Virus record (IMG/VR): IMGVR_UViG_3300028864_000019
Location: 47,870-111,869 of that record
Source: a virus
Strand: one strand, 5' to 3'
Length of the DNA stretch: 64,000 nucleotides
Shown here: one piece after another, positions 1-64,000 of the stretch
Position numbering within the stretch: the first letter of the stretch is position 1
Layout: each line of letters begins with the position of its first letter
Made by a program: the position numbers and the translations under genes
Notes under the pieces: generated by a model
What the model was told of the DNA's origin: nothing
Database searches by the model: none
What the model saw: only the letters and a program-made list of their open reading frames with translations

Positions 1-10
1 TTATCAACTT

Positions 11-193
11 TTATAAAATATGTCCACCTAATTCAATGCTCCACTCATTTAATCTAAATATTCCATATGCACCATTGTATTTAACCTCATATCCAATTAA
101 ATCATGGTTTGAATTATATAACTCATTACTTATTATTCCTTTATAAGTAATTGTTGTACCACCTATTTTCTTAACACATTTGATAGACCTCAA
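11..193 (-). CDS. small hypothetical protein (60 aa)
   Basis: I do not recognise the family. A TTG start at 193 is preferred because a GAGGTGG ribosome binding site lies 5 nt upstream; a GTG at 202 in the same frame overlaps that site. The protein is mixed alpha/beta in appearance with no membrane segment. It is the last gene of a run of short minus-strand genes that continues to the right. Confidence 0.55.
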   Translation of the reverse strand: MRSIKCVKKIGGTTITYKGIISNELYNSNHDLIGYEVKYNGAYGIFRLNEWSIELGGHIL

Positions 194-234
194 TTCTCCC
201 ACCTCACTTCCAATGAAATTATGATATTATTGCC

Positions 235-393
235 TTATCTATCAACTTCAACTTCCATTCCTAAATCTTCTAATAAATCTTTAATATTACACGCCAACTC
301 TCTTACACCACATTGCGAATCAAATGACCATCCATTTACCCAAATCATAGTATCTCCTATTTCAATTATAACCTTTTTCTTTTCATCTTCCAT
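235..393 (-). CDS. small acidic hypothetical protein (52 aa)
   Basis: A 52-codon frame starts with ATG at 393 behind a near-perfect AGGAGG (about 8 nt spacing). It opens with a charged MEDEKKK stretch and ends with an acidic helix (DLLEDLGMEVEVD). No domain is recognised. The strong ribosome binding site and the tight fit between neighbours are the reasons for calling it. Confidence 0.55.
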   Translation of the reverse strand: MEDEKKKVIIEIGDTMIWVNGWSFDSQCGVRELACNIKDLLEDLGMEVEVDR

Positions 394-441
394 TTTCTCT
401 TTCCTCCTAAACTCAATATTTTAATGACTCTTCAATTAGCA

Positions 442-765
442 TCAAAACACAAGCAACCCATATTTTTCAATATATCCTTTTAAATCCATAGGCATGTTAT
501 CAAATAATCTAAACAAAAAGTATTGATAACTATTAACTTTCATTAATTCATCTTTGTGTATACCTACTGTCAGGTTACTAAATTGATATTGAAGATTTTT
601 ATCTATAAAAGATATTCCTAAAACTAAATAATCTGCATCATTGAATCCTTTAATGTTCATTCCAGAAATTTTTGTATGATTGTAATAGTTCATCCAATCC
701 ATAATATTATATTCAATTGTTTGACCAATTTTTATAACTTTAGCATTCTCTTTAAAATTTTTCAT
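442..765 (-). CDS. hypothetical protein (107 aa)
   Basis: A 107-residue soluble protein of unknown family that starts at ATG 765. It has no Cys pairs, membrane segment or known motif. It lies downstream of the small TTG-start gene at 788-934 and probably shares its transcript, which would start from the promoter at 1092-1138. Confidence 0.6.
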   Translation of the reverse strand: MKNFKENAKVIKIGQTIEYNIMDWMNYYNHTKISGMNIKGFNDADYLVLGISFIDKNLQYQFSNLTVGIHKDELMKVNSYQYFLFRLFDNMPMDLKGYIEKYGLLVF

Positions 766-787
766 ATAAATAATCCTCTCTTATATT

Positions 788-934
788 TTATTTTATTTGC
801 ACTAATTCAACTTCATCAGTTTTCAATCTTCTAATTCCTCCATATGTAAATAATTCAATGGTATCACCTTTAACAAATCCTATAAATACTTTATCCTTTA
901 GTTTATCATCATTTAATATTTTAAAAGCTCCCAA
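788..934 (-). CDS. small hypothetical protein with TTG start (48 aa)
   Basis: A 48-codon frame opens with TTG at 934, with AGGAGG about 9 nt upstream. No in-frame ATG gives a sensible product. The sequence (GFVKGDTIELFTYGGIRRLK) looks like a small beta-barrel or SH3-like fold, but I do not recognise a family. It lies 24 nt after the stop of the 29-aa frame at 959-1048, so the two are probably cotranscribed. Confidence 0.55.
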   Translation of the reverse strand: MGAFKILNDDKLKDKVFIGFVKGDTIELFTYGGIRRLKTDEVELVQIK

Positions 935-958
935 TGTTATCTTACCTCCTGAATCCCA

Positions 959-1048
959 CTATATTTTTTCTTTGTTTATTCTTAGTAACATCTTTATAGC
1001 TAATTCATATTCTCCAGCTTCTAATAACCCTTTTATAATACCTTTCAT
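959..1048 (-). CDS. very small hypothetical peptide (29 aa)
   Basis: A 29-codon frame with a strong GGAGG ribosome binding site 8 nt before the ATG. The peptide is helical and amphipathic (GLLEAGEYELAIKMLLRI). It is the first frame after the promoter at 1092-1138. It could be a real micro-protein or a leader peptide for the genes below it; the sequence cannot decide. Confidence 0.4.
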   Translation of the reverse strand: MKGIIKGLLEAGEYELAIKMLLRINKEKI

Positions 1049-1091
1049 TTCAACTACCTCCTATTTGTTATTTTCTTAATCTCTTTTCTAT

Positions 1092-1138
1092 ATTATAGCA
1101 TTTATATTTCAATATTGCAATACTTTATATATTAATTT
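1092..1138 (-). promoter_or_regulatory. sigma-A-type promoter with upstream 15-bp element
   Basis: On the minus strand the order is AAATTAATATATAAA (1124-1138), TTGCAA (1115-1120), a 17-nt spacer and TATAAT (1092-1097). Transcription runs to lower coordinates, into the small genes at 1048 and below. The 15-bp element is the dispersed motif described in the findings. Confidence 0.75.
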
Positions 1139-1141
1139 ATT

Positions 1142-1432
1142 TTAATAATTATACAATCCCAGATCTTTATGAATTGCCTTGTAAAATAACGCCATAACTT
1201 CAGCTTCTTTGAGGTAATGACACCTTACATTTCTTTCACCATCTTGATTACTCATTACAAAATCATACGTTAAGAATCCATCTACTGTTATGCTAATTTT
1301 GTAATACTCGTAGCTATCTTCATCTATAATATACTCTAAGCAACCGTTTATATACATATTATCTTTTCTATAAGTAACACACCATTCATCTCCTAAGATT
1401 GCATTTAACTTTAACATTAAATTATATAACAT
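1142..1432 (-). CDS. hypothetical protein (96 aa)
   Basis: A 96-residue protein starting at ATG 1432 with AAGGAG upstream. It has alternating charged and aromatic strands and no known motif. It ends just upstream of the promoter at 1092-1138 and so belongs to a separate transcript coming from the right, probably that of the XRE repressor. Confidence 0.55.
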   Translation of the reverse strand: MLYNLMLKLNAILGDEWCVTYRKDNMYINGCLEYIIDEDSYEYYKISITVDGFLTYDFVMSNQDGERNVRCHYLKEAEVMALFYKAIHKDLGLYNY

Positions 1433-1548
1433 TTCAACTTGCTCCTTATTTAATTTGCTTCTTTGATATATTATATTCAGCTATACTTAAAATAGTACCA
1501 CAAAAATAATAAATTAATATAATAACTTAAAAACTATATATAGATAAA

Positions 1549-1719
1549 CTATCCCAACCAATATGCAAATGCTCCTATACTTAAAATTAATAATATAATC
1601 AATATCCTAACTATTATTCCCATATAATTATAACTCAATTTAACATCAAATATTTTATTGTCTATGTGAAATTTTCTACTTTGGTATAGATACTCACTTA
1701 TTTCTTTTTTAGATTTCAT
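1549..1719 (-). CDS. small single-pass membrane protein (56 aa)
   Basis: A 56-codon frame begins 8 nt after the XRE repressor stop. The first 33 residues are charged; the last 23 (IIVRILIILLILSIGAFAYW) form one clear membrane helix, giving an N-in tail-anchored shape. The close spacing suggests translational coupling to the repressor gene. Function unknown. Confidence 0.5.
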   Translation of the reverse strand: MKSKKEISEYLYQSRKFHIDNKIFDVKLSYNYMGIIVRILIILLILSIGAFAYWLG

Positions 1720-1727
1720 TATATCGC

Positions 1728-2039
1728 CTACTTTCTATTCATTTCCATTTCTAAAATAATATTTACTGTATGCTTACCCATATCATCAAGACTATTATAT
1801 TTATCTAACAGTTTCTTTTCACTTTCAGTTAAATAATTATTATTCCAACCCATTAACCAATCAGGAGCGACTTCTAATATATCAGCTAATCTTTCTATCT
1901 TATCAAAAGGTATATTTGATATTACACCACTTTCATATCTTTGTAATGTTGGCTTACTTACTCCTAGTTTTCTAGATACTTCGTCTAATGTCATATTTAA
2001 TTCTAATCTTCTATTTTTAATATTCTCTTTAAAACTCAT
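1728..2039 (-). CDS. XRE-family (Cro/C1-type) transcriptional repressor
   Basis: The N-terminal helix-turn-helix is at about residues 16-38 (MTLDEVSRKLGVSKPTLQRY), followed by the usual LADIL-V-PDWLMGW segment that ends the HTH_3 domain. At 103 residues it is a short phage-type repressor with only a brief helical tail for dimerisation and no LexA-type protease domain. It overlaps the gene upstream (2029-2226) and is followed by a small membrane protein. By family it should bind an operator near its own promoter; together with the antirepressor at 7632-8453 it suggests a lysogeny or maintenance switch. Confidence 0.85.
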   Translation of the reverse strand: MSFKENIKNRRLELNMTLDEVSRKLGVSKPTLQRYESGVISNIPFDKIERLADILEVAPDWLMGWNNNYLTESEKKLLDKYNSLDDMGKHTVNIILEMEMNRK

Positions 2040-2226
2040 AATTTTCTTCCTTTATAACTCTTCTTTGCTCTCTTTGAAGAACTAAATTAGCCATATTCAT
2101 ATAAAAATCCTGTTCTTCCTTTGTTTTTGCCTCATTAAATAATTCCTTTAACTCTGAATATGAATACTTTAAAAACTGATTATACAAATTAAAATTCGAT
2201 TTGTTATCCATAATATAATTCTCCAT
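2029..2226 (-). CDS. hypothetical helical protein (65 aa)
   Basis: A 65-residue, all-helical, charged protein whose end overlaps the XRE repressor start by 11 nt, a sign of cotranslation. No known motif. An internal ATG five codons in is an alternative start. Its position directly before the repressor suggests a regulatory partner, which is inference only. Confidence 0.55.
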   Translation of the reverse strand: MENYIMDNKSNFNLYNQFLKYSYSELKELFNEAKTKEEQDFYMNMANLVLQREQRRVIKEENYEF

Positions 2227-2424
2227 TCATTTTATATACATATAATTATATCATATATTTATTTTAATATTATACTATATAATTCTCAAAATATTCCAGT
2301 TATTTTTAACGTAAAATACCGAATTTAATTGCTTATTTTTCTACAGGTCTTATTATATTACCTACCTTATTACAACCTCGTGGTGAGCCTTGTGACGTTA
2401 CTATATAAGTAATTTCTCTGCAAC

Positions 2425-2457
2425 AAAAAAGAGTACAAAGATTTTTCTTTATACTCT
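2425..2457 (-). terminator. rho-independent terminator after the FxLYD gene
   Basis: Minus strand: GAGTATAAAG pairs with CTTTGTACTC across a short A/T loop, followed by TTTTTT. It lies just past the stop of the gene at 2470-2994. Confidence 0.75.
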
Positions 2458-2469
2458 CAATAATTTAAT

Positions 2470-2994
2470 TTAGAATCCAGTTACTTCTGCTAATTTATAC
2501 GTTGCAACTGCATCATCTGTATCTATTCCCATTGCTTTAAATTTCCATGTACCGTCTTTGGCTAAATTATTTACATTTGCAATAGCTGTTCCTAATTGAT
2601 TACCATCTTTGTCAAATAAATTATATGTTACTTGAACATAATTTAATTCTTTTCCTGAGTTGTTTTTAATTATCCCTTCTATATGAATAGCAAATGAATC
2701 TTTTGAACTTGTAACTTCTCCAACAAATTCATATTTTTCTTTTGGTTTCTCTTCAACTTTTAGAGTTTCTGTTTTTGTTTCTTGTTTGTCTACACTTGCA
2801 TTTGTTTGAGTTAAATCTGTTTTAGTCTTACTTCCTCCCGATCCTATTGCTCCCAATAAGAAGAATACTACAATAGTAATAAACCACCATCTTAAATAAA
2901 TAGGCTTTTTATTTTTAGCACCACAACTAGGACAAGACTTAGCACTTTTTGCAATTTCAATTCCACAAGTTTTACATTTAATCATTTTAGGCAT
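2470..2994 (-). CDS. zinc-ribbon membrane protein with FxLYD domain
   Basis: The N-terminal zinc ribbon has two CxxC knuckles (C7, C10, C22, C25). One membrane helix follows (about 33-50), then a low-complexity linker rich in K, T and E (about 53-87). The C-terminal beta domain carries the NLFDKDGNQLGTAIANV and WKFKA motifs of the FxLYD family. The topology is a cytoplasmic zinc ribbon with the sandwich domain outside the membrane. This architecture is common in Firmicutes; its role is unknown. A good terminator follows, so it is probably a single-gene unit. Confidence 0.75.
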   Translation of the reverse strand: MPKMIKCKTCGIEIAKSAKSCPSCGAKNKKPIYLRWWFITIVVFFLLGAIGSGGSKTKTDLTQTNASVDKQETKTETLKVEEKPKEKYEFVGEVTSSKDSFAIHIEGIIKNNSGKELNYVQVTYNLFDKDGNQLGTAIANVNNLAKDGTWKFKAMGIDTDDAVATYKLAEVTGF

Positions 2995-3121
2995 TTTCAG
3001 CTCTCCTCATTATTTATTATTATAATTTTAATTTATTTATATAAGCACAACATACAGTTATGTATCTATTTAAAATACCGTATGTTGTGTTAAAGGTCTT
3101 GTTTTTAATGAAATAACGCTT

Positions 3122-3355
3122 TTAAAAGAATTTAAATTTATTGTCATGTAAATCAAACCTAATTTCATAATTAATGCTCTTTGGTTCTACATGATTTTCT
3201 TCAGATAGCTCTATTATTGATTTTAAATTTTCAAACACTTCATTAACTACTTCTTTGTCAGTTTTATTATGTTCTTCTATTATTGTTTCTACTATATCTG
3301 ATATACATATAACTTTAGAAAAATCATTGTTGTTTATAATCTTGTATTGCTTCAT
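3122..3355 (-). CDS. hypothetical protein (77 aa)
   Basis: A 77-residue acidic protein with an AAGGAG ribosome binding site. Its leader contains the A/T-rich near-palindrome ATTGAAAATAATTATCAAT just before the ribosome binding site; a similar leader precedes the gene at 9829-10098. No family recognised. Confidence 0.55.
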   Translation of the reverse strand: MKQYKIINNNDFSKVICISDIVETIIEEHNKTDKEVVNEVFENLKSIIELSEENHVEPKSINYEIRFDLHDNKFKFF

Positions 3356-3419
3356 TTTTAATCACTCCTTAATTATTAATTGATAATTATTTTCAATAAA
3401 ACTCTTGATTTATTGTCTT

Positions 3420-3962
3420 TTATTTTTTTAAATCTTCTAAAGCTTTTAATTCTTTTTCATATGCTGACATTTTAGATTCTATATAATCTTTTCTTCTATT
3501 AATTGCTTCAACTAATTCATTTTCATACTCTTCTTTCGTTGCCAACTCATATTCTTTACTATCTTCTAATACATATTCCACTTTTAAACTGCAATTATTC
3601 TTAATTTCATATTTCCCATCAAAGTCATAATCTAGCCACAATCCACCATAAAATTCTTTTGTTCTATTTAGTTTTAATATTTCTTTCTTGTCTTTAATAT
3701 ACTCAGGTAAATCATCTACAAACTCATATTCCCAGTCCTTAAGCCATAATTCTTCATCATTATACTGTATACAAATCATTTCTTCATAGTCATAACTATA
3801 CAAGACATCAAATGTTTTTCCTACTGAATCCTTATATTCACTATTTAATATAGATTCACATTCTAAAACTTTTGCTTTTCTAAATTTAAATGATTCTTTC
3901 TCTAAAATATATTCACCATCTTTTATTAATTGTTCTACAAAGCCATTTTCATATTTCTTCAT
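3420..3962 (-). CDS. hypothetical acidic protein (180 aa)
   Basis: ATG 3962 is chosen because GAGGAG lies about 9 nt upstream; a TTG at 3971 is too close to it. The protein is rich in D, E, K, Y and W and ends in a long helix (about 140-180) that is probably coiled. The middle part (KTFDVLYSYDYEEMICIQYNDEELWLKDWEYEFVDD) looks like a small beta fold. I do not recognise a family. Confidence 0.6.
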   Translation of the reverse strand: MKKYENGFVEQLIKDGEYILEKESFKFRKAKVLECESILNSEYKDSVGKTFDVLYSYDYEEMICIQYNDEELWLKDWEYEFVDDLPEYIKDKKEILKLNRTKEFYGGLWLDYDFDGKYEIKNNCSLKVEYVLEDSKEYELATKEEYENELVEAINRRKDYIESKMSAYEKELKALEDLKK

Positions 3963-4017
3963 GAATATCAACTCCTCAATATTTAATTATATTATAACTC
4001 CGATTAAAAGAACTATT

Positions 4018-4797
4018 TTAAGCCAACATATTATTTTTATTGTATAAATATCTTAAACCATCAGCTAAGTTCTTTAAAGCTTCTGGTGATGGTTTATTGC
4101 ATCTTACGGTTATAGTCACTTCTCTACCACCAATAATTCTCTTATCAACCGTTGTAGTCCACTCGCTTTTATTAACAGATTCAACTTCCTCTAAATCAAC
4201 TGCCTTTATTTCCTTTTCATTTAATGATTGACATACAACATTTATTTCTAATGGAATATTTCTTTTTCTATCTCTATAATTTTTAGAAATGAATCTAGCT
4301 ATATATTCTATTTTAATATCAACATCTCTATATTCATTGTTATCTTTTACGAAATCATCATATAAGTATTTTATCATAGAATATTCTTTTTGTATTTTTG
4401 CTAAATTTAATGACATAAATTTATGTTTATAATCATCATATTGTTTAGATGATTTTTTATTGCTCTTTATTAATACAGGAATTAATTTATCTATTATTGT
4501 ATTTATATAATCACTAATATTTTTATAATTTTTTGTAACAGCTTTTAATAAACTTGTATTGAAGTCTTTCTCCCAATTATTACATAACTTAATTAACTTG
4601 AAAATCTCAAACATTTCATATCCTTCGGTTGGAATATGAACAAATTTCAAAGGTTCGTATTTTTCAAATTCTGATTTTATAAAGTTAGCATTAATATTAT
4701 ATTTTTCTAGTTCTAATTTTAATCCTTCTATAGTTGCGTTTCTGTTCCCGTACATATATTTTTTAACTATAGTCTCATATCTTTTTATTTGTGGCAT
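4018..4797 (-). CDS. hypothetical protein (259 aa)
   Basis: A well-formed gene (GGAGG, then ATG 4797) for a mostly helical, basic protein. The last 50 residues form a small beta unit (TTTVDKRIIGGREVTITVRCN) and a helix. No catalytic motif is apparent. It has its own leader and lies between the orphan recombinase-type domain (4875-5342) and the gene at 3420-3962. Confidence 0.6.
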   Translation of the reverse strand: MPQIKRYETIVKKYMYGNRNATIEGLKLELEKYNINANFIKSEFEKYEPLKFVHIPTEGYEMFEIFKLIKLCNNWEKDFNTSLLKAVTKNYKNISDYINTIIDKLIPVLIKSNKKSSKQYDDYKHKFMSLNLAKIQKEYSMIKYLYDDFVKDNNEYRDVDIKIEYIARFISKNYRDRKRNIPLEINVVCQSLNEKEIKAVDLEEVESVNKSEWTTTVDKRIIGGREVTITVRCNKPSPEALKNLADGLRYLYNKNNMLA

Positions 4798-4874
4798 ATC
4801 AATATCCTCCTAATTTCATTCTTAATTCTCTTATGATAGTACACGATTTAACATGTACTAAGCTAAAAGAACTC

Positions 4875-5342
4875 TTATTTATTCATTAATACATTTATTA
4901 ACATTCTATACTCATTAGGTATTAAACTCAATACTAAGCTATTGTCTGTGTACTTTAAAGCCTTATCAAAATTATTTTCTATACTAAAAGTTATGAATGA
5001 TTTTATATATCTTTCTTGATTATTTCTAGTAACACCTTCAAAATTATTTAAATAGCTTTCTAACTCGTTAGTATTAATCTCTAAAATATCTTTATCAATT
5101 GCATCTATAAATCTTTTAACTGCACTCTTATATTGAGGTAGGCTTGATTTAGTTTTACCACTGTTACTCTCAAAGTTATTCCAGTATTCTTGATTAATCC
5201 CTTTGATTGAATAAAGTTCTTTTCTAACTTCTAACCCCTTATAAAATTGCTCCCCTTTATGATAATTTCCTTTAGTTGTACTATTTGATGCTATCAAATT
5301 ATTTGATCTAGATTTATAACTTTCAAAATTTACAAGTTCCAT
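4875..5342 (-). CDS. recombinase N-terminal (core-binding) domain-like protein, no catalytic domain
   Basis: Residues of about 55-135 (LPQYKSAVKRFIDAI ... ITFSIENNF) resemble the SAM-like core-binding domain at the N-terminus of tyrosine recombinases. The protein ends after 155 residues with none of the R-HxxR-Y catalytic part. ATG 5342 follows GAGGAGTG and is preferred to the ATG three codons upstream. It is driven by the promoter at 5411-5458. It could be a DNA-binding accessory factor, or the resemblance could be coincidental. Confidence 0.5.
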   Translation of the reverse strand: MELVNFESYKSRSNNLIASNSTTKGNYHKGEQFYKGLEVRKELYSIKGINQEYWNNFESNSGKTKSSLPQYKSAVKRFIDAIDKDILEINTNELESYLNNFEGVTRNNQERYIKSFITFSIENNFDKALKYTDNSLVLSLIPNEYRMLINVLMNK

Positions 5343-5410
5343 ATAAAACACTCCTCATTAATATTTAATTACTTTTTATGTAGCATTTCCGTAACTCTTA
5401 TCTTATATTC

Positions 5411-5458
5411 ATTATAAATCTTTTCTTTATAAATTGCAATACTTCTTACATTAATTTA
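5411..5458 (-). promoter_or_regulatory. sigma-A-type promoter with upstream 15-bp-like element
   Basis: Minus strand: AAATTAATGTAAG, then TTGCAA (5434-5439), 17 nt and TATAAT (5411-5416). It points at the gene starting at 5342. The layout matches the promoter at 1092-1138. Confidence 0.75.
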
Positions 5459-5470
5459 TTGAATTATTTT

Positions 5471-5620
5471 TTATACTAAGCAACTTATATTATTCAAAAT
5501 CCATTCTAATGAAGTACCACGTTCTAATAATTCCTGTACTTTTCCCACAAAGCTTAAATTTATATTGATATTTTCCTTTGTACAACTTTCTACAATCTTA
5601 CTGTATATATTTATACTCAT
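5471..5620 (-). CDS. small hypothetical protein (49 aa)
   Basis: A 49-codon frame with a perfect AAAGGAGGT ribosome binding site 7 nt before the ATG. The sequence (VQELLERGTSLEWILNNISCLV) ends in an amphipathic helix. It follows the gene at 5635-5829 by 14 nt, so the two are probably one operon. No family recognised. Confidence 0.55.
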   Translation of the reverse strand: MSINIYSKIVESCTKENININLSFVGKVQELLERGTSLEWILNNISCLV

Positions 5621-5634
5621 ATGTATTACCTCCT

Positions 5635-5829
5635 TTACCAAACTTGTATATATGGTGTTTTTATAATTTTCTTAGTTGGATTACCTAAAGTACCACCCCA
5701 CTCAACTTTTACATCAACACATTCTTTTACATTACTTAATCTGCAATTACCATTCATCATATCATAAACTTTTATTTCAATATCATCTGGATAATCTTTT
5801 ATTTTTTCTAAAAATTCACCTTTGGTCAT
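5635..5829 (-). CDS. hypothetical phage protein (64 aa)
   Basis: The opening MTKGEFLEKIKDYPDDIEIKV matches a pattern common in small phage and accessory proteins (MT-x-GELI-x-L-x-x-YP-x-D-x-V), followed by a short beta half. Function unknown. It heads a two-gene unit with 5471-5620. Confidence 0.6.
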   Translation of the reverse strand: MTKGEFLEKIKDYPDDIEIKVYDMMNGNCRLSNVKECVDVKVEWGGTLGNPTKKIIKTPYIQVW

Positions 5830-5883
5830 TTTATTTCCCTCCTATATTTTACAATTAAAATTTGATTTTTATCAGCTTATTTT

Positions 5884-6372
5884 TTATTTATTACATAAAT
5901 CTTTTCTAATTTTATCCCTTCTTTCTTCTCTACGCTCCTTTAAAGGATGTATAAAGTCATTATTTAAGGAATCTACACAACCATTATTTATACTCCACAC
6001 ATATCCTATTGGAATAATATAATCATTATTAATATCATAAAATAAGCCATCATATGTATATTCTAAAACATTATATAAATCATTGGTATTCCACATATCA
6101 ACTAATAATCCATTATAATTAATTTTATATCCTCCAAAAGAATTCTTTATAAATTCTAATTTGTGATATTCAGTGAATAATTCAATACAATCTGAATCAT
6201 TCAGGACTACTATATCTAAATCTTTTGGCTTTCTATCATTTAAAATATCTTTAACTGCTCCACCTATTAAAAATGTAGGACATTTAAATTCCTGTTCTAA
6301 TATTATAGGAAATTTTTTTTGTAAATAATTTTTAATCTTTTCTTTATTTCTATTTAAATCATTATAATTCAT
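5884..6372 (-). CDS. nucleotidyltransferase, poly(A)-polymerase/CCA-enzyme head domain type
   Basis: The signature of class II polymerase-beta-type nucleotidyltransferases is clear: IGG (36-38), a basic linker KDILNDRKPK, and the metal-binding pair D51-L-D53. A later D (VDMWN) could be the third acid. At 162 residues it has only the head domain and lacks the RNA-binding body of true CCA-adding enzymes. The CYTH protein gene lies 13 nt upstream in the same operon, so the two may act on related nucleotide or RNA substrates. The substrate cannot be read from sequence. Confidence 0.7.
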   Translation of the reverse strand: MNYNDLNRNKEKIKNYLQKKFPIILEQEFKCPTFLIGGAVKDILNDRKPKDLDIVVLNDSDCIELFTEYHKLEFIKNSFGGYKINYNGLLVDMWNTNDLYNVLEYTYDGLFYDINNDYIIPIGYVWSINNGCVDSLNNDFIHPLKERREERRDKIRKDLCNK

Positions 6373-6385
6373 TTTTACTACTCCT

Positions 6386-6868
6386 TTATATTAAAAAATT
6401 ATCTTTATCCCAATACTTAGCTATATAACCATTCTTATATCTATTGTCATTTGTAACTTCTCTACCAAACCAATTTGGAATAATAAAACTATTACTTTTT
6501 TCTTCAGACTCAAACTCTACTTCAATTACCTTTAATGAATTAGTATCATCAACATATACATTCTCATAAAAATCAACTTCTGCTTTTAGATTATTTTTCA
6601 AAGGCACTATAAATCTAAATTTACTAATTAAACTGTTAGGTTGTCTATTTTTATATAAATCTTCATATGTATTTTGGGATATTTCAAGTTCATATTCTTC
6701 TCTAACTTTATCACCTTTACTTTTAACAGTTAAATAATATTTATCTTGTTTTTCTCTGATCCTTACTTCTGGTGTATATGACAAATAACTTTGTTTTATT
6801 GCTTTTACTGGATATGTCCACATTTTTTCTATATTACCTTTAAATAAAAATTTCCTTTCTATTTCCAC
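6386..6868 (-). CDS. CYTH-domain triphosphate-tunnel protein
   Basis: It begins with the ExExK signature (E2-I-E4-R-K6) that defines CYTH/triphosphate tunnel proteins. Later strands carry the expected alternating charged residues: RIREK, YYLTVKSKG, EEYELEI, KAEVDFYENVY and VIEVEFESEE. Family members are inorganic triphosphatases, thiamine triphosphatases, class IV adenylate cyclases or RNA triphosphatases; the activity here is open. At 160 residues it is a complete single CYTH domain. It is coupled to the nucleotidyltransferase gene immediately downstream. Confidence 0.8.
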   Translation of the reverse strand: MEIERKFLFKGNIEKMWTYPVKAIKQSYLSYTPEVRIREKQDKYYLTVKSKGDKVREEYELEISQNTYEDLYKNRQPNSLISKFRFIVPLKNNLKAEVDFYENVYVDDTNSLKVIEVEFESEEKSNSFIIPNWFGREVTNDNRYKNGYIAKYWDKDNFLI

Positions 6869-6939
6869 ATTAGTCTCTCCTTTAATTTATTATTATATAG
6901 TATTTTAAACCATTTAAAAGTGGAATTTGATTAAAAACA

Positions 6940-7218
6940 TTAATATGCATCCCAAAGCATATATTCACCATTCATAAGTTCACTTAGTATTAAAGTTCCT
7001 TCAATTGAAGCACTCCTTAAATAATTTTCTTTTCCATATTCTTCACGCATAAATTCTTCTTCGTATAGATCTGATATAAGTAAATTTTTATCTTTTTTAT
7101 ATTTTTCAATAACATAGTTTATTGCTTCATCTTCATCATCAAATATATAAAACATATCATATACATCTTCACCTCGTAATTCTATTGGAATTTCAAAATT
7201 ATCTTTACATGTTTTCAT
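6940..7218 (-). CDS. hypothetical acidic protein (92 aa)
   Basis: AAGGAG is best spaced from the ATG at 7218; the ATG at 7227 is too close to it. The protein is strongly acidic (FDDEDEAINYVIEKYKKDKNLLISDLYEEEFMREE), as in small phage inhibitors or DNA mimics, but no family is recognised. Confidence 0.55.
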   Translation of the reverse strand: MKTCKDNFEIPIELRGEDVYDMFYIFDDEDEAINYVIEKYKKDKNLLISDLYEEEFMREEYGKENYLRSASIEGTLILSELMNGEYMLWDAY

Positions 7219-7282
7219 TAAAATCATCTCCTTAAAATTATTTTTATCTGCTTTGCTTTAAAATGCAAGTTTGATTGGAACT

Positions 7283-7522
7283 CTAAACAACAAAATACTT
7301 ACTATCCCATCTCTTGAAAATTTTATTTTTATCTCTTTTCTTTACATGAAATAATATATTCTGTCTTCTAAATTGCATATATCCTTTTGTATTTTTATCT
7401 TTATATATTAGTAGTTCTCTATTATATATAAGATGCTTCAAATCATATGTATAATAGCTTATAAATAATATTAAACGCTGATACCAGTATAAATTCTTTA
7501 TATCAATTAAATTTTTCCACAT
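7283..7522 (-). CDS. hypothetical basic protein (79 aa)
   Basis: A 79-residue protein rich in Y, K, R and N, with no motif recognised. The ribosome binding site is weak, so this is a moderate call. It lies between the acidic gene at 6940-7218 and the antirepressor. Confidence 0.4.
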   Translation of the reverse strand: MWKNLIDIKNLYWYQRLILFISYYTYDLKHLIYNRELLIYKDKNTKGYMQFRRQNILFHVKKRDKNKIFKRWDSKYFVV

Positions 7523-7631
7523 ATCGTTAACTTCCTGAAGTTATTTTTTTTTCTCAAAAGAGACTATAAACAACCCTGCAAATAATCCCTCCTTACACCT
7601 TAATTCTTTATGTAGTACTTTATATAATATA

Positions 7632-8453
7632 TTAAATTGCTGGTGCTAAATCTTCTATTACTTTTTCTAAAGGTTTTTCTATAACCTTGCCGTCCTTTAA
7701 TAATTTATTATATATGTATGTAATTCCTATAGGTTTCAAAAGTGTTTTATAGTTAGTTTGTCCTGTCCATTGATTAATTACTGGAATAACTTTAAAATAC
7801 TTTGTATAAGCTTGATAAGGTACATTATTAGACATTAATATCTTTTTATCTTTTAACCAAGCAAATAGTCTTGTTCTCCCTAATTCTTTAGATTCTAATA
7901 TTTTAGCATATGTACCAATATCATAACAATTATTTGTATTTACAAACTTGTCTACCAAACTTACAATAGGTTTCATTTCAGCATTCTCATCTTTTAATAA
8001 TAAATTTTCTTCTTTCAGTCTAGTTACTTTGTTTTGTAAAATAGTCATAGCTTGGAGAATAAATTCATCATCTGACATTTCACCACCAGATACTTTTTCT
8101 TCTCCATTTATGTACGCTCCATCTTTTCTAATTGCAGGGATAACTACTCCTGTGATCCATTTTTTAAAATCTTTAGCTATCTTAAATCTTTCAGGATTTC
8201 TTTTAGTTATAGATAATACTGAATTATATAATCCACTTTCATTAATTACTAAACATTCTTGCTCCCCTCCAAGGGTAAGCAAAGTTTGCGTATCCTTCTC
8301 ATCATCATCTAAATTCCTTGTCATATCAGTAGCTTTGTTATATTGTAATACTTTTGCAACATCTGAACCCATAAACCAAATTACATTGTCAATTTCAATT
8401 GCTCTTACCTCACCAAACCTTTCATTTAAAAATTCTTGTACTTTATTACCCAT
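7632..8453 (-). CDS. phage antirepressor (BRO-N plus ANT/KilAC)
   Basis: The N-terminal BRO-N domain (about 1-110) shows the typical path VRAIEIDNVIWFMGSDVAKVL ... LINESGLYNSVLSI ... FKKWITGVVIPAIRKDGAY. A short coiled linker follows. The C-terminal ANT/KilAC DNA-binding domain (about 150-270) contains DIGTYAKILESKELGRTRLFAWLKDKKIL. ATG 8453 has a GGAAGAGAG ribosome binding site; the ATG six codons upstream has none. By family it antagonises a phage repressor, most likely the XRE protein at 1728-2039. Confidence 0.85.
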   Translation of the reverse strand: MGNKVQEFLNERFGEVRAIEIDNVIWFMGSDVAKVLQYNKATDMTRNLDDDEKDTQTLLTLGGEQECLVINESGLYNSVLSITKRNPERFKIAKDFKKWITGVVIPAIRKDGAYINGEEKVSGGEMSDDEFILQAMTILQNKVTRLKEENLLLKDENAEMKPIVSLVDKFVNTNNCYDIGTYAKILESKELGRTRLFAWLKDKKILMSNNVPYQAYTKYFKVIPVINQWTGQTNYKTLLKPIGITYIYNKLLKDGKVIEKPLEKVIEDLAPAI

Positions 8454-8546
8454 AATTCTCTCTTCCTTCATATTTATTAAACATATTTTTTATTTAATAT
8501 GCCTGTATAAGGATACCCCCGTATAAGATATCCTTAAGCCTACATA

Positions 8547-9152
8547 CTATTCTGCATCAATTACCACATCTTCAACTATTGCCCTAGTAATATCAATACT
8601 TAACAACTTACAAATTAAATATGTCACATATCCGTCCAATAATATATTTTCTTTATTAATTGTAATATCTTTATCAAATTTTTTATTAACTTTATAATAA
8701 TTTAATCTTTCAGAAATTTTATCTATTGATGGCGGAGTTAATTTGAATGAATCTTGAATATTAATATTTTTTACATTAATATAAATTTTTTCTTTATTAA
8801 ATTCATTGCATTTAGACTGTGCTTCTTCTTTGCTATAGAATAAATTTTCCTCAGCTCTATTTAAATTACTATGTCCACAATATCCTTTATATTTTACAGA
8901 TGCTTTAAGATTACTATCTAAACTGACTTTATAAGATGTTATTTGGAATGGTTCATCACAAACTACATGAATTTGCTTGTTAGATACAAACTTACCTTGT
9001 CCCATACATTCAGGACATCTCATAACTTTATCATTGTATGTAATTGTCTTTTTACCCTCGCATACATGACAAACTTTTTCTTCTTTGATTTGCTTTATTG
9101 TATAGAATATCTCACCTTTTTCAAATTTAACTGGTATTATTAATTCTTTCAT
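8547..9152 (-). CDS. DnaJ-type zinc finger plus ParB-like C-terminal segment
   Basis: Residues of about 27-55 hold two CxxCxG-type knuckles (CHVCEGKK and CPECMGQG), as in the DnaJ cysteine-rich region. Residues of about 155-195 (DITINKENILLDGYVTYLICKLLSID) match the ParB/Srx-like motif of a strand, 'I-DG-h-hh', then a helix. The combination is seen in phage proteins of unknown role. It is driven by the good promoter at 9196-9243. Confidence 0.6.
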   Translation of the reverse strand: MKELIIPVKFEKGEIFYTIKQIKEEKVCHVCEGKKTITYNDKVMRCPECMGQGKFVSNKQIHVVCDEPFQITSYKVSLDSNLKASVKYKGYCGHSNLNRAEENLFYSKEEAQSKCNEFNKEKIYINVKNINIQDSFKLTPPSIDKISERLNYYKVNKKFDKDITINKENILLDGYVTYLICKLLSIDITRAIVEDVVIDAE

Positions 9153-9195
9153 TTTACATTTCTTCTTCTTACTTTAATTTATTTTTATTAATATT

Positions 9196-9243
9196 AGTAT
9201 AAACTTTCCATTTTTAATTGTCAATTGCTTTTTATATTAATTT
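9196..9243 (-). promoter_or_regulatory. sigma-A-type promoter with upstream 15-bp element
   Basis: Minus strand: AAATTAATATAAAAA (9229-9243), TTGACA (9219-9224), 17 nt, TATACT (9196-9201). It directs transcription into 8547-9152. Confidence 0.8.
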
Positions 9244-9268
9244 ATCATAACCTATTCAAATGAGTAAT

Positions 9269-9793
9269 TTAATTACTCCATAAACAAGTTAAATTACCCA
9301 TTGAATTATCAAAACAACCATATAAAAAGTTTAAATCTAAGTAATTATTTTCATTATTTAATCTTTCTTTTAAGAATCCATTATCTTCATTCTCTATATC
9401 ATCTATAAAGTTATTCCAGCTACTTGATATAAAGTTAATAAATCCTTCATCGTTTCCACGCTCTTTAAATCTTCTTATCCATTCTACTTTTAAATCTTTA
9501 TTAGGATATACCATAATAACTTTAATATTATTCTCTTTTAGAGCTTTCCTAACATTATCATGGCTTGATACAAATATTACATCAACTTTTCCTATATTCT
9601 CTTTGATATGCTTAATATAATTCGTAGGAAACTCAGGATTCCTCTCTTTAGTATTATTACTATTCTCGTCTTTAACCCAACTAAATTCACTACTGTCGCT
9701 ATCTAACATAGCATATATATCTTGATGATTCCTAAAACAATAACTCTTTCCACATGCAGGAAATGCACTAATTACAAATGTTTGTTTTCTCAT
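9269..9793 (-). CDS. phage P-loop kinase-like protein
   Basis: A Walker A motif lies at residues 10-18 (AFPACGKSY), followed by a D-x-D pair (MLDSDSSEF) that would bind the phosphoryl acceptor. A strand ends in VDVIFVSSH, with a later basic 'lid' (EWIRRFKERG). The arrangement is that of small adenylate- or nucleoside-kinase-like phage proteins; the substrate is unknown. Length 174 fits this family. Confidence 0.65.
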   Translation of the reverse strand: MRKQTFVISAFPACGKSYCFRNHQDIYAMLDSDSSEFSWVKDENSNNTKERNPEFPTNYIKHIKENIGKVDVIFVSSHDNVRKALKENNIKVIMVYPNKDLKVEWIRRFKERGNDEGFINFISSSWNNFIDDIENEDNGFLKERLNNENNYLDLNFLYGCFDNSMGNLTCLWSN

Positions 9794-9828
9794 ATTTTTA
9801 TACCTCTTTCTTTTTTATTTTTTTTAAT

Positions 9829-10098
9829 TTAGTCTATTTCAATATTAATATTATAATCGTTTTTGATATCCATAAATTCATGATCTTGAATATCAAATAT
9901 TCTATATAAAATATCCCCAATTATTTCATCTTTATTAATTAATTCAAGTCTAATTTGACAATCTTCTTTTCTGTAACAACCACCCATATTATTTATAGAT
10001 TTTCTAATATTCATCCTTTCTTGTAATAATGTTTCCATTGCTCTTTCTACATCTCTTTTACTTTGTGTAATTTTTAAAATTCCATTTTCAATTTTCAT
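9829..10098 (-). CDS. hypothetical protein (89 aa)
   Basis: A well-placed AGGAGG before ATG 10098. A short N-terminal helix pair with basic residues (TQSKRDVERAMETLLQERMNIRKS) is followed by an acidic tail. No family recognised. The leader holds an A/T-rich near-palindrome (10118-10175) similar to that before 3122-3355. Confidence 0.55.
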   Translation of the reverse strand: MKIENGILKITQSKRDVERAMETLLQERMNIRKSINNMGGCYRKEDCQIRLELINKDEIIGDILYRIFDIQDHEFMDIKNDYNINIEID

Positions 10099-10187
10099 TT
10101 TCTTCCTCCTAATTTTAATTGATAATTATTATTGATAAAATTCATGTTTTATTTACTATTGATTATTATTTTCAATTAGTTCTATGT

Positions 10188-10215
10188 AAAAGAAAAGGAA
10201 CTTATTAAAAGCTCC
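10188..10215 (-). terminator. rho-independent terminator
   Basis: Minus strand: AGGAGCTTTTAATAAGTTCCTTTTC. An imperfect stem ends in a T-run directly after the gene at 10229-10474. Confidence 0.6.
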
Positions 10216-10228
10216 TGAATTATAATTA

Positions 10229-10474
10229 TTACTTATCTACTGCATTTGCTAAAGCTTCAGCAAAATCAAAACTCTCTCTATATTCCTTACAATTAAATTG
10301 AATCTTTTCGTCTGTTATGCCGTCTTCAATACATCTGCAACAATCACCAGTTAACCAATCACCACATGCAGTTGCTCCATGTTTATGAATATATTTTTTA
10401 AATACTTCTTCATTTACAGAAATTTTATCTTCACCTAGACTAATTGTTTTCTTAAATTCAAATAGTTTATCCAT
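10229..10474 (-). CDS. hypothetical Cys-containing protein (81 aa)
   Basis: An 81-residue protein with five cysteines in ACGDWLTGDCCRCIEDG and NCKEYRE, which could bind a metal. No family recognised. A terminator follows immediately. Confidence 0.55.
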   Translation of the reverse strand: MDKLFEFKKTISLGEDKISVNEEVFKKYIHKHGATACGDWLTGDCCRCIEDGITDEKIQFNCKEYRESFDFAEALANAVDK

Positions 10475-10622
10475 TTTTATATTCCTTTCTTTTTTATATA
10501 CTTTTTATTACGGTTTATTTTACTAATTTTAACATACTATTTCATATTCTTCTAATATTATTTTATACGCTCTAGACCTTCTTTTGTTAACTATATAAAA
10601 TCTTTATTAGTTTTTATTAGAT

Positions 10623-10652
10623 TTTAAAAAGGAACTACAAAAAAATAGTAGT
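10623..10652 (-). terminator. rho-independent terminator
   Basis: Minus strand: AACTAC, a T-rich loop, then GTAGTT followed by CCTTTTT. It lies after the coiled-coil gene at 10669-11100. Confidence 0.65.
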
Positions 10653-10668
10653 TATCTCTTTATTACTA

Positions 10669-11100
10669 TTACCAATCTAACCCAACTAATTTATCGCCCT
10701 TTACTTCCCAACATAGATTTTTTAATTGTTCTAACAAACTCATATTATACCATTGGATACTTCTATTTCTAAAACTTGATGCAGAATGAGCATATATTTT
10801 TTGTTCCTTTAACCATTTTTCTAACTCTGACATGTTATTATTGAAATCTTTTAAATTTATATTACCTTTATAATTTGCTTTTATATCAAATGTTATATAA
10901 ACATCTCTATCAACATTTTCTAGACTTAAAACATTTTTTGTAAATTTTTTTTCTATAATGTCTCTATCACTTTCTTTTTGTTTCTTCAATTCTTCTCTCT
11001 TTTTATCTAAAATTATTTTTAATAAAGTTTCTCTCTTTTCTATTTCTCTTAACTCTTTTTCCATTTCTTCAACTTCATTATTTAATTTATTACTTAGCAT
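10669..11100 (-). CDS. coiled-coil hypothetical protein (143 aa)
   Basis: ATG 11100 follows AAAGGTGG and is preferred to the GTG at 11112. Residues of about 5-50 form an obvious heptad coiled coil of E, K, L and I. The C-terminal part (VYITFDIKANYKGNINLKDF ... SIQWYNMSLLEQLKNLCW) is globular. Its leader shares a 17-nt block and the spacing to the ribosome binding site with the gene at 11516-11686. Confidence 0.6.
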   Translation of the reverse strand: MLSNKLNNEVEEMEKELREIEKRETLLKIILDKKREELKKQKESDRDIIEKKFTKNVLSLENVDRDVYITFDIKANYKGNINLKDFNNNMSELEKWLKEQKIYAHSASSFRNRSIQWYNMSLLEQLKNLCWEVKGDKLVGLDW

Positions 11101-11159
11101 ATTAACAACCACCTTTATATTTAATTTATTTCTTTTATGTATCTCTTATCTATGTACTT

Positions 11160-11188
11160 AGTATATCATGGTTTAATCTAATTGTACA
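11160..11188 (-). promoter_or_regulatory. probable promoter for the coiled-coil gene
   Basis: Minus strand: TGTACA (11183-11188), a 17-nt spacer, TATACT (11160-11165). A copy of the AAATTAAT element lies 12 bp further upstream (11201-11215). Confidence 0.55.
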
Positions 11189-11261
11189 TAGATTTTAAAC
11201 AAATTAATAGAAAACTAATCTACATATTCCCTTAAAATAATCAGTTTATCATAATATTCCT

Positions 11262-11462
11262 TTACACTATAACTAATATATTATCATTATTATTAAAAAT
11301 TATATCTTTTACAGTTGCGAAAATTATTGTCTTATTATATTCTTTTGCTAACTGTTTTAACATCTCTTTATCTGCCTTGTTAAGTTGTGCACTTCCTACC
11401 ATTAAAATATCTTTTTCATTTTCTTGTAGTTCTTTTAATACTTTAGATACATATATATTCAT
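11262..11462 (-). CDS. small hypothetical protein (66 aa)
   Basis: A 66-residue protein with a strand-helix-strand look (DILMVGSAQLNKADKEMLKQLAKEYNKTIIFATV), a small Rossmann-like half. AAAAGGAAG precedes ATG 11462. Function unknown; it lies 53 nt downstream of 11516-11686. Confidence 0.55.
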   Translation of the reverse strand: MNIYVSKVLKELQENEKDILMVGSAQLNKADKEMLKQLAKEYNKTIIFATVKDIIFNNNDNILVIV

Positions 11463-11515
11463 CGTTAATAACTTCCTTTTCTTTTGATTTAATTATTTCA
11501 CAGTTTTAATTTATT

Positions 11516-11686
11516 TTAATCCTCCAACTTACCTACTAATCTTTCAAGCTCATCAATTGATAAGTTAAATGTTTCGGGTTTGCCTTTATATCCTATGTAT
11601 TGATGCACTCTTACTGCTACTTTGCCTAGTACTATTATTTTTATAGCTCCTAATTTTTTAGTTTCATATATATTGCCTTGTTTCAT
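11516..11686 (-). CDS. small hypothetical protein (56 aa)
   Basis: ATG 11686 is preceded by AAGGGG and is preferred to the ATG at 11707. The sequence (LGAIKIIVLGKVAVRVHQY) looks like a small beta barrel ending in an acidic helix. The promoter at 11746-11793 drives it, and its leader resembles that of 10669-11100. Confidence 0.55.
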   Translation of the reverse strand: MKQGNIYETKKLGAIKIIVLGKVAVRVHQYIGYKGKPETFNLSIDELERLVGKLED

Positions 11687-11745
11687 ATTCAACAACCCCT
11701 TAATCACATTAATTTATTTCCGTGGTATCTCTTATCTATGTATTA

Positions 11746-11793
11746 ATTATAATGCTATATTAAATCAAAGTCAATAACAAATTAATATATAAA
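11746..11793 (-). promoter_or_regulatory. sigma-A-type promoter with reversed 15-bp element
   Basis: Minus strand: TTGACT (11769-11774), 17 nt, TATAAT (11746-11751). The 15-bp element is present at 11779-11793 but in the opposite orientation to most promoters here. Confidence 0.75.
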
Positions 11794-11976
11794 CAAAAAT
11801 TATTTTCTGGTGGTTTTGTAGTCAATATAGAAGTTTTAAGCGTGTTTTGTTTTTAATGGTAACTTATACTATATTTTGATTTGTGAGCGTTCTGTGGCTT
11901 ATATGAGCTTAATTTTATCTATATATAAGGTTGTTAGTATTAACTAGTATTTATATTAACAACCTTATTTTTTATT

Positions 11977-13197
11977 TTACATTTCATCAATGAACTTTTT
12001 AGTTCTTTCAATTCCTGCATTGTAATCTGCTTCTGAATTGTAAACTTCTGCTATGAAATCACCCTCGCAATAAGTCAATATTGTTTTTAATTCATTGTTA
12101 TATATATTCATTTGGTAATATTCAATATATAAATCCCTATAGCCCTTGTTTTGATAAAGTTCATACAATATACCTTTATCTATTGATCCTCTGTAAATCG
12201 TTCTAGTAGCTTCTATTGTTTCATTATCTGCATAGATATTAATTACCTTTTTAAGTTCCTCATTATCTGTATTTATTTTAAATGGTAATATTTCATAGTT
12301 ATCTAACATCTCATCATATTTGTTATGAGTAACTTTGTTTTTGTTTTCTTGTTTGTCTGCTGATACTTCTAAATTATTTAATGTATAGCCTTTATATAAA
12401 TTCCATTGGAATAGTTCGCCTGCTCCAATACTATTAATTTCTATATCGTGTTTATGATGTCCACTTATTCCAATTGTTACAACTATTTTATTATCTTTAT
12501 ATATTAATACTTCTTGTAGGTTGATCCAATATTTATCACAACTTAAAACATACTCTTGAATTTCTTGAGGTAGTTCGTTCCAGTTTGTAATATATACAGT
12601 TTTTAAAGTTTCAATATTATTAAAATCGTTAGCATTTGGACAAATTTGTTTTTCTATCATTTCATCTAATAAACTATAGTAATATTTTAAATGATTTGCA
12701 ATTCCTTTTAATTCTATTTCGTTTTGTTCATTTTCAAAATTATATTCTTCAATAGTCTTATATATTTTATCTATAAAAGTGCTAACAACTTCAAATGATT
12801 CTTTTTGAGTTTCTAAAGATTCAGTATTGATTGATAAAATTACCTTTGAAGATTCTTTTTTTAATTCTTCTAATACTGAAGGTTCAACTTCTACAATTTC
12901 TTGAACTACTTCAACTGGATTAAGTTCTTTTACTGCTATTATAGTGTCGTTTCTTATAGTTCTTGTATCTTCTTGCATTTCAGAAATCCATTTACCATCT
13001 TCAAGTCTTGCATGTTCATTGATATATTCACAAGTAACTATTACACTTTTACCAGTTTTATTAGATTCAATTCTTATTATTTTTTCAGTTGATCCAAAAT
13101 TAAAAACTCTTTCATCTCCAACCTTTAAGTTAATAGCTTTGATTCCTTCAACTATTCCAATTCCTTGTAGTCTTAAAATTCCTTCAAATTCTCTCAT
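11977..13197 (-). CDS. large hypothetical protein (406 aa)
   Basis: The largest protein of this accessory block, in a strong single-gene unit with its own promoter (13321-13365) and AAGGAG. Residues 1-95 look like a beta-barrel module (LKVGDERVFNFGSTEKIIRIESN ... VIVTCEYIN). The middle (100-190) is helical and acidic. The last 200 residues are mixed, with IGISGHHKHDIEIN and repeated Y-rich strands. No catalytic motif or family recognised. Confidence 0.65.
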   Translation of the reverse strand: MREFEGILRLQGIGIVEGIKAINLKVGDERVFNFGSTEKIIRIESNKTGKSVIVTCEYINEHARLEDGKWISEMQEDTRTIRNDTIIAVKELNPVEVVQEIVEVEPSVLEELKKESSKVILSINTESLETQKESFEVVSTFIDKIYKTIEEYNFENEQNEIELKGIANHLKYYYSLLDEMIEKQICPNANDFNNIETLKTVYITNWNELPQEIQEYVLSCDKYWINLQEVLIYKDNKIVVTIGISGHHKHDIEINSIGAGELFQWNLYKGYTLNNLEVSADKQENKNKVTHNKYDEMLDNYEILPFKINTDNEELKKVINIYADNETIEATRTIYRGSIDKGILYELYQNKGYRDLYIEYYQMNIYNNELKTILTYCEGDFIAEVYNSEADYNAGIERTKKFIDEM

Positions 13198-13281
13198 TTT
13201 GATCTCCTTATATGCTTTTCAGGATTAAGCATAACCATATATTTTTTACTTTTAATATTAATTTGTTTTATTCCTATGTAA

Positions 13282-13296
13282 GTTACAAGTTGTAAC
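13282..13296. promoter_or_regulatory. 15-bp palindrome in the leader of the 406-aa gene
   Basis: GTTACAAGTTGTAAC is a perfect palindrome with a one-base centre. It lies between the promoter (-10 at 13321) and the coding start (13197). It could be an operator or a small RNA hairpin. A copy of AAATTAAT lies closer to the ribosome binding site (about 13247-13268). Confidence 0.45.
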
Positions 13297-13320
13297 TTGT
13301 TTCTGTTCTCTATATATACT

Positions 13321-13365
13321 ATTATACGCTCGTGTTTAGATAATGTCAACAAATTAATGTAGAAA
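13321..13365 (-). promoter_or_regulatory. sigma-A-type promoter with reversed 15-bp element
   Basis: Minus strand: TTGACA (13344-13349), 17 nt, TATAAT (13321-13326). The element at 13351-13365 (plus-strand AAATTAATGTAGAAA) touches the -35 box in reversed orientation. Confidence 0.85.
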
Positions 13366-13395
13366 CAACTGATATTTTTTAATTATTTTTAGGCA

Positions 13396-13420
13396 ATAAA
13401 AAGAAGCTTTTTCAAGCTCC
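13396..13420 (-). terminator. rho-independent terminator
   Basis: Minus strand: GGAGCTTGAAAAAGCTTC followed by TTTTTATT. It would end transcripts coming from the right. Confidence 0.6.
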
Positions 13421-13662
13421 AGTTATTTATATTATAGTCAGATAATATTTTAATAAATTTTATCTCTTAAATACTCTCTTATGCTTCCAAATGCTCTAGT
13501 TTTCAAGGGTATAATTAGAATAAAATGGATATTTTAAAGATATATGTAAAGCTCATATGGACGTTTTAAGATTATATATTTTTATATGTGTTATTCGTTG
13601 CTGAATTGATTTAATGTTGATCTGGTGGTTTGTATGATGTTTAGTTTATTAATTTTAGACAT

Positions 13663-13690
13663 TAAAAAAGAAGGTCTTTTAACCTCCTTA
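13663..13690 (-). terminator. rho-independent terminator
   Basis: Minus strand: GGAGGTTAAAAGACCTTC followed by TTTTTTAATG. It overlaps the stop of the gene at 13688. Confidence 0.7.
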
Positions 13691-14077
13691 ATTATTAAAC
13701 CATTCTATTAATTCATTTTCGTTATTACACTCGAACAATAATTCATCAAAATTATTGTCCCACCCATAAACCACAAATTTAAAATTATCTGCATCATCTA
13801 TATTAATTGAATATATAAGTTGACCATCTGCACCTGAAATATTGAGTTCATCGTAAGCTCTGTGATTTTTAAACCAAATATGCATATCTTGTGAGTCAAA
13901 TTTTGAATCTTTAATATTTTTAATTATATTCCCCATGTAAATTGTTTTATCCCTTAATTGTCCATCTTTACAGTTCCAATCAAACCAGCCTGCATCAATT
14001 TGTGTATCTATTTTCTTTTTATTAAAATCTCCATTGTTAAATTTTTCAATCCATTGATTCATGTTTATTTTTATCAT
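13688..14077 (-). CDS. hypothetical protein (129 aa)
   Basis: A 129-residue protein rich in D, N and W (GWFDWNCKDGQ ... GADGQLIYSINIDDADNFKFVVYGWDNNFDELLFEC). It has the strand pattern of a small beta sandwich and an acidic tail. AAAGGAG precedes ATG 14077 and a terminator overlaps the stop. Family not recognised. Confidence 0.6.
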   Translation of the reverse strand: MIKINMNQWIEKFNNGDFNKKKIDTQIDAGWFDWNCKDGQLRDKTIYMGNIIKNIKDSKFDSQDMHIWFKNHRAYDELNISGADGQLIYSINIDDADNFKFVVYGWDNNFDELLFECNNENELIEWFNN

Positions 14078-14219
14078 TATTAATTTACTCCTTTATATCT
14101 TAGTTGTTTTGCTTCTTTAATATATTATATGATTTATGCACCTAAAAGATTCCTATTTAAATTAAATATATTAATTTATTTCTGACTACTTAAAAGTTGA
14201 AATTTATTAGCTGACAAAC

Positions 14220-14243
14220 TAAAAAGAAGCCTTTCAGCTTCTT
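14220..14243 (-). terminator. rho-independent terminator
   Basis: Minus strand: AAGAAGCTGAAAGGCTTCTTTTTAG, a 7-bp perfect stem followed by T's, at the stop of the gene at 14246. Confidence 0.75.
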
Positions 14244-14245
14244 AA

Positions 14246-14461
14246 TTAATTTATACATATTGTTTTTAATGGTCTTGGTGCTACCATATCATCACTCATA
14301 AGTGATAAACTAAAATGTTTTGAAAAACGTTGGCTATTTTTGAAATTGTTATACATCTTTTTAGCTTCTGCAATAGTTGAACATTCAATATTGAATGATT
14401 GTACTTGATCAAAATTTCTTCCCCTTCTGCAAGATATTGAGAATGTTGATATTTTATTCAT
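14246..14461 (-). CDS. hypothetical protein (71 aa)
   Basis: A 71-residue basic protein (ISCRRGRNFDQVQSFNIECSTIAEAKKMYNNFKNSQ). The pattern of a strand followed by a 'T-x-AEAKKMY' helix resembles small phage proteins that share their leader type. Its 5' leader is nearly the same as that of the next small gene upstream (14577-14708). Confidence 0.55.
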   Translation of the reverse strand: MNKISTFSISCRRGRNFDQVQSFNIECSTIAEAKKMYNNFKNSQRFSKHFSLSLMSDDMVAPRPLKTICIN

Positions 14462-14514
14462 TTTAAAAACTCCTTTGATATATACCTTAACCGCCTTGTA
14501 GGTCGGTGGTGTTT
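14462..14514 (-). promoter_or_regulatory. leader hairpin next to ribosome binding site, copy 1
   Basis: Minus strand: a CCACC...GGCGGT hairpin, then GTTAAGG, ATAT, AAGGAG, TTTTAAA and ATG. It matches the leader at 14709-14761 in order and spacing. Confidence 0.5.
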
Positions 14515-14576
14515 TTTGTAAGTGACCACTTTTTCAAGTGGTTTCGTATCAATTTTCAGATACTCTTCAGACTTAC

Positions 14577-14708
14577 TTATTTTACTCTGTTTATATATTC
14601 CATTCGTTTGATACTATTTAAACTGCTCCAACTTGGATAAATTCCTAAACTTTCACATTCTGCATAATATAAATCAATTGCTTTTTCTCTTATTTCTAAA
14701 GTTATCAT
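14577..14708 (-). CDS. small hypothetical protein (43 aa)
   Basis: A 43-codon frame starting at ATG 14708 with AAGGAG. The sequence MITLEIREKAIDLYYAECESLGIYPSWSSLNSI resembles the short helical YxxxxxLGhxP motif of small phage and conjugative-element proteins. Function unknown. Confidence 0.5.
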   Translation of the reverse strand: MITLEIREKAIDLYYAECESLGIYPSWSSLNSIKRMEYINRVK

Positions 14709-14761
14709 TTTAAAATCTCCTTAATATTTGCCTTAACCACTATTTCTAGTTGGTGGTTTTT
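14709..14761 (-). promoter_or_regulatory. leader hairpin next to ribosome binding site, copy 2
   Basis: Minus strand: AACCAC...GTGGTT hairpin, then AAGG, ATATT, AAGGAG, ATTTTAAA and ATG. This is the second copy of the leader type seen at 14462-14514. Confidence 0.5.
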
Positions 14762-14910
14762 AATTTGCTTTATCTTTATAATTTATTATATGCTTATTAG
14801 ATTATAATTACCACAACTTTTTAATAGATTAATGTATAAACCATTCGACAAATTGCGATAAAACTGAGTTTTTATTTGGATATTGATTATTTATTTCAAT
14901 TAAAATAGGA

Positions 14911-14945
14911 ATAAAAAGAAAAGGATATATAAAAATATACCCTCA
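14911..14945 (-). terminator. rho-independent terminator
   Basis: Minus strand: AGGGTATAT, a T-rich loop, then ATATATCCTT followed by TTC and T-rich sequence. It lies after the gene fragment at 14954-15166. Confidence 0.6.
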
Positions 14946-14953
14946 ATACCTTT

Positions 14954-15166
14954 TTAACTAACTTGATTTTTAAATGCAAAATATAATGATTTACTTTTAA
15001 AATATTTGTGACAATCAAACTTAGTATATACTTTCCAATTCCCCTTAATACATGCTATTTGTTTGTCTGTTGGCTTGTCTTTCTTCCATTTAGCATTCTT
15101 ATCTATAAAACTACTTCCATATGTATAAGCCATATTATCAACATTATCTACTAACAATATTCCCAT
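14954..15166 (-). pseudogene. fragment resembling the C-terminal tail of a phage helicase
   Basis: The frame overlaps the end of the GIY-YIG gene by 16 nt and has no convincing ribosome binding site. It carries AKWKKDKPTDKQIACIKGNWKVYT, close to the 'W(R/K)xxPATEKQ' tail of phage DEAD/SNF2-type helicases. I read it as the 3' remnant of a larger gene that was cut when the GIY-YIG gene arrived. It may still be translated from an internal start. No 5' part of such a gene is seen on the other side of the endonuclease. Confidence 0.4.
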
Positions 15167-16212
15167 ACTAAAAGAGTTCCATCTTCTAAACTACCACATG
15201 ATTTTTGATGACTTAAACAACATTGACTTATACCACTTCTATCACAATTATAAAACTCTGAGGCTTCTCCTATACTGTTAAATTCTTTATTAGTTGTAAT
15301 ACATTTTACTTTCTTTTTTCTTTTTATACTTTGTAATTCAAGTGCCTTTTCTTTTGAATTCGCTTCATATATTTTTAAGTTTATATCAGCTTGTGTCATT
15401 TTTATAAAATCACTATATCTCACCCAAATACAAGGTTTATTATTCAGCATTCCTGCATATCTTTGTTTATTATCACAACATTTTAATATTGTACCTATAC
15501 TTATATTTTTTATATCTTTTTCATTATTAATTATATCTGATGGTCTATCATATATAATTTTTGTTTCAATATTTACAATTCTTTTATCATTAATTGAACA
15601 TTCCAATTCATATATTTTATCTTTTATCTTTTCAATATCTTCATTAGTTAATTTAGAATATTCTGATTCGTATATAAAATACATTTTTATACCTTTACCT
15701 TGTACTATATAAGCATTATTCATTGCCTTATATATACTCTTATAACTAGTATTGTAATATATTTTTGCAGTCTCTATAAGTTCAAAATGCTTATTATCTA
15801 TCACATTAACTATTTGTTTTGCATTGGGATTTTTATTTCCATCAAATACTCCTTGTTTCAATTCTGACATTCTTTTTCTAGTTTCTTCATTTTGTACACC
15901 GTTATGTCCACCATCATCATTATTATAACCATATAATCTATTATTGCTCTTATATAATACTATGTAGGATTTTTCTTTAATATCTAATTCATCTTTACTA
16001 AAAGCATAATCAATAATATCTAATTTAAAATTATCTACTCCATATTTTTTAGCAGAATCCTTTAAATGCTTATTCTTTGAATATATCCACCATTCTCCTG
16101 CTGGATATCTCCTATTAAACTTATTTTTAGTTTGTCCAATATAAACTTTTTTATTAATTTGGTTTGTAATTCTATATATGATACCATATATTTTTAAATT
16201 ACCTATTTTCAT
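15151..16212 (-). CDS. GIY-YIG homing endonuclease with NUMOD repeats
   Basis: The GIY-YIG nuclease domain is at about residues 9-95: GIIYRITN (10-17), KVYIGQT (22-28) and the catalytic-Arg region NRRYP (33-37). Two NUMOD1-type DNA-binding repeats follow (about 138-170, IVNVIDNKHFELIETAKIYY; and about 300-345, VKCITTNKEFNSIGEASEFY, ending WEYC). The family makes site-specific double-strand breaks that spread its own gene. It is free-standing. Its leader (16213-16320) shares covarying stems with the leader of the unrelated endonuclease at 26869. Confidence 0.9.
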   Translation of the reverse strand: MKIGNLKIYGIIYRITNQINKKVYIGQTKNKFNRRYPAGEWWIYSKNKHLKDSAKKYGVDNFKLDIIDYAFSKDELDIKEKSYIVLYKSNNRLYGYNNDDGGHNGVQNEETRKRMSELKQGVFDGNKNPNAKQIVNVIDNKHFELIETAKIYYNTSYKSIYKAMNNAYIVQGKGIKMYFIYESEYSKLTNEDIEKIKDKIYELECSINDKRIVNIETKIIYDRPSDIINNEKDIKNISIGTILKCCDNKQRYAGMLNNKPCIWVRYSDFIKMTQADINLKIYEANSKEKALELQSIKRKKKVKCITTNKEFNSIGEASEFYNCDRSGISQCCLSHQKSCGSLEDGTLLVWEYC

Positions 16213-16320
16213 GATGCATCAACCTTCCTTTTTTAATTTATTATCAACCTATTTAATATATAAGGGAAAACGTAGGTTGAAACGTCTTTCATTCAATTGA
16301 TCAGATTGAACTATCCCTCT
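16213..16320 (-). ncRNA. structured leader of the GIY-YIG gene
   Basis: Minus strand from the start site: GGGATAG, stem TTCAAT/ATTGAA around loop CTGATCA (16292-16310), a second stem TCAACC/GGTTGA, and a possible GGGA/TCCC closing pair, then the ribosome binding site. The same plan with compensating changes occurs at 26758-26868. Confidence 0.6.
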
Positions 16321-16323
16321 TAT

Positions 16324-16354
16324 ATAATACAACATAGCTTTCTATTTTGGGTAC
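16324..16354 (-). promoter_or_regulatory. promoter with non-standard -35 (GTACCCAAA)
   Basis: Minus strand: GTACCC (16349-16354), 19 nt, TATTAT (16324-16329) followed by ATAAG. The same pair with the same 19-nt gap occurs at 17895-17925. Confidence 0.55.
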
Positions 16355-16401
16355 TTTTTTATAATTTTTTAATTTATTTTTACTTGAAAACGTCAATCTA
16401 T

Positions 16402-16480
16402 TAGATACTAATAAATGAAAGTTTCGCTATTTATTAGTATCTATAAATTTGACTGTTTGTTTTTATAGATACTAATAAAT
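16402..16480. repeat. three copies of a 15-bp repeat, two forming a perfect hairpin
   Basis: TAGATACTAATAAAT occurs at 16402-16416 (direct), 16429-16443 (inverted) and 16466-16480 (direct). The first two make a perfect 15-bp stem with a 12-nt loop, extended by flanking GTCAA/TTGAC. It lies between the stop of the replication-like gene (16612) and the GIY-YIG promoter. Confidence 0.8.
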
Positions 16481-16611
16481 CAAAGTCTTACCATAGCGTC
16501 AATACTAATACGCCAGTATAGTGTAGTAATATAACTAAATAACAATATAATCCATCAGTAATAAAATCCATAAGAAGATGAATTTACAGTTTCGCTAAAG
16601 CTCAACCCCTG

Positions 16612-17538
16612 CTACGCCTTTTCGTTTGGTTTCTTTTCTTCTTTTTCTTTTGTTAGTTCTTCATATTGTTCTGTTAGTAGCTTTATATTTTCAATATCAA
16701 TTATGTTTGCTTGTCCTTCTTCTTGTCTTTTCTTTAGATATTTTAATTTGTTTGTAATTGACCTTTTTAAGTTACTCTTATCTTTGTTTCTTTGATTTAC
16801 TTTTATAAATCCTTTTTTGATTCTTTCAATATTTAATCTTTGTAATAGTAGATCTTCATTTCCTGTTCTAGTATAAAACATATTGCCATTCTTAATTTGT
16901 CCTTTTGAAGTCTCTTTAAATCCTGCATAATCAAATACAAATATGTTTAAATCTCTAAGTATATTTATGTATTTTAAAGCTGTCTTTTCTGTTATTTCAG
17001 ACATCTCAGCTATTTTAATTATACTTGGAAATCCTAATAAATAATCTTCAGCTTGTACATTGTTATTAAAGGTACTGCATATGTATATGTAAGTTTTGAT
17101 TAATGAATATGTATCAATTTTGTTTTTATTACTATAATTTATTAATAACTCAATTTCACTATCTAGTATCATTGTAAAACCACTATCACCTATTTCATTA
17201 AATAACTCTGCAAAGATTAAGTCATTTTTGTTATAATCAATTATACTTTCTATAGTATCTTTGTCTTTTAAATATATATTATTGTAGTAAACTAATATTT
17301 CATCATTATAAAATGTTTGTAATATAGTTCTTATTTCCTTTTTGCCATATGTATTATTAGATTTTATTTGTAAAGATTTATATAACCATTCTAAATTAAA
17401 AATGCATGTGTCCTTTGAGTTCCTAGACATATATAATAATGTTAAAACCGTTAATTCTTTAGGATCAAGCTCCTTATCATCTTTAATTAAATTATTAGGT
17501 ATTCTTGTAAATTTTCCTTGTAGTTGTCTTTCTTCCAT
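16612..17538 (-). CDS. helix-turn-helix plasmid-replication-like protein
   Basis: The N-terminal segment FTRIPNNLIKDDKELDPKELTVLTLLYMSRNSKDTCIFNLEWLYKSL is typical of RepA_N/DnaD-like initiators and phage replication proteins ('h-hh-h-L--L---E---hhhhL'). A second winged-helix unit (about 165-215, SIIKIAEMSEITEKTALKYINILRDLNIF) and a basic, coiled C-terminus (230-308) follow. It could be a second replication initiator or a regulator. It is the second gene of a unit with 17585-17782. The 15-bp repeats just past its stop might be its binding sites; that is inference. Confidence 0.6.
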   Translation of the reverse strand: MEERQLQGKFTRIPNNLIKDDKELDPKELTVLTLLYMSRNSKDTCIFNLEWLYKSLQIKSNNTYGKKEIRTILQTFYNDEILVYYNNIYLKDKDTIESIIDYNKNDLIFAELFNEIGDSGFTMILDSEIELLINYSNKNKIDTYSLIKTYIYICSTFNNNVQAEDYLLGFPSIIKIAEMSEITEKTALKYINILRDLNIFVFDYAGFKETSKGQIKNGNMFYTRTGNEDLLLQRLNIERIKKGFIKVNQRNKDKSNLKRSITNKLKYLKKRQEEGQANIIDIENIKLLTEQYEELTKEKEEKKPNEKA

Positions 17539-17584
17539 ATATTTTTATATCTCCTTTTGCTTTTTGATTATTTGATTTATGTAA

Positions 17585-17782
17585 TTATTTTTCTAATCCT
17601 TTATATTGACTCATGGCTTCAGTAAGTTCTGGCGTATTTTTGAATAACCATACAACTTTTTTAGGTTCGAATATATTGGGTAAAGTATCAACTATTTCAA
17701 AACCCTTATCAGTTAAAAATTTAGTCATTGCTATAGTTCTAATTACATAATTCTCTTTATTGTTATTATTTACTTTATTCAT
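17585..17782 (-). CDS. hypothetical protein (65 aa)
   Basis: A 65-residue protein (MTKFLTDKGFEIVDTLPNIFEPKKVVWLFKNTPELTEAMSQY). This is a DUF5659-like pattern: residues shaped as 'L---GF-hh-----N--P-k-VahF'. Two further proteins of this type are at 38687-38848 and 50320-50610. It lies directly upstream of the replication-like gene. Confidence 0.55.
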   Translation of the reverse strand: MNKVNNNNKENYVIRTIAMTKFLTDKGFEIVDTLPNIFEPKKVVWLFKNTPELTEAMSQYKGLEK

Positions 17783-17894
17783 AATACTTCATTCCTTCTT
17801 TTATATATTCTTTATCCTCTCTTATTCTGTATTAATTTATCATTCATTCAGCATCTTATCAGCAACCTTTCAATGTTATTTATACTTATCATAT

Positions 17895-17942
17895 ATAATA
17901 CAAAAGTTTTCTGTGATTTGGGTACTTTTTATATATTAATTT
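17895..17942 (-). promoter_or_regulatory. promoter with non-standard -35 (GTACCCAAA) and 15-bp element
   Basis: Minus strand: AAATTAATATATAAA, then GTACCC (17920-17925), 19 nt, TATTAT (17895-17900). It is the probable start of the two-gene unit at 17782 and below. Confidence 0.6.
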
Positions 17943-18069
17943 ATTGAGTTACTATCATTTGTTTATAGATTACTTAAAAAGTAGTCACTTCTCCCTTCAA
18001 CTTTTATTGTACTACTAAAGGATTATATTGTCAAGCTTGCTTTAATTTGTTATATATTATTATAAAGCT

Positions 18070-18102
18070 AAATAAAAAGACCAACTATAAAAGCTGATCT
18101 TA
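18070..18102 (-). terminator. rho-independent terminator
   Basis: Minus strand: AAGATCAGC, a T-rich loop, then GTTGGTCTT followed by TTTAT. It lies at the end of the HEXXH protease gene. Confidence 0.75.
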
Positions 18103-18822
18103 ATTATATAGATTTTGATTTATAGATACATGAGAATGAAGTATACCTTCTTGACCATAATTACTTATAGAACCTTTTGCAATTACTTCAGTTTCAAAAG
18201 TATTTGTTCCATCATTATATTCATTACCTTGTTTTGCCATCTCATAATGTACAAGTTCATGAATTAAAACTTTTTCCGCTTTAATTTGATTTAAGTTACC
18301 TGATAAATCTGAATCTATAATAATTTGTATTGGTTTATTGTCTATTGTAAAAGTTGTTAATCCATTTATTTTCATATTAGAATCTGAGCTATTATATACC
18401 TTATTGAATACAATTGGAATGTTTAAAGTATCATTATAATTATCTTTTAGGAATTGTTGAGCGTATTGTGTTAATTCTGCGTCAGTTTGTAAGCTATTAG
18501 TATATGTAGTTCCGTCTGTTCCTAAGTTATATAGTTCTCTAAAATTTATAGCTGATCGCATTTGAATGATTTCATTATCTTTTAGTGTGATTGTAGCTTT
18601 ATCATTTACTTGCCATCCGTCAGAACCTTCTTCATTTTCCATTAGATAAGTTTTATTATTGTCTGATTGGATTGTTACTGTTGAGTCTGTTACGCTTGTT
18701 ATAGTTGCATTATGATTCTCTATTGTAGTTGCTTGGACTAATTGAGTTGGTGATATGATTATTAATAGTGTAATAACTCCTGTAAATATAGTTGCTTTTA
18801 TTAGAGTTGATATTGATTTCAT
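18100..18822 (-). CDS. secreted zinc metalloprotease-like protein (HEXXH)
   Basis: A signal peptide (about 1-31: basic start, IFTGVITLLIII core, VQA cleavage site) is followed by a small beta domain (33-90) of the OB/SH3 type. The catalytic region is H188-E189-L-V-H192 with a downstream E210, in the pattern LIHELVHYEMAKQG...F-E of small exported metalloproteases. The gene has its own promoter and terminator, so it is a separately controlled cargo gene. Substrate unknown; a role in host interaction or cell-wall processing is possible but not shown. Confidence 0.75.
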   Translation of the reverse strand: MKSISTLIKATIFTGVITLLIIISPTQLVQATTIENHNATITSVTDSTVTIQSDNNKTYLMENEEGSDGWQVNDKATITLKDNEIIQMRSAINFRELYNLGTDGTTYTNSLQTDAELTQYAQQFLKDNYNDTLNIPIVFNKVYNSSDSNMKINGLTTFTIDNKPIQIIIDSDLSGNLNQIKAEKVLIHELVHYEMAKQGNEYNDGTNTFETEVIAKGSISNYGQEGILHSHVSINQNLYN

Positions 18823-18867
18823 TATGATTACTCCCCTTTATTTATATATTAATTTGTTATATTTATT

Positions 18868-18896
18868 ATTATACTCTCATTATATGCGTTAATCAA
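18868..18896 (-). promoter_or_regulatory. promoter of the secreted protease gene
   Basis: Minus strand: TTGATT (18891-18896), 17 nt, TATAAT (18868-18873). The leader then contains AAATTAATATATAAA (18841-18855) immediately before AAAGGGGAG. Confidence 0.7.
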
Positions 18897-20101
18897 ATAA
18901 ATTATAAAATAAATATATACATATATAATGAAGAGATTCTTTAAGTGTTGGTTATTAAGTGATCCAATATAGATTGTTAGCATTGTATTATTTATGTTAT
19001 TAGTTCCATTACAAGGTAGTATATAAGGATTATATGAGGTTCTATTGATTAAGTTATACAATTGTACTGTTATCTAGTTAATTGTTATATAGCCTTTATA
19101 TATGTACATCTTATTAATGTTATTAGTACAATTGGATCTGCTTTATAATGTATACTATTGTTATTGGTATAATAGTATTGTTTGTAATAAGTTATAATAA
19201 AGTTGTGCTTCATATTGACGTTGTATGAGGTCTTAGAGTTGTTAGTAATGTAATTGGTTGTCTTGATAGCTAAGTGTTGTATAAGGTTGTTAAGTTAGTT
19301 ATAATAGATTTGTTATATTGTAGTGTTATTGTATCATTTATTACTGGTATTAGTGTATTGAGTTCATATAGTGTTTGATTATAATTATATGTTAGTGTTT
19401 GCTTTTATTATGATATACTATATAAATATATGTGTTATACTAATTATGTATTGTGATATACTATATAGAAGAGTATTTATATTGTACTATTGTGTTAATA
19501 CAATGTGTATAAGTCTATCTATATTGTGGATAACTATTTTAATTTGTTATACTTATATTGTATTGGCATTATCGGTTACCTGTTATTATGCTTAATTATG
19601 TGCTATTATAAAGGTTATTTGTATAATGTTAGTTATATTGGTTGTGGATAAGTCTGTTGATAACTTGTTCTTTATATGTTGATAACCTGTGTATAAGTTT
19701 AGTTAGTATAATATTGATTATAAGTGTTGCAATCATCGACAACATTTGTCCACGATTATTCAAGTCAACTTCAAAACAATCAATCGTATTTTTAAATTGT
19801 ATTCAATCAAACTGTCTCTTACTATCTATTCAGCTTATACTGGTCAAGTGATCCAATGTCACCTATTTAAGTTAAGATAAAAGCAACATTTTAACAATAG
19901 ATGATATAAGTTATCAATTAAATAGTGTTCGTATCTGTTCAAATTATTCAACTAAATATGTATTTAATGGAATTGTTGTTGAAGTGTTGGTATGACTTGT
20001 CTGTAGGGTTTTATGTTGTGAATTAGTGGTTATTTAATGTGGTTGATAATGGTTATTAATGTTTGGTTATTTGTTTTAATACATAGTATTCCTATAGGGG
20101 C

Positions 20102-20260
20102 GGTGCATTTACATTGTTATGTTCATTATCTGAACGCAATAGTCGGACATCACATATATCGGCATACCAACTTTGGAGTGTAGCGATTGGTAAAACACGA
20201 ACGTTAATCAAAATGTGTATCGGTTGTGCTTTCGTTCAGCCTTGTTATACCAATACTTTA
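20102..20260. other. nested stem structure at the composition switch
   Basis: Three nested complementary pairs are visible: CTGAACG (20130-20136) with CGTTCAG (20233-20239), CACAT (about 20151) with ATGTG (about 20213), and ACCAA (20166-20170) with TTGGT (20187-20191). It is visibly richer in G and C than its surroundings. The inner hairpin resembles one at 41764-41786. A replication signal, a transfer origin or a structured RNA are all possible. Confidence 0.5.
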
Positions 20261-20740
20261 ACTTATTTTTAAGTCATATATTTTACCATATTTACTACCC
20301 AATAACCCTCAAACCCACTAATACCAACCACTCACACGAACTCCACTCTATAACAGTTATATAGCACACATCGTAAAATAAATTCAAACAACCTCAACCT
20401 GTTACTATCACTACTCTAACACCAATTATTCACACCCTATTAAAACCCCGTCACGACAACTCCCTATCGTTAATTAAAATTCAAAAGATAATTAAAAAAC
20501 AATTCAAAATAAAAAAGAGCCTACAGAAAAATATTCTGCAAACTCAATTTGCTAATTATTTAATTATTAATATAAACTCAAAATATCAAAATCAACTACA
20601 ACCACTCTCTCACAAATTCTAAACCCTATCTACACTTATACCTAAAATAATCTATACCCTACTTACAATCCATCTCTAAGCTTGTCTAAATTACAAATCT
20701 ATAAAAATAAATATACCAATCAAATAATTAATTCAGCAAA

Positions 20741-20785
20741 CAAAAAAGAGACTGCTCTAAATTAATTAAAATTCAAAACAGTCCC
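20741..20785 (-). terminator. rho-independent terminator (long stem)
   Basis: Minus strand: GGGACTG...CAGTCTC around an A/T-rich loop, followed by TTTTTTG. Confidence 0.65.
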
Positions 20786-20933
20786 AATTGGAATAGAATG
20801 TTTACACAACTACATTATATCATTTTGTCTATATCTTAACAACATCCTATATAGGATAAGGGAGGGGGTATATTTTTAAATCCAGAATCTAAGTACCTAA
20901 TATATAATACCCTACCCTATATAAAATTGGACA

Positions 20934-20968
20934 TAAAAATAAGACCATACTAATTAAATATGATCTCA
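20934..20968 (-). terminator. rho-independent terminator, copy 1 of a repeated type
   Basis: Minus strand: GATCATA...TATGGTC followed by TTATTTTTATG. The stem is identical to that at 22522-22554. It ends the gene at 21028-21333. Confidence 0.75.
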
Positions 20969-21027
20969 ACTTAAATACTAAAAGCCAATACATTATTACT
21001 CCTACTATATAATCTACCAACCAATAA

Positions 21028-21333
21028 TCAAATCCTAGCAATTTCAATATAACTTTTCATTAACTCCTTAACATCAGTATCACTAAGCCTATTTACAATA
21101 TCAACTGTAATATCATTGAATTGGTTTACCTCATTACTCATAAAAATTAAAACCAATACTTGTACTAAAAACATTAATTCTAATCCAACTATACCAATTA
21201 GATTCTTATTTGTTATTATCTTAATTAAACTATTATTCATTTTATTGCTATGTTCTTTTCTTATTTCCTTTAATGTAATTTCACCTGATTTATATTTATT
21301 GTATTGGGCTATTGTCATTGTTGTTGTTTTCAT
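21028..21333 (-). CDS. small membrane protein (101 aa)
   Basis: A cytoplasmic basic N-terminus (MTIAQYNKYKSGEITLKEIRKEHS) is followed by one membrane helix (about 46-67, IGIVGLELMFLVQVLVLIFM) and an acidic tail. GGAGAG precedes the ATG. It is part of the membrane-protein cluster that ends with the FtsK-like ATPase. Family not recognised. Confidence 0.6.
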   Translation of the reverse strand: MKTTTMTIAQYNKYKSGEITLKEIRKEHSNKMNNSLIKIITNKNLIGIVGLELMFLVQVLVLIFMSNEVNQFNDITVDIVNRLSDTDVKELMKSYIEIARI

Positions 21334-21456
21334 ATTAATATTCTCTCCATTACTTTATTATAGTATATACTATGAGTCAAACTTTTAATTTGTGCTATAT
21401 TGTTAAATTAAATTTCTAGTATCTAAATCTCATAATAATATAGTATTAAATAACTT

Positions 21457-21777
21457 TTAACTTTCGTTTGTAATAAAGTATTCATTACTACTTTCCTTAA
21501 CTAATACTATCTTAGATTTAGTTCTTTCTGTTAATAAAAAATATCCTTCTAAAATGCACACCTTATCATAGATTAATATTTGATACCAGTCTATCTTTTC
21601 CATAAGTAACCTAATAACTTGAACCTTATCATAATTATTAAAATCTTCTATATTTATGTTCTTTAATGTAAATTTAAAATCTCCAATAGTAAATTCAATA
21701 TTTGTATAAAAAGATACACCTTCTTGTATCTCTTCATCTGTCATTTCTTTTATTGATTTAGTTTGTCCTTTCGCCAT
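21457..21777 (-). CDS. hypothetical protein (106 aa)
   Basis: A soluble protein with a charged N-terminal helix and a beta-rich body (IEFTIGDFKFTLKNINIEDF ... KVCILEGYFLLTERTKSKIVLV). No motif recognised. It lies between two membrane-protein genes in the transfer-like module. Confidence 0.55.
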   Translation of the reverse strand: MAKGQTKSIKEMTDEEIQEGVSFYTNIEFTIGDFKFTLKNINIEDFNNYDKVQVIRLLMEKIDWYQILIYDKVCILEGYFLLTERTKSKIVLVKESSNEYFITNES

Positions 21778-21842
21778 ATATAATACAACTCTTTATATAA
21801 TTAATTACTATATAGTATATGCAATAGTATACTTAAAGTTTC

Positions 21843-22253
21843 TTAAAATAACCTTAACGCCATATCAAAAACACAAATAACTAATAATACCCATCCAACA
21901 ATCTCAATTGCTTTATCAAAGATTCCACCTGTTAAGAATAATCTCAATCCATATCTCTTATTTTTTAATGGCATAAATAATGGTATTCCACTTCTAGTCA
22001 TGCTATCCAATACTAAATGACTTGAATAGGACACAAACCAAATTAAGGCAATTTCTTTGCTAAATATATTTATAATTAATGTTGTAAATAACAAAAATAT
22101 CAAACTATGTGTAAATGTTCTATGGAATGTCATACCAAGTTTACAATCCAAATCTGGAGCAATTGAACCAAAAATTCCCAATAACCCTAATGGACTTGCC
22201 AGCATGGGAATACTTACCAATGTACCTATAACTAAATGTGTTTTCTTTGTCAT
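21843..22253 (-). CDS. YdjM/LexA-regulated-type membrane-bound metal-dependent hydrolase
   Basis: It has the family's pattern: THLVIG at the start, a GSIAPDLD acidic motif (about 28-35), and FHRTFTHS (about 43-50) with the paired histidines. A later H (SSHLVLDSMTRSGIPLFMPL) and four or so membrane helices follow. These features fit the YdjM family (DUF457). By family it is an inner-membrane phospholipid-type hydrolase of uncertain substrate. Length 136 is typical. Confidence 0.8.
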   Translation of the reverse strand: MTKKTHLVIGTLVSIPMLASPLGLLGIFGSIAPDLDCKLGMTFHRTFTHSLIFLLFTTLIINIFSKEIALIWFVSYSSHLVLDSMTRSGIPLFMPLKNKRYGLRLFLTGGIFDKAIEIVGWVLLVICVFDMALRLF

Positions 22254-22521
22254 CGTAAAATCACGCTCCTTTTGTCGCTACGCAAGCCATGCCACTCCTA
22301 CCCTTCCTATCGCTTAGGCTTTTTATTAGGTTAAATAGGGCTTTATACTTGTACTATTTGTCTAGTTATACTTTATGTCCTATAGTCTATATTTCCGTAT
22401 CTATCGTATTACTGTACCTTATATCGTAGTTTACTATATAAAGCTTATTGTATTATTTCTTATCTTCTATATAGTATTCTCTATTTTACTTAAAACTATA
22501 CTATGTATTTAAATTTAAACG

Positions 22522-22554
22522 CAAAAAATAAGACCATAACTTAATATGATCTTA
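22522..22554 (-). terminator. rho-independent terminator, copy 2 of a repeated type
   Basis: Minus strand: GATCATA...TATGGTC followed by TTATTTTTTG. It lies in the spacer between the membrane-protein pair at 22744-23165 and the YdjM-like gene. Confidence 0.75.
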
Positions 22555-22743
22555 ATAATTTAAGTATTATATAATTTAAAATAGTACCTGACTAAACAAC
22601 AATGCATAGTATTATAATTAATATTGTAAATAATAAATGTGCTATTGTTTACATATCTAGTTTTCTTTCTATTTTATAGATTACAAGCATCATAAATTAC
22701 TTTTTTAAGTTTATACGTATAATTTTCCTATCTCTTAAAACTA

Positions 22744-22968
22744 TTAACTTGCAAAACTAGCTAACCATTTTATAAAACTACCAACCCAACCTTCACTTAT
22801 ACTGAAGCTAACACTATTTAACCATGTAAAAAGGTATATTCCTGTTCCAACCCAACCACATAACACCATTAATTCTCCAAATTCTTTTTTACCCATACAT
22901 TTAAATATTTTAGATGATATAAAACTAGCTGATCCAACTACTATGACATTTGATATCATATTAAACAT
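22744..22968 (-). CDS. small membrane protein, SpoIIIAC/AD-like
   Basis: A 74-residue protein with two hydrophobic segments separated by FKCMGKKEFGELM. The layout (helix, '(L/C)-GK-E-(Y/F)', long helix) resembles SpoIIIAC/SpoIIIAD membrane proteins and its neighbour 22977-23165, with which it may form a paralogous pair. The resemblance is by pattern only. Confidence 0.5.
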   Translation of the reverse strand: MFNMISNVIVVGSASFISSKIFKCMGKKEFGELMVLCGWVGTGIYLFTWLNSVSFSISEGWVGSFIKWLASFAS

Positions 22969-22976
22969 ATTATCAC

Positions 22977-23165
22977 CTATCCTATATGTGAAATTACTTG
23001 AATTAATTTTACTACTCCAGCAATTGCACTTATAGCTATTTGACTATACCCTGCAATGCTTACATATTGTCCCATTTCTGTTTTCCCTAAATTGTTTAAT
23101 ATTTTTTCTCCTACTATTGAAGCTACTCCTAAAGATGTTAAACCTGCTATTACTACTGCGTTCAT
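22977..23165 (-). CDS. small membrane protein, SpoIIIAC-like
   Basis: ATG 23165 follows GAGGGAGAG and is preferred to the upstream start. The 62 residues run hydrophobic helix - ILNNLGKTEMGQY - hydrophobic helix, close to the pattern of SpoIIIAC ('hhxQAGKxEYAxLVTLAG'). It is followed at 8 nt by the similar gene 22744-22968. In sporulation such proteins form part of a secretion channel; here they sit with an FtsK-like ATPase. Confidence 0.55.
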   Translation of the reverse strand: MNAVVIAGLTSLGVASIVGEKILNNLGKTEMGQYVSIAGYSQIAISAIAGVVKLIQVISHIG

Positions 23166-23196
23166 ATTATATCTCTCCCTCATTATTATTTATTAT

Positions 23197-23367
23197 TTAA
23201 TACAATTCTATTATTTTTCTGTCATAATCTACCTCATAAGATTCCACACTATATAAATCATAAATTACTTCTTCCATATCTTGTTCAGTGTTTATTTTAA
23301 AATCATTACATTCATTATAATATTCTCTATAGTCTTTTATAAAATTTTTAAAAGCAATTGTTTTCAT
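23197..23367 (-). CDS. small acidic hypothetical protein (56 aa)
   Basis: A 56-codon frame with GAGGTG before ATG 23367. It is highly charged and rich in Y and E (FIKDYREYYNECNDFKINTEQDMEEVIYDLYSVE). It lies in line with the membrane-protein genes of the module. Function unknown. Confidence 0.5.
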   Translation of the reverse strand: MKTIAFKNFIKDYREYYNECNDFKINTEQDMEEVIYDLYSVESYEVDYDRKIIELY

Positions 23368-23475
23368 ATTTATTTCACCTCACATGTATATTATCTAAAT
23401 TTAAGGTAATACTATTTATCATAAGGGATACAAGAATTTGAATATCATCAGTTTTCAAATTCTTGTATATGAACA

Positions 23476-23781
23476 TTATTTTACGTTGGCTTTTGGAAAT
23501 TGAATCACATTAGATTTAGCCTTGGACTGAGATTGGGACTTTTTAGTTTTAGTCTCAGTTTTTGCTTTAACTTTTTTAGGTTGCTCAATTTCTTTATAAT
23601 TTGCACACATGTTCTTGACAACTTTCCTAAGTTGAATTGTTACAAAATGAGTAACTTTATATGCAGTTTTAAATGTTCCTATAATTAATCTTCTTACGCT
23701 TCTTGGTACAAGTAATAATGCTACATTGACAAGAACCATCATTAATATTAATTGACCTAGTGAGTTTATTATGTATTTCAT
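23476..23781 (-). CDS. membrane protein with basic tail (101 aa)
   Basis: ATG 23781 with AAGGAGGT is chosen over the ATG at 23820. An N-terminal membrane helix (about 4-27) is followed by a strongly basic, K/Q/S-rich tail (about 60-95), a shape suited to binding nucleic acid at the membrane. It is transcribed with the translocation module. Family not recognised. Confidence 0.6.
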   Translation of the reverse strand: MKYIINSLGQLILMMVLVNVALLLVPRSVRRLIIGTFKTAYKVTHFVTIQLRKVVKNMCANYKEIEQPKKVKAKTETKTKKSQSQSKAKSNVIQFPKANVK

Positions 23782-23821
23782 AAGAAATACCTCCTTCTTA
23801 AAGTTTATTTCATATCTCAAA

Positions 23822-24160
23822 AAGTGAGATAGCTTATCGTAAGTTTACTGAAATTGATTTGCTAATTACCAATAACTTATAATATAAATATCATTACAAT
23901 GATTCATCTAGTATATAGTCAACTATTTATACTGAATACCAATTAAGATTAAGTATTCAAACTTGACTTTCATTGCATATCTAGTATAAATAATCAAGCC
24001 ATATACTAGATAAATATTGTAGTGATACCATATCATAAGTCTAGTAATTACATATCAATTCTTAAACTTATGATATATATCTATCTTTTGAAATTAGAAT
24101 AATCTTATTCAGAATATTCTTTCTTTTGTGATATGTATTCCTCCTTCAAGGAGGGGTATT
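23822..24160. other. 340-bp spacer with nested inverted repeats
   Basis: No gene. Arms TACAAT-ATCTAGTATAT (about 23894-23916) and the complement ATATACTAGAT-ATTGTA (about 24001-24023) enclose an inner pair, AGTCAA...GAATAC with GTATTC...TTGACT. A further pair, CATATCATAAG with CTTATGATAT, lies to the right. It separates the 208-aa protein gene from the membrane-protein genes. Confidence 0.6.
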
Positions 24161-24163
24161 TTA

Positions 24164-24790
24164 TTAATAGCATAATACTTTTGCTATATCTTCCATATTC
24201 ACATCTAATTGAGTTATTTTAAATTGAGTATCATTTTCTGCTTCATAATCTTTATTTGTATTTTGGATTATTATAAGTCGTGGCATTGTTAGTTCTTCTT
24301 CCCCTGTTTCTTCGTTTATTGCCCTTGTTTTATCCAATATGGCATTTATAGTATCGTTATCTTTAAATCGTTTTAAATCTATATAATCATGTCTAATTTG
24401 CATTTCTACAATTTGATAATACATGTTTCCATCAAATTTAAAAGATACATATAGATCTGGTTTAATATTATTAAATACAGGTTCTATCTCTATTTCTTGA
24501 ATATCACATCCTAAAGTTTTCAATCCACACAAATATTCTAAAACTTTTATATTATGAATAGATACTCTTTTTATTTTAGAATCATATGGTACATAAACGA
24601 GTTCGTTGGTTTCTTGATTTTTAAAAACTCTGATATATTCTCCCATTTCAGCAATCTTTTTAAGTCTCTTTCTTGCAACATCATATGCATAACGTTTTTT
24701 TGTAAAATACATATCTGCTATATTTTTTATTGTTGCGTAGCCAATAGTCTCTATAAAATCTATTATCAGTTTATCTCTTTCAACTATCAT
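24164..24790 (-). CDS. replication-relaxation-like winged-helix protein
   Basis: The N-terminus (RDKLIIDFIETIGYATIKNIADMYFTKKRYAYDVARKRLKKIAE) is a winged helix with the opening typical of the replication-relaxation family of Firmicute mobile elements. The C-terminal half (IKPDLYVSFKFDGNMYYQIVEMQIRHD) resembles a nuclease-like beta core with a D...E pair, also typical of that family. It overlaps the FtsK-like gene by ATGA, so the two are translationally coupled. It may guide the ATPase to DNA. Confidence 0.6.
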   Translation of the reverse strand: MIVERDKLIIDFIETIGYATIKNIADMYFTKKRYAYDVARKRLKKIAEMGEYIRVFKNQETNELVYVPYDSKIKRVSIHNIKVLEYLCGLKTLGCDIQEIEIEPVFNNIKPDLYVSFKFDGNMYYQIVEMQIRHDYIDLKRFKDNDTINAILDKTRAINEETGEEELTMPRLIIIQNTNKDYEAENDTQFKITQLDVNMEDIAKVLCY

Positions 24791-26277
24791 AATTTTCTTT
24801 TCCCTTCATTAATTGATTTTTTAGTATTACTAGGTAATTTAGTCTTATCAATAATAGTCATTCCTGTATAATTATCATAAGGAACACAATTAGGTATCTT
24901 AGACATGCCTTCTTCTAGCATTTCCTTTTCTGTTTTAATACGAGTGCCTACTTCTACTAACTTTCTCTTTCCTTGTTTAACTCCATCCCTATGTTGTAAT
25001 TTCTCTAAGTCATCAAACAATGTTCTGTGATTAGGTTTAATAAAAGGTTTTATATATTCATATATTTTTTTATTATCAACTATTGGAACTAATCCGTATT
25101 CCCATGAATCCAAATGATAAACTATTTCTCTTCTCTTTAAATCTAACGCCCTTTTGCTATCATCTGTGGCTATTTCACTTGACTTCTGATTTGCCTGTCT
25201 ATATGATATATTTATATTTGACATTGCTTTTATGAAGCTAGGGATATTATCAACTGTACTTCTTTGTACACTACTATAAAGAAAGACTGAAAGTGAAGCC
25301 CCGTATTGTGCAATGGATTCGATATATCCACTTATTTCTTCTTTAAGTTTCTTTTCATCACTACCATTACCTTTTGTTTGAAAAAGTGCCATCATTTCAT
25401 CAAAAGCAATCAGTATCATAGGTTCTTTTGTAAAAACCTTCTTTAACTCATTATATTCAAAGATATTATCAACTATTGCTTTTTTCCTATAAGGTTTTAT
25501 TTTTGAAATTCTATCAGGTATAATTACTTCTTTTATATATTTCAATACGTCTCTTGTTTTCTCTAAAGTATCTGCAAAAGCTTTAGTATGAATTACATCC
25601 TCATATAGGCAGAGATCATTTTTTGCCACTTGACACAAGTACAATTGTAAATCTTCTGGACTACAATTTACTATTAAATTAGTTATCGTACAATCTTCTC
25701 CTTTTGATTTTCCGCTTCTTGTAGTTCCTGATACTAATAGATGTGGATTTTTTCTCAAATCTCCAAATATAGCATTTCCAGCAAAATCATTGCATATAAA
25801 TAGCTTATAAGGACTTTTCTCTTTAATAATTTCAAATCCCTTTTTGTCATTTTGATTAAATATAAACTTAGCATTTATCCATTTACTAGCCTTTGAATGA
25901 TTAAATATAATACAACAACCTAAATTCTCTTCTATCATATCTCTTTGAGAGTCTAATTTATCAAATGTTAAAGGTGGAACTATATATATCTGTCCAGATA
26001 AACCGTAGGGTGTGAATTTGATTTTATTAAGAGCATAAGTAAAATACATTTTGTTATAAAGCCCTGATAAAGTCATAATATCTAACCATGTATTTTTAAA
26101 TTTATTTATAACCGAAGATTTTTTAGATTCTTTTATTTCTTCTTTTTCCATTATTGCTATACATATTTTTTTGATTTGTTGTTCTAGTCGCCCTTGGCAT
26201 TCTTTTTCTTCAGTGTTATCAGGTATTGTTTTAGGTTCTTTTACTTCTTCTTTTATTTCTTGTTTTAATAATTGCAT
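24787..26277 (-). CDS. FtsK/SpoIIIE/HerA-type DNA translocase
   Basis: Walker A is GTTRSGKS (184-191), preceded by the HLLVSG strand that is standard in this family. Walker B is MILIAFDEMMALF (about 303-315). The last part holds QRSTVDNIP...NINISYRQ, the arginine-finger side of the ring. At 496 residues it has no large N-terminal membrane domain, as in TcpA-like or phage translocases. Together with the small membrane proteins downstream it forms a DNA-pumping or transfer module. Conjugation, phage DNA export and segregation are all possible. Confidence 0.85.
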   Translation of the reverse strand: MQLLKQEIKEEVKEPKTIPDNTEEKECQGRLEQQIKKICIAIMEKEEIKESKKSSVINKFKNTWLDIMTLSGLYNKMYFTYALNKIKFTPYGLSGQIYIVPPLTFDKLDSQRDMIEENLGCCIIFNHSKASKWINAKFIFNQNDKKGFEIIKEKSPYKLFICNDFAGNAIFGDLRKNPHLLVSGTTRSGKSKGEDCTITNLIVNCSPEDLQLYLCQVAKNDLCLYEDVIHTKAFADTLEKTRDVLKYIKEVIIPDRISKIKPYRKKAIVDNIFEYNELKKVFTKEPMILIAFDEMMALFQTKGNGSDEKKLKEEISGYIESIAQYGASLSVFLYSSVQRSTVDNIPSFIKAMSNINISYRQANQKSSEIATDDSKRALDLKRREIVYHLDSWEYGLVPIVDNKKIYEYIKPFIKPNHRTLFDDLEKLQHRDGVKQGKRKLVEVGTRIKTEKEMLEEGMSKIPNCVPYDNYTGMTIIDKTKLPSNTKKSINEGKRKL

Positions 26278-26418
26278 ATCGTTTCCTCCTTTCTTTTAAT
26301 ATATACTATGATATTTCTTATTGATGTGTTACAACTTTTTTATTTTAGAATGTGGAATTTTTAGATTCTTTATTTAGTCTATCTATTTTCCTTACTCGTG
26401 ATCTAACATTCATCATTT

Positions 26419-26520
26419 CTATTTTATTCTCTTTGCTATTACCTTTAAAACAATAAACTGTATATGCAATGGTCATAGAAGCTAACCATCCACCTGCTAA
26501 TATTAATATTTGTTGCATTG
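26419..26520 (-). CDS. very small membrane peptide, possibly frameshifted
   Basis: ATG 26520 with AAGGAG. The 33-codon frame opens with a hydrophobic stretch (ILILAGGWLASMTIAYT). A shift after codon 20, near 26458-26462 (plus-strand TGTGTA), opens a frame that would extend to 26345 and add a basic tail. It is either a real 33-residue peptide or a gene with a 2-nt duplication. Confidence 0.4.
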
Positions 26521-26703
26521 TCTTTAACTCCTTATTGATTTCTTATAATATATACTATTCGATAATGATTTAAATGATACCCATTTAATGAAAATAATCA
26601 TTAAATAATTACAAAAATCAGTCAAAAACATCTAAATTTACATAATTTTTAGTAGTTTTAAATGATTATTTTGATTAAAATAGATATAAACTATAATCAA
26701 AAC

Positions 26704-26750
26704 AAATTAATATAATAACAATTGACAAGTAATATTCTTTGTGATATACT
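26704..26750 (+). promoter_or_regulatory. sigma-A-type promoter of the Vsr-like homing endonuclease
   Basis: TTGACA (26722-26727), 17 nt, TATACT (26745-26750), with the element AAATTAATATAATAA just upstream. The structured leader begins a few bases after the -10. Confidence 0.85.
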
Positions 26751-26756
26751 AATCTT

Positions 26757-26868
26757 AAGGGATAGTTTAGTCTGATCAACTAAATGATAAAGGAGTATCA
26801 ATCGCCCTTCCCTACTATATTTAGGATTGATAACAAATTAAAATACATATTGAAAGGATTGATTGTTA
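26757..26868 (+). ncRNA. structured leader of the Vsr-like endonuclease gene
   Basis: Order: GGGATAG, stem TTTAGT/ACTAAA around loop CTGATCA (26766-26784), TCAATC...GATTGA stem (about 26798-26830) around CCCTTCCCT, then AAAGGA and the start. It is homologous in plan to 16213-16320. Confidence 0.6.
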
Positions 26869-28278
26869 ATGGAAGAAAAGAAAATTAAACAAGAAAAATT
26901 TAAAAAGGTGTTTTTAGATGATTTACCACATGGAGGTAAAGGTGTTAAAAATTCAAGTATAAATTGGTTGGAATCTAAAAATTATAAAGTAAGATTCATT
27001 TATAACAATGTTGAAGGTTGGGTAGAAATTACAGAAGTTAAAAGAGAAAATGGAAAAACTATGTTAGGTATAAAATATTTAGATAATGATATATTTTATA
27101 TATTTACAGGTCACTTTCAACAATGTAAATTAAAAGAATTACTTGGACTAATAAACCATGATTACGTATATAAAGTTAATGAAATAATAAAAGACGAAAA
27201 AAGAAATCTATTAATATTAGAACAATTTTATATAAACGGATATAGATATTATAAATATGAATGTTTGAATTGTAGATATATTGGTACTATAGCTGAAAGT
27301 CATTTAAAAGAAGGAAAAAATTGTTCAATTTGCTCACATCAAAAAGTTCAAAAAGAAATTAATTCAATATGGGCAACTGATAATGAATTAGTTAAATATT
27401 TTGTTAATGAAGAAGAAAGTTATAAATATCCACATTATAGTGAACAATCTATTAAAGTAAAATGTCCTGATTGTGGGTCTATACGAAAAATATCAATAAT
27501 ATCTTTATATATAAATGGATTCACTTGTCCAAAGTGTGGTGATGGAATTTCTATGCCTAATAAAATGATGTTTAACGTATTAGAACAATTATTAGAATTA
27601 GACAATTTCAAAAGAGAATATTCACCAGAATGGATAGGCAGAAGATTATATGATTTTTACTTCATATATAATGAAAAAGAATATATAATTGAAATGGATG
27701 GTGGTTTAGGTCATGGTAATATGGTATATAATGAAAATAATATGACTTCAGAAGAATCCTTAGAAATTGATGACTACAAAGATAAAATGGCTGTTGAACA
27801 TGGAATGCAAAAACCTATTCGAATTGATTGTAATCCCAGCAAATTTGATTATATAAAAAATAATATATTAATGGATGATAGACTAAATAAACTATTTGAT
27901 TTGTCTAAAATTGATTGGAATAATGTTTTTCAATATACTTTAACAAATCAAATGAAAGAAGCTTGTGATTTATGGAATGATGGTAAAAATGTTAAAGAAA
28001 TAAGTAATGTTTTTAAAATTAGTACAGGTGCGATTCGTAGATATTTGAATGATGGAAATAAGTTAAATTTGTGTCATTATAATGGATCTGAAAATAGTAA
28101 GAATAGTAATATAAGAAATGTAATATGTATAGAATATAATTTGATGTTCAATTCCATAACAGAATGTGTAGAACAATTATCAAAAATGTTAAATTTAAAA
28201 TTCAATATATGTAATATATCAGAGGTATGTAAAGGTAATAGAAAAACTCATAATAAATTACACTTTGAATTTGCATAA
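26869..28278 (+). CDS. zinc-ribbon, Vsr/EDxHD-like homing endonuclease
   Basis: CxxC pairs at about residues 130-155 (CLNCRY, CSICSH) and 195-225 (CPDCGS, CPKCGD) give two zinc ribbons. The nuclease core follows: RLYDFYFIYNEKEYIIEMDGGLGHGN (D...E-x-D-G...H), then DDYKDKMAVEHGMQ and IRIDC. This is the Vsr-fold pattern of the EDxHD homing endonucleases. The C-terminus has a helix-turn-helix (WNDGKNVKEISNVFKISTGAIRRYL). ATG 26869 is used; a TTG at 26863 is an alternative. The gene has its own promoter, structured leader and terminator, a self-contained mobile unit. Confidence 0.75.
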   Translation: MEEKKIKQEKFKKVFLDDLPHGGKGVKNSSINWLESKNYKVRFIYNNVEGWVEITEVKRENGKTMLGIKYLDNDIFYIFTGHFQQCKLKELLGLINHDYVYKVNEIIKDEKRNLLILEQFYINGYRYYKYECLNCRYIGTIAESHLKEGKNCSICSHQKVQKEINSIWATDNELVKYFVNEEESYKYPHYSEQSIKVKCPDCGSIRKISIISLYINGFTCPKCGDGISMPNKMMFNVLEQLLELDNFKREYSPEWIGRRLYDFYFIYNEKEYIIEMDGGLGHGNMVYNENNMTSEESLEIDDYKDKMAVEHGMQKPIRIDCNPSKFDYIKNNILMDDRLNKLFDLSKIDWNNVFQYTLTNQMKEACDLWNDGKNVKEISNVFKISTGAIRRYLNDGNKLNLCHYNGSENSKNSNIRNVICIEYNLMFNSITECVEQLSKMLNLKFNICNISEVCKGNRKTHNKLHFEFA

Positions 28279-28283
28279 ATTTT

Positions 28284-28320
28284 TAAAGCTTAGATTAATT
28301 TCTAGGCTTATTTTTTAATT
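28284..28320 (+). terminator. rho-independent terminator of the Vsr-like endonuclease gene
   Basis: AAGCTTAGA, loop, TTCTAGGCTT, then ATTTTTT. Confidence 0.75.
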
Positions 28321-28324
28321 GAAA

Positions 28325-28361
28325 ACAAAAAAGCACCTACAATTAAAAAATGTAAGTGCTT
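28325..28361 (-). terminator. rho-independent terminator of the tubRZ operon
   Basis: Minus strand: AAGCACTTACA, T-rich loop, TGTAGGTGCTT, then TTTTG. It lies just past the tubZ stop and faces the endonuclease terminator. Confidence 0.8.
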
Positions 28362-28384
28362 GGACTGTTATTATTTATATTTGT

Positions 28385-29467
28385 TTAACTCCAAAAATCT
28401 GCATTCATCATATCTCGTAATTTTTGTTTTGTTGCAACTGGCTCTTCCTTGTTTGTATCTTTAGATGTGGTATTATTACTTTTATTTTTACTACCATTTT
28501 CTCTAAATTCAAATACTTTTTCTTCATCTTCTAATTCTTCGTCTTTCATATTATCATAAGCTTCTTGAAGAGTTTGTATATATTCATCTGGACTTGTTAC
28601 CCCACCAAGTACCATTAAATTCTTACTGCCATAATCGGTCTTTCCCCACATTTTAGCTTTAAATAATTCTTTCCATTCATCTTTATCATATATACCCTTT
28701 TCAAATATACCTCCCATATAAGAACAATCTAAATTATTAGGCATTACAAAAGGAGAATTATCCATACTATAATCTACTGCATCTACTAATGATTTGAATT
28801 TATCAGCCAATGGTAATATTACTTTATATTTGTTTGCTGAATTAATCATTTTAGTATCATTAATATCTACTGCCCCTTCTTGTAATTCATATGAATCTAA
28901 AATTAATTTCATACATAGTTTGTTAAATTCGTCTTCATTTTGCATTTTGTCATTGTCTATATATTGATAAGAATTGACTACCCCTTGAACTCTTAATTTT
29001 GTAATTTTTGAATGTAATTTAAGTGCATTTCCTATTGTTGTCTTTCCTTCTGACAATGCTGGCATAGCAACAACTAAATTAATTGCTAATTTTGAATTTA
29101 AATGCCTTAATACGTTAGTTAATGTTGTAAGTGAACCACCTCCAAATCCGCCACCACTAGCTAGATATATTGACGCAACATCATAATTATCTGTTTTATT
29201 AGCAAGGAAATTTATAAATTTACTTCTATCTTTTGATATGCTTTCTTGTGCTACATCTTGATTCCTTCCTGTACCACCACCATTTATTGCCAAGCCATTA
29301 ATAGTTGAATTATAGTGTTTTAATCTCTTCATTTCATTTATGTTAGAGTTCACAAATACACCATCGTATACCGATTGTAATACGTTTTCTGAATTATCTA
29401 ATAAATCCATGAAAGTATCTAATAGTTTATTACCTGTACCACCTGTCCCAATATTTAGTACGTTCAT
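28385..29467 (-). CDS. tubZ: TubZ-like tubulin/FtsZ GTPase (type III partition motor)
   Basis: The N-terminal strand and first glycine loop (MNVLNIGTGGTGNK) and the tubulin signature GGGFGGGS (residues 105-112, in LASGGGFGGGSLTTL) identify a tubulin/FtsZ GTPase of the TubZ/RepX branch. The PALSEGKTTIGNA segment fits the region after the signature. The 360-residue length fits TubZ. The last residues are a charged linker plus a short tail (KQKLRDMMNADFWS), where TubZ proteins bind TubR-DNA. It lies 3 nt after tubR. By family it polymerises with GTP and moves plasmid DNA by treadmilling. Confidence 0.88.
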   Translation of the reverse strand: MNVLNIGTGGTGNKLLDTFMDLLDNSENVLQSVYDGVFVNSNINEMKRLKHYNSTINGLAINGGGTGRNQDVAQESISKDRSKFINFLANKTDNYDVASIYLASGGGFGGGSLTTLTNVLRHLNSKLAINLVVAMPALSEGKTTIGNALKLHSKITKLRVQGVVNSYQYIDNDKMQNEDEFNKLCMKLILDSYELQEGAVDINDTKMINSANKYKVILPLADKFKSLVDAVDYSMDNSPFVMPNNLDCSYMGGIFEKGIYDKDEWKELFKAKMWGKTDYGSKNLMVLGGVTSPDEYIQTLQEAYDNMKDEELEDEEKVFEFRENGSKNKSNNTTSKDTNKEEPVATKQKLRDMMNADFWS

Positions 29468-29470
29468 TTC

Positions 29471-29734
29471 TTAACACATCCCCTTTAATTCTAATAATTC
29501 TTTCATTCCCTTTTCAGTAACAATATAACTTTTTGCATTTTTAACTGATAATCCGTTTTCAATCAATCCTTGGTTGAAAAAATTCAATAATGTATTAGTT
29601 ACTTTTGTTATACTCATTCCTGTTTTATCCATAATTTCTTTTTTAGTAGTACCATTTGTTTTTATATTACCTTTGGTTTTATCATTTTCACTTAAAATAC
29701 TTTGAAGTATTTTAAAATCGTTTTGCGTTATCAT
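29471..29734 (-). CDS. tubR: TubR-like winged-helix centromere-binding protein
   Basis: An 87-residue winged-helix protein (ILQSILSENDKTKG...TTKKEIMDKTGMSITKVTNTLLNFFNQGLIENGL) directly upstream of tubZ. TubR proteins are small wHTH dimers that coat the centromere repeats and link them to TubZ. Assignment rests on size, fold and position. Four spaced repeats (29869-29982) lie just upstream, as expected for its binding site. Confidence 0.8.
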   Translation of the reverse strand: MITQNDFKILQSILSENDKTKGNIKTNGTTKKEIMDKTGMSITKVTNTLLNFFNQGLIENGLSVKNAKSYIVTEKGMKELLELKGMC

Positions 29735-29762
29735 TATTGTGATTTCACCTCACTTTTAGATA

Positions 29763-29791
29763 AGTATAACAAATATATAATTATAAATCAA
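29763..29791 (-). promoter_or_regulatory. tubRZ promoter
   Basis: Minus strand: TTGATT (29786-29791), 17 nt, TATACT (29763-29768), about 30 bp before the tubR start. Confidence 0.7.
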
Positions 29792-29868
29792 TAGTAATTT
29801 TAAAAATATCGTATCTGTATAGTATTTTAATTTTGTAACTGTTTTAATATACTATATGTTTAATATAC

Positions 29869-29982
29869 AAATAGTGTTACTATAGTTGTTAAATACTTTA
29901 TAAATAGTGTAACTATAAAAGTATAGTAGTTTATATATACTATATGGATAGTGTATGATTAGTTTATAAATAGTGTGTAAGT
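29869..29982. repeat. tubC: putative tubC centromere: four spaced repeats
   Basis: Repeats of (A/G)(A/G)ATAGTGTnAnTnT start at 29869, 29902, 29946 and 29968, i.e. 33, 44 and 22 bp apart, all multiples of 11. They lie between tubR (minus strand) and the divergent TubY-like gene (plus strand), the expected place for the TubR-binding centromere. Confidence 0.7.
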
Positions 29983-30150
29983 AAATCTAAAGTATCTCAT
30001 TTAGTAAGTAAAGTAAAGTGAAACTTAAAATATCAAAAACTTAACTAAATATAAATTATCATAAAAACAAATATAATAATAGTGATTACTTTTTATTACT
30101 TTATGGTATACTTATAATATAATTAGAATTCATAAAGGAGTGATTTAGAT

Positions 30151-30894
30151 TTGGATAACTTTAATGATAATGACAAACATATTGTAGATACTGACTTTAT
30201 AGAAGTTGACATAGAAGAGAAATTAGAAAATATGAATATAAATAAAGAACCGTTATATTACACAAGGGTTCAAACAGCTAAAATATTAGGAGAGAATGAA
30301 AGTACTATTTCATATTGGAGCAAGCAATTTCAACCATTATTAAATTTAAAAATTATTAATATGACTAGGAAATATACAAAAATAGACATAGAAAACTTAA
30401 TGTTTATTCAAAAATTACTTAGACAGGATCATTTAACTATCCAACAAGCACTGGAGTACTGCTCAGAAAAAGGTTTTAATTCAGAATCAGGCTTAGTTGA
30501 TAGTTCAAATCCATTAGCTGTTCAAACATTTATATCAGCTATGACGGTAGAGTTTGATAAAAAGGTATCAGAAATGCAGAATACTATTATTCAGCAACAA
30601 CGAGAAATGATAGAAAATTTACAGAGTATAATCCTTCAAAATAATGAAGAACTCAAGCAAGAAATTTGTTTAACAGTAGATGAGGTGGTCACAGAAAAAA
30701 TTAATGATTTTGAAAAGAATCTTATAGAAGATCAGTCACAACAAATCCAAAATAACTTTAATAACATGAGTAATAAAATCATTAATGAAAATACTAAAAT
30801 GATGAATGAGTTCAAATGTATCAAATTAGAAGAAATTCAAAAACAAGAAGAACCAAAAGGATTCTTTAGCAAAATATTCAATTTTAAGAACTAA
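30151..30894 (+). CDS. tubY: TubY-like MerR-type HTH, coiled-coil protein
   Basis: A TTG start at 30151 follows AAAGGAG. Residues of about 28-95 form a MerR-like helix-turn-helix (YTRVQTAKILGENESTISYWSKQF...IENLMFIQKLLRQDHLTIQQALEYC). Residues of about 130-230 form a long coiled coil. The C-terminus EPKGFFSKIFNFK is a short amphipathic or basic tail. This is the layout described for TubY, the third protein of TubZR partition systems of the Clostridium c-st phage type. It is transcribed away from tubRZ across the repeat array. A general MerR/coiled-coil plasmid protein is the alternative. Confidence 0.7.
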   Translation: MDNFNDNDKHIVDTDFIEVDIEEKLENMNINKEPLYYTRVQTAKILGENESTISYWSKQFQPLLNLKIINMTRKYTKIDIENLMFIQKLLRQDHLTIQQALEYCSEKGFNSESGLVDSSNPLAVQTFISAMTVEFDKKVSEMQNTIIQQQREMIENLQSIILQNNEELKQEICLTVDEVVTEKINDFEKNLIEDQSQQIQNNFNNMSNKIINENTKMMNEFKCIKLEEIQKQEEPKGFFSKIFNFKN

Positions 30895-30996
30895 TAACTC
30901 AACATAAACATTAAATATAATATTAATGTCGAATATGGTATTAATTTCTAACCATCAGACAGGTCGTAAGAATGGAGATAGGATTAAAAGAGTATT

Positions 30997-31014
30997 AGTT
31001 GTTGTCTTAAAATT
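30997..31014 (+). repeat. GTTGTTGTCT spacer element, copy 1
   Basis: AGTTGTTGTCTTAAAATT lies in the spacer before the iterons. Related copies lie at 32678-32695, about 35787 and 50129-50153. Confidence 0.4.
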
Positions 31015-31060
31015 TTAAGTCTCAGATTTGACGAGAAGGGCAATACAAGCGATATCTAAT

Positions 31061-31410
31061 AAACAGGACTAATGTAGGACGAAAAATTCAATATTAACTC
31101 TTTACATTGCAATATTGTGATTAAAACTATTAATAATTATAGTTTCGTACTATATCCGTCCTTTTTATCTACCCCAAAAAGCCTTTTTACGTACACCTAG
31201 AGTAGCTTTCATGTACTATATCCGTCCTTTTTATAAATATAGAACCGTTGATATCACTTAATTAGAAGTGTATGGTAATATAGAATAATTAAAGTTGTTG
31301 TAAAGCAACAACAAATATATTTATTAATAGTGGCTTAAAAAGGATTGATTTAGTAGATAAAAAGGACTAATATAGGACGTGACAACAATAAAAGGGACTG
31401 ATGTAGGACG
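31061..31410. repeat. oriV: iteron array, probable replication origin
   Basis: Direct copies of AGGACTAATrTAGGACG lie at 31065-31081, 31363-31379 and (GGGACTGATGTAGGACG) 31394-31410. Two inverted, mutually identical 22-bp copies (core TATATCCGTCCTTTTTAT) lie at 31147-31168 and 31213-31234, 66 bp apart. A half copy is near 31336-31348. The array ends 25 bp before repB, the usual arrangement of iteron-controlled plasmids in which RepB binds the repeats to start replication. Confidence 0.85.
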
Positions 31411-31434
31411 AAAATATATTGAGGTGGGCTATTT

Positions 31435-32604
31435 ATGGCATATGAACAAATATCAATGTTAATGGATAATACAAAACAATTAAATAACGTAAACTATACT
31501 TATAAATCATCGGCACTTATAGAAAGCTCTTATGAATTAACAATTACAGAACAAAGAATAATCGCATTAGGATGTAAAAAATTACAGCCAATATATATAG
31601 AAAACAGACTAACACCGAATGATTTACAAAAAGTTTTAGGAGCAATGAAATTCAGTTTGATTGAAATATCTGTGTCGGAATACAGAGAAGAATATGGAAT
31701 TGTTGGTAATAAAGTATATGATTCAATACAAAATGCTACTGATGATTTATATGAAAAAGAAATAGTATATTTTGATGATAATGGTAAACTTTGCAAAAGA
31801 CGATGGATGTCATCGGTTAATTTTGATAGAAAAAATGGCAACGTACAAATAACCTTTAATATAGATCTTATTTTAGATTTATTAGTTTTTAACGGTAAAT
31901 TTGTTGCTTTGTTTTTTGATATGTCGCAAGATATAAAAAGTAAATATTCATTTCGTATGTATGAAATATTGAAAAATAGTGCTTATTTAGGAAAAATGAA
32001 AATTTCAGTCGAAGAATTTAAATTTAAGCTAAAGATAACGGATAAGTATACTGATTTTGCAGATTTAAATAAAAAGATAATAAAGCCCAATTTAGAAGTA
32101 ATAAATTTATATAGTGATATATCTCTAGAATATAAAACAATTAGGTCTGGAAGGAATGTAAAGTGGTTATGTTTTAATATAACTAAAAAAAGAAATACTA
32201 CTTTTTCAGTAGATAGCAAGTTTAAAGAAAAGATACCTTCGGCATTTAATGAAATTTCTACTGCATTAGAAAAATATAATTGTGAATTAACTTCTACTGA
32301 CGCACAAACATTATTCGATACAGCTATTGAAGTGACTAAAGAGAAATATCCAGATACAAATCCTGTTAATTACATTTTAGAAAAAATCAACTATATGGAT
32401 AGCTATATTACAAAAAAACCTATAGATAATATCATTGGATTCTTAAAAAACGCAATGGAAGAAGATTATGGATTAAAATCAATTGAAGTTCAACAAAAAC
32501 AAACTAAATTCAATAATTTTGAAGGAAGAGAATATAATTTTGATAAACTTGAAGCTGGGTTATTAGGATATGAAGAAGTTGCAATAGAAGATGTAACTAA
32601 ATAA
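31435..32604 (+). CDS. repB: RepB-type (Rep_3 family) replication initiator
   Basis: The start of the mature protein (YKSSALIESSYELTITEQRIIALGCKKLQP) is the classic opening of Rep_3/RepB initiators. The first winged helix covers about residues 20-140. The second (about 160-260) contains SKYSFRMYEILKNSAYLGKMKISVEEFKFKLKI...DFADLNKKIIKPNLEVINLYSDI, the motif of the DNA-binding half. The C-terminal 120 residues are less conserved. GAGGTG precedes ATG 31435. Iterons lie directly upstream and overlap its presumed promoter, so autoregulation is likely. Confidence 0.92.
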   Translation: MAYEQISMLMDNTKQLNNVNYTYKSSALIESSYELTITEQRIIALGCKKLQPIYIENRLTPNDLQKVLGAMKFSLIEISVSEYREEYGIVGNKVYDSIQNATDDLYEKEIVYFDDNGKLCKRRWMSSVNFDRKNGNVQITFNIDLILDLLVFNGKFVALFFDMSQDIKSKYSFRMYEILKNSAYLGKMKISVEEFKFKLKITDKYTDFADLNKKIIKPNLEVINLYSDISLEYKTIRSGRNVKWLCFNITKKRNTTFSVDSKFKEKIPSAFNEISTALEKYNCELTSTDAQTLFDTAIEVTKEKYPDTNPVNYILEKINYMDSYITKKPIDNIIGFLKNAMEEDYGLKSIEVQQKQTKFNNFEGREYNFDKLEAGLLGYEEVAIEDVTK

Positions 32605-32677
32605 CCCTTACATTAAATTCATTTACTTAAACGCCAAAATACGCCTCAAATTTAAGACTTGTCCTATCAAAGGTAAT

Positions 32678-32740
32678 AGTTGTTGTCTAAAATTAGAACG
32701 TCTTAGAGAGTCGAATAAGGGTAAATAAATCCTATATATA
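32678..32740 (+). repeat. GTTGTTGTCT spacer element, copy 2
   Basis: AGTTGTTGTCTAAAATTAGA is followed by ACGTCTTAGAGAGTCGAATA and AAGGG. The second half recurs near 35936-35960. It lies between the repB stop and its terminator. Confidence 0.4.
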
Positions 32741-32748
32741 GATATATG

Positions 32749-32782
32749 AGAATGTAGTAGAAATTATTACATTCTTTTTTTA
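32749..32782 (+). terminator. rho-independent terminator after repB
   Basis: AGAATGTAGTAG paired with TTATTACATTCT, then TTTTTT. Confidence 0.8.
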
Positions 32783-32820
32783 TGTTTTGAATTAAATTGA
32801 TAATTATATTATTTTAAAAC

Positions 32821-32867
32821 AAATTAATGTATAAATGATTGACAAATAACTTCAACAGGTTTAATAT
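32821..32867 (+). promoter_or_regulatory. sigma-A-type promoter with 15-bp element
   Basis: AAATTAATGTATAAA (32821-32835), TTGACA (32839-32844), 17 nt, TAATAT (32862-32867). Confidence 0.85.
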
Positions 32868-32892
32868 GGTAATTGAGGAAGGAGGGGAAAAT

Positions 32893-33870
32893 ATGGACGA
32901 AAATCTATTCGCAAAGATACCAACAATTTTATTCTATGAAATAATTGAAGATGAAATAACAGAAAGAAACAAATGCGTAAAAGAGAATAGTATCTTAACT
33001 AATATAAGAGATAGTAAGGTTCTACTAATACTATATCAATTATATATAAGAACAAATTATACTAATGAATGTGATACATCTGTCAGCAAGCTAATAAATA
33101 AATGCAACTATTTCAGTAATACTAAAACCAAAGATGAATTTAAATCTATATTAAATAATCTGTGCAATTTAAAATATATTAATACAAGTGATGATATAAA
33201 TAAATTAAAGCATAATGATTTAATAACATTTGGCACAAGTAAGTTAATTGATATGGATAGCTTTGTAATACTAGAACAAAAAGAATTAAATACAATAACT
33301 TCAAGTAGTACAAGTAATAAAGAAATATTAAATCTTTTAAAAGTATATTTATATCTCAAGTGCAAATGTAATAAAAGAAAAGATGGAGATAATATTCAAA
33401 AGGCTGGTGGAAGGGCACAAGTTGCTTATCCTAGCTATAATAACATAACTGAATATACATATACTAGTGAAAGCCATATAGTTGAATACATAACCAAACT
33501 TAAAGAGTTAGGGATGATAGAATATAGAAATCTAGGTAAAAAGTATCTTGAGAATGATCCTAATAAGAAAATAACTGATTGCACTAATTTATATGTTATA
33601 ACAAATTTAGTGCAGGGAGAATATGTTGATTTAGAATTTAAAGAAGGATTAAAACAACAAAGAAATTTTTATGAGAAAGATGGATATATAATAATTAATG
33701 ATAATAGCATAAATGATAAATCTATATATGGACGCAAAGGTTATTTAACTAAGAAACTAAATAATAATACTATAACAGAAAAAGAAATAAAAGAACTTGA
33801 ATTGATAGATACTGATATAGAAGAATATAAAACAAAATACAAACCTAAAAAAGAAAAGAAGAGAGAATAG
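32893..33870 (+). CDS. replication-initiator-like helix-turn-helix protein
   Basis: ATG 32893 follows GGAGGGG; the TTG at 32839 in the same frame is part of the -35 box and is rejected. The N-terminal segment (FAKIPTILFYEIIEDE...NSILTNIRDSKVLLILYQLYIRTN) resembles the start of RepA/DnaD-like initiators. A second HTH is near residues 190-215 (YTSESHIVEYITKLKELGMIEY). The C-terminus is basic (KTKYKPKKEKKRE). It shares this plan with 16612-17538. Replication or transcription control are both possible. Confidence 0.55.
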   Translation: MDENLFAKIPTILFYEIIEDEITERNKCVKENSILTNIRDSKVLLILYQLYIRTNYTNECDTSVSKLINKCNYFSNTKTKDEFKSILNNLCNLKYINTSDDINKLKHNDLITFGTSKLIDMDSFVILEQKELNTITSSSTSNKEILNLLKVYLYLKCKCNKRKDGDNIQKAGGRAQVAYPSYNNITEYTYTSESHIVEYITKLKELGMIEYRNLGKKYLENDPNKKITDCTNLYVITNLVQGEYVDLEFKEGLKQQRNFYEKDGYIIINDNSINDKSIYGRKGYLTKKLNNNTITEKEIKELELIDTDIEEYKTKYKPKKEKKRE

Positions 33871-33951
33871 TCTGGGCGACTTCCAAGGCGAACAGGAGAG
33901 TCTTACTAATTCTTATTATATATTTATTAGTTCTTATTACACCTCCATTGT

Positions 33952-34013
33952 AGTCTTGTCATAAGACTGTTACATTAAGGGTAAGCTTGAACTAATAGTC
34001 TTGTAATGAGACT
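33952..34013. repeat. pair of 17-bp inverted-repeat sites
   Basis: AGTCTTGTCATAAGACT (33952-33968) and AGTCTTGTAATGAGACT (33997-34013) lie 45 bp apart, just upstream of the promoter at 34060-34106. They look like twin operator sites; no T-run follows, so they are not terminators. Confidence 0.6.
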
Positions 34014-34059
34014 AGAATTGAATTCGGCTTGAGAAGTGTGATTAAATGGTGAATAAAAC

Positions 34060-34106
34060 AAATTAATATATAAAGTGTTGACAAATTAATAGAATTATGG
34101 TAAGAT
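34060..34106 (+). promoter_or_regulatory. sigma-A-type promoter with 15-bp element
   Basis: AAATTAATATATAAA (34060-34074), TTGACA (34078-34083), 17 nt, TAAGAT (34101-34106). Confidence 0.85.
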
Positions 34107-34156
34107 AATACTTGTAAGGAGGAAATAAGAAATTTAGTAATTCAACACATTTAAAT

Positions 34157-34171
34157 AAATTAATGTATAAA
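34157..34171 (+). repeat. 15-bp element in a leader next to a ribosome binding site
   Basis: AAATTAATGTATAAA is followed at once by AAGGTGGTG and the start at 34187. Confidence 0.7.
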
Positions 34172-34186
34172 AAGGTGGTGAAAGAT

Positions 34187-34351
34187 ATGAGTAATGTAAT
34201 AGAGTTTAAATCAAGAAGTAATGATATTATAGAAACGCACTTAATCAGGTTTTATCAATTAAAGGTTAAAAATTTCAGTGGAACTCTTGAAGATAATGAG
34301 ATAATAGAGTTTGATAAAGAGTGTGAATGGTTAAAAATACATATAGGTTAG
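34187..34351 (+). CDS. small hypothetical protein (54 aa)
   Basis: ATG 34187 with AAGGTGG. It begins MSNVIEFKSR, a start seen in many small Firmicute and phage proteins, and continues as two helices (HLIRFYQLKVKN, NEIIEFDKECEWL). Function unknown. It is the first gene after the promoter at 34060-34106 and so leads the operon with the HAD protein. Confidence 0.55.
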   Translation: MSNVIEFKSRSNDIIETHLIRFYQLKVKNFSGTLEDNEIIEFDKECEWLKIHIG

Positions 34352-34391
34352 TAGTAAATAATAAAATAATACAAACAAAGGAGATTAAAAA

Positions 34392-35000
34392 GTGAAAATA
34401 GTTATTGATATAGATAGTTCAACCATAGATACTTGCAGGAGTATAATAAACTTACATAACAAACTGTATGATAATAAAATTGAATATCAGGAAGATTATT
34501 CGTGGAATTTCTACCCCATGATAAAAACTATAGAAGAATTAAAGGAATTATTCAAGTTATTTGACCACAAAGATTTTTATAAAAGTGATACATTGGTTGT
34601 TTTTGACAAAGCTATTCAAGTTATAAATGGATTATCTATGCAGAATAAAGTGATTTTTTGTAGTAAACACGATATAGCTAGAAGACCTATAACGAGTAAA
34701 TGGATATATGAGATATTCCCAACTGCCAATTTAGAATTCACAGACACGTTTAATAAAAGTATAGTTGGAAAAGTTGATATAGTTATCGATGATAAACCTG
34801 AAGCACTTTTGAGTGTAGATGCTGATTATAAAATACTGTTTGGAACATATGACTGGAATAAAGACTACAATGGACTAAGAGCAAATAATTGGAAGGAAGT
34901 AGATAATATGATTAAAATAATAGAAAATACAACTAGAAATAACAAATTAAATGACAAAGTAATAAATAATAAAAGGATGGTAGGAGACAATGAAAGATAA
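34392..35000 (+). CDS. 5'(3')-deoxyribonucleotidase-like HAD protein
   Basis: HAD motif I is IDIDSST (residues 5-11, D6 and D8). Motif II is probably VIFCSKH (about 97-103). The late acidic motif is VDIVIDDKPEAL (about 135-146). This order and the roughly 200-residue size fit the NT5C/5'-nucleotidase branch that cleaves nucleoside monophosphates. The GT usually after the second Asp is replaced by SS, so activity is not certain. Its end overlaps the next gene by 11 nt. Confidence 0.65.
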   Translation: MKIVIDIDSSTIDTCRSIINLHNKLYDNKIEYQEDYSWNFYPMIKTIEELKELFKLFDHKDFYKSDTLVVFDKAIQVINGLSMQNKVIFCSKHDIARRPITSKWIYEIFPTANLEFTDTFNKSIVGKVDIVIDDKPEALLSVDADYKILFGTYDWNKDYNGLRANNWKEVDNMIKIIENTTRNNKLNDKVINNKRMVGDNER

Positions 35001-35208
35001 TTACGGTTGTACAAATGAGAAGTTTGCGAATGAATTTAGACAATACATAGATGGTTTTAACGATACATATGATAAGGACGAGCACTATAGCAATAATGAT
35101 AGAATTACTGAAGCGTTTCTAATTGGGGCTGATATAAGTGATTATAATTTGAGTAGATGGGACAAAGGTAAGTTAGCAAGATATAGAAATGATATGGATA
35201 AAAGATAA
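34990..35208 (+). CDS. small hypothetical protein (72 aa)
   Basis: Starts inside the end of the HAD gene, with AGGAG upstream. It is a charged helical protein (NEKFANEFRQYIDGFNDTYDKDEHYSNNDRITEAFLIGADI). No family recognised; probably co-translated. Confidence 0.5.
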   Translation: MKDNYGCTNEKFANEFRQYIDGFNDTYDKDEHYSNNDRITEAFLIGADISDYNLSRWDKGKLARYRNDMDKR

Positions 35209-35220
35209 TACATATTACAT

Positions 35221-35234
35221 AAATTAATACATAA
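35221..35234 (+). repeat. 15-bp-like element in a leader
   Basis: AAATTAATACATAA runs straight into AGGAGAG before ATG 35248. Confidence 0.65.
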
Positions 35235-35247
35235 AGGAGAGAATAAA

Positions 35248-35721
35248 ATGAATAAATACATAGGTACATATAGAATATCATGTGAGTTTGATAGAAGAAA
35301 TTTAGAACCAATAAAAGAAGATACATTTATAATTTGTGCTAGTAATGGACAAATATACAGAGTAAGTGATAATTTACTCGCTTATTATAAGCCAAAGCGA
35401 GGTAATTCAGAACAGTTTGCAACTAAACTAATAGATAAGGGAGTTAAAAGTGTTAATAATTGTTCTAGCGATGGAGATATGTTGATTTATTTTAGTGAAG
35501 ATAGTTTAGACATAGTTGCTGAAGAAGTAGGTGCTAGTACAAATGGTGCAGATATAAAACCAAGCAGTATAAAAAACCTTAGAAAATTAGATTGGTTCAA
35601 AAAGAATAAACAATATTATATAGATAAAGGATATTATAAAGAAAAAGAAGAATTGACCGAAGAAGAGAAAGAAGTTTATAGACAACGATTTGTAAATAAT
35701 ATTAATAAGAGTGTGGAGTAG
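35248..35721 (+). CDS. hypothetical protein (157 aa)
   Basis: The first 60 residues form a beta domain (IGTYRISCEFDRRNLEPIKEDTFIICASNGQIYRV). The last 50 are acidic helix (KEKEELTEEEKEVYRQRFVNNI). AAAGGAGAG precedes the ATG. No family recognised; it is the last gene before a 390-bp spacer. Confidence 0.55.
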   Translation: MNKYIGTYRISCEFDRRNLEPIKEDTFIICASNGQIYRVSDNLLAYYKPKRGNSEQFATKLIDKGVKSVNNCSSDGDMLIYFSEDSLDIVAEEVGASTNGADIKPSSIKNLRKLDWFKKNKQYYIDKGYYKEKEELTEEEKEVYRQRFVNNINKSVE

Positions 35722-36114
35722 TTAAAATTGTTCGATAGAAAGTCGATTACAGGCTTAAGATGAGGTTTTAGAGTAAATAAGGTACAAGTTGTCTAGTTAA
35801 GAATCTAAATCGAAATAAGGCATTATTTTTGAGTTTCTTGTAATAAACTTTAGATGCCGATGAAGAGTTAAAAATATGGGTTGGTTTTAATTTTAAAATG
35901 TAAGGTGATAAGTTCTTCGTTAAATTGTGTAGAACGTCTTAGAAAGTGGGAAGTCGAGTTTTTGTCGAAGAATGTGGATAAGGTATGATAATAGTAAAAG
36001 CATTAAGCATTATTATAAAACAAATTAATGTATAAAATAAAACCCGATATAATGCGTGTTTTATTGGGATTTTGAAATGAGATGGATAATAAAAAAATAA
36101 AGGAGAGTAAAATA
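35722..36114 (+). other. gene-free spacer before the CoiA-like gene
   Basis: No gene. It holds AAGTTGTCTAGTTAA (about 35787) and ACGTCTTAGAAAGT (about 35936), both resembling parts of the spacer after repB. AAATTAATGTATAAA lies at 36022-36036, and GATATAATG (about 36047-36055) could be a -10. It may encode a small structured RNA; nothing decisive is visible. Confidence 0.4.
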
Positions 36115-38685
36115 ATGGATAATATAAATATTTGGTTTGCCAGAAATAAAGATGGTGATATAGTTACAATAGACAAAGTTAATGAGGATAATAGATATGA
36201 AGAATATAAGTGTCCAATATGTGAAAGTAAACTTATTTCAAAATTAGGTGATATTAATAAACATCATTTTGCACATAAAGATGCTAGTAAATGTGATAGT
36301 GAGGCTCAAGTCCATTTCTTTGTTAAGAACGAATTAATAAAACAAGGATATGTTTTTAAAGTTAAATTAGATGATGAAATTAAAGAATTTGTCTGTAAAG
36401 AAGTTTTAATAGAACAATCTTATGAAACTGAATTTGGTACGTATAGACCTGATATAACTATAATAACTAAAAATGATGAAACTATTTACTTTGAAATAGC
36501 CAACACTAATAAAAAGAAAATAGAAGAGTATTTGGATATTTGGGTGAAACTCAATAATATAGTTGTTGAAGTTGAAACGAAAGAATTGATAGATGGAAAT
36601 ATAACTAATGAATTTAAAGCTTTATTCTATGAGGGGAAATGCTTTAATATCAGCAAAGACGAAAATGAATATTACGAACTAATAGGAAAAGTTAAATTAA
36701 ACAAATATAAATATCCAATAGAGCAAGTTAATAAACTAAGCTGGTTATGGAAAGATATTAATAGATATTTATTAGGAGAATTAGAAATATCTGAGTTAAG
36801 TGATTTGATACAAGCTATAGAAGATGAAGAATTAAGAGAAATAGTAGTTTCCATATTGAGAAAAAATAAATGTACAGGAATTATGGAAGATTATATTAAT
36901 TATAATGTGAATAATTTAAAAAATATTGAAATAAGTGAAAATTGCAATATTTCAGTAGATATTCCAACAAAATATTGTGATAAAATTTATGGATATTATG
37001 ATTTGAAATATCTACTAATCGACTATGATAAAACGTTCTACGATAGGGTTAAATTTTATTCTATAAATGAAATAAGTAAGAAAACATTAAAGAATATCGA
37101 AAGATATAAGAAATTTATAGCAGTAAGTAATATAATAAAGGAAAAATATATAGAAGACGAAATAAAAATAAGTTTCCATGAAGATTCAAATATATATCTA
37201 TTTTATTATACAACATTTATATCTAATATAAAAATGGATGATGAAATAGATGATATTGTGACTAATATTAAGAATGAAATAAACAAAGTAGATAAAAAAA
37301 AGATTAAAGCACAATTTGAATTCAATACATTATTAAATATGTGTAAGAATGGTGAGATAAGTTTGGAAGCCCTTGCAGATAATATAAAAAATAACAAATA
37401 TAAAGAATATGTTGAAACAACATTAAAAATTAATAAAAATATTTTAAATGATTATCTAGATTTTAATATAAAAAAACACACAGAAATTTTAAATAATATA
37501 AATAGTTCAATATCATTTAAAACAGAATTACCAAGATTAATTCATGATAGAATTTATGAATATTTTATTTTATCAGTGTATTGGGATGATTCTATTATTT
37601 TAAGTAATAAAATTATAAATTATGATACAAAAAATATATTATATGTATTAAACTATTTAAATGTATTTAATTACATTAAAGAAAAATATAATGAATATAC
37701 TATTAAATATACTTCTTGTCGTGATAATTTTGAATTATATAAAGATTCCATAAAGATATTTGATTATAGTTTAAAGGAAGATATTAAAAATATATATAAT
37801 AAAATAGATAAACAGATATATTCTAGGGATAATTACATTAAAGATATGCAAGTTTTATGTAATTATATAAATAATAACTACAAATGCATATGTGATGCAA
37901 ATCTAAATGATTATAATACATTATTGTCATTTACTTATTATTTTACAAATGACGTATGTAGGAAATATAGTTTAGGAATAGGAAGATGTGTAGATTATAA
38001 TTCAAATACAGAATATTATATAGATCATATAAACAGAATGATTAGAAATGACTATGATGAAATTGTATGTGAAGAAATAAATAAAATAGATTCTAATGTA
38101 AAAACCATACAATTAAATAATAGAGTATATTTAACATATGATACTGGATCGGTTATTACAGAAGATTATTTTGTATTTAATGAATATATTGAGGAAAATA
38201 CCTTAAATACAATAATAAATTTTTATTATGAAAATATAAAAATTTCAGAAAAATATAATAATATATTTAAAGATTATTATATAACATGTAAAAATATTAA
38301 AAATAATTATTCTATTATATTACTAAATAATGGAATAGAAATTTATTACAAAGAAGATTCAGTTTTTAAATCAGCTTATTTTAATATAGATTCTATAGAT
38401 AATATCATTAATAATAAAGAATTTAAATTAGCATTAATTGAAAATGTTGAAGATTTTGAAAATTATAATAAAATAAAAGAATTAGTAGATAATTTAAATC
38501 ATAAATATATTAAAGTTAATAAACAGTGGAGATTTAAATTCAATGTAAGACGTAATACTATAGATATATATGAATCTATATCTAACTTTTTTAACTCTAT
38601 ACAAATTAATGAAATTAAATTTCAAGATATAGAAAAGAAAATAAGTGATAAGATAAGAAATTATGTTTATAAGATGGAGGAGTAA
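36115..38685 (+). CDS. CoiA-like nuclease-domain protein with long C-terminal extension
   Basis: ATG 36115 with AAAGGAGAG is preferred to the ATG at 36082. Residues of about 1-65 match the CoiA zinc/beta domain: WFARNKDGDIV, CPICESKLISKLGD, HHFAHKDASKCD. The nuclease-like core follows (about 70-165): EAQVHFFVKNELIKQGY, YETEFGTYRPDITIIT, TIYFEIANT (D...E-x pattern). The remaining 690 residues are rich in N, I, Y and K and match nothing I know. CoiA family proteins act on DNA during competence; this phage form could be a DNA-processing factor. The DUF5659 gene follows at 1 nt. Confidence 0.65.
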   Translation: MDNINIWFARNKDGDIVTIDKVNEDNRYEEYKCPICESKLISKLGDINKHHFAHKDASKCDSEAQVHFFVKNELIKQGYVFKVKLDDEIKEFVCKEVLIEQSYETEFGTYRPDITIITKNDETIYFEIANTNKKKIEEYLDIWVKLNNIVVEVETKELIDGNITNEFKALFYEGKCFNISKDENEYYELIGKVKLNKYKYPIEQVNKLSWLWKDINRYLLGELEISELSDLIQAIEDEELREIVVSILRKNKCTGIMEDYINYNVNNLKNIEISENCNISVDIPTKYCDKIYGYYDLKYLLIDYDKTFYDRVKFYSINEISKKTLKNIERYKKFIAVSNIIKEKYIEDEIKISFHEDSNIYLFYYTTFISNIKMDDEIDDIVTNIKNEINKVDKKKIKAQFEFNTLLNMCKNGEISLEALADNIKNNKYKEYVETTLKINKNILNDYLDFNIKKHTEILNNINSSISFKTELPRLIHDRIYEYFILSVYWDDSIILSNKIINYDTKNILYVLNYLNVFNYIKEKYNEYTIKYTSCRDNFELYKDSIKIFDYSLKEDIKNIYNKIDKQIYSRDNYIKDMQVLCNYINNNYKCICDANLNDYNTLLSFTYYFTNDVCRKYSLGIGRCVDYNSNTEYYIDHINRMIRNDYDEIVCEEINKIDSNVKTIQLNNRVYLTYDTGSVITEDYFVFNEYIEENTLNTIINFYYENIKISEKYNNIFKDYYITCKNIKNNYSIILLNNGIEIYYKEDSVFKSAYFNIDSIDNIINNKEFKLALIENVEDFENYNKIKELVDNLNHKYIKVNKQWRFKFNVRRNTIDIYESISNFFNSIQINEIKFQDIEKKISDKIRNYVYKMEE

Positions 38686-38686
38686 T

Positions 38687-38848
38687 ATGGATATTCAAAA
38701 AATATTTAGTAAAAGAGTGGCAATCCAATTACTCAATATGGGAAATATAATACTATACACAGAGCAGAATAAAAAGTTCCCAAAACTTAAAGTATTCTGT
38801 TTTGTGAATACTAATAAATTAAACAATGATTGGAATTTGCTAAAATAA
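38687..38848 (+). CDS. DUF5659-like small protein (53 aa)
   Basis: The sequence IFSKRVAIQLLNMGNIILYTEQNKKFPKLKVFCFVNTNKL shows the DUF5659 pattern: S-x-x-hA-x-L-hxxG, N-x-xxPxxxVFxF. GGAGG precedes ATG 38687, one nt after the CoiA-like stop. Function unknown; 50320-50610 is a longer relative. Confidence 0.65.
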   Translation: MDIQKIFSKRVAIQLLNMGNIILYTEQNKKFPKLKVFCFVNTNKLNNDWNLLK

Positions 38849-38889
38849 ATATACAAAATTCAAATTATAATTCAAAGGAGACAAAATAT

Positions 38890-41658
38890 ATGGCGATGAA
38901 TAAACAAATTAAACTATATTCTATAAACTTAGGAATGGTTAAAACAGGAGATGAAAAGCAATTATATTCAATGAAGTATGTAAATGATGGCTCTATGTTC
39001 AGAATTAAGCAAAATTTATCAAATAGAATAAAGAATAAACTGGATACTACAGAGTGGACAAGCGAATGTAATACTATTTTTAAAAAGGAATTAAAAGAAA
39101 ATATATTATATAAAATTATTAATCGAGAAAATAAAAAAATAACTAAAATGATACATAACACAATTAATGATTTTAATGAAGTTAGATACGTAGATAGTAA
39201 ATATTTTAAAGAAACTAATGTAATTGCATTCTTTGATAATGTGCTTACAAGAACATTAAAATTAGAAAGTGAAGAACCTACTTTAGACTTTATAGTAATT
39301 GAAGTAGGAAATACTGATATGCTAATAGTAAAACAAGTAATAGAAAAAGGATTAATTATAATAAGTAGAGAAATGGAATATGATAAGGTAATTTCAGTTG
39401 ATAATAAATATAAATTCTTTACTGCTGGAGCTGGGCAAACTCGTCAAAAGAAATTTATGATGATAAAGGAAGATGTTTGGAAAACTTACGAAGAAACATT
39501 AATGTGTGGATTGACTATAGAGCAAGTCAATAAAGTAGGGGGAATGAACATAAATAAGTTTAATGCATATTTAAGTTTGAATAATTCGGCTTCGGAAGTG
39601 GTAGAAAATTTTGATATAGATAAATGTATTGTAGTGGACGATTTTACAGAAATAATAAATGATACAGTTGATTATATTACAAGAGATGATGAAGTAGATA
39701 ACGGGATAACAGAATATACTACAAAAGGAGGCAAGAAAGTCAAACGAAAAAATAAAAAAACTGATTGGAGTATAAAAAGAGAAAAGAAAGATATATCTTT
39801 TGATTTTATGGATGGAGCAGGAATTTGTTTAAGTAATGTATTCAATAAAAATACTCAAATAAGATTACCTTGGTTTAAGGGCTTGTTATGTCCCATAAAT
39901 TATAAAAAATACATAGAAGAAAATAAGGATTGTTCTGTAAAGGTAAAAGACATATATGGAAAAGAGTATGATATTTTAGAAGATGATATTCAAGTTATAT
40001 TTACAAAAAGTCAGTTCAAAATGTGGAAATTCTATAAAGATTGGAATGAATATAAAACATATTTCAAGAAATATGAATGCACATGTAATAAATGTATGGA
40101 AGATGAAGACAAATTAAAGAATATGAGAATAAATTATCAAATGCTTCAAACTCTTACAGAAATGAGTGATGAAGAAATAGAATATTTAACTAAAGATGTT
40201 AAATCGTTAGTTAATGAAGTACATAGTAGTAAAGATAAACAACTTGAATTTTTAGGAGCAACCCTTGAAACAAAATATAGGGATTATATGCAAGAAATAA
40301 TAAGGTTGTACCCCGAGATACTAACAAGCAAGTACATAAAAAAACAACTAAGTGATACAATTACAAGCTTTAAGAAGGAAGCAAATAGTGGAAGAATCAA
40401 ACTTCATGCAAAAAGAACTTTTATAATACCAGACTTAATACATTTTATGAGTGTATTATTTGGAAATGGACAAGACTATGCACTAGGTGAAAATGAAGTA
40501 TTCTTCAATACATATAAAGATAGTAAAAGACTAGCATTATTACGTTCTCCTCATTTAAGCCGAGAATGGTGCTTAAGAAACAATATAAGTAATGAAAAAA
40601 CAAAGTACTTTAAAACTAATGGAATATATGTGAGTGCTAAAGATTTGGCTTATTTGGTATTAATGTTCGATGTAGATGGAGATGAAGCCTTAGTTGTTGA
40701 GGATTGTGAGGAACAAAAATGGTTATTAGATTTGGCTGAAAAACAAATGAGTGAGTTAGTTCCTTTATATTACGAAATGGGTGGGGGAGAAGGAAAAGTT
40801 ATAAATCCTATAAACATATTCAACTCTTTAAAATTTGTATATGAGAAGTCCAATATAGGTAAGGTTAGCAATACATTGACAAATATATTTTCAAAAGATG
40901 ATTCTGAAAAAAATATGGATAACATAAAAAAGCTATGTGCATATAATAACTGGATAATTGATAGTGCAAAAAAATTAGAGCTTCCTAAACTGCCAAAAGA
41001 TATAAAACAACTAATGAATAATAAATTATATCCATACTTTTTTCAATTTGCAAAGAACAAAAAAAGAAATGAGTGTAGAGATATAGGAAACGGAGTAATT
41101 GATAGAATTTGTAAGAGTATTAGCAATATAAAAAATACAGATTTTGATTATTCAAAAGGGTTTGGAAGATTTAATTTAAAGAAATTATTACATAATAACA
41201 AAATAGAAATAGATTATAATGTTATTGATTTTTATTTGAAGTTAGAAAATAGTACAAGAATACTTATTAATCAATATGCAACTAAATATAAGGAGGAAGA
41301 TGCAGAATTTAATTATAAAGAATTAGCTTATAATCAAGCTAAAGAAGATACCTTAAAATATTCAAAAGAGATGAATATTGATTATTTAGATTTAATAGAT
41401 ATGATAATTAAATATGCATTTAATGAGGACGAAATGAAACTAGCTTTTATATTTAATGTATTTGGAGCAGTAATAATCAATAATCTAAATAACAATTTAG
41501 AATTATCATTAAATGATGAGACTGTTGAAATGTGTGATTGTTGTGGCAAAAGATTTGAAAAGAAGTCAAATAATGCAAAATATTGTTATAAGTGTGCTAA
41601 AGACATAGAAAAAGAACTAACAAAGGAAAGAGTAAGAAAATTTAGAAATAAAGAATAA
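38890..41658 (+). CDS. single-chain two-barrel RNA polymerase, YonO/QDE-1-like
   Basis: ATG 38890 with AAAGGAG gives 922 residues. Two blocks match the two double-psi barrels of YonO-type phage RNA polymerases and eukaryotic RNA-dependent polymerases. Block one is DGAG (308-311), QIRLPWFKG (K330). Block two is LLRSPHLSREW (about 558-568), then FDVDGDEALVVED with the catalytic acids D594, D596 and D598. NIGKVSN follows, as in the RdRp family. A zinc ribbon near the end (CDCCGKRF...CYKC) and one in the middle (CTCNKC) are extra. By family it makes RNA without host subunits; its place before the late genes suggests late transcription. Confidence 0.75.
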   Translation: MAMNKQIKLYSINLGMVKTGDEKQLYSMKYVNDGSMFRIKQNLSNRIKNKLDTTEWTSECNTIFKKELKENILYKIINRENKKITKMIHNTINDFNEVRYVDSKYFKETNVIAFFDNVLTRTLKLESEEPTLDFIVIEVGNTDMLIVKQVIEKGLIIISREMEYDKVISVDNKYKFFTAGAGQTRQKKFMMIKEDVWKTYEETLMCGLTIEQVNKVGGMNINKFNAYLSLNNSASEVVENFDIDKCIVVDDFTEIINDTVDYITRDDEVDNGITEYTTKGGKKVKRKNKKTDWSIKREKKDISFDFMDGAGICLSNVFNKNTQIRLPWFKGLLCPINYKKYIEENKDCSVKVKDIYGKEYDILEDDIQVIFTKSQFKMWKFYKDWNEYKTYFKKYECTCNKCMEDEDKLKNMRINYQMLQTLTEMSDEEIEYLTKDVKSLVNEVHSSKDKQLEFLGATLETKYRDYMQEIIRLYPEILTSKYIKKQLSDTITSFKKEANSGRIKLHAKRTFIIPDLIHFMSVLFGNGQDYALGENEVFFNTYKDSKRLALLRSPHLSREWCLRNNISNEKTKYFKTNGIYVSAKDLAYLVLMFDVDGDEALVVEDCEEQKWLLDLAEKQMSELVPLYYEMGGGEGKVINPINIFNSLKFVYEKSNIGKVSNTLTNIFSKDDSEKNMDNIKKLCAYNNWIIDSAKKLELPKLPKDIKQLMNNKLYPYFFQFAKNKKRNECRDIGNGVIDRICKSISNIKNTDFDYSKGFGRFNLKKLLHNNKIEIDYNVIDFYLKLENSTRILINQYATKYKEEDAEFNYKELAYNQAKEDTLKYSKEMNIDYLDLIDMIIKYAFNEDEMKLAFIFNVFGAVIINNLNNNLELSLNDETVEMCDCCGKRFEKKSNNAKYCYKCAKDIEKELTKERVRKFRNKE

Positions 41659-42246
41659 TCATGTAACGGAATAGAAAGTATACTCTAACACGCATGGTTA
41701 TCACGTTTATAAGTGGTCAACATAAAAAATATATTTTATAAAAATGGGTTATAAGCTAGTGATACCAACGTTTGTAGCGTTTTGGTCAAATTCTGTAAAT
41801 GGAAAAGAAAAGACTGAGAAGTCGTAAATTATCAGCACAATGTCTAAGTGTGCAAAGGAGTTGTATTGATATTAAAGTACAATCCAGTAGGGTAGATTAT
41901 GCCTAGCATATTTGCCCTACATAAAAAATAAAACAAATTAAATAAAATAAAAAGATAGTATTGCTCAATTTTGAGTTTATTATACCAACGCCCTTAAGTG
42001 GGCGAAATACCTTTCATTAATTCATTTTTCATAACTCCCTTTATTAATATTTTAATCTCTCTCCTGACATTGGCAAGGTACAAACAGGTATTCTTGCCTT
42101 GTTGGAGAAAGAAATAAGTAGGAGTAATATGAGTTTGTAATAAATTAATGTATAAAGAAATACAGATTTAATAAGATTAATTCAACTTAATTGTTGTTTT
42201 AAATAAATTATAGGGTTGCGAACTGATTACGCAAGGAGGAATAGAA
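41659..42246 (+). other. 590-bp spacer with hairpins, before the late genes
   Basis: No gene. It holds the hairpin ACCAACG...CGTTTTGGT (41764-41786, like one at 20166-20191), GTAGGG...CCCTAC (about 41889-41922), CGCCC-TTAAGT-GGGCG (41989-42004), AAATTAATGTATAAA (42142-42156) and a hairpin touching the ribosome binding site (42216-42234). It is a candidate control region for late transcription. Confidence 0.5.
42216..42240 (+). promoter_or_regulatory. hairpin abutting the ribosome binding site of the first late gene
   Basis: TTGCG-AACTGATTA-CGCAA is followed with no gap by GGAGGA. The hairpin could help or hinder ribosome loading on 42247-42717. Confidence 0.5.
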
Positions 42247-42717
42247 ATGGATAATAAAACAATTGAACAAAATAGAGATTCTTTAATTGAATCACTGATA
42301 ACCGAAGAAAATGAATTACTACAAAAGATCAAACATTCAAGAGATAATAAGGATTTTGGTACTTATAAGAATCTAATTAGAGCTTTAGCAGATGTAACTT
42401 CTTTGAAACAAAAGGAATTAGCTAATATACCTAGAGAAACTTGGATAGAAAAGAGTTCTCATTATTACGAGGGTAGAGAAATAGAAAAAGGCGATAATGA
42501 ATATATTGCCACTTGGGAACAAAAAGGTGATGAAATAAGAAATCATAGAACATTTAAAGTAGAAAAAGAAGTACCTACTATAAAAATTGAGCTGAGTAAT
42601 GATTATATTATAGAAGAAGATAGATTAACTATTCCTATGAAGATTGGGAAGTATAATTATGAAATTCATGCTAGAAAAATTGATAATAAGTGGGTTACTG
42701 AAAGCAAAAGTATATAA
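42247..42717 (+). CDS. hypothetical phage protein (156 aa)
   Basis: The N-terminal half is a helical coil (NRDSLIESLITEENELLQKIKHSRDNKDFGTYKNLIRALADVTSLKQKEL). The C-terminal half is beta (VPTIKIELSNDYIIEEDRLTIPMKIGKYNYEI). Family not recognised. It is the first late gene and has an excellent ribosome binding site. Confidence 0.6.
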   Translation: MDNKTIEQNRDSLIESLITEENELLQKIKHSRDNKDFGTYKNLIRALADVTSLKQKELANIPRETWIEKSSHYYEGREIEKGDNEYIATWEQKGDEIRNHRTFKVEKEVPTIKIELSNDYIIEEDRLTIPMKIGKYNYEIHARKIDNKWVTESKSI

Positions 42718-42736
42718 AATATAACTTTTAAATGAC

Positions 42737-42751
42737 AAATTAATGTATAAA
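42737..42751 (+). repeat. 15-bp element
   Basis: AAATTAATGTATAAA lies in the spacer before 42825-43076, about 70 bp before its ribosome binding site. Confidence 0.7.
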
Positions 42752-42824
42752 CAAATAGTAAATATCCCTAATTAAAGGGTTATAAATAAATTAAATTAAA
42801 ACAGAGAGAAAGAGGAGAAATATT

Positions 42825-43076
42825 ATGTTATTAAATAAAGATAGAAAAGAAGAGTTGTTCGCACAAGGAGAATTTAAGTCAAAAGCTGAAAGATCAAGAG
42901 TCGCTAAAGCCAATGAAGAAGCTCGAGGTGCAGAATTAAATGCAGTTATAAAAGAATATACAGATTTCTTAAAAGTTGGTGAAAAATTAGTAATTGGTAA
43001 TTTACATATAGAAAAGAAGCTAAAAGATGAAGAAGTAATTATTAAAGTTAAATATGTAGAACCAAAGGTTAAGTAA
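42825..43076 (+). CDS. small basic hypothetical protein (83 aa)
   Basis: An 83-residue charged protein (FKSKAERSRVAKANEEARGAELNAVIKEYTDFLKVGEKL) with a helical start and beta end. AGAGGAG precedes ATG 42825. No family recognised. Confidence 0.55.
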   Translation: MLLNKDRKEELFAQGEFKSKAERSRVAKANEEARGAELNAVIKEYTDFLKVGEKLVIGNLHIEKKLKDEEVIIKVKYVEPKVK

Positions 43077-43097
43077 TTAAATAAATTGGATATATCA

Positions 43098-43140
43098 AAA
43101 GAGATTTAATTGAGTTTTACTTATATTAAGTCTCTCTTTG
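43098..43140 (+). terminator. possible terminator
   Basis: AGAGATTTAAT...ATTAAGTCTCT followed by TTGAC; the T-run is weak. Confidence 0.4.
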
Positions 43141-43193
43141 ACTATTATTCACTTTGTCAATAGACATAATATATAATAGAGGGAGACTTACTT

Positions 43194-44669
43194 ATGAGCA
43201 AAAAGAATAAGGATAATGATATAATTTTAAGTTTTGTCGGTGGAAGTAGGGACGATATTTGTGGATCTGCTTTATTAATTAGCTATCCTATAGGAAATGA
43301 CAAACATAAATGCGTTTGTCTAGAATGTGGCATGATACAAGGAGAATCAAAACCAGAGATAGAATATTCAATGAATAAAAAAATGGTTGAAAATATTCCA
43401 GTAGGAGGTATTTCGGGAGTGTTTTTAATGCACTCCCACGTCTGAGTAGACCATATTGGGAACACACCTATATTTGGACAAGATATATTCAAAGGTGAAA
43501 TAATTACAACAGAAGAATGTTTAATGATATCTAAAGAATTATTAAAAGATAGTGTGTATTTACATGATTGTTTAATAAAAGGTTTAAAAGCAAAAGGGAA
43601 AAGACCTAAAAACTTATATACTGAATTAGATATGTATAAGATGTTAGAGAAGGTAAAAACAGTTGAAACACATCAAGTATATAAATTTGATGATTGGTTA
43701 AGTTATGAATTTTATAATTCTGGACATGTATTAGGTGGTACTCAATTGAAACTTACTTTTAGACTACCTAACAATAATATAAAATCCTTAGTTTACACAA
43801 GCGATTTGGGATCAGATTACAATTTAAAATATAAACCATTTGTAAAGAAAAGAGATATAATTCCTAAGGCTTCAATGTACGTTTTTGAGGCAACTTATTC
43901 AAACTCTGAAAAGTGCTTTGATAAAAATTTAGTAGAAAAAGAAAGAAATGAACTAAAAGAAACTTTAACTAAATATTTAAAAAGTGGACACCGAGTATTT
44001 TTTCCTTCCTTTTCTTTCGGGCGTACCCAAGAGTTACAATTTTTAATAAATTCGTTTTTTAAAGATGAAGAATGGTTTAATGAAATACCAGTAACAATTG
44101 ATGGAAGATTAACTAATTCTATATGTGATACTTATAGCAAGATATTAAAATATGATGAATTTGAGGACTGGGAGAGAATAAAAAACTGGAAGAATTTTCG
44201 TTATAATAAAGAATATAAAGGTACTTTGGGAATATTATCTAAAAGAGAATGTGGAATTTACATAAGTTCTAGTGGATTTGTTCAACCTAAAACACGTAGT
44301 TGTGACTATGTTAAAAATTTTATGGGAGTTACAGGAGATCTAATTTGTTTCGTAGGATATTACGGAGCTGAAGGTTCAATTTCTCATGAATTAGTTACTA
44401 GACCAATAGGCACTCCTATTAAAATTGATGGAAGTACATTAATAAAAAGTTGTGATGTTCTTACTCAGAAAACATTTTCGAGCCACATTCAACAAGAAGA
44501 AATTTTTAGCTACTGGAGTCAAATAAACACAAATAAGATTCTAATACACCATTGTACTGAAGAAGGAAAAATTGAAATGAAAGAAAAGGGAACTGAATAT
44601 CTACAAAGTAAAAATAAAACAACTAAAATTGTAGGAGTAAGTAAATTTGCTTCACAATTCATTTTATAA
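43194..44669 (+). CDS. beta-CASP metallo-beta-lactamase RNase, interrupted by an in-frame TGA
   Basis: The two frames on either side of TGA 43443-43445 are in phase and form one 491-codon gene. The N-part ends at the metal-binding HxHxDH motif, which reads H80-S-H82-V-TGA-V-D-H. Removing six bases (for example CTGAGT) gives HSHVDHIGN exactly. The C-part has the beta-CASP landmarks: RVFFPSFSFGRTQELQFL, SSSGFVQP, GYYGAEGSISHEL and SSHIQQEE...ILIHHC. Intact relatives (RNase J/CPSF-type) cut or trim RNA. As written the enzyme is broken at its active site unless the stop is bypassed. No second ribosome binding site for the C-part is evident. Confidence 0.75.
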
Positions 44670-44671
44670 AC

Positions 44672-44686
44672 AAATTAATGTAGAAA
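44672..44686 (+). repeat. 15-bp element in a leader
   Basis: AAATTAATGTAGAAA is followed by AAGGAGAG and ATG 44703. Confidence 0.7.
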
Positions 44687-44702
44687 TAAGGAGAGAAATA
44701 GA

Positions 44703-44825
44703 ATGAAAAATTCAACTAAGCGTACATTATCAGGATTTAACTATCAGTCCTTAAATAATTTACAAAACCAACCAATTAAAATGTTAAATGAAAAGAAAAA
44801 GAATAACGAAAAGGTGGAGAAATAA
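44703..44825 (+). CDS. small basic hypothetical protein (40 aa)
   Basis: A 40-codon frame with AAGGAGAG 8 nt before the ATG. It is polar and basic (MKNSTKRTLSGFNYQSLNN...NEKKKNNEKVEK). The stop lies 2 nt before the next ATG, so the two genes are coupled. Function unknown. Confidence 0.5.
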   Translation: MKNSTKRTLSGFNYQSLNNLQNQPIKMLNEKKKNNEKVEK

Positions 44826-44827
44826 TT

Positions 44828-45019
44828 ATGAAAGAAACTAAAAATGTAAGTTTTTCAAAAGCAGTAATAACTGAGGAAGATGGAGAATTTAAGATTACAG
44901 AAGTTGGAAAAGATGATTCTAAAACATACAATCTAACAAATCAAATTAGAAAATGGATTGGAGAAGACGGACTAACTGTAACAATTAAAAAGGATAATGA
45001 TATACCATCTGAAGAATAA
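44828..45019 (+). CDS. small hypothetical protein (63 aa)
   Basis: A 63-residue protein (VSFSKAVITEEDGEFKITEVGKDDSKTYNLTNQIRKWIGEDGLTVTIKKD) with a small beta fold resembling YonK-type phage proteins. AAGGTGG lies upstream, inside the previous gene. YonK is a small SPbeta protein; the match is by eye and tentative. Confidence 0.55.
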   Translation: MKETKNVSFSKAVITEEDGEFKITEVGKDDSKTYNLTNQIRKWIGEDGLTVTIKKDNDIPSEE

Positions 45020-45698
45020 AATGTGAACAAAGGCATGTACTAGAAATAGACGTGACCTTTCATTAAAAGAACTGTTTTATAAGGAGTAAAAGAATAACGA
45101 TCCTTTCCCTAGTGGGGGAATAATAATACCATGATTTGCTTGGCTATTGGGTAATACATAGTCTGTTATTCAAAGATTATAAAGAACGAGGTATAGATTC
45201 CCAACAAATATTGAAGTGAGTTAGAAACTCAGACAAAGAAGAATTTTGCCCAAGTGGGAATAAGGAAATCAATACTAAAAATTTACTAATAACATACTAA
45301 ATACTACAAACAGTGAATTTTATTAGTTGGTAATATACTTACCTCATACTCAATACTTTAAGTTGAGAGAACGACAATGAAGTATTTGCCTTGTTACGGG
45401 TAAATATGGAGTCTTATTTAGAGTTTTAGGTAAACTTAGGTGTAACTAGAGATTTGATCTTGAAAAATAAAAACCTATGATACAAATACGCTTCACAATG
45501 TGCGACAAAAATACATTGTATTGATAGATGGAGGCATTCTAGCTGTACCATCGTGACTAATTGTTCATTCTAGAATGATTAGATATTGGGTTGGAATATA
45601 TCCACACAAATAATGAATTGAGTTATGATGGCTCTAACAAAAAAGATGTATTCCCTTTTGTGATATATGGGAGGTTAAATAATAATATCACATTACAC
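45020..45698 (+). other. 680-bp gene-free region before the tRNA
   Basis: No gene with a ribosome binding site. It holds small hairpins of the form CCC-NAGT-GGG (TTCCCTAGTGGGGGAA at about 45105-45120; GCCCAAGTGGG at about 45248-45258) and the palindrome CATTCTAGAATG (about 45573-45584). A non-coding RNA or remnants of further tRNAs are possible; none folds clearly by eye. Confidence 0.45.
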
Positions 45699-45788
45699 GG
45701 AGAGTTGGCAGAGTGTCCGAATGCACTGGTTTGCTAAATCAGCATACGTTTATTCGTATCGAGGGTTAGAATCCCTCACTCTCCTCCA
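45699..45788 (+). tRNA. tRNA-Ser (anticodon GCU)
   Basis: The acceptor stem GGAGAGT pairs with ACTCTCC (45778-45784). The anticodon arm CTGGT-TTGCTAA-ATCAG gives anticodon GCT (Ser, AGC/AGU). A long variable arm (CATACG-TTTATT-CGTATCG) confirms the serine type. The 3' CCA is encoded. Oddities: the T loop reads TTAGAAT rather than TTCGAAT and the discriminator base is T rather than the usual G. Confidence 0.9.
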
Positions 45789-46112
45789 AATAAAGCCTTC
45801 AACAGGATTAATGAATTACGATAGTTCTTTGTTAACTGGAAAAGCTTCCGATTATATGAAACTCGAAGTACAAGAGTTTTACCCTATGGGATTAGATGAA
45901 TAGAACATTACGGATAGGGATTAAATATTGTTCCAGATAAGTTTATTGTATAATATACCAATTTATATTATAAACTTAAATGTGCAATATGTAAATAGTA
46001 AAATGAATAGGAAATAAATTAAATATATGATAAAACTCATTGCATGTGATGTTATGAGCTTTTAATGTATTTAAAATTAATTAAAAATTAAAGAGTAAAG
46101 GGAAGATATGAG
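45789..46112 (+). other. 320-bp spacer after the tRNA
   Basis: No gene. A hairpin AAACTC...GAGTTT lies at about 45858-45880, and the terminator-like hairpin is at 46032-46064. An A/T-rich stretch follows. Confidence 0.4.
46032..46064 (+). terminator. terminator-like hairpin
   Basis: AAACTCAT, loop, ATGAGCTTTT. Confidence 0.5.
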
Positions 46113-46319
46113 ATGTTAAAAGAAGATGGAAGAATGAGTAATAAAGATAAAAAGAAACAACACAAAAAGTATAAAGATGTTAAATGTAAGAATTGCAAAA
46201 GTAATATAGATATTGATGAAAAAGTGTCTTTGCAGGATTTTGAAAAGATAGGCACAAATGAAGAATATATTTTTTATTGCAATAAATGTGGAGAAAGTAC
46301 AGATATTATAAAGCTTTAG
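46113..46319 (+). CDS. small zinc-ribbon protein (68 aa)
   Basis: Two CxxC pairs (CKNCKS near residue 26, CNKCGE near residue 57) form a zinc ribbon behind a basic N-terminus (NKDKKKQHKKYKD). ATG 46113 or ATG 46134 could start it. It probably binds nucleic acid; the family is unknown. Confidence 0.6.
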   Translation: MLKEDGRMSNKDKKKQHKKYKDVKCKNCKSNIDIDEKVSLQDFEKIGTNEEYIFYCNKCGESTDIIKL

Positions 46320-46362
46320 AAAACAAATTATGAAAGTAAAATAATAATGAGGGAGAATTATT

Positions 46363-47598
46363 ATGGAAGATGAAAGATATTTAAAATCGGAAATCGAGTC
46401 AAGAGAAAAATATATACATAGAATGTATTCTAACAAAACACAATTTAATATGATTAATAGAGAAATTGCAGAAGTAATTAATCAAGAACTTGGAACTGAC
46501 TTCCAAGAGAGTTATTTCCGTGGTATATATAAAATTTATGAAATTGCGTGTGCTGAATGTTTGGAATCTTTAAAAGGTGATAAAGCAGTAAAAAATAAAA
46601 TAGACGAAGTCACTGAATTGATTGGTGAGTTAGATGTTAAAAAGCAATTAATTCGTAATGATACTAATAAACTTAACAGAATAAAGAAAGACTTTATAAA
46701 GAATATTGAAATTGCAAATTACATAAATGAGTATATTGATAGAGAATGTGAAAACTTTCTACCTTTATCTTATAAAAGAATTGAAGATGAATCAGAAAAA
46801 ACACTAATTTGTTGCATTTCAGATTGGCATATAGGATACATTATTAAGGATTATAGAGGAAATAGTTATAATTATGAAATAGCTAAAAAGAGATTATCTA
46901 GATTCTTATCTGAAATAGAAAAAGAAATACATAAAAATGATATATCTAAAGTTATAGTAGTGCAAGCTGGAGATTTAACTGAAGGAATTTATATGCGTGG
47001 ACAAGATCAATCATATAGTTGTGAATTTAATAGTAATGAACAGATTGTTATGGCTGAGGAATTGCTATATGGATTTATTACAAGTATATCAGAAATGAAG
47101 GTAAATGTAGACTTATATTCAGTAGGTGGAAACCATCAGCGTGGAAACCAAGCTTATAAAGATGGAAATATTGAAGGAGATAACAACAATTATACCATAG
47201 TTAAGAATTTAAAGAAGTGGTTTACTTTAGCTAAGAATGATAGAGTCAACGTTTGTGATATTGATTTTAAAGAAGATTGTGGAGAGTTTGACTTAGGTTT
47301 TGGAGTTATAAAAGTTAAACATGGTGATAAAAGTCCTAAAGAAGATAAGAAATTCTATGACACAGAAACAAGTATGAATAATATAAAGTATGCTATGTTA
47401 ATAAGAGGACATTATCATAATTTTGGTGTAAGTTCACAAAATAATGGTGGGTACGTAACAACTATAGGTTCATTATTTGGTATGAATCCATATAGTGTGG
47501 ACAAACTTCAATGTACAACACATGCAAGTCAAACTCTAATTTTAGTTAACTATGATGGAGTTGAATATATAAGAGATATAAATTTACAAATCAATTAA
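46363..47598 (+). CDS. phage metallophosphoesterase (calcineurin-like)
   Basis: A helical N-terminal region (1-135) is followed by a complete metallophosphoesterase core: SDWHIGY (D-x-H), VVQAGDLTEG (GD), GGNHQRG (GNH), VKHGD and RGHYHNF (GHxH). All metal ligands are present. Such phage enzymes are often annotated as DNA repair or recombination exonucleases (SbcD-like), but the substrate is not shown. It precedes the ClpP-like gene and may be cotranscribed with it. Confidence 0.85.
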   Translation: MEDERYLKSEIESREKYIHRMYSNKTQFNMINREIAEVINQELGTDFQESYFRGIYKIYEIACAECLESLKGDKAVKNKIDEVTELIGELDVKKQLIRNDTNKLNRIKKDFIKNIEIANYINEYIDRECENFLPLSYKRIEDESEKTLICCISDWHIGYIIKDYRGNSYNYEIAKKRLSRFLSEIEKEIHKNDISKVIVVQAGDLTEGIYMRGQDQSYSCEFNSNEQIVMAEELLYGFITSISEMKVNVDLYSVGGNHQRGNQAYKDGNIEGDNNNYTIVKNLKKWFTLAKNDRVNVCDIDFKEDCGEFDLGFGVIKVKHGDKSPKEDKKFYDTETSMNNIKYAMLIRGHYHNFGVSSQNNGGYVTTIGSLFGMNPYSVDKLQCTTHASQTLILVNYDGVEYIRDINLQIN

Positions 47599-47628
47599 AA
47601 TAAAATAAAGGATTAATGGTGAAAAGTT

Positions 47629-48225
47629 ATGGGAGAAGTATATCAACAACGGAATTTATTGCTAGAAGAAATCAAATTAGTAGATTACAAAGATAATAAT
47701 ACACTATATATTGATGATGAAATTACAACTGAATTTATAATAATGTTATCAAGACAATTAAAGAAACTTGCCACTAAACAACTATCATTGAGCAAGGAAG
47801 ATAGAACACCAATAAAATTAATCATAGCTTCTCCAGGAGGAAGTTTAGTTGATGGAATGCATTTTTGTGACCTAATGGAATATTACATTAATAAAGGGAT
47901 AGAAATTCATACATATTGTACAAGCTATGCTTATTCAATGGCATTCAAAATATTTATATGTGGATCTAAAAGATTTGTATATAAGAGAAGTGATTTAATG
48001 TGACACCAATGGAATAGATTTAGATACGGTACTGAGACATATCAAGATACTGTAAATGATAGAGAGCAATGCGATAGATGGTACAAGTTAATAGTTGATT
48101 TAATAACTGAGAAAACAGGTATAACTAAAGAACAATTTGATAGCTATACAAAGAGTAATAAAGACTTTTATATGGATGGTGCTACTGCTTTAAAATTAAA
48201 TGTTGCTGATGAAATAATTATATAA
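47629..48225 (+). CDS. ClpP-like protease with an in-frame TGA next to the catalytic His
   Basis: The frames before and after TGA 48001-48003 are in phase and together make 198 codons, the usual ClpP length. The N-part has the ASPGGSLVDGMHFCDLM motif and the nucleophile region SYAYSMAF. KRFVYKRSDLM-TGA-HQW aligns with the usual 'RxAxxNSxIMxHQ', so TGA replaces exactly one residue just before the catalytic His. The C-part continues with the expected helices and YMDGATALKLNVADEI. Phage members act as head or regulatory proteases. As written the product is truncated before its His. TGA C is a leaky stop context. Confidence 0.75.
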
Positions 48226-48243
48226 AGGATATAGGTGAGAATT

Positions 48244-48585
48244 ATGTGTAAAGAAGAGTTAAATAAAGTTGAAGAAATAGAACCAAATCAGCCTATGGAA
48301 GAACAAGAATATTATAGTAAAGATGAAGTTTTAGATATTATAGAAGAAATAACACCTAGGATTGAAATCAATACTGATGAGTTAAATGGATTTGAATTAG
48401 ACGAAGATATATTTAAAAAAGGTTTGAAAGATATTAGTTTTGCTTGTGGGCAATTTATCGGATTAGTATCTGTAGGAGTAAATAATGCTGATGCTTTTCA
48501 ATATATTCTTAATGAAAGTACAGGTAGAATGAATTTAGAAGCCACAAAAATTAAACAAGATATTCAAGATGATAGTCAAGTATAA
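48244..48585 (+). CDS. hypothetical acidic protein (113 aa)
   Basis: ATG 48244 has AGGTGA at good spacing; a GTG at 48235 is an alternative. It is acidic and helical, with a central GLKDISFACGQFIGLVSVGVNNADAFQYIL. No family recognised. It follows the ClpP-like gene at 18 nt. Confidence 0.55.
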   Translation: MCKEELNKVEEIEPNQPMEEQEYYSKDEVLDIIEEITPRIEINTDELNGFELDEDIFKKGLKDISFACGQFIGLVSVGVNNADAFQYILNESTGRMNLEATKIKQDIQDDSQV

Positions 48586-48623
48586 AATAAATTAAATATT
48601 ATAAGTGAGGGAGATAATAAAAA

Positions 48624-49253
48624 ATGCAAGAATTAATTAAAGAAATGATACTAAATTCAGAAGAATCAGGTACAGTATTTATTGGTGATGGCATAGAAAT
48701 TGGTGAAACAGTTTTAGAATTAATGGAAGATGGAGTTCAATTCTGTGAAGCTGATTTTGATTATGTTGAAAATCTAATAGAAGAAAATGATATATTAGCA
48801 ATTGCTAAAAACATTTATGAAGATGGAGAAATAGAATATTTTATAGAAAAAGTCTTCAGTAAAGATGGAGAAACATTAGAAGATGATAGTGATATTGTTT
48901 TTATAGACTCCGATTTAGCTGATTGCATTGATATAAAGAAGTTTTCTGGAATGGTAATGTTAGTTGAATGTACATATGAAAATGATTCAGAAGAAGAATG
49001 TAATTATGACTGCGATAATTGTGAATATAGTGACGACGAAGATTACGAAAAAGAAATTGAAGAAGAAGATACAACAGAGATTTTATTTGAAGAACTTTTA
49101 TCAAGCATTGACGAACTGGATTTAGACAAATACTTAGTTGGAAATATCTATAATTTAATTAAAGATACAATTTCTGATGCTATTGAGATGGGCTACGAAG
49201 AAGGATTCGATGATTGTTTAAAGGACGTTAGAGAAAGTATTGATCATATTTAA
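48624..49253 (+). CDS. very acidic hypothetical protein (209 aa)
   Basis: It is strongly D/E-rich throughout, with a cysteine cluster in the middle (EECNYDCDNCEYSDDEDYEKEIEEED). The start (MILNSEESGTVFIGDGIEIGETVLELMEDG) resembles a small alpha/beta domain. The charge suggests a chaperone, scaffold or DNA mimic, but no family is recognised. Confidence 0.6.
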   Translation: MQELIKEMILNSEESGTVFIGDGIEIGETVLELMEDGVQFCEADFDYVENLIEENDILAIAKNIYEDGEIEYFIEKVFSKDGETLEDDSDIVFIDSDLADCIDIKKFSGMVMLVECTYENDSEEECNYDCDNCEYSDDEDYEKEIEEEDTTEILFEELLSSIDELDLDKYLVGNIYNLIKDTISDAIEMGYEEGFDDCLKDVRESIDHI

Positions 49254-49259
49254 GTTAAT

Positions 49260-49274
49260 AAATTAATATAAAAA
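49260..49274 (+). repeat. 15-bp-like element
   Basis: AAATTAATATAAAAA directly after the acidic gene. Confidence 0.6.
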
Positions 49275-49306
49275 GCAGTTAAAAGTAAAATTTTATGTCC
49301 TTATTA

Positions 49307-49338
49307 GGATTAGGTTGAAATATATCTAGTCCTTTTTA
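49307..49338 (+). terminator. rho-independent terminator
   Basis: AGGATTAG, loop, CTAGTCCT, then TTTTAT. Confidence 0.75.
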
Positions 49339-49409
49339 TATGTAATTTTAGTTATGCTTATCAAGATGGATAGGTAAATAAAGATTATATAAGAAGGAGT
49401 TTGATAAAA

Positions 49410-50015
49410 ATGAGTGAGATGAGAGTTTATCAAGACAAAATGTTAAATAGTAAAAAGGAAATTGTAGTATGTAATTGGGAACGAGGAGAAGGAAAAACTT
49501 ATTCTGTGTTTAGGAAGATCATAGAGAATAAGAACGGGAAGTATTTATATATTTCACCATTTTCAAGTAGAATACTACAAGATTATTTTAAAGAATACAC
49601 ATATAAAGAAAGTAATTCTATAAAATTATATAAATCATCTAGAGAAAGGGATTCTATAGAATTTAATGATGGTAACAAATTAGAAGTGTTTTATATTAAT
49701 CCTAATACTCAATTTAAAGCGTGTAGAAATATTGAAATTGCTTTCTTTGACGAATGTTATTTAAATAAAGAATATATTGATAGTATATTAAAACCTATGG
49801 ACGTTAAACAAATATATTGCATGATTACTAATGATAATATTGAATATATAGATAGTAGACAGTCTAAAATTACTCGTAGTAGTTTTTGTGATACTCAAAT
49901 AGAAGAATTAATGATTGAATACGCTGAAACACCTAAGAATAAAAATACAACGTTATCAAGGGAAAATATATTAAAGCAAATTAAAGTATTACAAGATATG
50001 AAGCAAGGTAATTAA
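49410..50015 (+). CDS. small P-loop ATPase (phage)
   Basis: ATG 49410 with AAGGAG; the upstream TTG overlaps that site. Walker A is ERGEGKTYS (about 24-32) and Walker B is IEIAFFDECYL (about 112-122). This arrangement (opening 'VYQDKML...', then a DEC/DEA box) is found in phage ATPases related to terminase or helicase cores. At 201 residues it lacks a nuclease or second helicase domain. Role unknown. Confidence 0.6.
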   Translation: MSEMRVYQDKMLNSKKEIVVCNWERGEGKTYSVFRKIIENKNGKYLYISPFSSRILQDYFKEYTYKESNSIKLYKSSRERDSIEFNDGNKLEVFYINPNTQFKACRNIEIAFFDECYLNKEYIDSILKPMDVKQIYCMITNDNIEYIDSRQSKITRSSFCDTQIEELMIEYAETPKNKNTTLSRENILKQIKVLQDMKQGN

Positions 50016-50039
50016 TAGATTATTATACTCTACGGGGTT

Positions 50040-50170
50040 GTCATGCTAAAGCATGATTTGTTGTGGCGTAATCAAAGATTACTTACAACATATAATTAAT
50101 TTAATATGGTTTTAAGGTGTCTAGATGAGTTGTTGTCTAGATGAGTTGTTGTCTAGTCTATTTTTAACGT
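50040..50170 (+). repeat. nested hairpins and an 18-bp tandem repeat
   Basis: CATGCT-AA-AGCATG, then TGTTGT-GTAATC-AAA-GATTAC-ACAACA, lie right after the ATPase gene. GTCTAGATGAGTTGTTGT then repeats twice in tandem, plus GTCTAG (about 50119-50160). Confidence 0.65.
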
Positions 50171-50225
50171 ATAATGCTTATTGTTTTTATGATATTTGCC
50201 TATTAGGTGGATAGCTAGAAATAAT

Positions 50226-50273
50226 AAATTAATGTAATAAAGTATTGTAAATTAGTATTCTATATGGTAAAAT
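50226..50273 (+). promoter_or_regulatory. promoter with 15-bp element
   Basis: AAATTAATGTAATAA (50226-50240), TTGTAA (50245-50250), 17 nt, TAAAAT (50268-50273). Confidence 0.75.
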
Positions 50274-50319
50274 TATCTTGTAGAATACCTAAAATAAATT
50301 ATATAGGAGGAATTTGAAT

Positions 50320-50610
50320 ATGGAAAAAGTTAATTACAAATATAGTCAATCTGAAATGGTAGCTTACTTACTTCTTAATGGTTATACATATAATAATATT
50401 GAGGTGAAAGAAAATAAAAGATATAAAAGTGATTACAAAGTATTTTTTTATATTGAAGGCTATAAAGAAGATTTGATTAAATTGGAACAAGATTTTAAAA
50501 ATAAAACTAATATATGTCTACAAGATTATATCAACAAATTATTACAGATAAAAAGGGTAATAGCTGACGCTATTAGAACTCAAAATAATATGAAGAACAA
50601 AGAAGAGTAA
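50320..50610 (+). CDS. DUF5659-like protein (96 aa)
   Basis: ATG 50320 with GGAGGA. Residues 8-58 (YSQSEMVAYLLLNGYTYNNIEVKENKRYKSDYKVFFYIEGY) match the DUF5659 pattern seen at 38687-38848; the C-terminal helix is longer. Function unknown. A terminator follows. Confidence 0.6.
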   Translation: MEKVNYKYSQSEMVAYLLLNGYTYNNIEVKENKRYKSDYKVFFYIEGYKEDLIKLEQDFKNKTNICLQDYINKLLQIKRVIADAIRTQNNMKNKEE

Positions 50611-50668
50611 GTTTGTAAAGTGCTGATACAACTAATGTTAAATAAATTAAATATGAGTATTAAGTATG

Positions 50669-50720
50669 AAAGACTGAACTACATGCAGTATTAACTGTTG
50701 TGATATTCAGTCTTTTGTTG
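50669..50720 (+). terminator. rho-independent terminator
   Basis: AAGACTGAA...TTCAGTCTT, then TTGTTG. Confidence 0.7.
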
Positions 50721-50748
50721 TGCGTAAAAATAAATTTAAGGAGGCATT

Positions 50749-51417
50749 ATGAAGATGCAAAACAATAATATAGGTGAATTAATAAGATATTTTATAATTG
50801 AAGAAGATAGTAAATTTTTAGAAATACAAGGTGGTAGTTTTATTCAGTCTGAAACTGGTGAATTTATAACAAAATCAGAGCATGACAAAATAATACAAAC
50901 TAAATTAGAAAAGTATAAAACAGAAATGTTTGCTACTGCTAATTATGTGTCTAATACTGAATTTGGCATAGAGAATGAACAAAGTTTAACTAAGAAGAAA
51001 GTTAAAAGGAAAAAGAGTGGTAAAGCAAGGGAGAATTTTGATAACGGTGAGTTCAATATAGTTTATAGGAATAAAATTGAGGGAGTGATGAATATGAAAT
51101 TAAATACAAATGAAAAGCTAGTATTTTATATAATGAGAGATTTCATTCAGTATCCTACTAATTGTATTGTAATTAATGATCATATTCCTACTATTAAAGA
51201 ACTAGAACCAATTATAGGATTAACTGAAAGAAGTATAATTACTGCTTTAAAATCTTTGGAAGATAAAAATATGTTAAAAAGAGTTCAATATGGTCATAAA
51301 AAAGCTATTTACATAAATCCAGAATATTATGCTTCAGGGAAAGAACTAGATTTAGATAGTTTGAAGTTATTTGGTTTAGTAAAAATTGATGATGAAAAAG
51401 TTAAAAGTTATTTATAG
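50749..51417 (+). CDS. RepL-like winged-helix protein
   Basis: The C-terminal half (about 110-222) is a winged helix in the pattern of Firmicute RepL replication proteins: NTNEKLVFYIMRDFIQYPTN, LEPIIGLTERSIITALKSLEDKNMLKRV, AIYINPEYYASGKELDLDSLKLFGL. The N-terminal half has a basic stretch (KKKVKRKKSGKARENF). GGAGG precedes ATG 50749. It could be a third replication-type protein or a regulator of phage replication. Confidence 0.7.
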   Translation: MKMQNNNIGELIRYFIIEEDSKFLEIQGGSFIQSETGEFITKSEHDKIIQTKLEKYKTEMFATANYVSNTEFGIENEQSLTKKKVKRKKSGKARENFDNGEFNIVYRNKIEGVMNMKLNTNEKLVFYIMRDFIQYPTNCIVINDHIPTIKELEPIIGLTERSIITALKSLEDKNMLKRVQYGHKKAIYINPEYYASGKELDLDSLKLFGLVKIDDEKVKSYL

Positions 51418-51474
51418 AAATAAATTATAAAATAATGAGCTATGTGATATTAGCAATTTAGGAGGAATTTGATT

Positions 51475-52830
51475 ATGGAAATAAGAAAATGTAAAAAATG
51501 TGGACAAGAAAAAGAATTAAACGAGGAAAATTTTTATAAAAACAAAAATGGAAGTTTTGAAAATACATGTAAAGCTTGTAGGAATAAAGCAAAAACAGAA
51601 CAAGAAATTAAATATAGAGAAAAGTTCTATGCTAAAGATGGATATAAAGTTTGCAAATGTTGTAATATTAAAAAAGAGGTATCAGAATTTGGATTATATG
51701 CTAAAGCTAAAGATGGATATTTGTCTAAGTGTTTAAATTGTTCTAATGAGAAAGATACATGGAGTCAAAGGGATAAAGATATTATTATAGCTAATTATAA
51801 TAAATTAATAATCAAAGAGATAATTCCATTGCTTAGCGTTAATCGTACTGAAAAATCTGTATTACATATGAGTAAAAAACTAGGATTATATAAAATAAAT
51901 AATGTAGTAGAAGATTATGACAAAATAAAATATAAAGACATTAAAGGCAAAAGATACAAATTATGCAAGTGCTGTAATGAATATTTACCATTAGAATTTT
52001 TATATTTTCCAAAAGATAATACTTGTAGTGATGGTTTTAGAAACGTATGCAAAAAATGTAAAGGTGAGAACTATGCAATATCTGATTCATACATATGGAA
52101 AGATGAAGAAGTAATAATTATTCAAAATAATTATTCAGATATGACCAATAATGAAATGAAGAATGAATTTTTCCCACATTTAACAATTAATCAAATTATG
52201 GATAAAGCTCATAGTTTAAATTTACATAAAAGTGATGAAAGTAAATTAAGAGCAACAAATGACGCACAAACTGAGGAATGGAGAAATAAAATAAGTGAGA
52301 CTCGACTTAAAAATGGAAAATCAAAAGGCGAAAATAATCCAATGTTTGGTTCTGCAAGATTTGGTAGTTTAAATCCTAATTATAAAGGTGGAATTAGTAA
52401 TATAGAAAATGAATTAAGAAGAAATATTAACCAATGGAAATTAGATAGTATGAAAGAATGCAATTTCAAATGTATTATTACAGGGGAAAGGTTTGATCAT
52501 ATTCATCACTTATATAGTTTTGATAATATAGTTAGAGATACTTTAGAAGAATTAAAATTACCTATATATGAAACTATAAGTAATTATACAGATATGGAAA
52601 TAAAACAAATTATATGTAAATGTACAGAAATTCATTACAGGTATCCATTAGGGAAATGTATGAAAGAAGAATATCATAAAATATTTCATCAAAATTATGG
52701 ATATGGAAGAAATACACATAGTCAGTTTGATGAGTTCTTAATTAGATTTTTTGAAGGAGCATTTGACGAACAGTTAGAAGAACAATATAGAAGTAATAAA
52801 ATATTAAAAAAATTAGAAGTTGCTAATTAA
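51475..52830 (+). CDS. HNH homing endonuclease with zinc ribbons and NUMOD3
   Basis: ATG 51475 with GGAGGA. Three CxxC...CxxC zinc units occupy about residues 5-40, 55-90 and 155-195 (CKKCGQ...CKAC; CKCCNI...CLNC; CKCCNE...CKKC). NUMOD3 follows (KGENNPMFGSARFGSLNPNYKGG, about 282-304). The HNH core is CIITGERFDHIHHLYSFDN (about 336-354) with a later H (HKIFHQNYG). This is a free-standing homing endonuclease. It sits two genes before the interrupted terminase, and such enzymes often target neighbouring conserved genes. Confidence 0.85.
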   Translation: MEIRKCKKCGQEKELNEENFYKNKNGSFENTCKACRNKAKTEQEIKYREKFYAKDGYKVCKCCNIKKEVSEFGLYAKAKDGYLSKCLNCSNEKDTWSQRDKDIIIANYNKLIIKEIIPLLSVNRTEKSVLHMSKKLGLYKINNVVEDYDKIKYKDIKGKRYKLCKCCNEYLPLEFLYFPKDNTCSDGFRNVCKKCKGENYAISDSYIWKDEEVIIIQNNYSDMTNNEMKNEFFPHLTINQIMDKAHSLNLHKSDESKLRATNDAQTEEWRNKISETRLKNGKSKGENNPMFGSARFGSLNPNYKGGISNIENELRRNINQWKLDSMKECNFKCIITGERFDHIHHLYSFDNIVRDTLEELKLPIYETISNYTDMEIKQIICKCTEIHYRYPLGKCMKEEYHKIFHQNYGYGRNTHSQFDEFLIRFFEGAFDEQLEEQYRSNKILKKLEVAN

Positions 52831-52877
52831 TTTTGGTGACTTTTTATTATGTAAAAAATTAAGTAGGTGAAAATATA

Positions 52878-54251
52878 ATGGCAGATTTTAAGACAAAAGA
52901 TTTAGATGAGCAGATGAAAGGGAAAACTAGATGTACTAAGTGTGGAACAATACTTAGTAATACAAATAATTTTTACACATCGAGTTCAAAATTACATACT
53001 TATACTGGAAGAGTATCTTTATGTAAAGATTGTTTAACTAATTTTTATGTATCACTTTTAGAAGAAACTAATGATATAAAAATATCAATATATAAAATAT
53101 GTGAGTTATTGGATTTTGTATATCTCGAAGGAATATACAATAGTTCATTAACAGAAGCAGGATGGAATAAAGATTTCACTATAGTACAAAATGGATTAGA
53201 AGTATGGAAAAAATACATAAAAACAATAAATTCTCTTAAAAATTATAAAGGTTATGCTTTTGAACATGGAGATAAAATTGATTTAGGAATGAGTATTGTT
53301 GAGGATGATACTACCAAAGAAAAAGAAAATAGCTTAATTATATCTAAGCCTAAAGAGTTTACTGACGAAGAAATTGAACAACGAGTAAGAGATAAACAAA
53401 ATAAAGAAGATATTATTAGAATAATCGGATATGATCCTTTTCAGAATGAAATAGAAGAAGATAAATCAAAAATGTATGCCAAGTTGATAAATATGCTAGA
53501 TGAAGATAGTCAAAATGATGAGCTTAAAAATAGTGCAATAATAAGTATTATAAAAGGTCAAAATCAAGAAAATAAAATAAATGATGTTATAACAAATTTA
53601 AGTTCTGATATAAAAAGTATAAAAGACAATATTGGAACTATTAAAAGCTTAACCGACACTAAAGAAAAACTAAATAAAAGTTTATTGGCTTTAGCGAAAG
53701 ACAATAAGATTAGTGATTTATATAGTGGTCATAAAACAATCGGTGCAAATACATTAACGGGCATGGTTAAAAAGTTAAAAGAAATAGATTTAAAAGAAGC
53801 ACAAGTTAATTTATTTGATATTCAGACTTCTAATGGTATGTTACAAACAGCAAGATTATCCGCAAAAGCAATTGTAGAAAATCTTAATTTTGGCGATGAT
53901 GATTTAATAGATATGGTAAAATTCCAAAACGAAAAAATAAATTTTTATGAACAAGAATACAGTAAATTAAGAGAAGAAAATAGAAAATTAAAGGCGATTT
54001 GCTCTTTCAATGATGTAGATTATAAACAAGATGTTTTAGAAACAGATTATTATGATGTTTTGGACTACGGAGACATAAAGGATGGACAAGACTCTATTCA
54101 AAAGCAGAATTATAAAGAAGACCAAATAAGTTTTAATAATATGGTTGAGGAAATAGTACCTATTGACACTATGGAGCATATTGATAAGGTTATTAAAAAT
54201 AAAAAAGAAATTGAAAAACAAAAAATATTGAATAGTGTTATAAGTGAATAA
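52878..54251 (+). CDS. zinc-finger protein upstream of terminase (possible small-terminase analogue)
   Basis: The N-terminal zinc finger is CTKCG...CKDC (about 18-48). A helical middle and a long coiled-coil region (about 210-385, with SDIKSIKDNIGTIKSL and NFYEQEYSKLREENRKLK) follow, then an acidic end. It lies directly upstream of the large terminase, where a DNA-recognising small subunit is expected, but no known small-terminase fold is recognisable. Confidence 0.45.
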   Translation: MADFKTKDLDEQMKGKTRCTKCGTILSNTNNFYTSSSKLHTYTGRVSLCKDCLTNFYVSLLEETNDIKISIYKICELLDFVYLEGIYNSSLTEAGWNKDFTIVQNGLEVWKKYIKTINSLKNYKGYAFEHGDKIDLGMSIVEDDTTKEKENSLIISKPKEFTDEEIEQRVRDKQNKEDIIRIIGYDPFQNEIEEDKSKMYAKLINMLDEDSQNDELKNSAIISIIKGQNQENKINDVITNLSSDIKSIKDNIGTIKSLTDTKEKLNKSLLALAKDNKISDLYSGHKTIGANTLTGMVKKLKEIDLKEAQVNLFDIQTSNGMLQTARLSAKAIVENLNFGDDDLIDMVKFQNEKINFYEQEYSKLREENRKLKAICSFNDVDYKQDVLETDYYDVLDYGDIKDGQDSIQKQNYKEDQISFNNMVEEIVPIDTMEHIDKVIKNKKEIEKQKILNSVISE

Positions 54252-54334
54252 GCGAAGCTTCAAAATTAGTGGGTATTAGTAGAGATAAATTAAGATTGTT
54301 ATTAAATGATAATAATAATAATAATAGTGAATAG
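54239..54334 (+). pseudogene. remnant helix-turn-helix fragment with AAT repeat
   Basis: In a different frame from the upstream gene, SEASKLVGISRDKLRLLLND followed by a run of N (AATAATAAT...) resembles the last helix-turn-helix of a NUMOD1-type or recombinase protein. There is no start site or ribosome binding site. It may be left over from a homing endonuclease gene. Confidence 0.4.
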
Positions 54335-54367
54335 GCATTTAAATAAAAAAATATGTTTCAATAACTG

Positions 54368-54394
54368 AAGGCATGGTAACATGTCTTTTGTTGC
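54368..54394 (+). terminator. rho-independent terminator
   Basis: AAGGCATG-GTAA-CATGTCTT, then TTGTTG. Confidence 0.75.
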
Positions 54395-54442
54395 GTTTAA
54401 GCAAACTTTATTGATATAAGAAGGAGGTGAATTAAATTCATT

Positions 54443-56337
54443 ATGGGTATCACAATTATAAATAAAGGTAATTTGACTCAAAAAAAGTTAGAAGGTTATT
54501 TAAAATACAATGAAATACTTGTATGGGGAAGAAGAAATCCTGTAAAGTTCGCAGAATTAGTGTTGGGACTTGAACTTATGGATTATCAAAAATATACATT
54601 TCAAGAATCATGGAGCAAACAATTTGCATTATGGTTGATGTCTCGTAATGGAGGCTGAGTAAATCAACTTTAAGTTCTCCATTTATAATGACAAAAATGA
54701 TGTTATTTCCAAACTTTCAAAGCTTTATACTTTCATTAACCGCAAGTCAAAGCCAAGATACCTTTCTTTGACAACTTAAAATGGAGTCAATAGCAAAAAA
54801 ACAAATAGAATCTTTTTGTGGATTAACAGATATATTTTTAGGAGAAGTTTCTGCAAGTGCTAACCATGATGGATTTGTTCACTCTCCTCAAGGATTTAGA
54901 TGTAAGCTATTTAACAACAGTCAAGTTACTACTGTTTCTGGGGAAGAAGATAATATTAGAGGGAAAAGATCAAATTTAAATTTGTATGATGAAAGTGGTT
55001 TCATAAGTGAAAACTATATTTCAGTTACAAAATCATTTTGTACACAGGATTCGTCGTTTAAGTTAGGTGGTGGTATAAACACCGAAACTATACCGATGAA
55101 TATTCCTAATCAATTATTGTTTTGTTCATCTGCTAGTAGTACGGATTCTGCATTTTATACATTATATAAAGAGTGGGCAAAGTTAATGTTTGCAGGAAGT
55201 AAAGACCATTTTGTAGCTGACTTAAATTGTGAGGTTATAATAGGAGCTACATTAAAAGGTAAAAAATTAAATATACCATTGTTATCACAATCTAAAGTTG
55301 ATGATGAAATAAGGTCAAACTCAGAGAAAGCAAATCGAGAATATTTTAATCGTTTTGATGCTGATGGTGGAAATAAACAACCTATAAAACGTGCAGTAAT
55401 TATGAAAAATTCATCAGTTAGAAAACCATTATTAATTAATGAAGGAAATATAAAAAGACACATTGCAATTTCATATGATCCAGCACATGATTATGATAAT
55501 TCAGCGACATCAGTAGGAGAATATATATATGATGAACAAGTTGGATGGAAATTAATAATTCAAAACTGTGTAAGTCTTGTGGATTTAGGGAAAAAGAAAA
55601 AAACTCCAATGAGAACGCCAGAACAAATTAAAGAGATAAAACAAATGCTAATAAATTATAACGGAAAAGGCAAGGCTGATTATGAGAATATAGATTGTTT
55701 ACTAGTTGATGCTGGTTCAGGAGGTGGTGGTCCGATAATCGCAGATTATTTTATGGACGACTGGGAAGATGAACAAGGAAATAAACATAGGGGATTAATT
55801 GATAAAGAAGCCTGTGCTGAACATGTAAATTCTTATCCGAATGCAGTAGGAAAATTAAAATTAGTATCACCTAAAAAATATAAAACAGAAATGTATGATG
55901 ATTTTGTAGAATTATTAAATTTAGGACTAATTGAATTTACAGATAATTATGATATGAAAGGGTACTTAAGTCTACCACAGGAAGGAAAAGAGATTGAAGA
56001 AATTGATGAGGATACGAATGAAAAGAAAAAGGTAAAATCAATAGATTATAAACAATACAATCTATCTTGGGACGAAGAATTGGCATTAAAGCAAATTGAT
56101 AACGCAAAAGAAGAATTAATTGCAATAAGAAGACAAGGTGATGATATAAATTATAAATATGAACTGCCTCCTGATAAAAAGAGTAAAATGCATGATGATA
56201 GAGCTTACACAATGGTAATGTTAGCTTGGCATTTAAAAAACCTTAGACGTGACGGAATAGTTAATAAGCAAGCACCACAAGTTGATTGGTCAACAGCACC
56301 AACATTTGTTTCATCAGTAAATTTCAATTCTATATAA
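54443..56337 (+). CDS. terL: terminase large subunit, interrupted at Walker A and at a second TGA
   Basis: Part 1 (54443-54655) ends ...LMSRNGG at TGA 54656. The next part is in another frame and begins KSTLSSPFIMTKMML. Taking out five bases (TGAGT or CTGAG) restores the Walker A SRNGGKST. It continues ILSLTASQSQDTFL to a second, in-frame TGA (54769-54771) and then KMESIAKKQIESF; taking out nine bases of CTTTGACAACTT gives TFLKMES. The long third part carries the ATPase motif LNLYDESGF and the nuclease acids HIAISYDPAH, CLLVDAGSG and DDRAYTMVML. Intact family members pump phage DNA into heads. As written the motor is broken twice. Confidence 0.8.
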
Positions 56338-56362
56338 TTAAAGCAAGAAAGGAGGAATCCGA

Positions 56363-58111
56363 TTGACAAAAAAACAATCTACAGAAATCCCAATCCCTCA
56401 ACTACAAAAGATAGATTTAACTATACCAGTTCTATCAGAAGGCGAAACAAAACAAGTGTCTAATATCGGTGGGAATTACATCTTATCAGATATAGAAACA
56501 TCTACTACTAAAGATTATTTTGATCCAAACTACATACAACAAGCTACATATGATGCACAAAGATTAAGTAATATTTATAGTACTGTATTAGATAAAAATA
56601 CATCATCTTATGTTACAACTATGGACGAATTATCCTCATTAGCACAGAACACTCAAACTAGTATAGATAAAATAAAGAAAATAAACGGAATAGTTAAATA
56701 TTACATAAACAAAGAAGATTTAATTGGTAGAGTGGTTGAAACTATAGAAAATAATATAAACATAAATTACAAAATTGATTATCCATCTCCTAGCAGTAAA
56801 AAAGGTACTAAACTAAAAAAAGAACAAAAAATGGAAGACGAATTAAAAGTAGTAATAGAAAAGTTTAATAAACAAATTAATATACCTAAGTTAATAGCCG
56901 ATAATGCAGTTATTACATATACAGAAGGTAATTTTATATTCTATTTAATGGGTGATAGTGAAAATGGTTATTCTATAGTAAATTATCCAATGGATATTAC
57001 TGAAATCACACCAATGAGAATTGATGACGACCCAGTAGTGTCTTTTAATGTTACTGAATTATCATCAAGGTTACAAGAGAGTAGAACAAAATATGGAAGA
57101 TTAAAAACAAATAAACTTATTGATATTGAAAAAACAATAGAAGACGAAGTTAAAAAATGTTATCCTACTGAAATATATGACGCTTATAAAGGGAAAGACC
57201 AATATGCTTTATTAAATCCACAAAAAATAGGATTAAATAGGATAAATAATTTAAAAGGGCTATATGGATTAACACCTATATTTAAAGCACTACAACCTCA
57301 ATTAATGTTGGAAACGGTTGATAAAAGTGACCAAAAAGTATTAATTCAAAAGACTAAAAAGATTTATTTGCAATTAACTGAAAAAGAATTAATGGAAAAG
57401 CCAAATGCCATTAATATGATAGGTCATGCACATGTGAGTTTACTTGAAGCTATGTCAAAAGATACTATTATATATACTGCTGACCCACAAGTACAAGATT
57501 TAAAATTGATTGAACCTAAAACTGAGTTGACTGATGAAAAAACTAAATCAGGTTATAAGTTAAGAATATTAGAAGCATTAGGAATATCATTTATTAGTTC
57601 AGAAGGTTCTAAATCTATAACAACTACTAAAATAAACTATGACGAACTATTAAAAATGGTTAATAGAATAACTAAGAGTTTAGAACCAATCCTTAATAAA
57701 TACTATCAGTTGGTATGTGAAGAAAATGGTTTTCCTTTGGAATATTCACCTACTATAACTATTGAATCTACTAAGTTGCTGGATTTAGAAACATTATTAA
57801 GGTTAGTAGAAACTATGTACTCAAAAATTGGATTAAGCTACGATACTATTTTGACAATGCTAGGATTAAATCCTGAAATTGAAATTAATAAACGTGTAAA
57901 AGAAAATAAAGTAACAATAGATGGCGTAGAAATGACTACTGATGATATTATGAGTCCTCATATAACATCTTTCACAACATCGGGAAAAGACGGAGACACG
58001 GTAACACATAATAATCTAGATTCTAATACCAATAAGAATAATAGTAAAAAAAATGAAAATATAGATAAGCAAGAATCAGATCAATCACGAAAAGAAGCAT
58101 TAAAAGTATGA
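56363..58111 (+). CDS. portal protein
   Basis: A TTG start at 56363 follows AAGGAGG. The 582-residue length and the position directly after the large terminase fit a portal. The sequence contains the usual mid-domain path (LIADNAVITYTEGNFIFYLMG ... LNRINNLKGLYGLTPIFKALQPQLMLETVDKSDQKVL) and a late coiled segment. The last 60 residues are polar low-complexity (TVTHNNLDSNTNKNNSKK). By position it forms the ring through which DNA enters the head. Confidence 0.75.
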   Translation: MTKKQSTEIPIPQLQKIDLTIPVLSEGETKQVSNIGGNYILSDIETSTTKDYFDPNYIQQATYDAQRLSNIYSTVLDKNTSSYVTTMDELSSLAQNTQTSIDKIKKINGIVKYYINKEDLIGRVVETIENNININYKIDYPSPSSKKGTKLKKEQKMEDELKVVIEKFNKQINIPKLIADNAVITYTEGNFIFYLMGDSENGYSIVNYPMDITEITPMRIDDDPVVSFNVTELSSRLQESRTKYGRLKTNKLIDIEKTIEDEVKKCYPTEIYDAYKGKDQYALLNPQKIGLNRINNLKGLYGLTPIFKALQPQLMLETVDKSDQKVLIQKTKKIYLQLTEKELMEKPNAINMIGHAHVSLLEAMSKDTIIYTADPQVQDLKLIEPKTELTDEKTKSGYKLRILEALGISFISSEGSKSITTTKINYDELLKMVNRITKSLEPILNKYYQLVCEENGFPLEYSPTITIESTKLLDLETLLRLVETMYSKIGLSYDTILTMLGLNPEIEINKRVKENKVTIDGVEMTTDDIMSPHITSFTTSGKDGDTVTHNNLDSNTNKNNSKKNENIDKQESDQSRKEALKV

Positions 58112-58132
58112 TTTGAAAGGTGGTGATATAGA

Positions 58133-59716
58133 TTGGACGAAGATAAAATAATTTTATATAGTAATAACAAAATAGAAATATCAGAATCTCAAGATGATTC
58201 ATATATGAATGTAAAATTCATTATATGTAATTTTGATCCCAATAGAAATAATGTAATGTTAAATAGAGATACTATAGAAAATTGGTTAAATACTTTAGTA
58301 ATGAAGCCACTAGTTGGATTAATAAAACCAAATAAGGATGATGAGTTGGATTTTACTTCACATCAAGCAAAAAAAGTTTATGAGTTAATTAATGGACAAC
58401 TTCAAGAAAAATTAAAGTTTGGAACTGATGCCTTTGGAGTATTTGATACTGTTCAAATTGAAACTATTGATGAGGTAGAATATATTACAGCTAATTGTAG
58501 AGTTTGGCGTAGGTTTGAAAATTGTTGCAAAATAATACAAGATAGATTTGATAGTGATGAACCATTAAATACATCTTGGGAAATATCAATTGTAAATAGT
58601 AATATAAATGCAATAGGTGGAAAACAAGTTAAAGTTATTAACGATGGTATTTTTATAGGACATGCGTTGCTTTCTAAATATACAAGTCCTGCATATGATT
58701 GTAGTGGTATGTTAGAAGTTGCCGAAGAAACACAACAAGAAGACGAATTTGCAGAAGCATTTATAAACGATTTAAGTGAAATCAATAGTTTTGAACAAAT
58801 ATCAGAGAACCAAGAAAACATAGAAACAAGCATTCAGTCTGATGAAAAATCAGTTGAAAATAAATTAAACGAAAACATAGAAGAAAAAGGAGGAATTGTC
58901 GATATGGCAGAAAATAAAAACAAAACAGAAGTGTCATCTATAACAACAAATGATTTATATGATAAATTAAGAGTTGCTATTAATTCAATAGACACAAACA
59001 AATGGATTTGCATATCAAGAGTATATCCGTATGAATTTAGAGCAGTAGGGTATGATTGGAATGCAGAGAGCGAAGATGACTTTATAGAATATGCTTACAC
59101 TGTTAATTCAGATGAAAGTATATCTATTACAAGCCAAACACCAGTTAAAATGACTTTTGTTCCATCAGTTCAAATTGATGAACAAATTCAAGAAATTCAA
59201 GCACAATTAAATGGTGTTAATGATGAATTATCAACTAAGAACGAGGAACTTTCTACAAAAATAGATGAAATTGTGAAACTTGGTGAGACAATTACAAGTC
59301 AACAAGAAACTATTGCAGAAAAAGAAAAGGCTATAGCTGAATTAGAACCACTTAGAATTGAAAAGGCTGAAGCTGATGCAAAGAAATTAGAAGCCGAAAT
59401 TGCAGAAAAAAAAGAAAACTTAAAGAAAATGGCTTTATCTAGTAAATATTTTACAGAAGAAGATATTGAGAATTCAGAAGCAATTAAAGAAGCAATTTCA
59501 AATTTAGACGAAAAACAAATTAAATGTCTAATAGCTGAAAGAGTTGTTGAACAAGCTTCAAAAGTAGAAATAACTACTAAAGAAGAAAAAGCAGAAGTTG
59601 AAACAAGTGAAAAAGAAGTAGAAGTTTCTACTGATTTAAACGCAAATACAAACTATAAGTATGAAAATTCAAGTTCTGCATTATTAAATTATGCTAGAAG
59701 AAATATTAAAAGATAA
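58133..59716 (+). CDS. prohead protease/scaffold fusion-like protein
   Basis: A TTG start at 58133 with AAAGGTGG. Residues of about 1-200 form a beta-rich domain (MNVKFIICNFDPNRNNVMLNRDTIENW...TSWEISIVNS...FIGHALLSKYTSPAY) with the layout of phage head-maturation proteases. Residues of about 340-500 form a long coiled coil (QIQEIQAQLNGVNDELSTKNEEL...) typical of scaffolds. An internal ATG at about 58904 with GGAGGA could give a separate scaffold-only product. It lies between portal and capsid genes. Confidence 0.65.
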   Translation: MDEDKIILYSNNKIEISESQDDSYMNVKFIICNFDPNRNNVMLNRDTIENWLNTLVMKPLVGLIKPNKDDELDFTSHQAKKVYELINGQLQEKLKFGTDAFGVFDTVQIETIDEVEYITANCRVWRRFENCCKIIQDRFDSDEPLNTSWEISIVNSNINAIGGKQVKVINDGIFIGHALLSKYTSPAYDCSGMLEVAEETQQEDEFAEAFINDLSEINSFEQISENQENIETSIQSDEKSVENKLNENIEEKGGIVDMAENKNKTEVSSITTNDLYDKLRVAINSIDTNKWICISRVYPYEFRAVGYDWNAESEDDFIEYAYTVNSDESISITSQTPVKMTFVPSVQIDEQIQEIQAQLNGVNDELSTKNEELSTKIDEIVKLGETITSQQETIAEKEKAIAELEPLRIEKAEADAKKLEAEIAEKKENLKKMALSSKYFTEEDIENSEAIKEAISNLDEKQIKCLIAERVVEQASKVEITTKEEKAEVETSEKEVEVSTDLNANTNYKYENSSSALLNYARRNIKR

Positions 59717-59774
59717 TTAATTTAAATTAATTAAATAATAAATTAAAATAATAAAAGAAAGAAGGAATATTAAT

Positions 59775-60236
59775 ATGTATAGAAGATTACAAGTAAACTC
59801 AGGAAAAGTATTTAATGCTCAAAACACAGTAAAGGTTGATATGAAAAGGGGGACATTCGTAAACGAGAGTTATGATGCCACTAATAAAATCACAACATTG
59901 ATAAAAGCAGTTGCAGACGCAAATGTTGTAGGAATTTTAACAAGAGATGTAGTTGTTGATGTAGATGTAGCAATGGGTATGCCAGTTTCAGATTATTCTA
60001 CTTCTCAAGATCTTGTTTTAACAGGTGCATACGCTGGAGTTGAAACAATTCAAAAAGGAGAAAGATATGCAACAGAATTATTTGCTTCTGCATTAGTTGA
60101 TGCTGATGTGGTTGAAGGTTCTTTATTAACTGTTGTAAATGGAGAATTAGCAAAAGGAACTACTGGTTCTGCTTTTTATAGCCTTGGTTGGATTTATGAC
60201 AATGGACACAAATTATTAGGATTTAGATTAGTTTAA
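59775..60236 (+). CDS. head decoration/stabilisation-like protein (153 aa)
   Basis: A beta-rich protein with many V, D, T and G (VVGILTRDVVVDVDVAMGMPVSDYSTSQDLVLTGAYAGV ... GSLLTVVNGELAKGTTGSAFYSLGWIYDNGHKLLGFRLV). It fits the small capsid-decoration or K-structure domains (DUF2190 type) found directly before the major capsid gene. AAGAAGG precedes the ATG. Confidence 0.55.
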   Translation: MYRRLQVNSGKVFNAQNTVKVDMKRGTFVNESYDATNKITTLIKAVADANVVGILTRDVVVDVDVAMGMPVSDYSTSQDLVLTGAYAGVETIQKGERYATELFASALVDADVVEGSLLTVVNGELAKGTTGSAFYSLGWIYDNGHKLLGFRLV

Positions 60237-60271
60237 TAAAAAAATAATAAAAGAAAGAAGGAATATTAATT

Positions 60272-61312
60272 ATGATAAACAGAAACATAGAATTAAGCGA
60301 AGAAGAAGTAGTAAAAAGATTTAAAAGTGGAGAAGCATATCAATGGGCTAAAAATGTATATTCTAAAAATGTATTAAGAGAAAAGGATATAGTATTATCA
60401 GAAGACGAAGAAGCATTTTCACAAGTAGTTAATACAATGGTAAATGATGCTTGGAAATATGGTAAAACAGAAGCTAGAGAAAGTATTGCACAAATAGTTG
60501 TAGATATAATTGAACCAATTATATTTGAAGTACCAAATGAAGTATTAACTCAATTCTTAACAGATAAGGGTTCTTATGGCGAATTTGATATGGTTAGAAT
60601 TAGAAAATCACCAAAGAATACATTAGTTGCAAGACAAGTTGCTAACAGAACAGGTAACGTAGATAAATCTTACCTAGATGTAGCAGAAGGAAACACAATG
60701 GAAACAGTTTTACAAATCGAAACTGAAATCCCAATGTCTAATTTAAGAAGAGACGGTGCAGTTGGAGTAGCAACTTTAGCTATGTATGCTATTGAAGAAT
60801 TTGACAAACAAAAATTTAAAGCAATATTAAGCTATGTAGATAAATTAATCACTGGTGGAACTCAAGTATTTGGTGTTACTGGTGCATGGACTGCTGGTGC
60901 TACTCAAAGCTTAACTGATTATACATATGATAATGCAGTTACAGGTAAAGAACCATTAATTGTTGGATTATCTAACAGAATAAGAGAAATGTGCAGAGCC
61001 ATCGGTGCTGATTTCTATTCTGAAACAATGAAAGGAACATTAAATGATTTATCATTACTACAAGTATTAAATGGTTGTAAGTTAGTTCCAGTATTAAAAG
61101 GTAAGAAAACAGGAGACGATCAAACATTATTACCAGAAAATAGAGTATTTGGTTTTTCAGGAACAATTGGAGAAATGTATACAAAAGGACAAATGTTTAC
61201 TAGAACTACTGAAGAAAACAATGGTGAAAAGATTTCATTCAAATTCTCTGGAGTTGAATTTGGAATTTGTGTAACTGATACTCAATACATTTCAAAAATA
61301 ACTATTTCTTAG
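60272..61312 (+). CDS. major capsid protein (HK97-fold type)
   Basis: 346 residues in the canonical position after scaffold and decoration genes. Landmarks: the N-terminal helices, IIFEVPNEVLTQFLTDKGSYGEFDMVRIRK, then ETEIPMSNLRRDGAVGVATLAMYAIEEFDKQKFKAIL (the long spine helix), and the later NRIREMCRAIGADFYSETMKGTLNDLSLL and GEMYTKGQMFTRTT. Codon use is noticeably richer in favoured codons, as expected for an abundant product. A terminator follows, isolating it as a strongly expressed unit. Confidence 0.75.
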   Translation: MINRNIELSEEEVVKRFKSGEAYQWAKNVYSKNVLREKDIVLSEDEEAFSQVVNTMVNDAWKYGKTEARESIAQIVVDIIEPIIFEVPNEVLTQFLTDKGSYGEFDMVRIRKSPKNTLVARQVANRTGNVDKSYLDVAEGNTMETVLQIETEIPMSNLRRDGAVGVATLAMYAIEEFDKQKFKAILSYVDKLITGGTQVFGVTGAWTAGATQSLTDYTYDNAVTGKEPLIVGLSNRIREMCRAIGADFYSETMKGTLNDLSLLQVLNGCKLVPVLKGKKTGDDQTLLPENRVFGFSGTIGEMYTKGQMFTRTTEENNGEKISFKFSGVEFGICVTDTQYISKITIS

Positions 61313-61321
61313 TTATAACAT

Positions 61322-61354
61322 TAGGGTGTGTATTAATTTACATGCCCTTTCTTA
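61322..61354 (+). terminator. rho-independent terminator after the capsid gene
   Basis: AGGGTGTGTA-TTAATT-TACATGCCCT, then TTCTT. Confidence 0.75.
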
Positions 61355-61391
61355 ATAAAATAAATAATATAAAATTCAAGGAGAGATAATT

Positions 61392-62003
61392 ATGGAAATG
61401 ATAAAAGAAATAGACTATGTGGATGTATACCACGATTATGATTATAAAACATTTATAGCAAGTGAAAATCCTTTAGACGCAGGATATGAATTACCTCCTA
61501 AGATTGATGGAGAACCATATTATGTATCTGTACTATGGAAAGATATTATGAAAGCTAATATGAAATCAGAAAACTTCAAGAATCAAGCTATTAGATTCTC
61601 ACCAAATATTGAAGACCAAGCCTATAAACAATTAAGAATAGACGTTAATAAAGACAAAAACTCTTATTCAAGAGATGAAATAGAAAGAATGATCCTACAA
61701 CCTAATGACACAATATTAACAAAGATAACTCAAATAGATAAAATGTCAACAATAGACTCTTTCTTATCATTATTAGTTTATTTGAAAAATACTAACAAAT
61801 ATCTTATTGCCGAAAAAGTGGAATTATATATAAGAGCAAGAAAAGAAGAAATTGCTGAAGGTATAAGAAAATCAGAATTAGAAGTTGACGCAACTGAAAA
61901 TATCGAATTAGCAGTAGCTCCAAATGAAGAAAATGTTGAAGATATTCAAGAACCTATTGTAACAAAAACAACAACTAAGAAAACTACTACAACTAAGAAA
62001 TAA
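61392..62003 (+). CDS. hypothetical head-region protein (203 aa)
   Basis: An acidic helical protein ending in a Thr/Lys low-complexity tail (TKTTTKKTTTTKK). The middle (LLVYLKNTNKYLIAEKVELYIRARKEEIAEGI) is helical. Position after the capsid gene suggests a head-completion or chaperone role. Family not recognised. Confidence 0.55.
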   Translation: MEMIKEIDYVDVYHDYDYKTFIASENPLDAGYELPPKIDGEPYYVSVLWKDIMKANMKSENFKNQAIRFSPNIEDQAYKQLRIDVNKDKNSYSRDEIERMILQPNDTILTKITQIDKMSTIDSFLSLLVYLKNTNKYLIAEKVELYIRARKEEIAEGIRKSELEVDATENIELAVAPNEENVEDIQEPIVTKTTTKKTTTTKK

Positions 62004-62057
62004 TAAGGGAGATATATAAATCTTCCTTTAATGAATTATAGAAAGGAATGATTAATA

Positions 62058-62528
62058 TTGACGCCTTATTCAGAAGTAATAGATAGATTTGAACGTAAAA
62101 TAAAAGAATACAAAGATTTCTTTTGTTATGAAAATGTTACAGAAGAAGAATTTATAGAAATTACAAATAGAAGAGAAATGGGTTTATTAGAAGATGCAGT
62201 AAGTGACTTGCAATTAGTTGTTTCCATCTCTCAAAATGTAGATTTTTTAGATAAAAATGATGATTTAGAAACATTTAATTTTGAGTTAGTTCCATTGGAA
62301 AAGGATTTAATTAGTGATTGTATGGTTATTAAAATGTTTGATGAAGGAATAGTCAGGTTGAAAAAATATCAAGAATACTTTGGAGATGATATTAAAATGC
62401 CCAATTCTAATACAGAAAGGACTACCTATTTAAAAGTTGCTGAATATAGACAAATACAATTTGATAAAAAAGTTGTTAGCTATAACAGTAAGAATAGAAA
62501 AACTGGTGGTCATTTATTGGCATATTGA
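62058..62528 (+). CDS. head-tail connector-like hypothetical protein (156 aa)
   Basis: A TTG start with AAAGGA. The pattern YSEVIDRFERKIKEYKDFFCYENVTEEEFIEITNRREMGLLEDAVSDL resembles small phage head-completion or adaptor proteins (DNA packaging gp6-like). The stop is one nt before the next ATG. Moderate confidence in the gene, low in the role. Confidence 0.55.
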   Translation: MTPYSEVIDRFERKIKEYKDFFCYENVTEEEFIEITNRREMGLLEDAVSDLQLVVSISQNVDFLDKNDDLETFNFELVPLEKDLISDCMVIKMFDEGIVRLKKYQEYFGDDIKMPNSNTERTTYLKVAEYRQIQFDKKVVSYNSKNRKTGGHLLAY

Positions 62529-62529
62529 T

Positions 62530-63861
62530 ATGAATAAAGAAGATTTAAAATATTATAGAACTATAAACAAAGTTTCTAATAATCAAACAAGCAAAGAATC
62601 ACTCATTTCTGGAATTACACAAGACTATAATAACGCTAGAGAACATGCAATATATAGATTTGATGTATTAATAAATTCAATCGATGCAAAAGATGTATTT
62701 ATAAATAACTTAGAAGCTCCAATCAAAGGAGTAATTGACATATCAAGAAAACAAACTGCTGATACTGAAATGGAAGAAAAATTGCAAGTATATCCTAATC
62801 AGATTAAACGTGGAGACTATGTTAAATTCAAAGTCAATGAAACTGATACACTAAGAACTTATCTTATTAAATCCAAGATAGATAAAAAACATGGATATGA
62901 TGAAGGTATCTTTGAAGAGTGTAATTATGATTTGAAATTCATAGTTGATAACACTTTATATACTATTCCCACAATTGTGACGAATAATACGAAATATACA
63001 TTGGGAATAAAAAGTATTGGTGGAAGTTCAATAATTGAGGGAGATGGAATGTTTGGATTAGTACTCTCAAATAATGATATATCAAAACTGATAAAAATAG
63101 ATCAAAGATTCATAGTAAATGGTCAGGCTTGGAAAGCAACACAAACGGATAGGGTTACTACTAAAGGCGTATTAGCTGTATTACTTGGAGAAACAGCCAT
63201 AAATTATGAAATAGATGATATGGTTTTAGGTATAGCGGACTATAAAACTGTAATTCCACATACATATACATATAATGTCCCCACTACATTTGAAGTAACT
63301 AAGGGAACATCGGCAAATTTAGTATATTCTATTAAAGATGAATTAGGTTCTGAGATTGATTATAGTGGAGTTATGGTTACAAGTAATAGTCCCTTAGCAA
63401 CTATTACTAATACAAATGGAGTTATTTCAATAAGTGGAGTAAATATAGGTTTAGGTAGTATGAAACTACAAGTTACATTAGATAGAGTTTTAAAAGAATT
63501 TGATATTGCATTTGAAGTTAAAACAGATGTAATTGTTCCTGTAATATCATATTCGTGTGAATGGTCAACAGGAAAAGTATCTAATGGCGTTAGCTTGAAA
63601 ACTTATATGTCAAGTACTGCAAATTGCAAAGAAACCATTAATGGTGTCGCTGATTCAACATTGATAGTAAATTATTCATTAGATTCTATTGGAAGTTCTT
63701 TAGTAGCGACAGGGTCAGTAACAATCACTAGAAAATCTAATGTTGACTTCTTAGTTAAAAATGTTAGTGTAAGCACATCAAAAAGTTTCATAATAACATT
63801 TACTAATAGTGTAGATAATTCAATAATTTCTACTCAAACTGTTAGTCTTAGTGGCATGTAA
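62530..63861 (+). CDS. phage structural protein with Ig-like C-terminal domains
   Basis: ATG 62530, one nt after the previous stop; an upstream TTG at 62437 lies inside that gene and is rejected. The N-terminal half (about 1-240) resembles neck or stopper proteins that bind the tail (YPNQIKRGDYVKFKVNETDTLRTYLIKSKID...FIVNGQAWKATQTDRV). The C-terminal half (about 250-443) is two beta-sandwich units with many V, T and S (FEVTKGTSANLVYSI...), like bacterial Ig-like domains used for surface display. Confidence 0.65.
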   Translation: MNKEDLKYYRTINKVSNNQTSKESLISGITQDYNNAREHAIYRFDVLINSIDAKDVFINNLEAPIKGVIDISRKQTADTEMEEKLQVYPNQIKRGDYVKFKVNETDTLRTYLIKSKIDKKHGYDEGIFEECNYDLKFIVDNTLYTIPTIVTNNTKYTLGIKSIGGSSIIEGDGMFGLVLSNNDISKLIKIDQRFIVNGQAWKATQTDRVTTKGVLAVLLGETAINYEIDDMVLGIADYKTVIPHTYTYNVPTTFEVTKGTSANLVYSIKDELGSEIDYSGVMVTSNSPLATITNTNGVISISGVNIGLGSMKLQVTLDRVLKEFDIAFEVKTDVIVPVISYSCEWSTGKVSNGVSLKTYMSSTANCKETINGVADSTLIVNYSLDSIGSSLVATGSVTITRKSNVDFLVKNVSVSTSKSFIITFTNSVDNSIISTQTVSLSGM

Positions 63862-63867
63862 TAAAAT

Positions 63868-63882
63868 AAATTAATGCATAAA
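63868..63882 (+). repeat. 15-bp-like element
   Basis: AAATTAATGCATAAA right after the stop of the structural gene; TTGATA follows 8 bp later. Confidence 0.6.
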
Positions 63883-63997
63883 TAATGAGTTGATAAAACA
63901 GAACTTTTATTGGGTTTTTAAGTTTTGAGAATGTGGCTATAGGCTAGGTGTAGAAAATTAAAATTAATTAAAATGATGGAGGTGATAGTAAATAATT

Positions 63998-64000
63998 ATG
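63998..64000 (+). CDS. start of a further late gene, cut by the window edge
   Basis: The last three bases are ATG, 12 nt after GGAGGTGAT (63978-63986), consistent with the next late gene starting here. Confidence 0.35.

What the first reader, a model, noticed from the sequence alone, without database searches (positions are those of the whole stretch)
38890..41658. Phage-plasmid-encoded single-chain RNA polymerase of the two-barrel (YonO/QDE-1) class
The protein has a DVDGD catalytic loop (594-598), a matching second-barrel KG (K330) after DGAG, and an 'RSPHLS' block before the acids, in the same order as in YonO-type phage polymerases and eukaryotic RNA-dependent polymerases. It also carries an extra C-terminal zinc ribbon. 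Multi-subunit features and sigma-binding parts are absent. It lies right before the late operon, so it could transcribe late genes. The family relation comes from motif order; the role is inference.
Basis: partly seen in the sequence, partly recalled or inferred. Interest (0 to 1): 0.85.

Follow-up and report, generated by a model that had tools for sequence, protein, structure and literature searches.

The report
YonO-type phage RNA polymerase cassette
The gene encodes a one-piece RNA polymerase of an already known phage type (YonO of Bacillus phage SPbeta), and closely related phages carry very different members of the same enzyme class in the same slot, which offers a natural test of how these enzymes find their promoters.

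Summary
Window 38890-41658 encodes an intact 922-aa protein with RSPHLS, K330-G and D594-V-D596-G-D598 at the stated positions. It is a full-length homologue of SPbeta YonO (33.6% identity over 902 residues), a single-chain DNA-dependent RNA polymerase already shown biochemically to transcribe SPbeta late genes. An AlphaFold model (pLDDT 90.7) has plant RDR2 and fungal QDE-1 as its best solved matches. The C-terminal zinc ribbon is not extra: YonO and nearly all relatives have it. Late genes homologous to YonJ, YonG, YonF and YonD follow in SPbeta order, so late transcription is the best role. The enzyme is therefore a new member of a known kind.

Two things go beyond that. Phages whose terminase is 85-88% identical carry deeply different YonO-class polymerases in this same slot, so the polymerase gene has been exchanged. 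A structured RNA absent from Rfam sits directly behind the polymerase gene in the six members of this sub-clade and is missing from the relatives with other polymerases.

In passing: an in-frame UGA in the catalytic motif of the downstream beta-CASP gene is conserved in a diverged relative, with strong purifying selection on both sides. It may be a programmed recoding site.

The parts
38890..41658 (+). YonO-type single-chain RNA polymerase, 922 aa
   Evidence: tblastn to SPBc2 YonO 33.6% over 902 aa; phrog_8308 E 2e-232; AF2 pLDDT 90.7 with best PDB matches RDR2/QDE-1
39877..39882 (+). K330-G331, lysine of the first (beta-like) barrel
   Evidence: invariant in 54 relatives
40543..40560 (+). 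RSPHLS block, residues 552-557
   Evidence: R552, P554, L556 invariant; position checked
40669..40683 (+). DVDGD catalytic loop, D594/D596/D598
   Evidence: invariant in 54 relatives; equivalent triad proven catalytic in YonO (PMC5467207)
41533..41595 (+). C-terminal zinc ribbon C882/C885/C899/C902
   Evidence: family trait of the YonO clade
41790..41853 (+). conserved structured RNA directly 3' of the polymerase gene (two helices, 5 of 9 pairs with compensatory changes)
   Evidence: found only in six members of this polymerase sub-clade among 90 sources; no Rfam family
41887..41920 (+). terminator-like hairpin closing the polymerase cassette
   Evidence: z-score -5.2 for 41785-41925
36022..36036 (+). 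copy of the genome-wide intergenic repeat AAATTAATGTATAAA in front of the operon that holds the polymerase (candidate operator)
   Evidence: 21 copies with up to 2 mismatches in the window against 6.8 expected
38663..38848 (+). small ORF at the position of yonP, directly before the polymerase
   Evidence: position and size only
46363..47598 (+). YonJ-like exonuclease/metallophosphoesterase, start of the inferred late block
   Evidence: phrog_284 E 7e-65; match to SPbeta yonJ E 1e-12
52878..54251 (+). YonG-like late gene
54443..56337 (+). terminase large subunit (YonF position), interrupted in this strain
58133..59716 (+). YonD-like late gene
   Evidence: phrog_3313 E 3e-30

Best explanation
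The gene encodes a YonO-type single-chain, two-barrel, DNA-dependent RNA polymerase of a roughly 220-kb, AT-rich phage, probably a phage-plasmid of a Clostridiaceae-like host. Most likely it is made from the early or middle operon 36082-41658, finds one or a few phage late promoters between 41.9 and 46.3 kb, and transcribes the structural and packaging genes as a long operon without the host enzyme or sigma factor. K330 (first barrel) and D594/D596/D598 (second barrel) form the active centre. Shown here: homology, conserved residues, predicted fold class, gene order. Inferred: DNA dependence and late specificity (by homology to YonO), the promoter position, and the absence of sigma. In addition, the polymerase gene and the RNA element behind it behave as an exchangeable cassette: close relatives carry other YonO-class lineages in the same slot.
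For: Full-length homology to YonO. Catalytic residues invariant. AF2 model pLDDT 90.7 with 19 of the 20 PDB matches at E<=0.001 being RDR2/QDE-1, prob 1.00, and viral matches annotated RNA-dependent RNA polymerase. YonO proven as late-gene RNAP (PMC5467207). Downstream order YonJ, YonG, YonF, YonD as in SPbeta. Tree: window with L028-L031, 100/100, inside the clade that also holds SPbeta YonO. Cassette: TerL relatives G004/G005/G006 and the late-gene relative G007 keep homologous flanks on both sides but carry PMBT24-type (G005, G006) or a third lineage (G004, G007) at this site. No second YonO-class polymerase was found by tblastn in the composite genome.
Against: No activity, promoter or transcript data for this protein. 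Model coordinates were not returned, so the K330 to D594-598 distance could not be measured. Sequence-profile search against PDB found no RNAP catalytic chain, as expected at this divergence. This strain's terminase gene is interrupted, so the phage itself may be defective in lytic growth.
Confidence: 0.86

Rival explanations
1. It is an RNA-dependent (or dual) polymerase like QDE-1, making double-stranded RNA, as several database records name its relatives.
For: Foldseek best matches are RDR2 and QDE-1; several phage relatives are annotated 'RNA-dependent RNA polymerase'.
Against: Those names are fold- or motif-based. The closest tested relative, YonO, strongly prefers DNA template and NTPs (PMC5467207). 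The gene sits in front of late genes as in SPbeta.
Confidence: 0.06
2. It is a functional YonO-type RNAP but serves other genes (middle genes, a virion-delivered early transcription role, or plasmid-state genes) rather than the late operon.
For: A conserved RNA and terminator-like hairpin follow the gene; no promoter has been mapped; the late interval is not identical to that of SPbeta.
Against: The downstream block is homologous to the genes YonO transcribes in SPbeta.
Confidence: 0.1
3. The locus belongs to a decaying element and the polymerase is a relic.
For: Terminase and a ClpP-like gene carry stops or insertions in this strain.
Against: The polymerase frame is intact with every family-invariant residue kept; an identical sequence occurs in a second assembled contig; the neighbouring beta-CASP gene is under strong purifying selection.
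Confidence: 0.05

Closest known systems
YonO of Bacillus phage SPbeta/SPBc2 (NC_001884 61356-63875)
   Same: Length class, all catalytic residues, RSPHL block, C-terminal zinc ribbon, small ORF before it, late block behind it
   Different: Only about 34% identical; no HU gene was recognised directly downstream; a different RNA follows; genome about 220 kb with a Rep3 initiator
Polymerases of IMG/VR loci L028-L031 and Bacillota MAG locus L106
   Same: 47-49% (L028-L031) and 42% (L106) identical in alignment A2; same 3' RNA element
   Different: Neighbouring genes mostly unrelated to those of the window
Enterocloster phage PMBT24 polymerase
   Same: Same class (E about 1e-24), also followed by a histone-like gene and terminase
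   Different: 24% identical over about 600 residues, no zinc ribbon; its type occupies the syntenic slot in G005/G006
YonO-like RNAP of Clostridium phage c-st (named in PMC7824862)
   Same: Reported there as a YonO-like single-subunit enzyme with both barrels, in a jumbo Clostridium phage
   Different: Not compared here: a toxin-carrying element that was not fetched
QDE-1 / RDR2 eukaryotic RNA-dependent polymerases
   Same: Predicted fold, motif order
   Different: No detectable sequence similarity; the proven relative of the window enzyme, YonO, uses DNA templates

Membership tests
YonO-type single-chain phage RNAP | Full-length sequence homology to YonO | tested here: met
   33.6% over 902 aa, E 1e-125; phrog_8308 E 2e-232; phylogeny
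YonO-type single-chain phage RNAP | DxDGD aspartate triad (catalytic in YonO) | tested here: met
   D594/D596/D598, invariant
YonO-type single-chain phage RNAP | Basic residue of the partner barrel (K330-G) | tested here: met
   invariant
YonO-type single-chain phage RNAP | C-terminal zinc ribbon (trait of the SPbeta clade) | tested here: met
YonO-type single-chain phage RNAP | Location before the late operon | tested here: met
   gene order against SPbeta
YonO-type single-chain phage RNAP | DNA-dependent RNA synthesis; late genes lost on deletion | not testable with these tools
   needs biochemistry and genetics
Two-barrel (double-psi beta-barrel) polymerase superfamily | Fold like QDE-1/RDR2 | tested here: met
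   Foldseek prob 1.00, E 1e-17 to 1e-11, model pLDDT 90.7
Two-barrel (double-psi beta-barrel) polymerase superfamily | Triad and lysine in one pocket | tested here: inconclusive
   coordinates not available; DxDGD loop lies between helix 587-591 and strand 599-604, and K330 in strand 329-335
Multi-subunit RNAP | Separate beta and beta-prime chains with sigma-binding parts | tested here: not met
   single 922-aa chain; multi-subunit RNAP only as weak Foldseek matches, E above 0.01
Phage-plasmid | Plasmid replication and partition genes | tested here: met
   Rep3 E 3e-22, tubulin/FtsZ-family GTPase E 9e-10 with a wHTH neighbour
Phage-plasmid | No integration module | not tested
   no systematic search for integrases was made

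The most novel reading that the evidence does not exclude
In a group of ~220-kb phages, the late-transcription polymerase is an exchangeable cassette: very divergent YonO-class polymerases (SPbeta type with zinc ribbon; PMBT24 type with DFDSD; a third lineage with DVDGD or DYDSD) replace one another in the same slot while the late genes stay about 76-88% identical in DNA. At least the SPbeta-type cassette carries its own structured RNA, which may be a cognate signal (promoter leader, terminator or regulator) of that polymerase.
Probability: 0.55. Interest if true: 0.65.

Novelty: new member of a known kind. Interest (0 to 1): 0.42.

Why it matters
The promoter that YonO-type polymerases recognise was unknown when the enzyme was described (PMC5467207). 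Phages that share late genes but differ in polymerase type form a natural swap experiment: DNA elements that change with the polymerase are the candidate promoters or cognate RNAs. The data also show that PHROG 8308 ('unknown function') is the YonO polymerase family, and that names such as 'RNA-dependent RNA polymerase' in phage records probably describe DNA-dependent late RNAPs.

Tried and rejected
The repeat AAATTAATGTATAAA was first taken as a candidate YonO promoter because it recurs after the polymerase gene. Rejected: it occurs throughout the 112-kb record in early regions too, mostly intergenic and mostly on the transcribed strand, often just before TTGACA-like sites. It looks more like a repressor operator, as with MrpR/SPBRE in SPbeta, which also binds at yonP (PMC10516654). 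No copy with two or fewer mismatches in the 17-base form was found in SPbeta.
Sequence-profile search of PDB gave nothing useful; fold comparison was needed.
A single-sequence scan of genome contigs gave nothing; the alignment query gave 80 loci.
Reading UGA as a sense codon was considered for the interrupted late genes and rejected as a general rule: the lesions differ (in-frame insertions, a frame change, a replaced codon) and other genes, such as 56363-58111, still end in TGA.
An SPbeta-derived late promoter motif was not attempted because the published start coordinate could not be mapped to the SPBc2 record.

Full report
What is there. Window 38890-41658 (+) is one open frame of 922 codons starting with ATG after AAAGGAG. 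The window is part of a 111,869-base virus record. A second contig (39,648 bases) is identical to it over its full length, and a third (130,085 bases) overlaps its right end by 22,116 bases at 100%. Together these give about 219.8 kb at 26-27% GC, close to the 218-kb contig of a relative.

Family. The protein is a full-length homologue of YonO: 33.6% identity over 902 residues to SPBc2 YonO, 34.9% to the polymerase of Psychrobacillus phage Perkons, and PHROG 8308 at E 2e-232 (that family is listed as unknown function). Pfam and NCBIfam have no model for it. An alignment query found 336 relatives in viral contigs and 95 in bacterial genome contigs, the latter mostly Bacillota. In 54 aligned relatives D308, G309, G311, K330, G331, R552, P554, D594, D596, G597 and D598 are invariant, and so are C882, C885, C899 and C902. 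A C-terminal CxxC...CxxC ribbon is present in 72 of 74 relatives and in YonO itself, so it is not an addition of this phage. It is absent from the PMBT24 and TR-TP1 polymerases.

Fold. AlphaFold2 with the 54-sequence alignment gives mean pLDDT 90.7 and pTM 0.83. Against PDB, 19 of the 20 matches at E<=0.001 are maize/Arabidopsis RDR2 and QDE-1 (E 1e-17 to 1e-11, prob 1.00); the twentieth is a phage protein, P74 gp62, and multi-subunit RNAPs appear only at E above 0.01. Against viral models the best matches are phage proteins named RNA-dependent RNA polymerase. Coordinates are not returned by the tool, so the distance of K330 to the aspartates was not measured; secondary structure around both is compatible (K330 in a strand, DxDGD in a loop between helix and strand).

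Function. YonO is a processive DNA-dependent RNAP whose aspartate triad is required, and 37 SPbeta late genes are silent in its deletion (PMC5467207). In SPbeta the order is yonP, yonO, yonN (HU), yonK, yonJ, yonH, yonG, yonF (terminase), yonE (portal), yonD. In the window, behind the polymerase, come genes matching YonJ (46363-47598), YonG (52878-54251), the terminase (54443-56337) and YonD (58133-59716) in that order. I therefore take late transcription as the role; this is inference by homology and gene order.

Cassette exchange. A terminase query returned contigs 85-88% identical to this phage's terminase, and a beta-CASP query returned the relative G007. Their late regions align with the window at 76-88% DNA identity (individual genes range from about 65 to 91%), and genes on both sides of the polymerase slot are homologous. 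Yet the slot holds other enzymes. G005 and G006 have a 926-aa PMBT24-type polymerase (39% to Enterocloster phage PMBT24, 24% to the window) with DFDSD. G004 (923 aa, DVDGD) and G007 (1040 aa, DYDSD) have a third lineage, 32% identical to each other and barely detectable from the window protein (profile E 2e-31 and 6e-27 with alignment A1). tblastn found only one YonO-class gene in each of these sequences. A likelihood tree puts the window with L028-L031 (100/100) inside the YonO clade, G005 with PMBT24 (100/100), and G004 with G007 (100/100); long branches make the deep order unsure. Hence the polymerase was exchanged while the late genes were kept.

RNA element. Directly behind the polymerase gene, 41790-41853 forms two helices of which 5 of 9 pairs show compensatory change across six sequences (0 of 500 shuffles reach the covariation score), followed by a terminator-like hairpin. 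A covariance model finds it only behind the polymerases of the window, L028-L031 and L106 among 90 sources of 1.4 Mb; the next match is at E 2.7. It is missing from the G004, G005 and G007 stretches searched, although the non-coding DNA from about 41,927 on is shared with G004 and G007. No Rfam family matches it. Its role is unknown; I suggest it belongs to the cassette as a 3' or leader signal. Only six sequences support it, and the model was built from those same six.

Late interval. In SPbeta the yonN-yonK interval, where the YonO transcript starts upstream of yonK and an unannotated RNA, holds an Rfam DUF3800-VIII RNA. G004 and G005 hold skipping-rope RNA in the interval before the exonuclease. 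The window holds a sub-threshold drum RNA (40.2 bits against 43, E 3e-5) and a tRNA-Ser there. Small structured RNAs at the head of the late block therefore recur in phages with YonO-class polymerases.

Assessment. The enzyme is a new member of a known kind. The interest lies in the cassette exchange and the natural test it offers, and in the unexplained UGA sites noted separately.

Noticed in passing
43194-44669 (TGA at 43443-43445): beta-CASP/metallo-beta-lactamase gene with an in-frame TGA inside an insertion of two codons in its HxHxDH metal motif. The same TGA and insertion are in relative L207/G007 (91% DNA identity, different metagenome), with dN/dS 0.09 before, 0.05 just after and 0.04 further downstream, and an 86-nt block around the TGA without any substitution (P about 0.001). 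A 7-bp hairpin ends just before the TGA. Possible programmed stop bypass (Val GTC before, Val GTA after) or other recoding.
   Followed up: partly
54656-54660 and about 54770: Terminase large-subunit gene carries two TGA-containing short insertions (5 nt in Walker A, 9 nt further on) in six contigs of this phage; close relatives (85-88%) have uninterrupted copies. Predicted RNA hairpins enclose both sites.
   Followed up: partly
47629-48213 (TGA at 48001): ClpP-like protease gene has TGA in place of the residue just before the putative catalytic His; the 86%-identical relative G007 has Cys there.
   Followed up: partly
38 sites in G000, e.g. 32821, 34157, 36022, 42142, 42737, 44672: Asymmetric 15-17-bp repeat (AAATTAATGTATAAA), mostly intergenic and mostly on the transcribed strand, often directly before TTGACA; 21 in the window against 6.8 expected. 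Candidate repressor operator or stoperator, comparable in distribution to SPBRE/MrpR sites.
   Followed up: partly
G005 37266-40046; G007 reverse complement 7616-10738: YonO-class polymerases with DFDSD and DYDSD, i.e. Ser in place of the otherwise invariant Gly of DxDGD.
   Followed up: no
45372-45481; L232 6831-6909; L213 5591-5669; L004 19409-19474 (-): drum-like (sub-threshold), skipping-rope (two strong hits) and DUF3800-VIII RNAs all lie in the interval before the late exonuclease gene of YonO-class phages.
   Followed up: partly
31435-32604; 28385-29734 (-): Rep3 replication initiator (nearest plasmid relative in Clostridiaceae bacterium 14S0207) and a tubulin/FtsZ-family GTPase with a small wHTH gene, as in TubZR partition.
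   Followed up: partly
L010 983-4780; L022 1463-5278: yonO of Bacillus phages Goe14 and BUCT083 is split by an inserted gene (GIY-YIG nuclease in BUCT083), indicating a homing element in yonO.
   Followed up: no
G000 and G003: The 130-kb contig G003 continues the window's right end at 100% identity; the phage genome is about 220 kb.
   Followed up: yes

What the first reader, a model, noticed from the sequence alone, without database searches (positions are those of the whole stretch)
43440..54783. Four TGA-type interruptions confined to late-gene enzymes, three at active-site motifs
Only the beta-CASP RNase, ClpP-like protease and terminase are hit. Three of the four breaks fall at a metal-binding, catalytic or P-loop residue and the fourth lies just after the terminase Walker A; the neighbouring genes are clean. 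Random sequencing error or decay would not choose such sites. The inserts have small direct repeats at their ends (GT-CTGA-GT, G-CTGA-G, CTT-TGACAA-CTT), as left by break repair. Conserved motifs are the usual targets of homing endonucleases, and three such genes are present. Explanations to separate: repair scars after endonuclease cutting, a programmed bypass or readthrough that delays late enzymes, or alteration of the sequence record itself.
Basis: inference. Interest (0 to 1): 0.85.

Follow-up and report, generated by a model that had tools for sequence, protein, structure and literature searches.

The report
Short ribosome hops in phage terminase
In a family of bacterial viruses, the gene for the DNA-packaging motor repeatedly carries tiny inserts that begin with a stop codon and end in a near-copy of the preceding codon, which suggests that ribosomes hop over them. 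Such short natural 'stop-hops' had been made in the laboratory but, by a 2016 review, not yet seen in nature.

Summary
The four interruptions are real. They are 100% identical in at least six other metagenome assemblies, so they are neither sequencing error nor an altered record. Three are short inserts: beta-CASP +6 nt, terminase (TerL) +5 and +9 nt. The ClpP break is different: a substitution, TGA where a 91%-identical relative has TGC (Cys).

The inserts belong to a wider pattern. Among about 80 distinct relatives of this TerL, I found 15 independent short inserts (2, 4, 5, 6, 9, 12 or 15 nt) at seven places in the gene. With the CASP insert that makes 16. In 15 of 16 a stop codon follows the last homologous codon at once. 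In 16 of 16 the last triplet of the insert matches the preceding codon at positions 2 and 3 (wobble); 10 are strictly synonymous (permutation P<1e-5). About 20 control gene families (>150,000 aligned residues) show no clear case. Genes sharing an insert stay under purifying selection (CASP dN/dS 0.05; TerL 0.07-0.29), and nucleotide conservation in CASP peaks at the insert.

Best reading: programmed short translational bypassing ('stop-hop'). The peptidyl-tRNA releases its codon before the stop and re-pairs 2-15 nt downstream. This is inferred, not shown. Repair after endonuclease cutting may be the origin; I found no link with the neighbouring HNH gene.

The parts
43194..44669 (+). Beta-CASP metallo-RNase-like gene interrupted by a 6-nt stop-containing insert
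   Evidence: Pfam Beta-Casp on the downstream part; read through, it matches YSH1/INTS11/TTHA0252 in the PDB; dN/dS 0.048 against L026, which has the same insert
43440..43448 (+). CASP stop-hop: take-off GTC 43440-43442, stop TGA 43443-43445, landing GTA 43446-43448, between HSHV and DH of HxHxDH
   Evidence: insert absent in 13 other CASP relatives
43415..43437 (+). Predicted 5' stem-loop GGGAGTGT..TGCACTCCC just upstream of the CASP take-off codon; a second small hairpin GTCT-GAGT-AGAC at 43440-43451
   Evidence: identical in L026; the longest run of identical codons in the gene (26) spans the site, P=0.003
47629..48225 (+). ClpP-like (head maturation protease type) gene with in-frame TGA
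   Evidence: Pfam CLP_protease, phrog_94, PDB ClpP
48001..48003 (+). TGA in place of TGC (Cys) next to the catalytic-motif His; a substitution that does not obey the hop rule
   Evidence: ClpP dN/dS 0.084 against L026
54443..56337 (+). Large terminase gene (TerL), two interruptions
   Evidence: alignment with relatives; intact relative L083 hits phrog_2 'terminase large subunit' E=2e-20
54653..54660 (+). TerL hop a: take-off GGC 54653-54655, insert TGAGT 54656-54660 (landing triplet AGT), in Walker A RNGG|KST
   Evidence: inteins sit one codon away (GGK|S/T) in several relatives
54647..54683 (+). Predicted hairpin AATGGAG..CTCCATT enclosing hop a
   Evidence: z -2.27; z -2.4 to -3.1 in three of the four windows, -1.3 in the other
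54766..54777 (+). TerL hop b: take-off CTT 54766-54768, insert TGACAACTT 54769-54777 (landing CTT), in QDTFL|KME
54746..54772 (+). Predicted hairpin GTCAAAG..CTTTGAC with take-off codon and stop in its 3' arm
51469..52830 (+). Free-standing HNH / endonuclease VII-like, NUMOD3-containing putative homing endonuclease upstream of terL
   Evidence: phrog_1035, phrog_2255; weak NUMOD3; relatives upstream of terL in many loci

Best explanation
The three inserts (beta-CASP 43443-43448; TerL 54656-54660 and 54769-54777) are short programmed translational bypass sites. The ribosome reaches a sense codon followed at once by a stop codon. The peptidyl-tRNA lets go of its codon, slides 2-15 nt forward, and re-pairs with a triplet that fits its anticodon at positions 2 and 3, usually all three. 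It then resumes in whichever frame follows, so full-length terminase or RNase is made without residues from the insert. The same device has arisen many times in the terminase gene of this phage family. Shown here: the inserts, their recurrence, the stop-first and codon-match rules, purifying selection on both sides, and nucleotide-level conservation at the CASP site. Inferred: that ribosomes hop, how efficiently, and what stimulates it (local hairpins and the upstream peptide are candidates). The ClpP TGA is a separate event, either UGA readthrough or a true nonsense change.
For: Sixteen independent inserts: in 15 the zero-frame codon right after the last homologous codon is a stop. The last triplet of codon plus insert matches the take-off codon at position 2 and by wobble at position 3 in 16/16, and is strictly synonymous in 10/16. 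Permuting take-off codons gives P<1e-5. Random inserts beginning with a stop would give about 4 of 14 instead of 14 of 14. Stop choice follows the codon: TAG after CGN, TGA after GAN in all seven independent 4-nt cases that begin with a stop, which makes the landing triplet fit. Lengths in all three frames (2, 4, 5, 6, 9, 12, 15) follow one rule. Selection: CASP dN/dS 0.048 at dS 0.54 between two phages sharing the insert, 0.088 before and 0.043 after the stop; TerL L070 vs L109, sharing TAGC, 0.07-0.29 at dS 0.4-0.6. The longest identical-codon run in CASP spans the hop site, P=0.003. At least 11 state changes on the TerL tree, with interrupted genes beside intact sisters. About 20 control gene families, >150,000 aligned aa: no clear hop-type break. 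Local hairpins are somewhat enriched at sites (mean z -1.0 vs -0.2 in intact homologs, p=0.004 in the +-30 nt window, weaker in others). Precedents: T4 gene 60, synthetic stop-hops, and a proposed bypass in the terminase of Streptomyces phage Hau3 with WG just upstream, as at 'QWGR|stop' here (PMC5009743).
Against: No protein, ribosome-profiling or reporter data. Six of 16 landing triplets pair at only two of three positions (CGN to AGN, CTT to ATT, GGC to AGT). One 4-nt case (G003) is a plain tandem duplication without an immediate stop. Synthetic stop-hops are inefficient in E. coli (own knowledge), so an unknown stimulator would be needed; hairpin support is modest and uneven. Synonymous constraint is significant at CASP but weak at L070/L109 (P=0.12). 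One contig, L011, has the L010 insert plus a 4-nt deletion downstream that a hop would not read correctly. ClpP does not fit the rule.
Confidence: 0.72

Rival explanations
1. Ordinary programmed frameshifting or stop readthrough at each site: +1 shifting at 4-nt inserts, +2/-1 at 2- and 5-nt inserts, readthrough at 6-15-nt inserts, giving proteins with one or more extra residues.
For: All these events are known in bacteria; in the 4-nt cases a +1 shift would add just one residue (E, D, R or S); UGA-C contexts occur at ClpP and at TerL hop b.
Against: Needs three mechanisms for one pattern. It does not explain the 16/16 landing match or the stop type following the codon. Readthrough in CASP would put two residues inside HxHxDH.
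Confidence: 0.12
2. Scars of DNA breaks: homing endonucleases (or excised elements) cut conserved sites and end repair left short inserts, and the genes are now dead or complemented in trans.
For: TerL is a magnet for selfish DNA: inteins at GGK|S/T, group I introns at KR|SNL and YDP|AHD, another intron near YD|ESGF, HNH genes upstream. Inserts sit close to two of these sites and some look like small duplications.
Against: Genes sharing an insert stay under purifying selection on both sides. No non-hop inactivating indel was seen among about 80 TerL genes apart from L011. Stops are at the junction in 15/16. HNH presence does not follow inserts: about 6/12 with, about 10/28 without. As an origin rather than a fate, this remains possible.
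Confidence: 0.08
3. The inserts are removed from the mRNA (a tiny intron or RNA processing) before translation.
For: Some inserts lie in hairpin loops or arms, and relatives carry true group I introns in the same gene.
Against: No known enzyme excises 2-15 nt from bacterial mRNA. RNA excision would not need an in-frame stop or a codon-anticodon fit.
Confidence: 0.03
4. Sequencing or assembly artefact, or an altered record.
For: Four damaging changes at catalytic motifs in one record looked suspicious.
Against: 100% identical in assemblies from at least six other metagenomes; shared with a 91%-identical relative; different inserts in other lineages, one from a record with an isolate-type identifier (L074).
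Confidence: 0.01

Closest known systems
T4 gene 60 translational bypassing (50 nt, GGA to GGA)
   Same: Take-off codon followed at once by a stop, matched landing codon, hairpins near take-off, phage gene; T4's case is linked to the MobA homing endonuclease (PMC5009743, PMC3014915).
   Different: Gaps here are 2-15 nt, not 50. They recur at many positions and lineages in one gene family, and one-third of landings are only two-base matches. Nascent-peptide signal untested.
Synthetic stop-hops (Weiss et al. 1987, cited in PMC5009743)
   Same: Near-identical design: matched codons flanking a stop, hops such as +2, +5, +6.
   Different: Those are laboratory constructs. The 2016 review states that no natural in-frame stop-hop was known. 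These are natural, conserved and under selection.
Mitochondrial byps of Magnusiomyces capitatus
   Same: Multiple short non-coding inserts bypassed in coding genes, with imperfect two-of-three take-off/landing pairs (PMC5009743).
   Different: Byps affect most mitochondrial genes and do not use a stop as A-site codon as a rule. Here nearly all are in one late gene, begin with a stop and are much shorter.
Proposed bypass in the terminase of Streptomyces phage Hau3 / prophage StrepC.1
   Same: Terminase gene; WG encoded just before the site (KGWG there, QWGR here) (PMC5009743).
   Different: Hau3 depends on a UUA codon, not a stop, and is itself unproven; no sequence relation to this phage family turned up in the searches made here.
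RF2 (prfB) and other +1 frameshifting at stop codons
   Same: Stop codon in the A site triggers re-pairing of the P-site tRNA; TerL hop b even contains CTT TGA C.
   Different: In prfB the tRNA shifts one base onto an overlapping codon. Here landing is mostly on non-overlapping triplets in all frames.

Membership tests
Translational bypassing (T4 gene 60 type) | Untranslated gap within an otherwise single conserved coding sequence | tested here: met
   Protein homology resumes exactly on both sides; purifying selection on both sides
Translational bypassing (T4 gene 60 type) | Stop codon directly after the take-off codon | tested here: met
   15 of 16 independent inserts
Translational bypassing (T4 gene 60 type) | Landing codon matched to take-off codon | tested here: met
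   Strict in 10/16; positions 2 and 3 in 16/16; permutation P<1e-5
Translational bypassing (T4 gene 60 type) | Take-off stem-loop / 5' stem-loop | tested here: inconclusive
   Clear at CASP, TerL a and b, L071, L074, L075; absent at others; modest mean enrichment
Translational bypassing (T4 gene 60 type) | Nascent-peptide signal | not testable with these tools
   needs mutational assay
Translational bypassing (T4 gene 60 type) | Product lacks gap-encoded residues | not testable with these tools
   needs peptide sequencing
Homing endonuclease + bypass cassette (T4 mobA-gene 60) | Endonuclease gene adjacent and associated with the insert | tested here: inconclusive
   HNH upstream of terL in about 6/12 interrupted and about 10/28 uninterrupted lineages
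Reassigned genetic code (TGA as sense codon) | TGA not used as terminator | tested here: not met
   TGA ends 12 of 112 long ORFs in the record, and TAG/TAA serve equally in relatives' inserts
Selenoprotein (for the ClpP TGA only) | UGA aligned with Cys in a homolog | tested here: met
   TGC in L026
Selenoprotein (for the ClpP TGA only) | SECIS element downstream | tested here: inconclusive
   A hairpin about 24 nt downstream is not unusual for the composition, z -0.57
Pseudogene / decayed gene | Relaxed selection and mixed inactivating mutations | tested here: not met
   dN/dS 0.05-0.29 and almost only hop-type breaks

The most novel reading that the evidence does not exclude
A phage family uses natural stop-hops of 2-15 nt as a recurrently evolving device in its terminase gene. 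Landing needs only two-of-three codon-anticodon pairing, and hop sites are gained and lost so often that they may act as immunity marks, changing conserved target sites of homing or defence nucleases without losing the enzyme.
Probability: 0.35. Interest if true: 0.92.

Novelty: new variant of a known kind. Interest (0 to 1): 0.86.

Why it matters
Bypassing has rested on one phage gene (T4 gene 60) and yeast mitochondria, and specialists have long expected shorter natural counterparts (PMC5009743). Sixteen independent sites with different codons, frames and lengths would turn one curiosity into a family in which hop rules (stop identity, pairing at positions 2-3, hairpins, upstream peptide) can be read from nature and tested. 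It would also mean that essential phage genes with internal stops are misannotated as broken, and it raises the question why terminase is singled out.

Tried and rejected
Record alteration and sequencing error: rejected by identical assemblies and relatives. Genetic-code change: rejected. Pseudogene decay: rejected by dN/dS and by the lack of other inactivating changes. Reinitiation at an internal start: judged unlikely from reading the sequence, because there is no in-frame ATG/GTG/TTG close behind most breaks and the 25 codons between the CASP stop and the next ATG are conserved (1 aa change in 25). Link of inserts with the upstream HNH gene: no clear association. A phage tRNA that could act as suppressor: only tRNA-Ser(GCU), and only in the window phage and G002. 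Downstream RNA structure alone (78 nt after the stop): nothing unusual. Similar breaks in other CASP relatives: none in 13. TerL homologs in about 1,290 Bacillota genomes were few, and those inspected were intact. blastn of the CASP-ClpP region against named phages and megablast of 40000-64000 against plasmids: no informative relative. In the first tree L054 and L126 were mislabelled as intact; one search corrects this but still counts L011 as intact.

Full report
1. What is there. The window is the last 64 kb of a 111,869-base virus record. The phage carries a tubulin/FtsZ-family gene, a Rep3 initiator and an FtsK-type ATPase, so it may be maintained like a plasmid (inference). Stretches covering them are 100% identical in assemblies from at least six other metagenomes, so they are biological.

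2. The four breaks are not alike. In beta-CASP, GTC TGA GTA GAC places six extra bases inside HxHxDH. Relative L026, 91% identical over the whole gene without gaps, has the same six bases; 13 more distant relatives have none. In TerL, relatives L010 and L013 lack both the 5-nt insert in Walker A and the 9-nt insert after it. In ClpP, L026 has TGC where the window has TGA: a substitution, not an insert. Two similar nonsense substitutions occur in relative G003.

3. A family pattern. The relatives that lack the window's TerL inserts have their own at other places: L010 has GAA TGAG TTA and L013 has CGA ACGA AAT. A profile search gave about 80 distinct TerL genes. Frame-aware comparison found independent short inserts in 14 lineages, 15 inserts in all: after WGR (L069, L070/L072/L137/L109, L074, L075/L076, L071, G003), after GI[ED] (G002, L020, L085), after GIEFL (L067/L068, L119), in Walker A (window), after APFV (L058), after DTFL (window) and after DESGF (L056). 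On a TerL tree the character changes state at least 11 times, often between close sisters (L071/L021, L075/L083, L020/L125, L119/L093). Within the window's own clade every distinct lineage carries an insert, each different.

4. The rules. Counting CASP, 15 of 16 inserts start with an in-frame stop directly after the last homologous codon. The last three bases of codon plus insert always agree with the take-off codon at position 2 and, allowing wobble, at position 3; ten of 16 are synonymous codons of the same box. Where only two positions pair, the first base of the landing triplet is A. In the seven independent 4-nt inserts that start with a stop, the stop type follows the codon (TAG after CGN, TGA after GAN), which is what puts a fitting triplet in place. 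Shuffling take-off codons among inserts never reached the observed fit in 100,000 trials; random inserts beginning with a stop gave about 4 of 14 against 14 of 14. Simple frameshifting has no reason to obey this.

5. The genes are alive. Between the two CASP genes that share the insert, dN/dS is 0.048 overall, 0.088 before and 0.043 after the stop; the 25 codons between the insert and the next ATG have one amino-acid change. TerL genes L070 and L109, which share CGA TAGC, have dN/dS 0.29, 0.07 and 0.13 for the parts before the insert, up to Walker A, and after it, at dS 0.4-0.6. In CASP the longest run of identical codons in the gene (26) lies across the insert (P=0.003), as expected of a recoding signal; the TerL pair shows only a weak trend (P=0.12). 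About 20 other gene families of the same phages, over 150,000 aligned residues, show no clear hop-type break; the only flagged items are one nonsense substitution and one +4 at a gene start.

6. Context. Small hairpins often enclose or abut the take-off codon: CASP (GGGAGTGT..TGCACTCCC upstream, GTCT-GAGT-AGAC at the site), TerL a (AATGGAG..CTCCATT), TerL b (GTCAAAG..CTTTGAC), L071 (CGCTAG-GTTAA-CTAGCG), L074, L075. On average the sites fold better than intact homologs at the same places (mean z -1.0 vs -0.2, p=0.004 in the +-30 nt window; weaker in others), but not all do.

7. Mechanism. The simplest single account is short translational bypassing: the stop stalls the ribosome, the peptidyl-tRNA detaches, moves 2-15 nt and re-pairs. 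Shown: sequence rules, recurrence, selection. Inferred: the hop itself and its stimulators. According to the 2016 review (PMC5009743), T4 gene 60 has the same layout over 50 nt; synthetic 'stop-hops' with matched codons around a stop work in E. coli; shorter natural counterparts were expected; no natural in-frame stop-hop was then known; and a bypass was suspected in the terminase of Streptomyces phage Hau3, just after an encoded WG, as at the WGR site here. Later papers found do not report such a family, within an open-access library only.

8. Origin. TerL in this family is also hit by inteins at GGK|S/T and by group I-like introns at KR|SNL and YDP|AHD, with another intron near YD|ESGF. The Walker A insert lies one codon from the intein site and the L056 insert four to five codons from an intron site. 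Together with the T4 mobA precedent (PMC5009743) this makes 'insert as protection from a homing nuclease' attractive, but the HNH gene upstream of terL is not enriched next to interrupted genes. Left open.

9. Open points. L011 combines the L010 insert with a 4-nt deletion that a hop would not tolerate; G003 lacks the immediate stop; ClpP needs another explanation (readthrough, selenocysteine or plain nonsense).

Noticed in passing
L013:10197-10454 and 10966-11282: Two intron-like insertions (about 264 and 317 bp) in the terminase gene of a relative, one with group I core-like sequence; another lineage (L158) has one near the DESGF motif.
   Followed up: partly
L057, L062, L072, L077, L098, L105, L107, L109, L156: Inteins (some mini, some large) at Walker A K|S/T of the terminase; several end ...THN|S.
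   Followed up: partly
L011:7844-7870: Same 4-nt insert as L010 plus a 4-nt deletion about 25 nt downstream that returns to the original frame; may be an assembly error or a second-site change.
   Followed up: partly
window 45020-46110: About 1 kb non-coding stretch with tRNA-Ser(GCU) and a sub-threshold drum RNA match at 45372-45481 (40.2 vs 43 bits); the G003 relative has a skipping-rope RNA (L013:734-812) upstream of the same downstream gene.
   Followed up: partly
G003 (L027 8360; L030 3187): In-frame nonsense substitutions in a CYTH-domain gene (TGA where the window relative reads Arg) and in the homolog of window 62437-63861 (TAT to TAA).
   Followed up: no
L079:3477: HNH endonuclease gene upstream of an intact terminase has a -1 frameshift, as if decaying.
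   Followed up: no
window 28385-29467: Tubulin/FtsZ-family protein on the minus strand, with Rep3 initiator and FtsK-type genes nearby: plasmid-like maintenance of the phage.
   Followed up: partly
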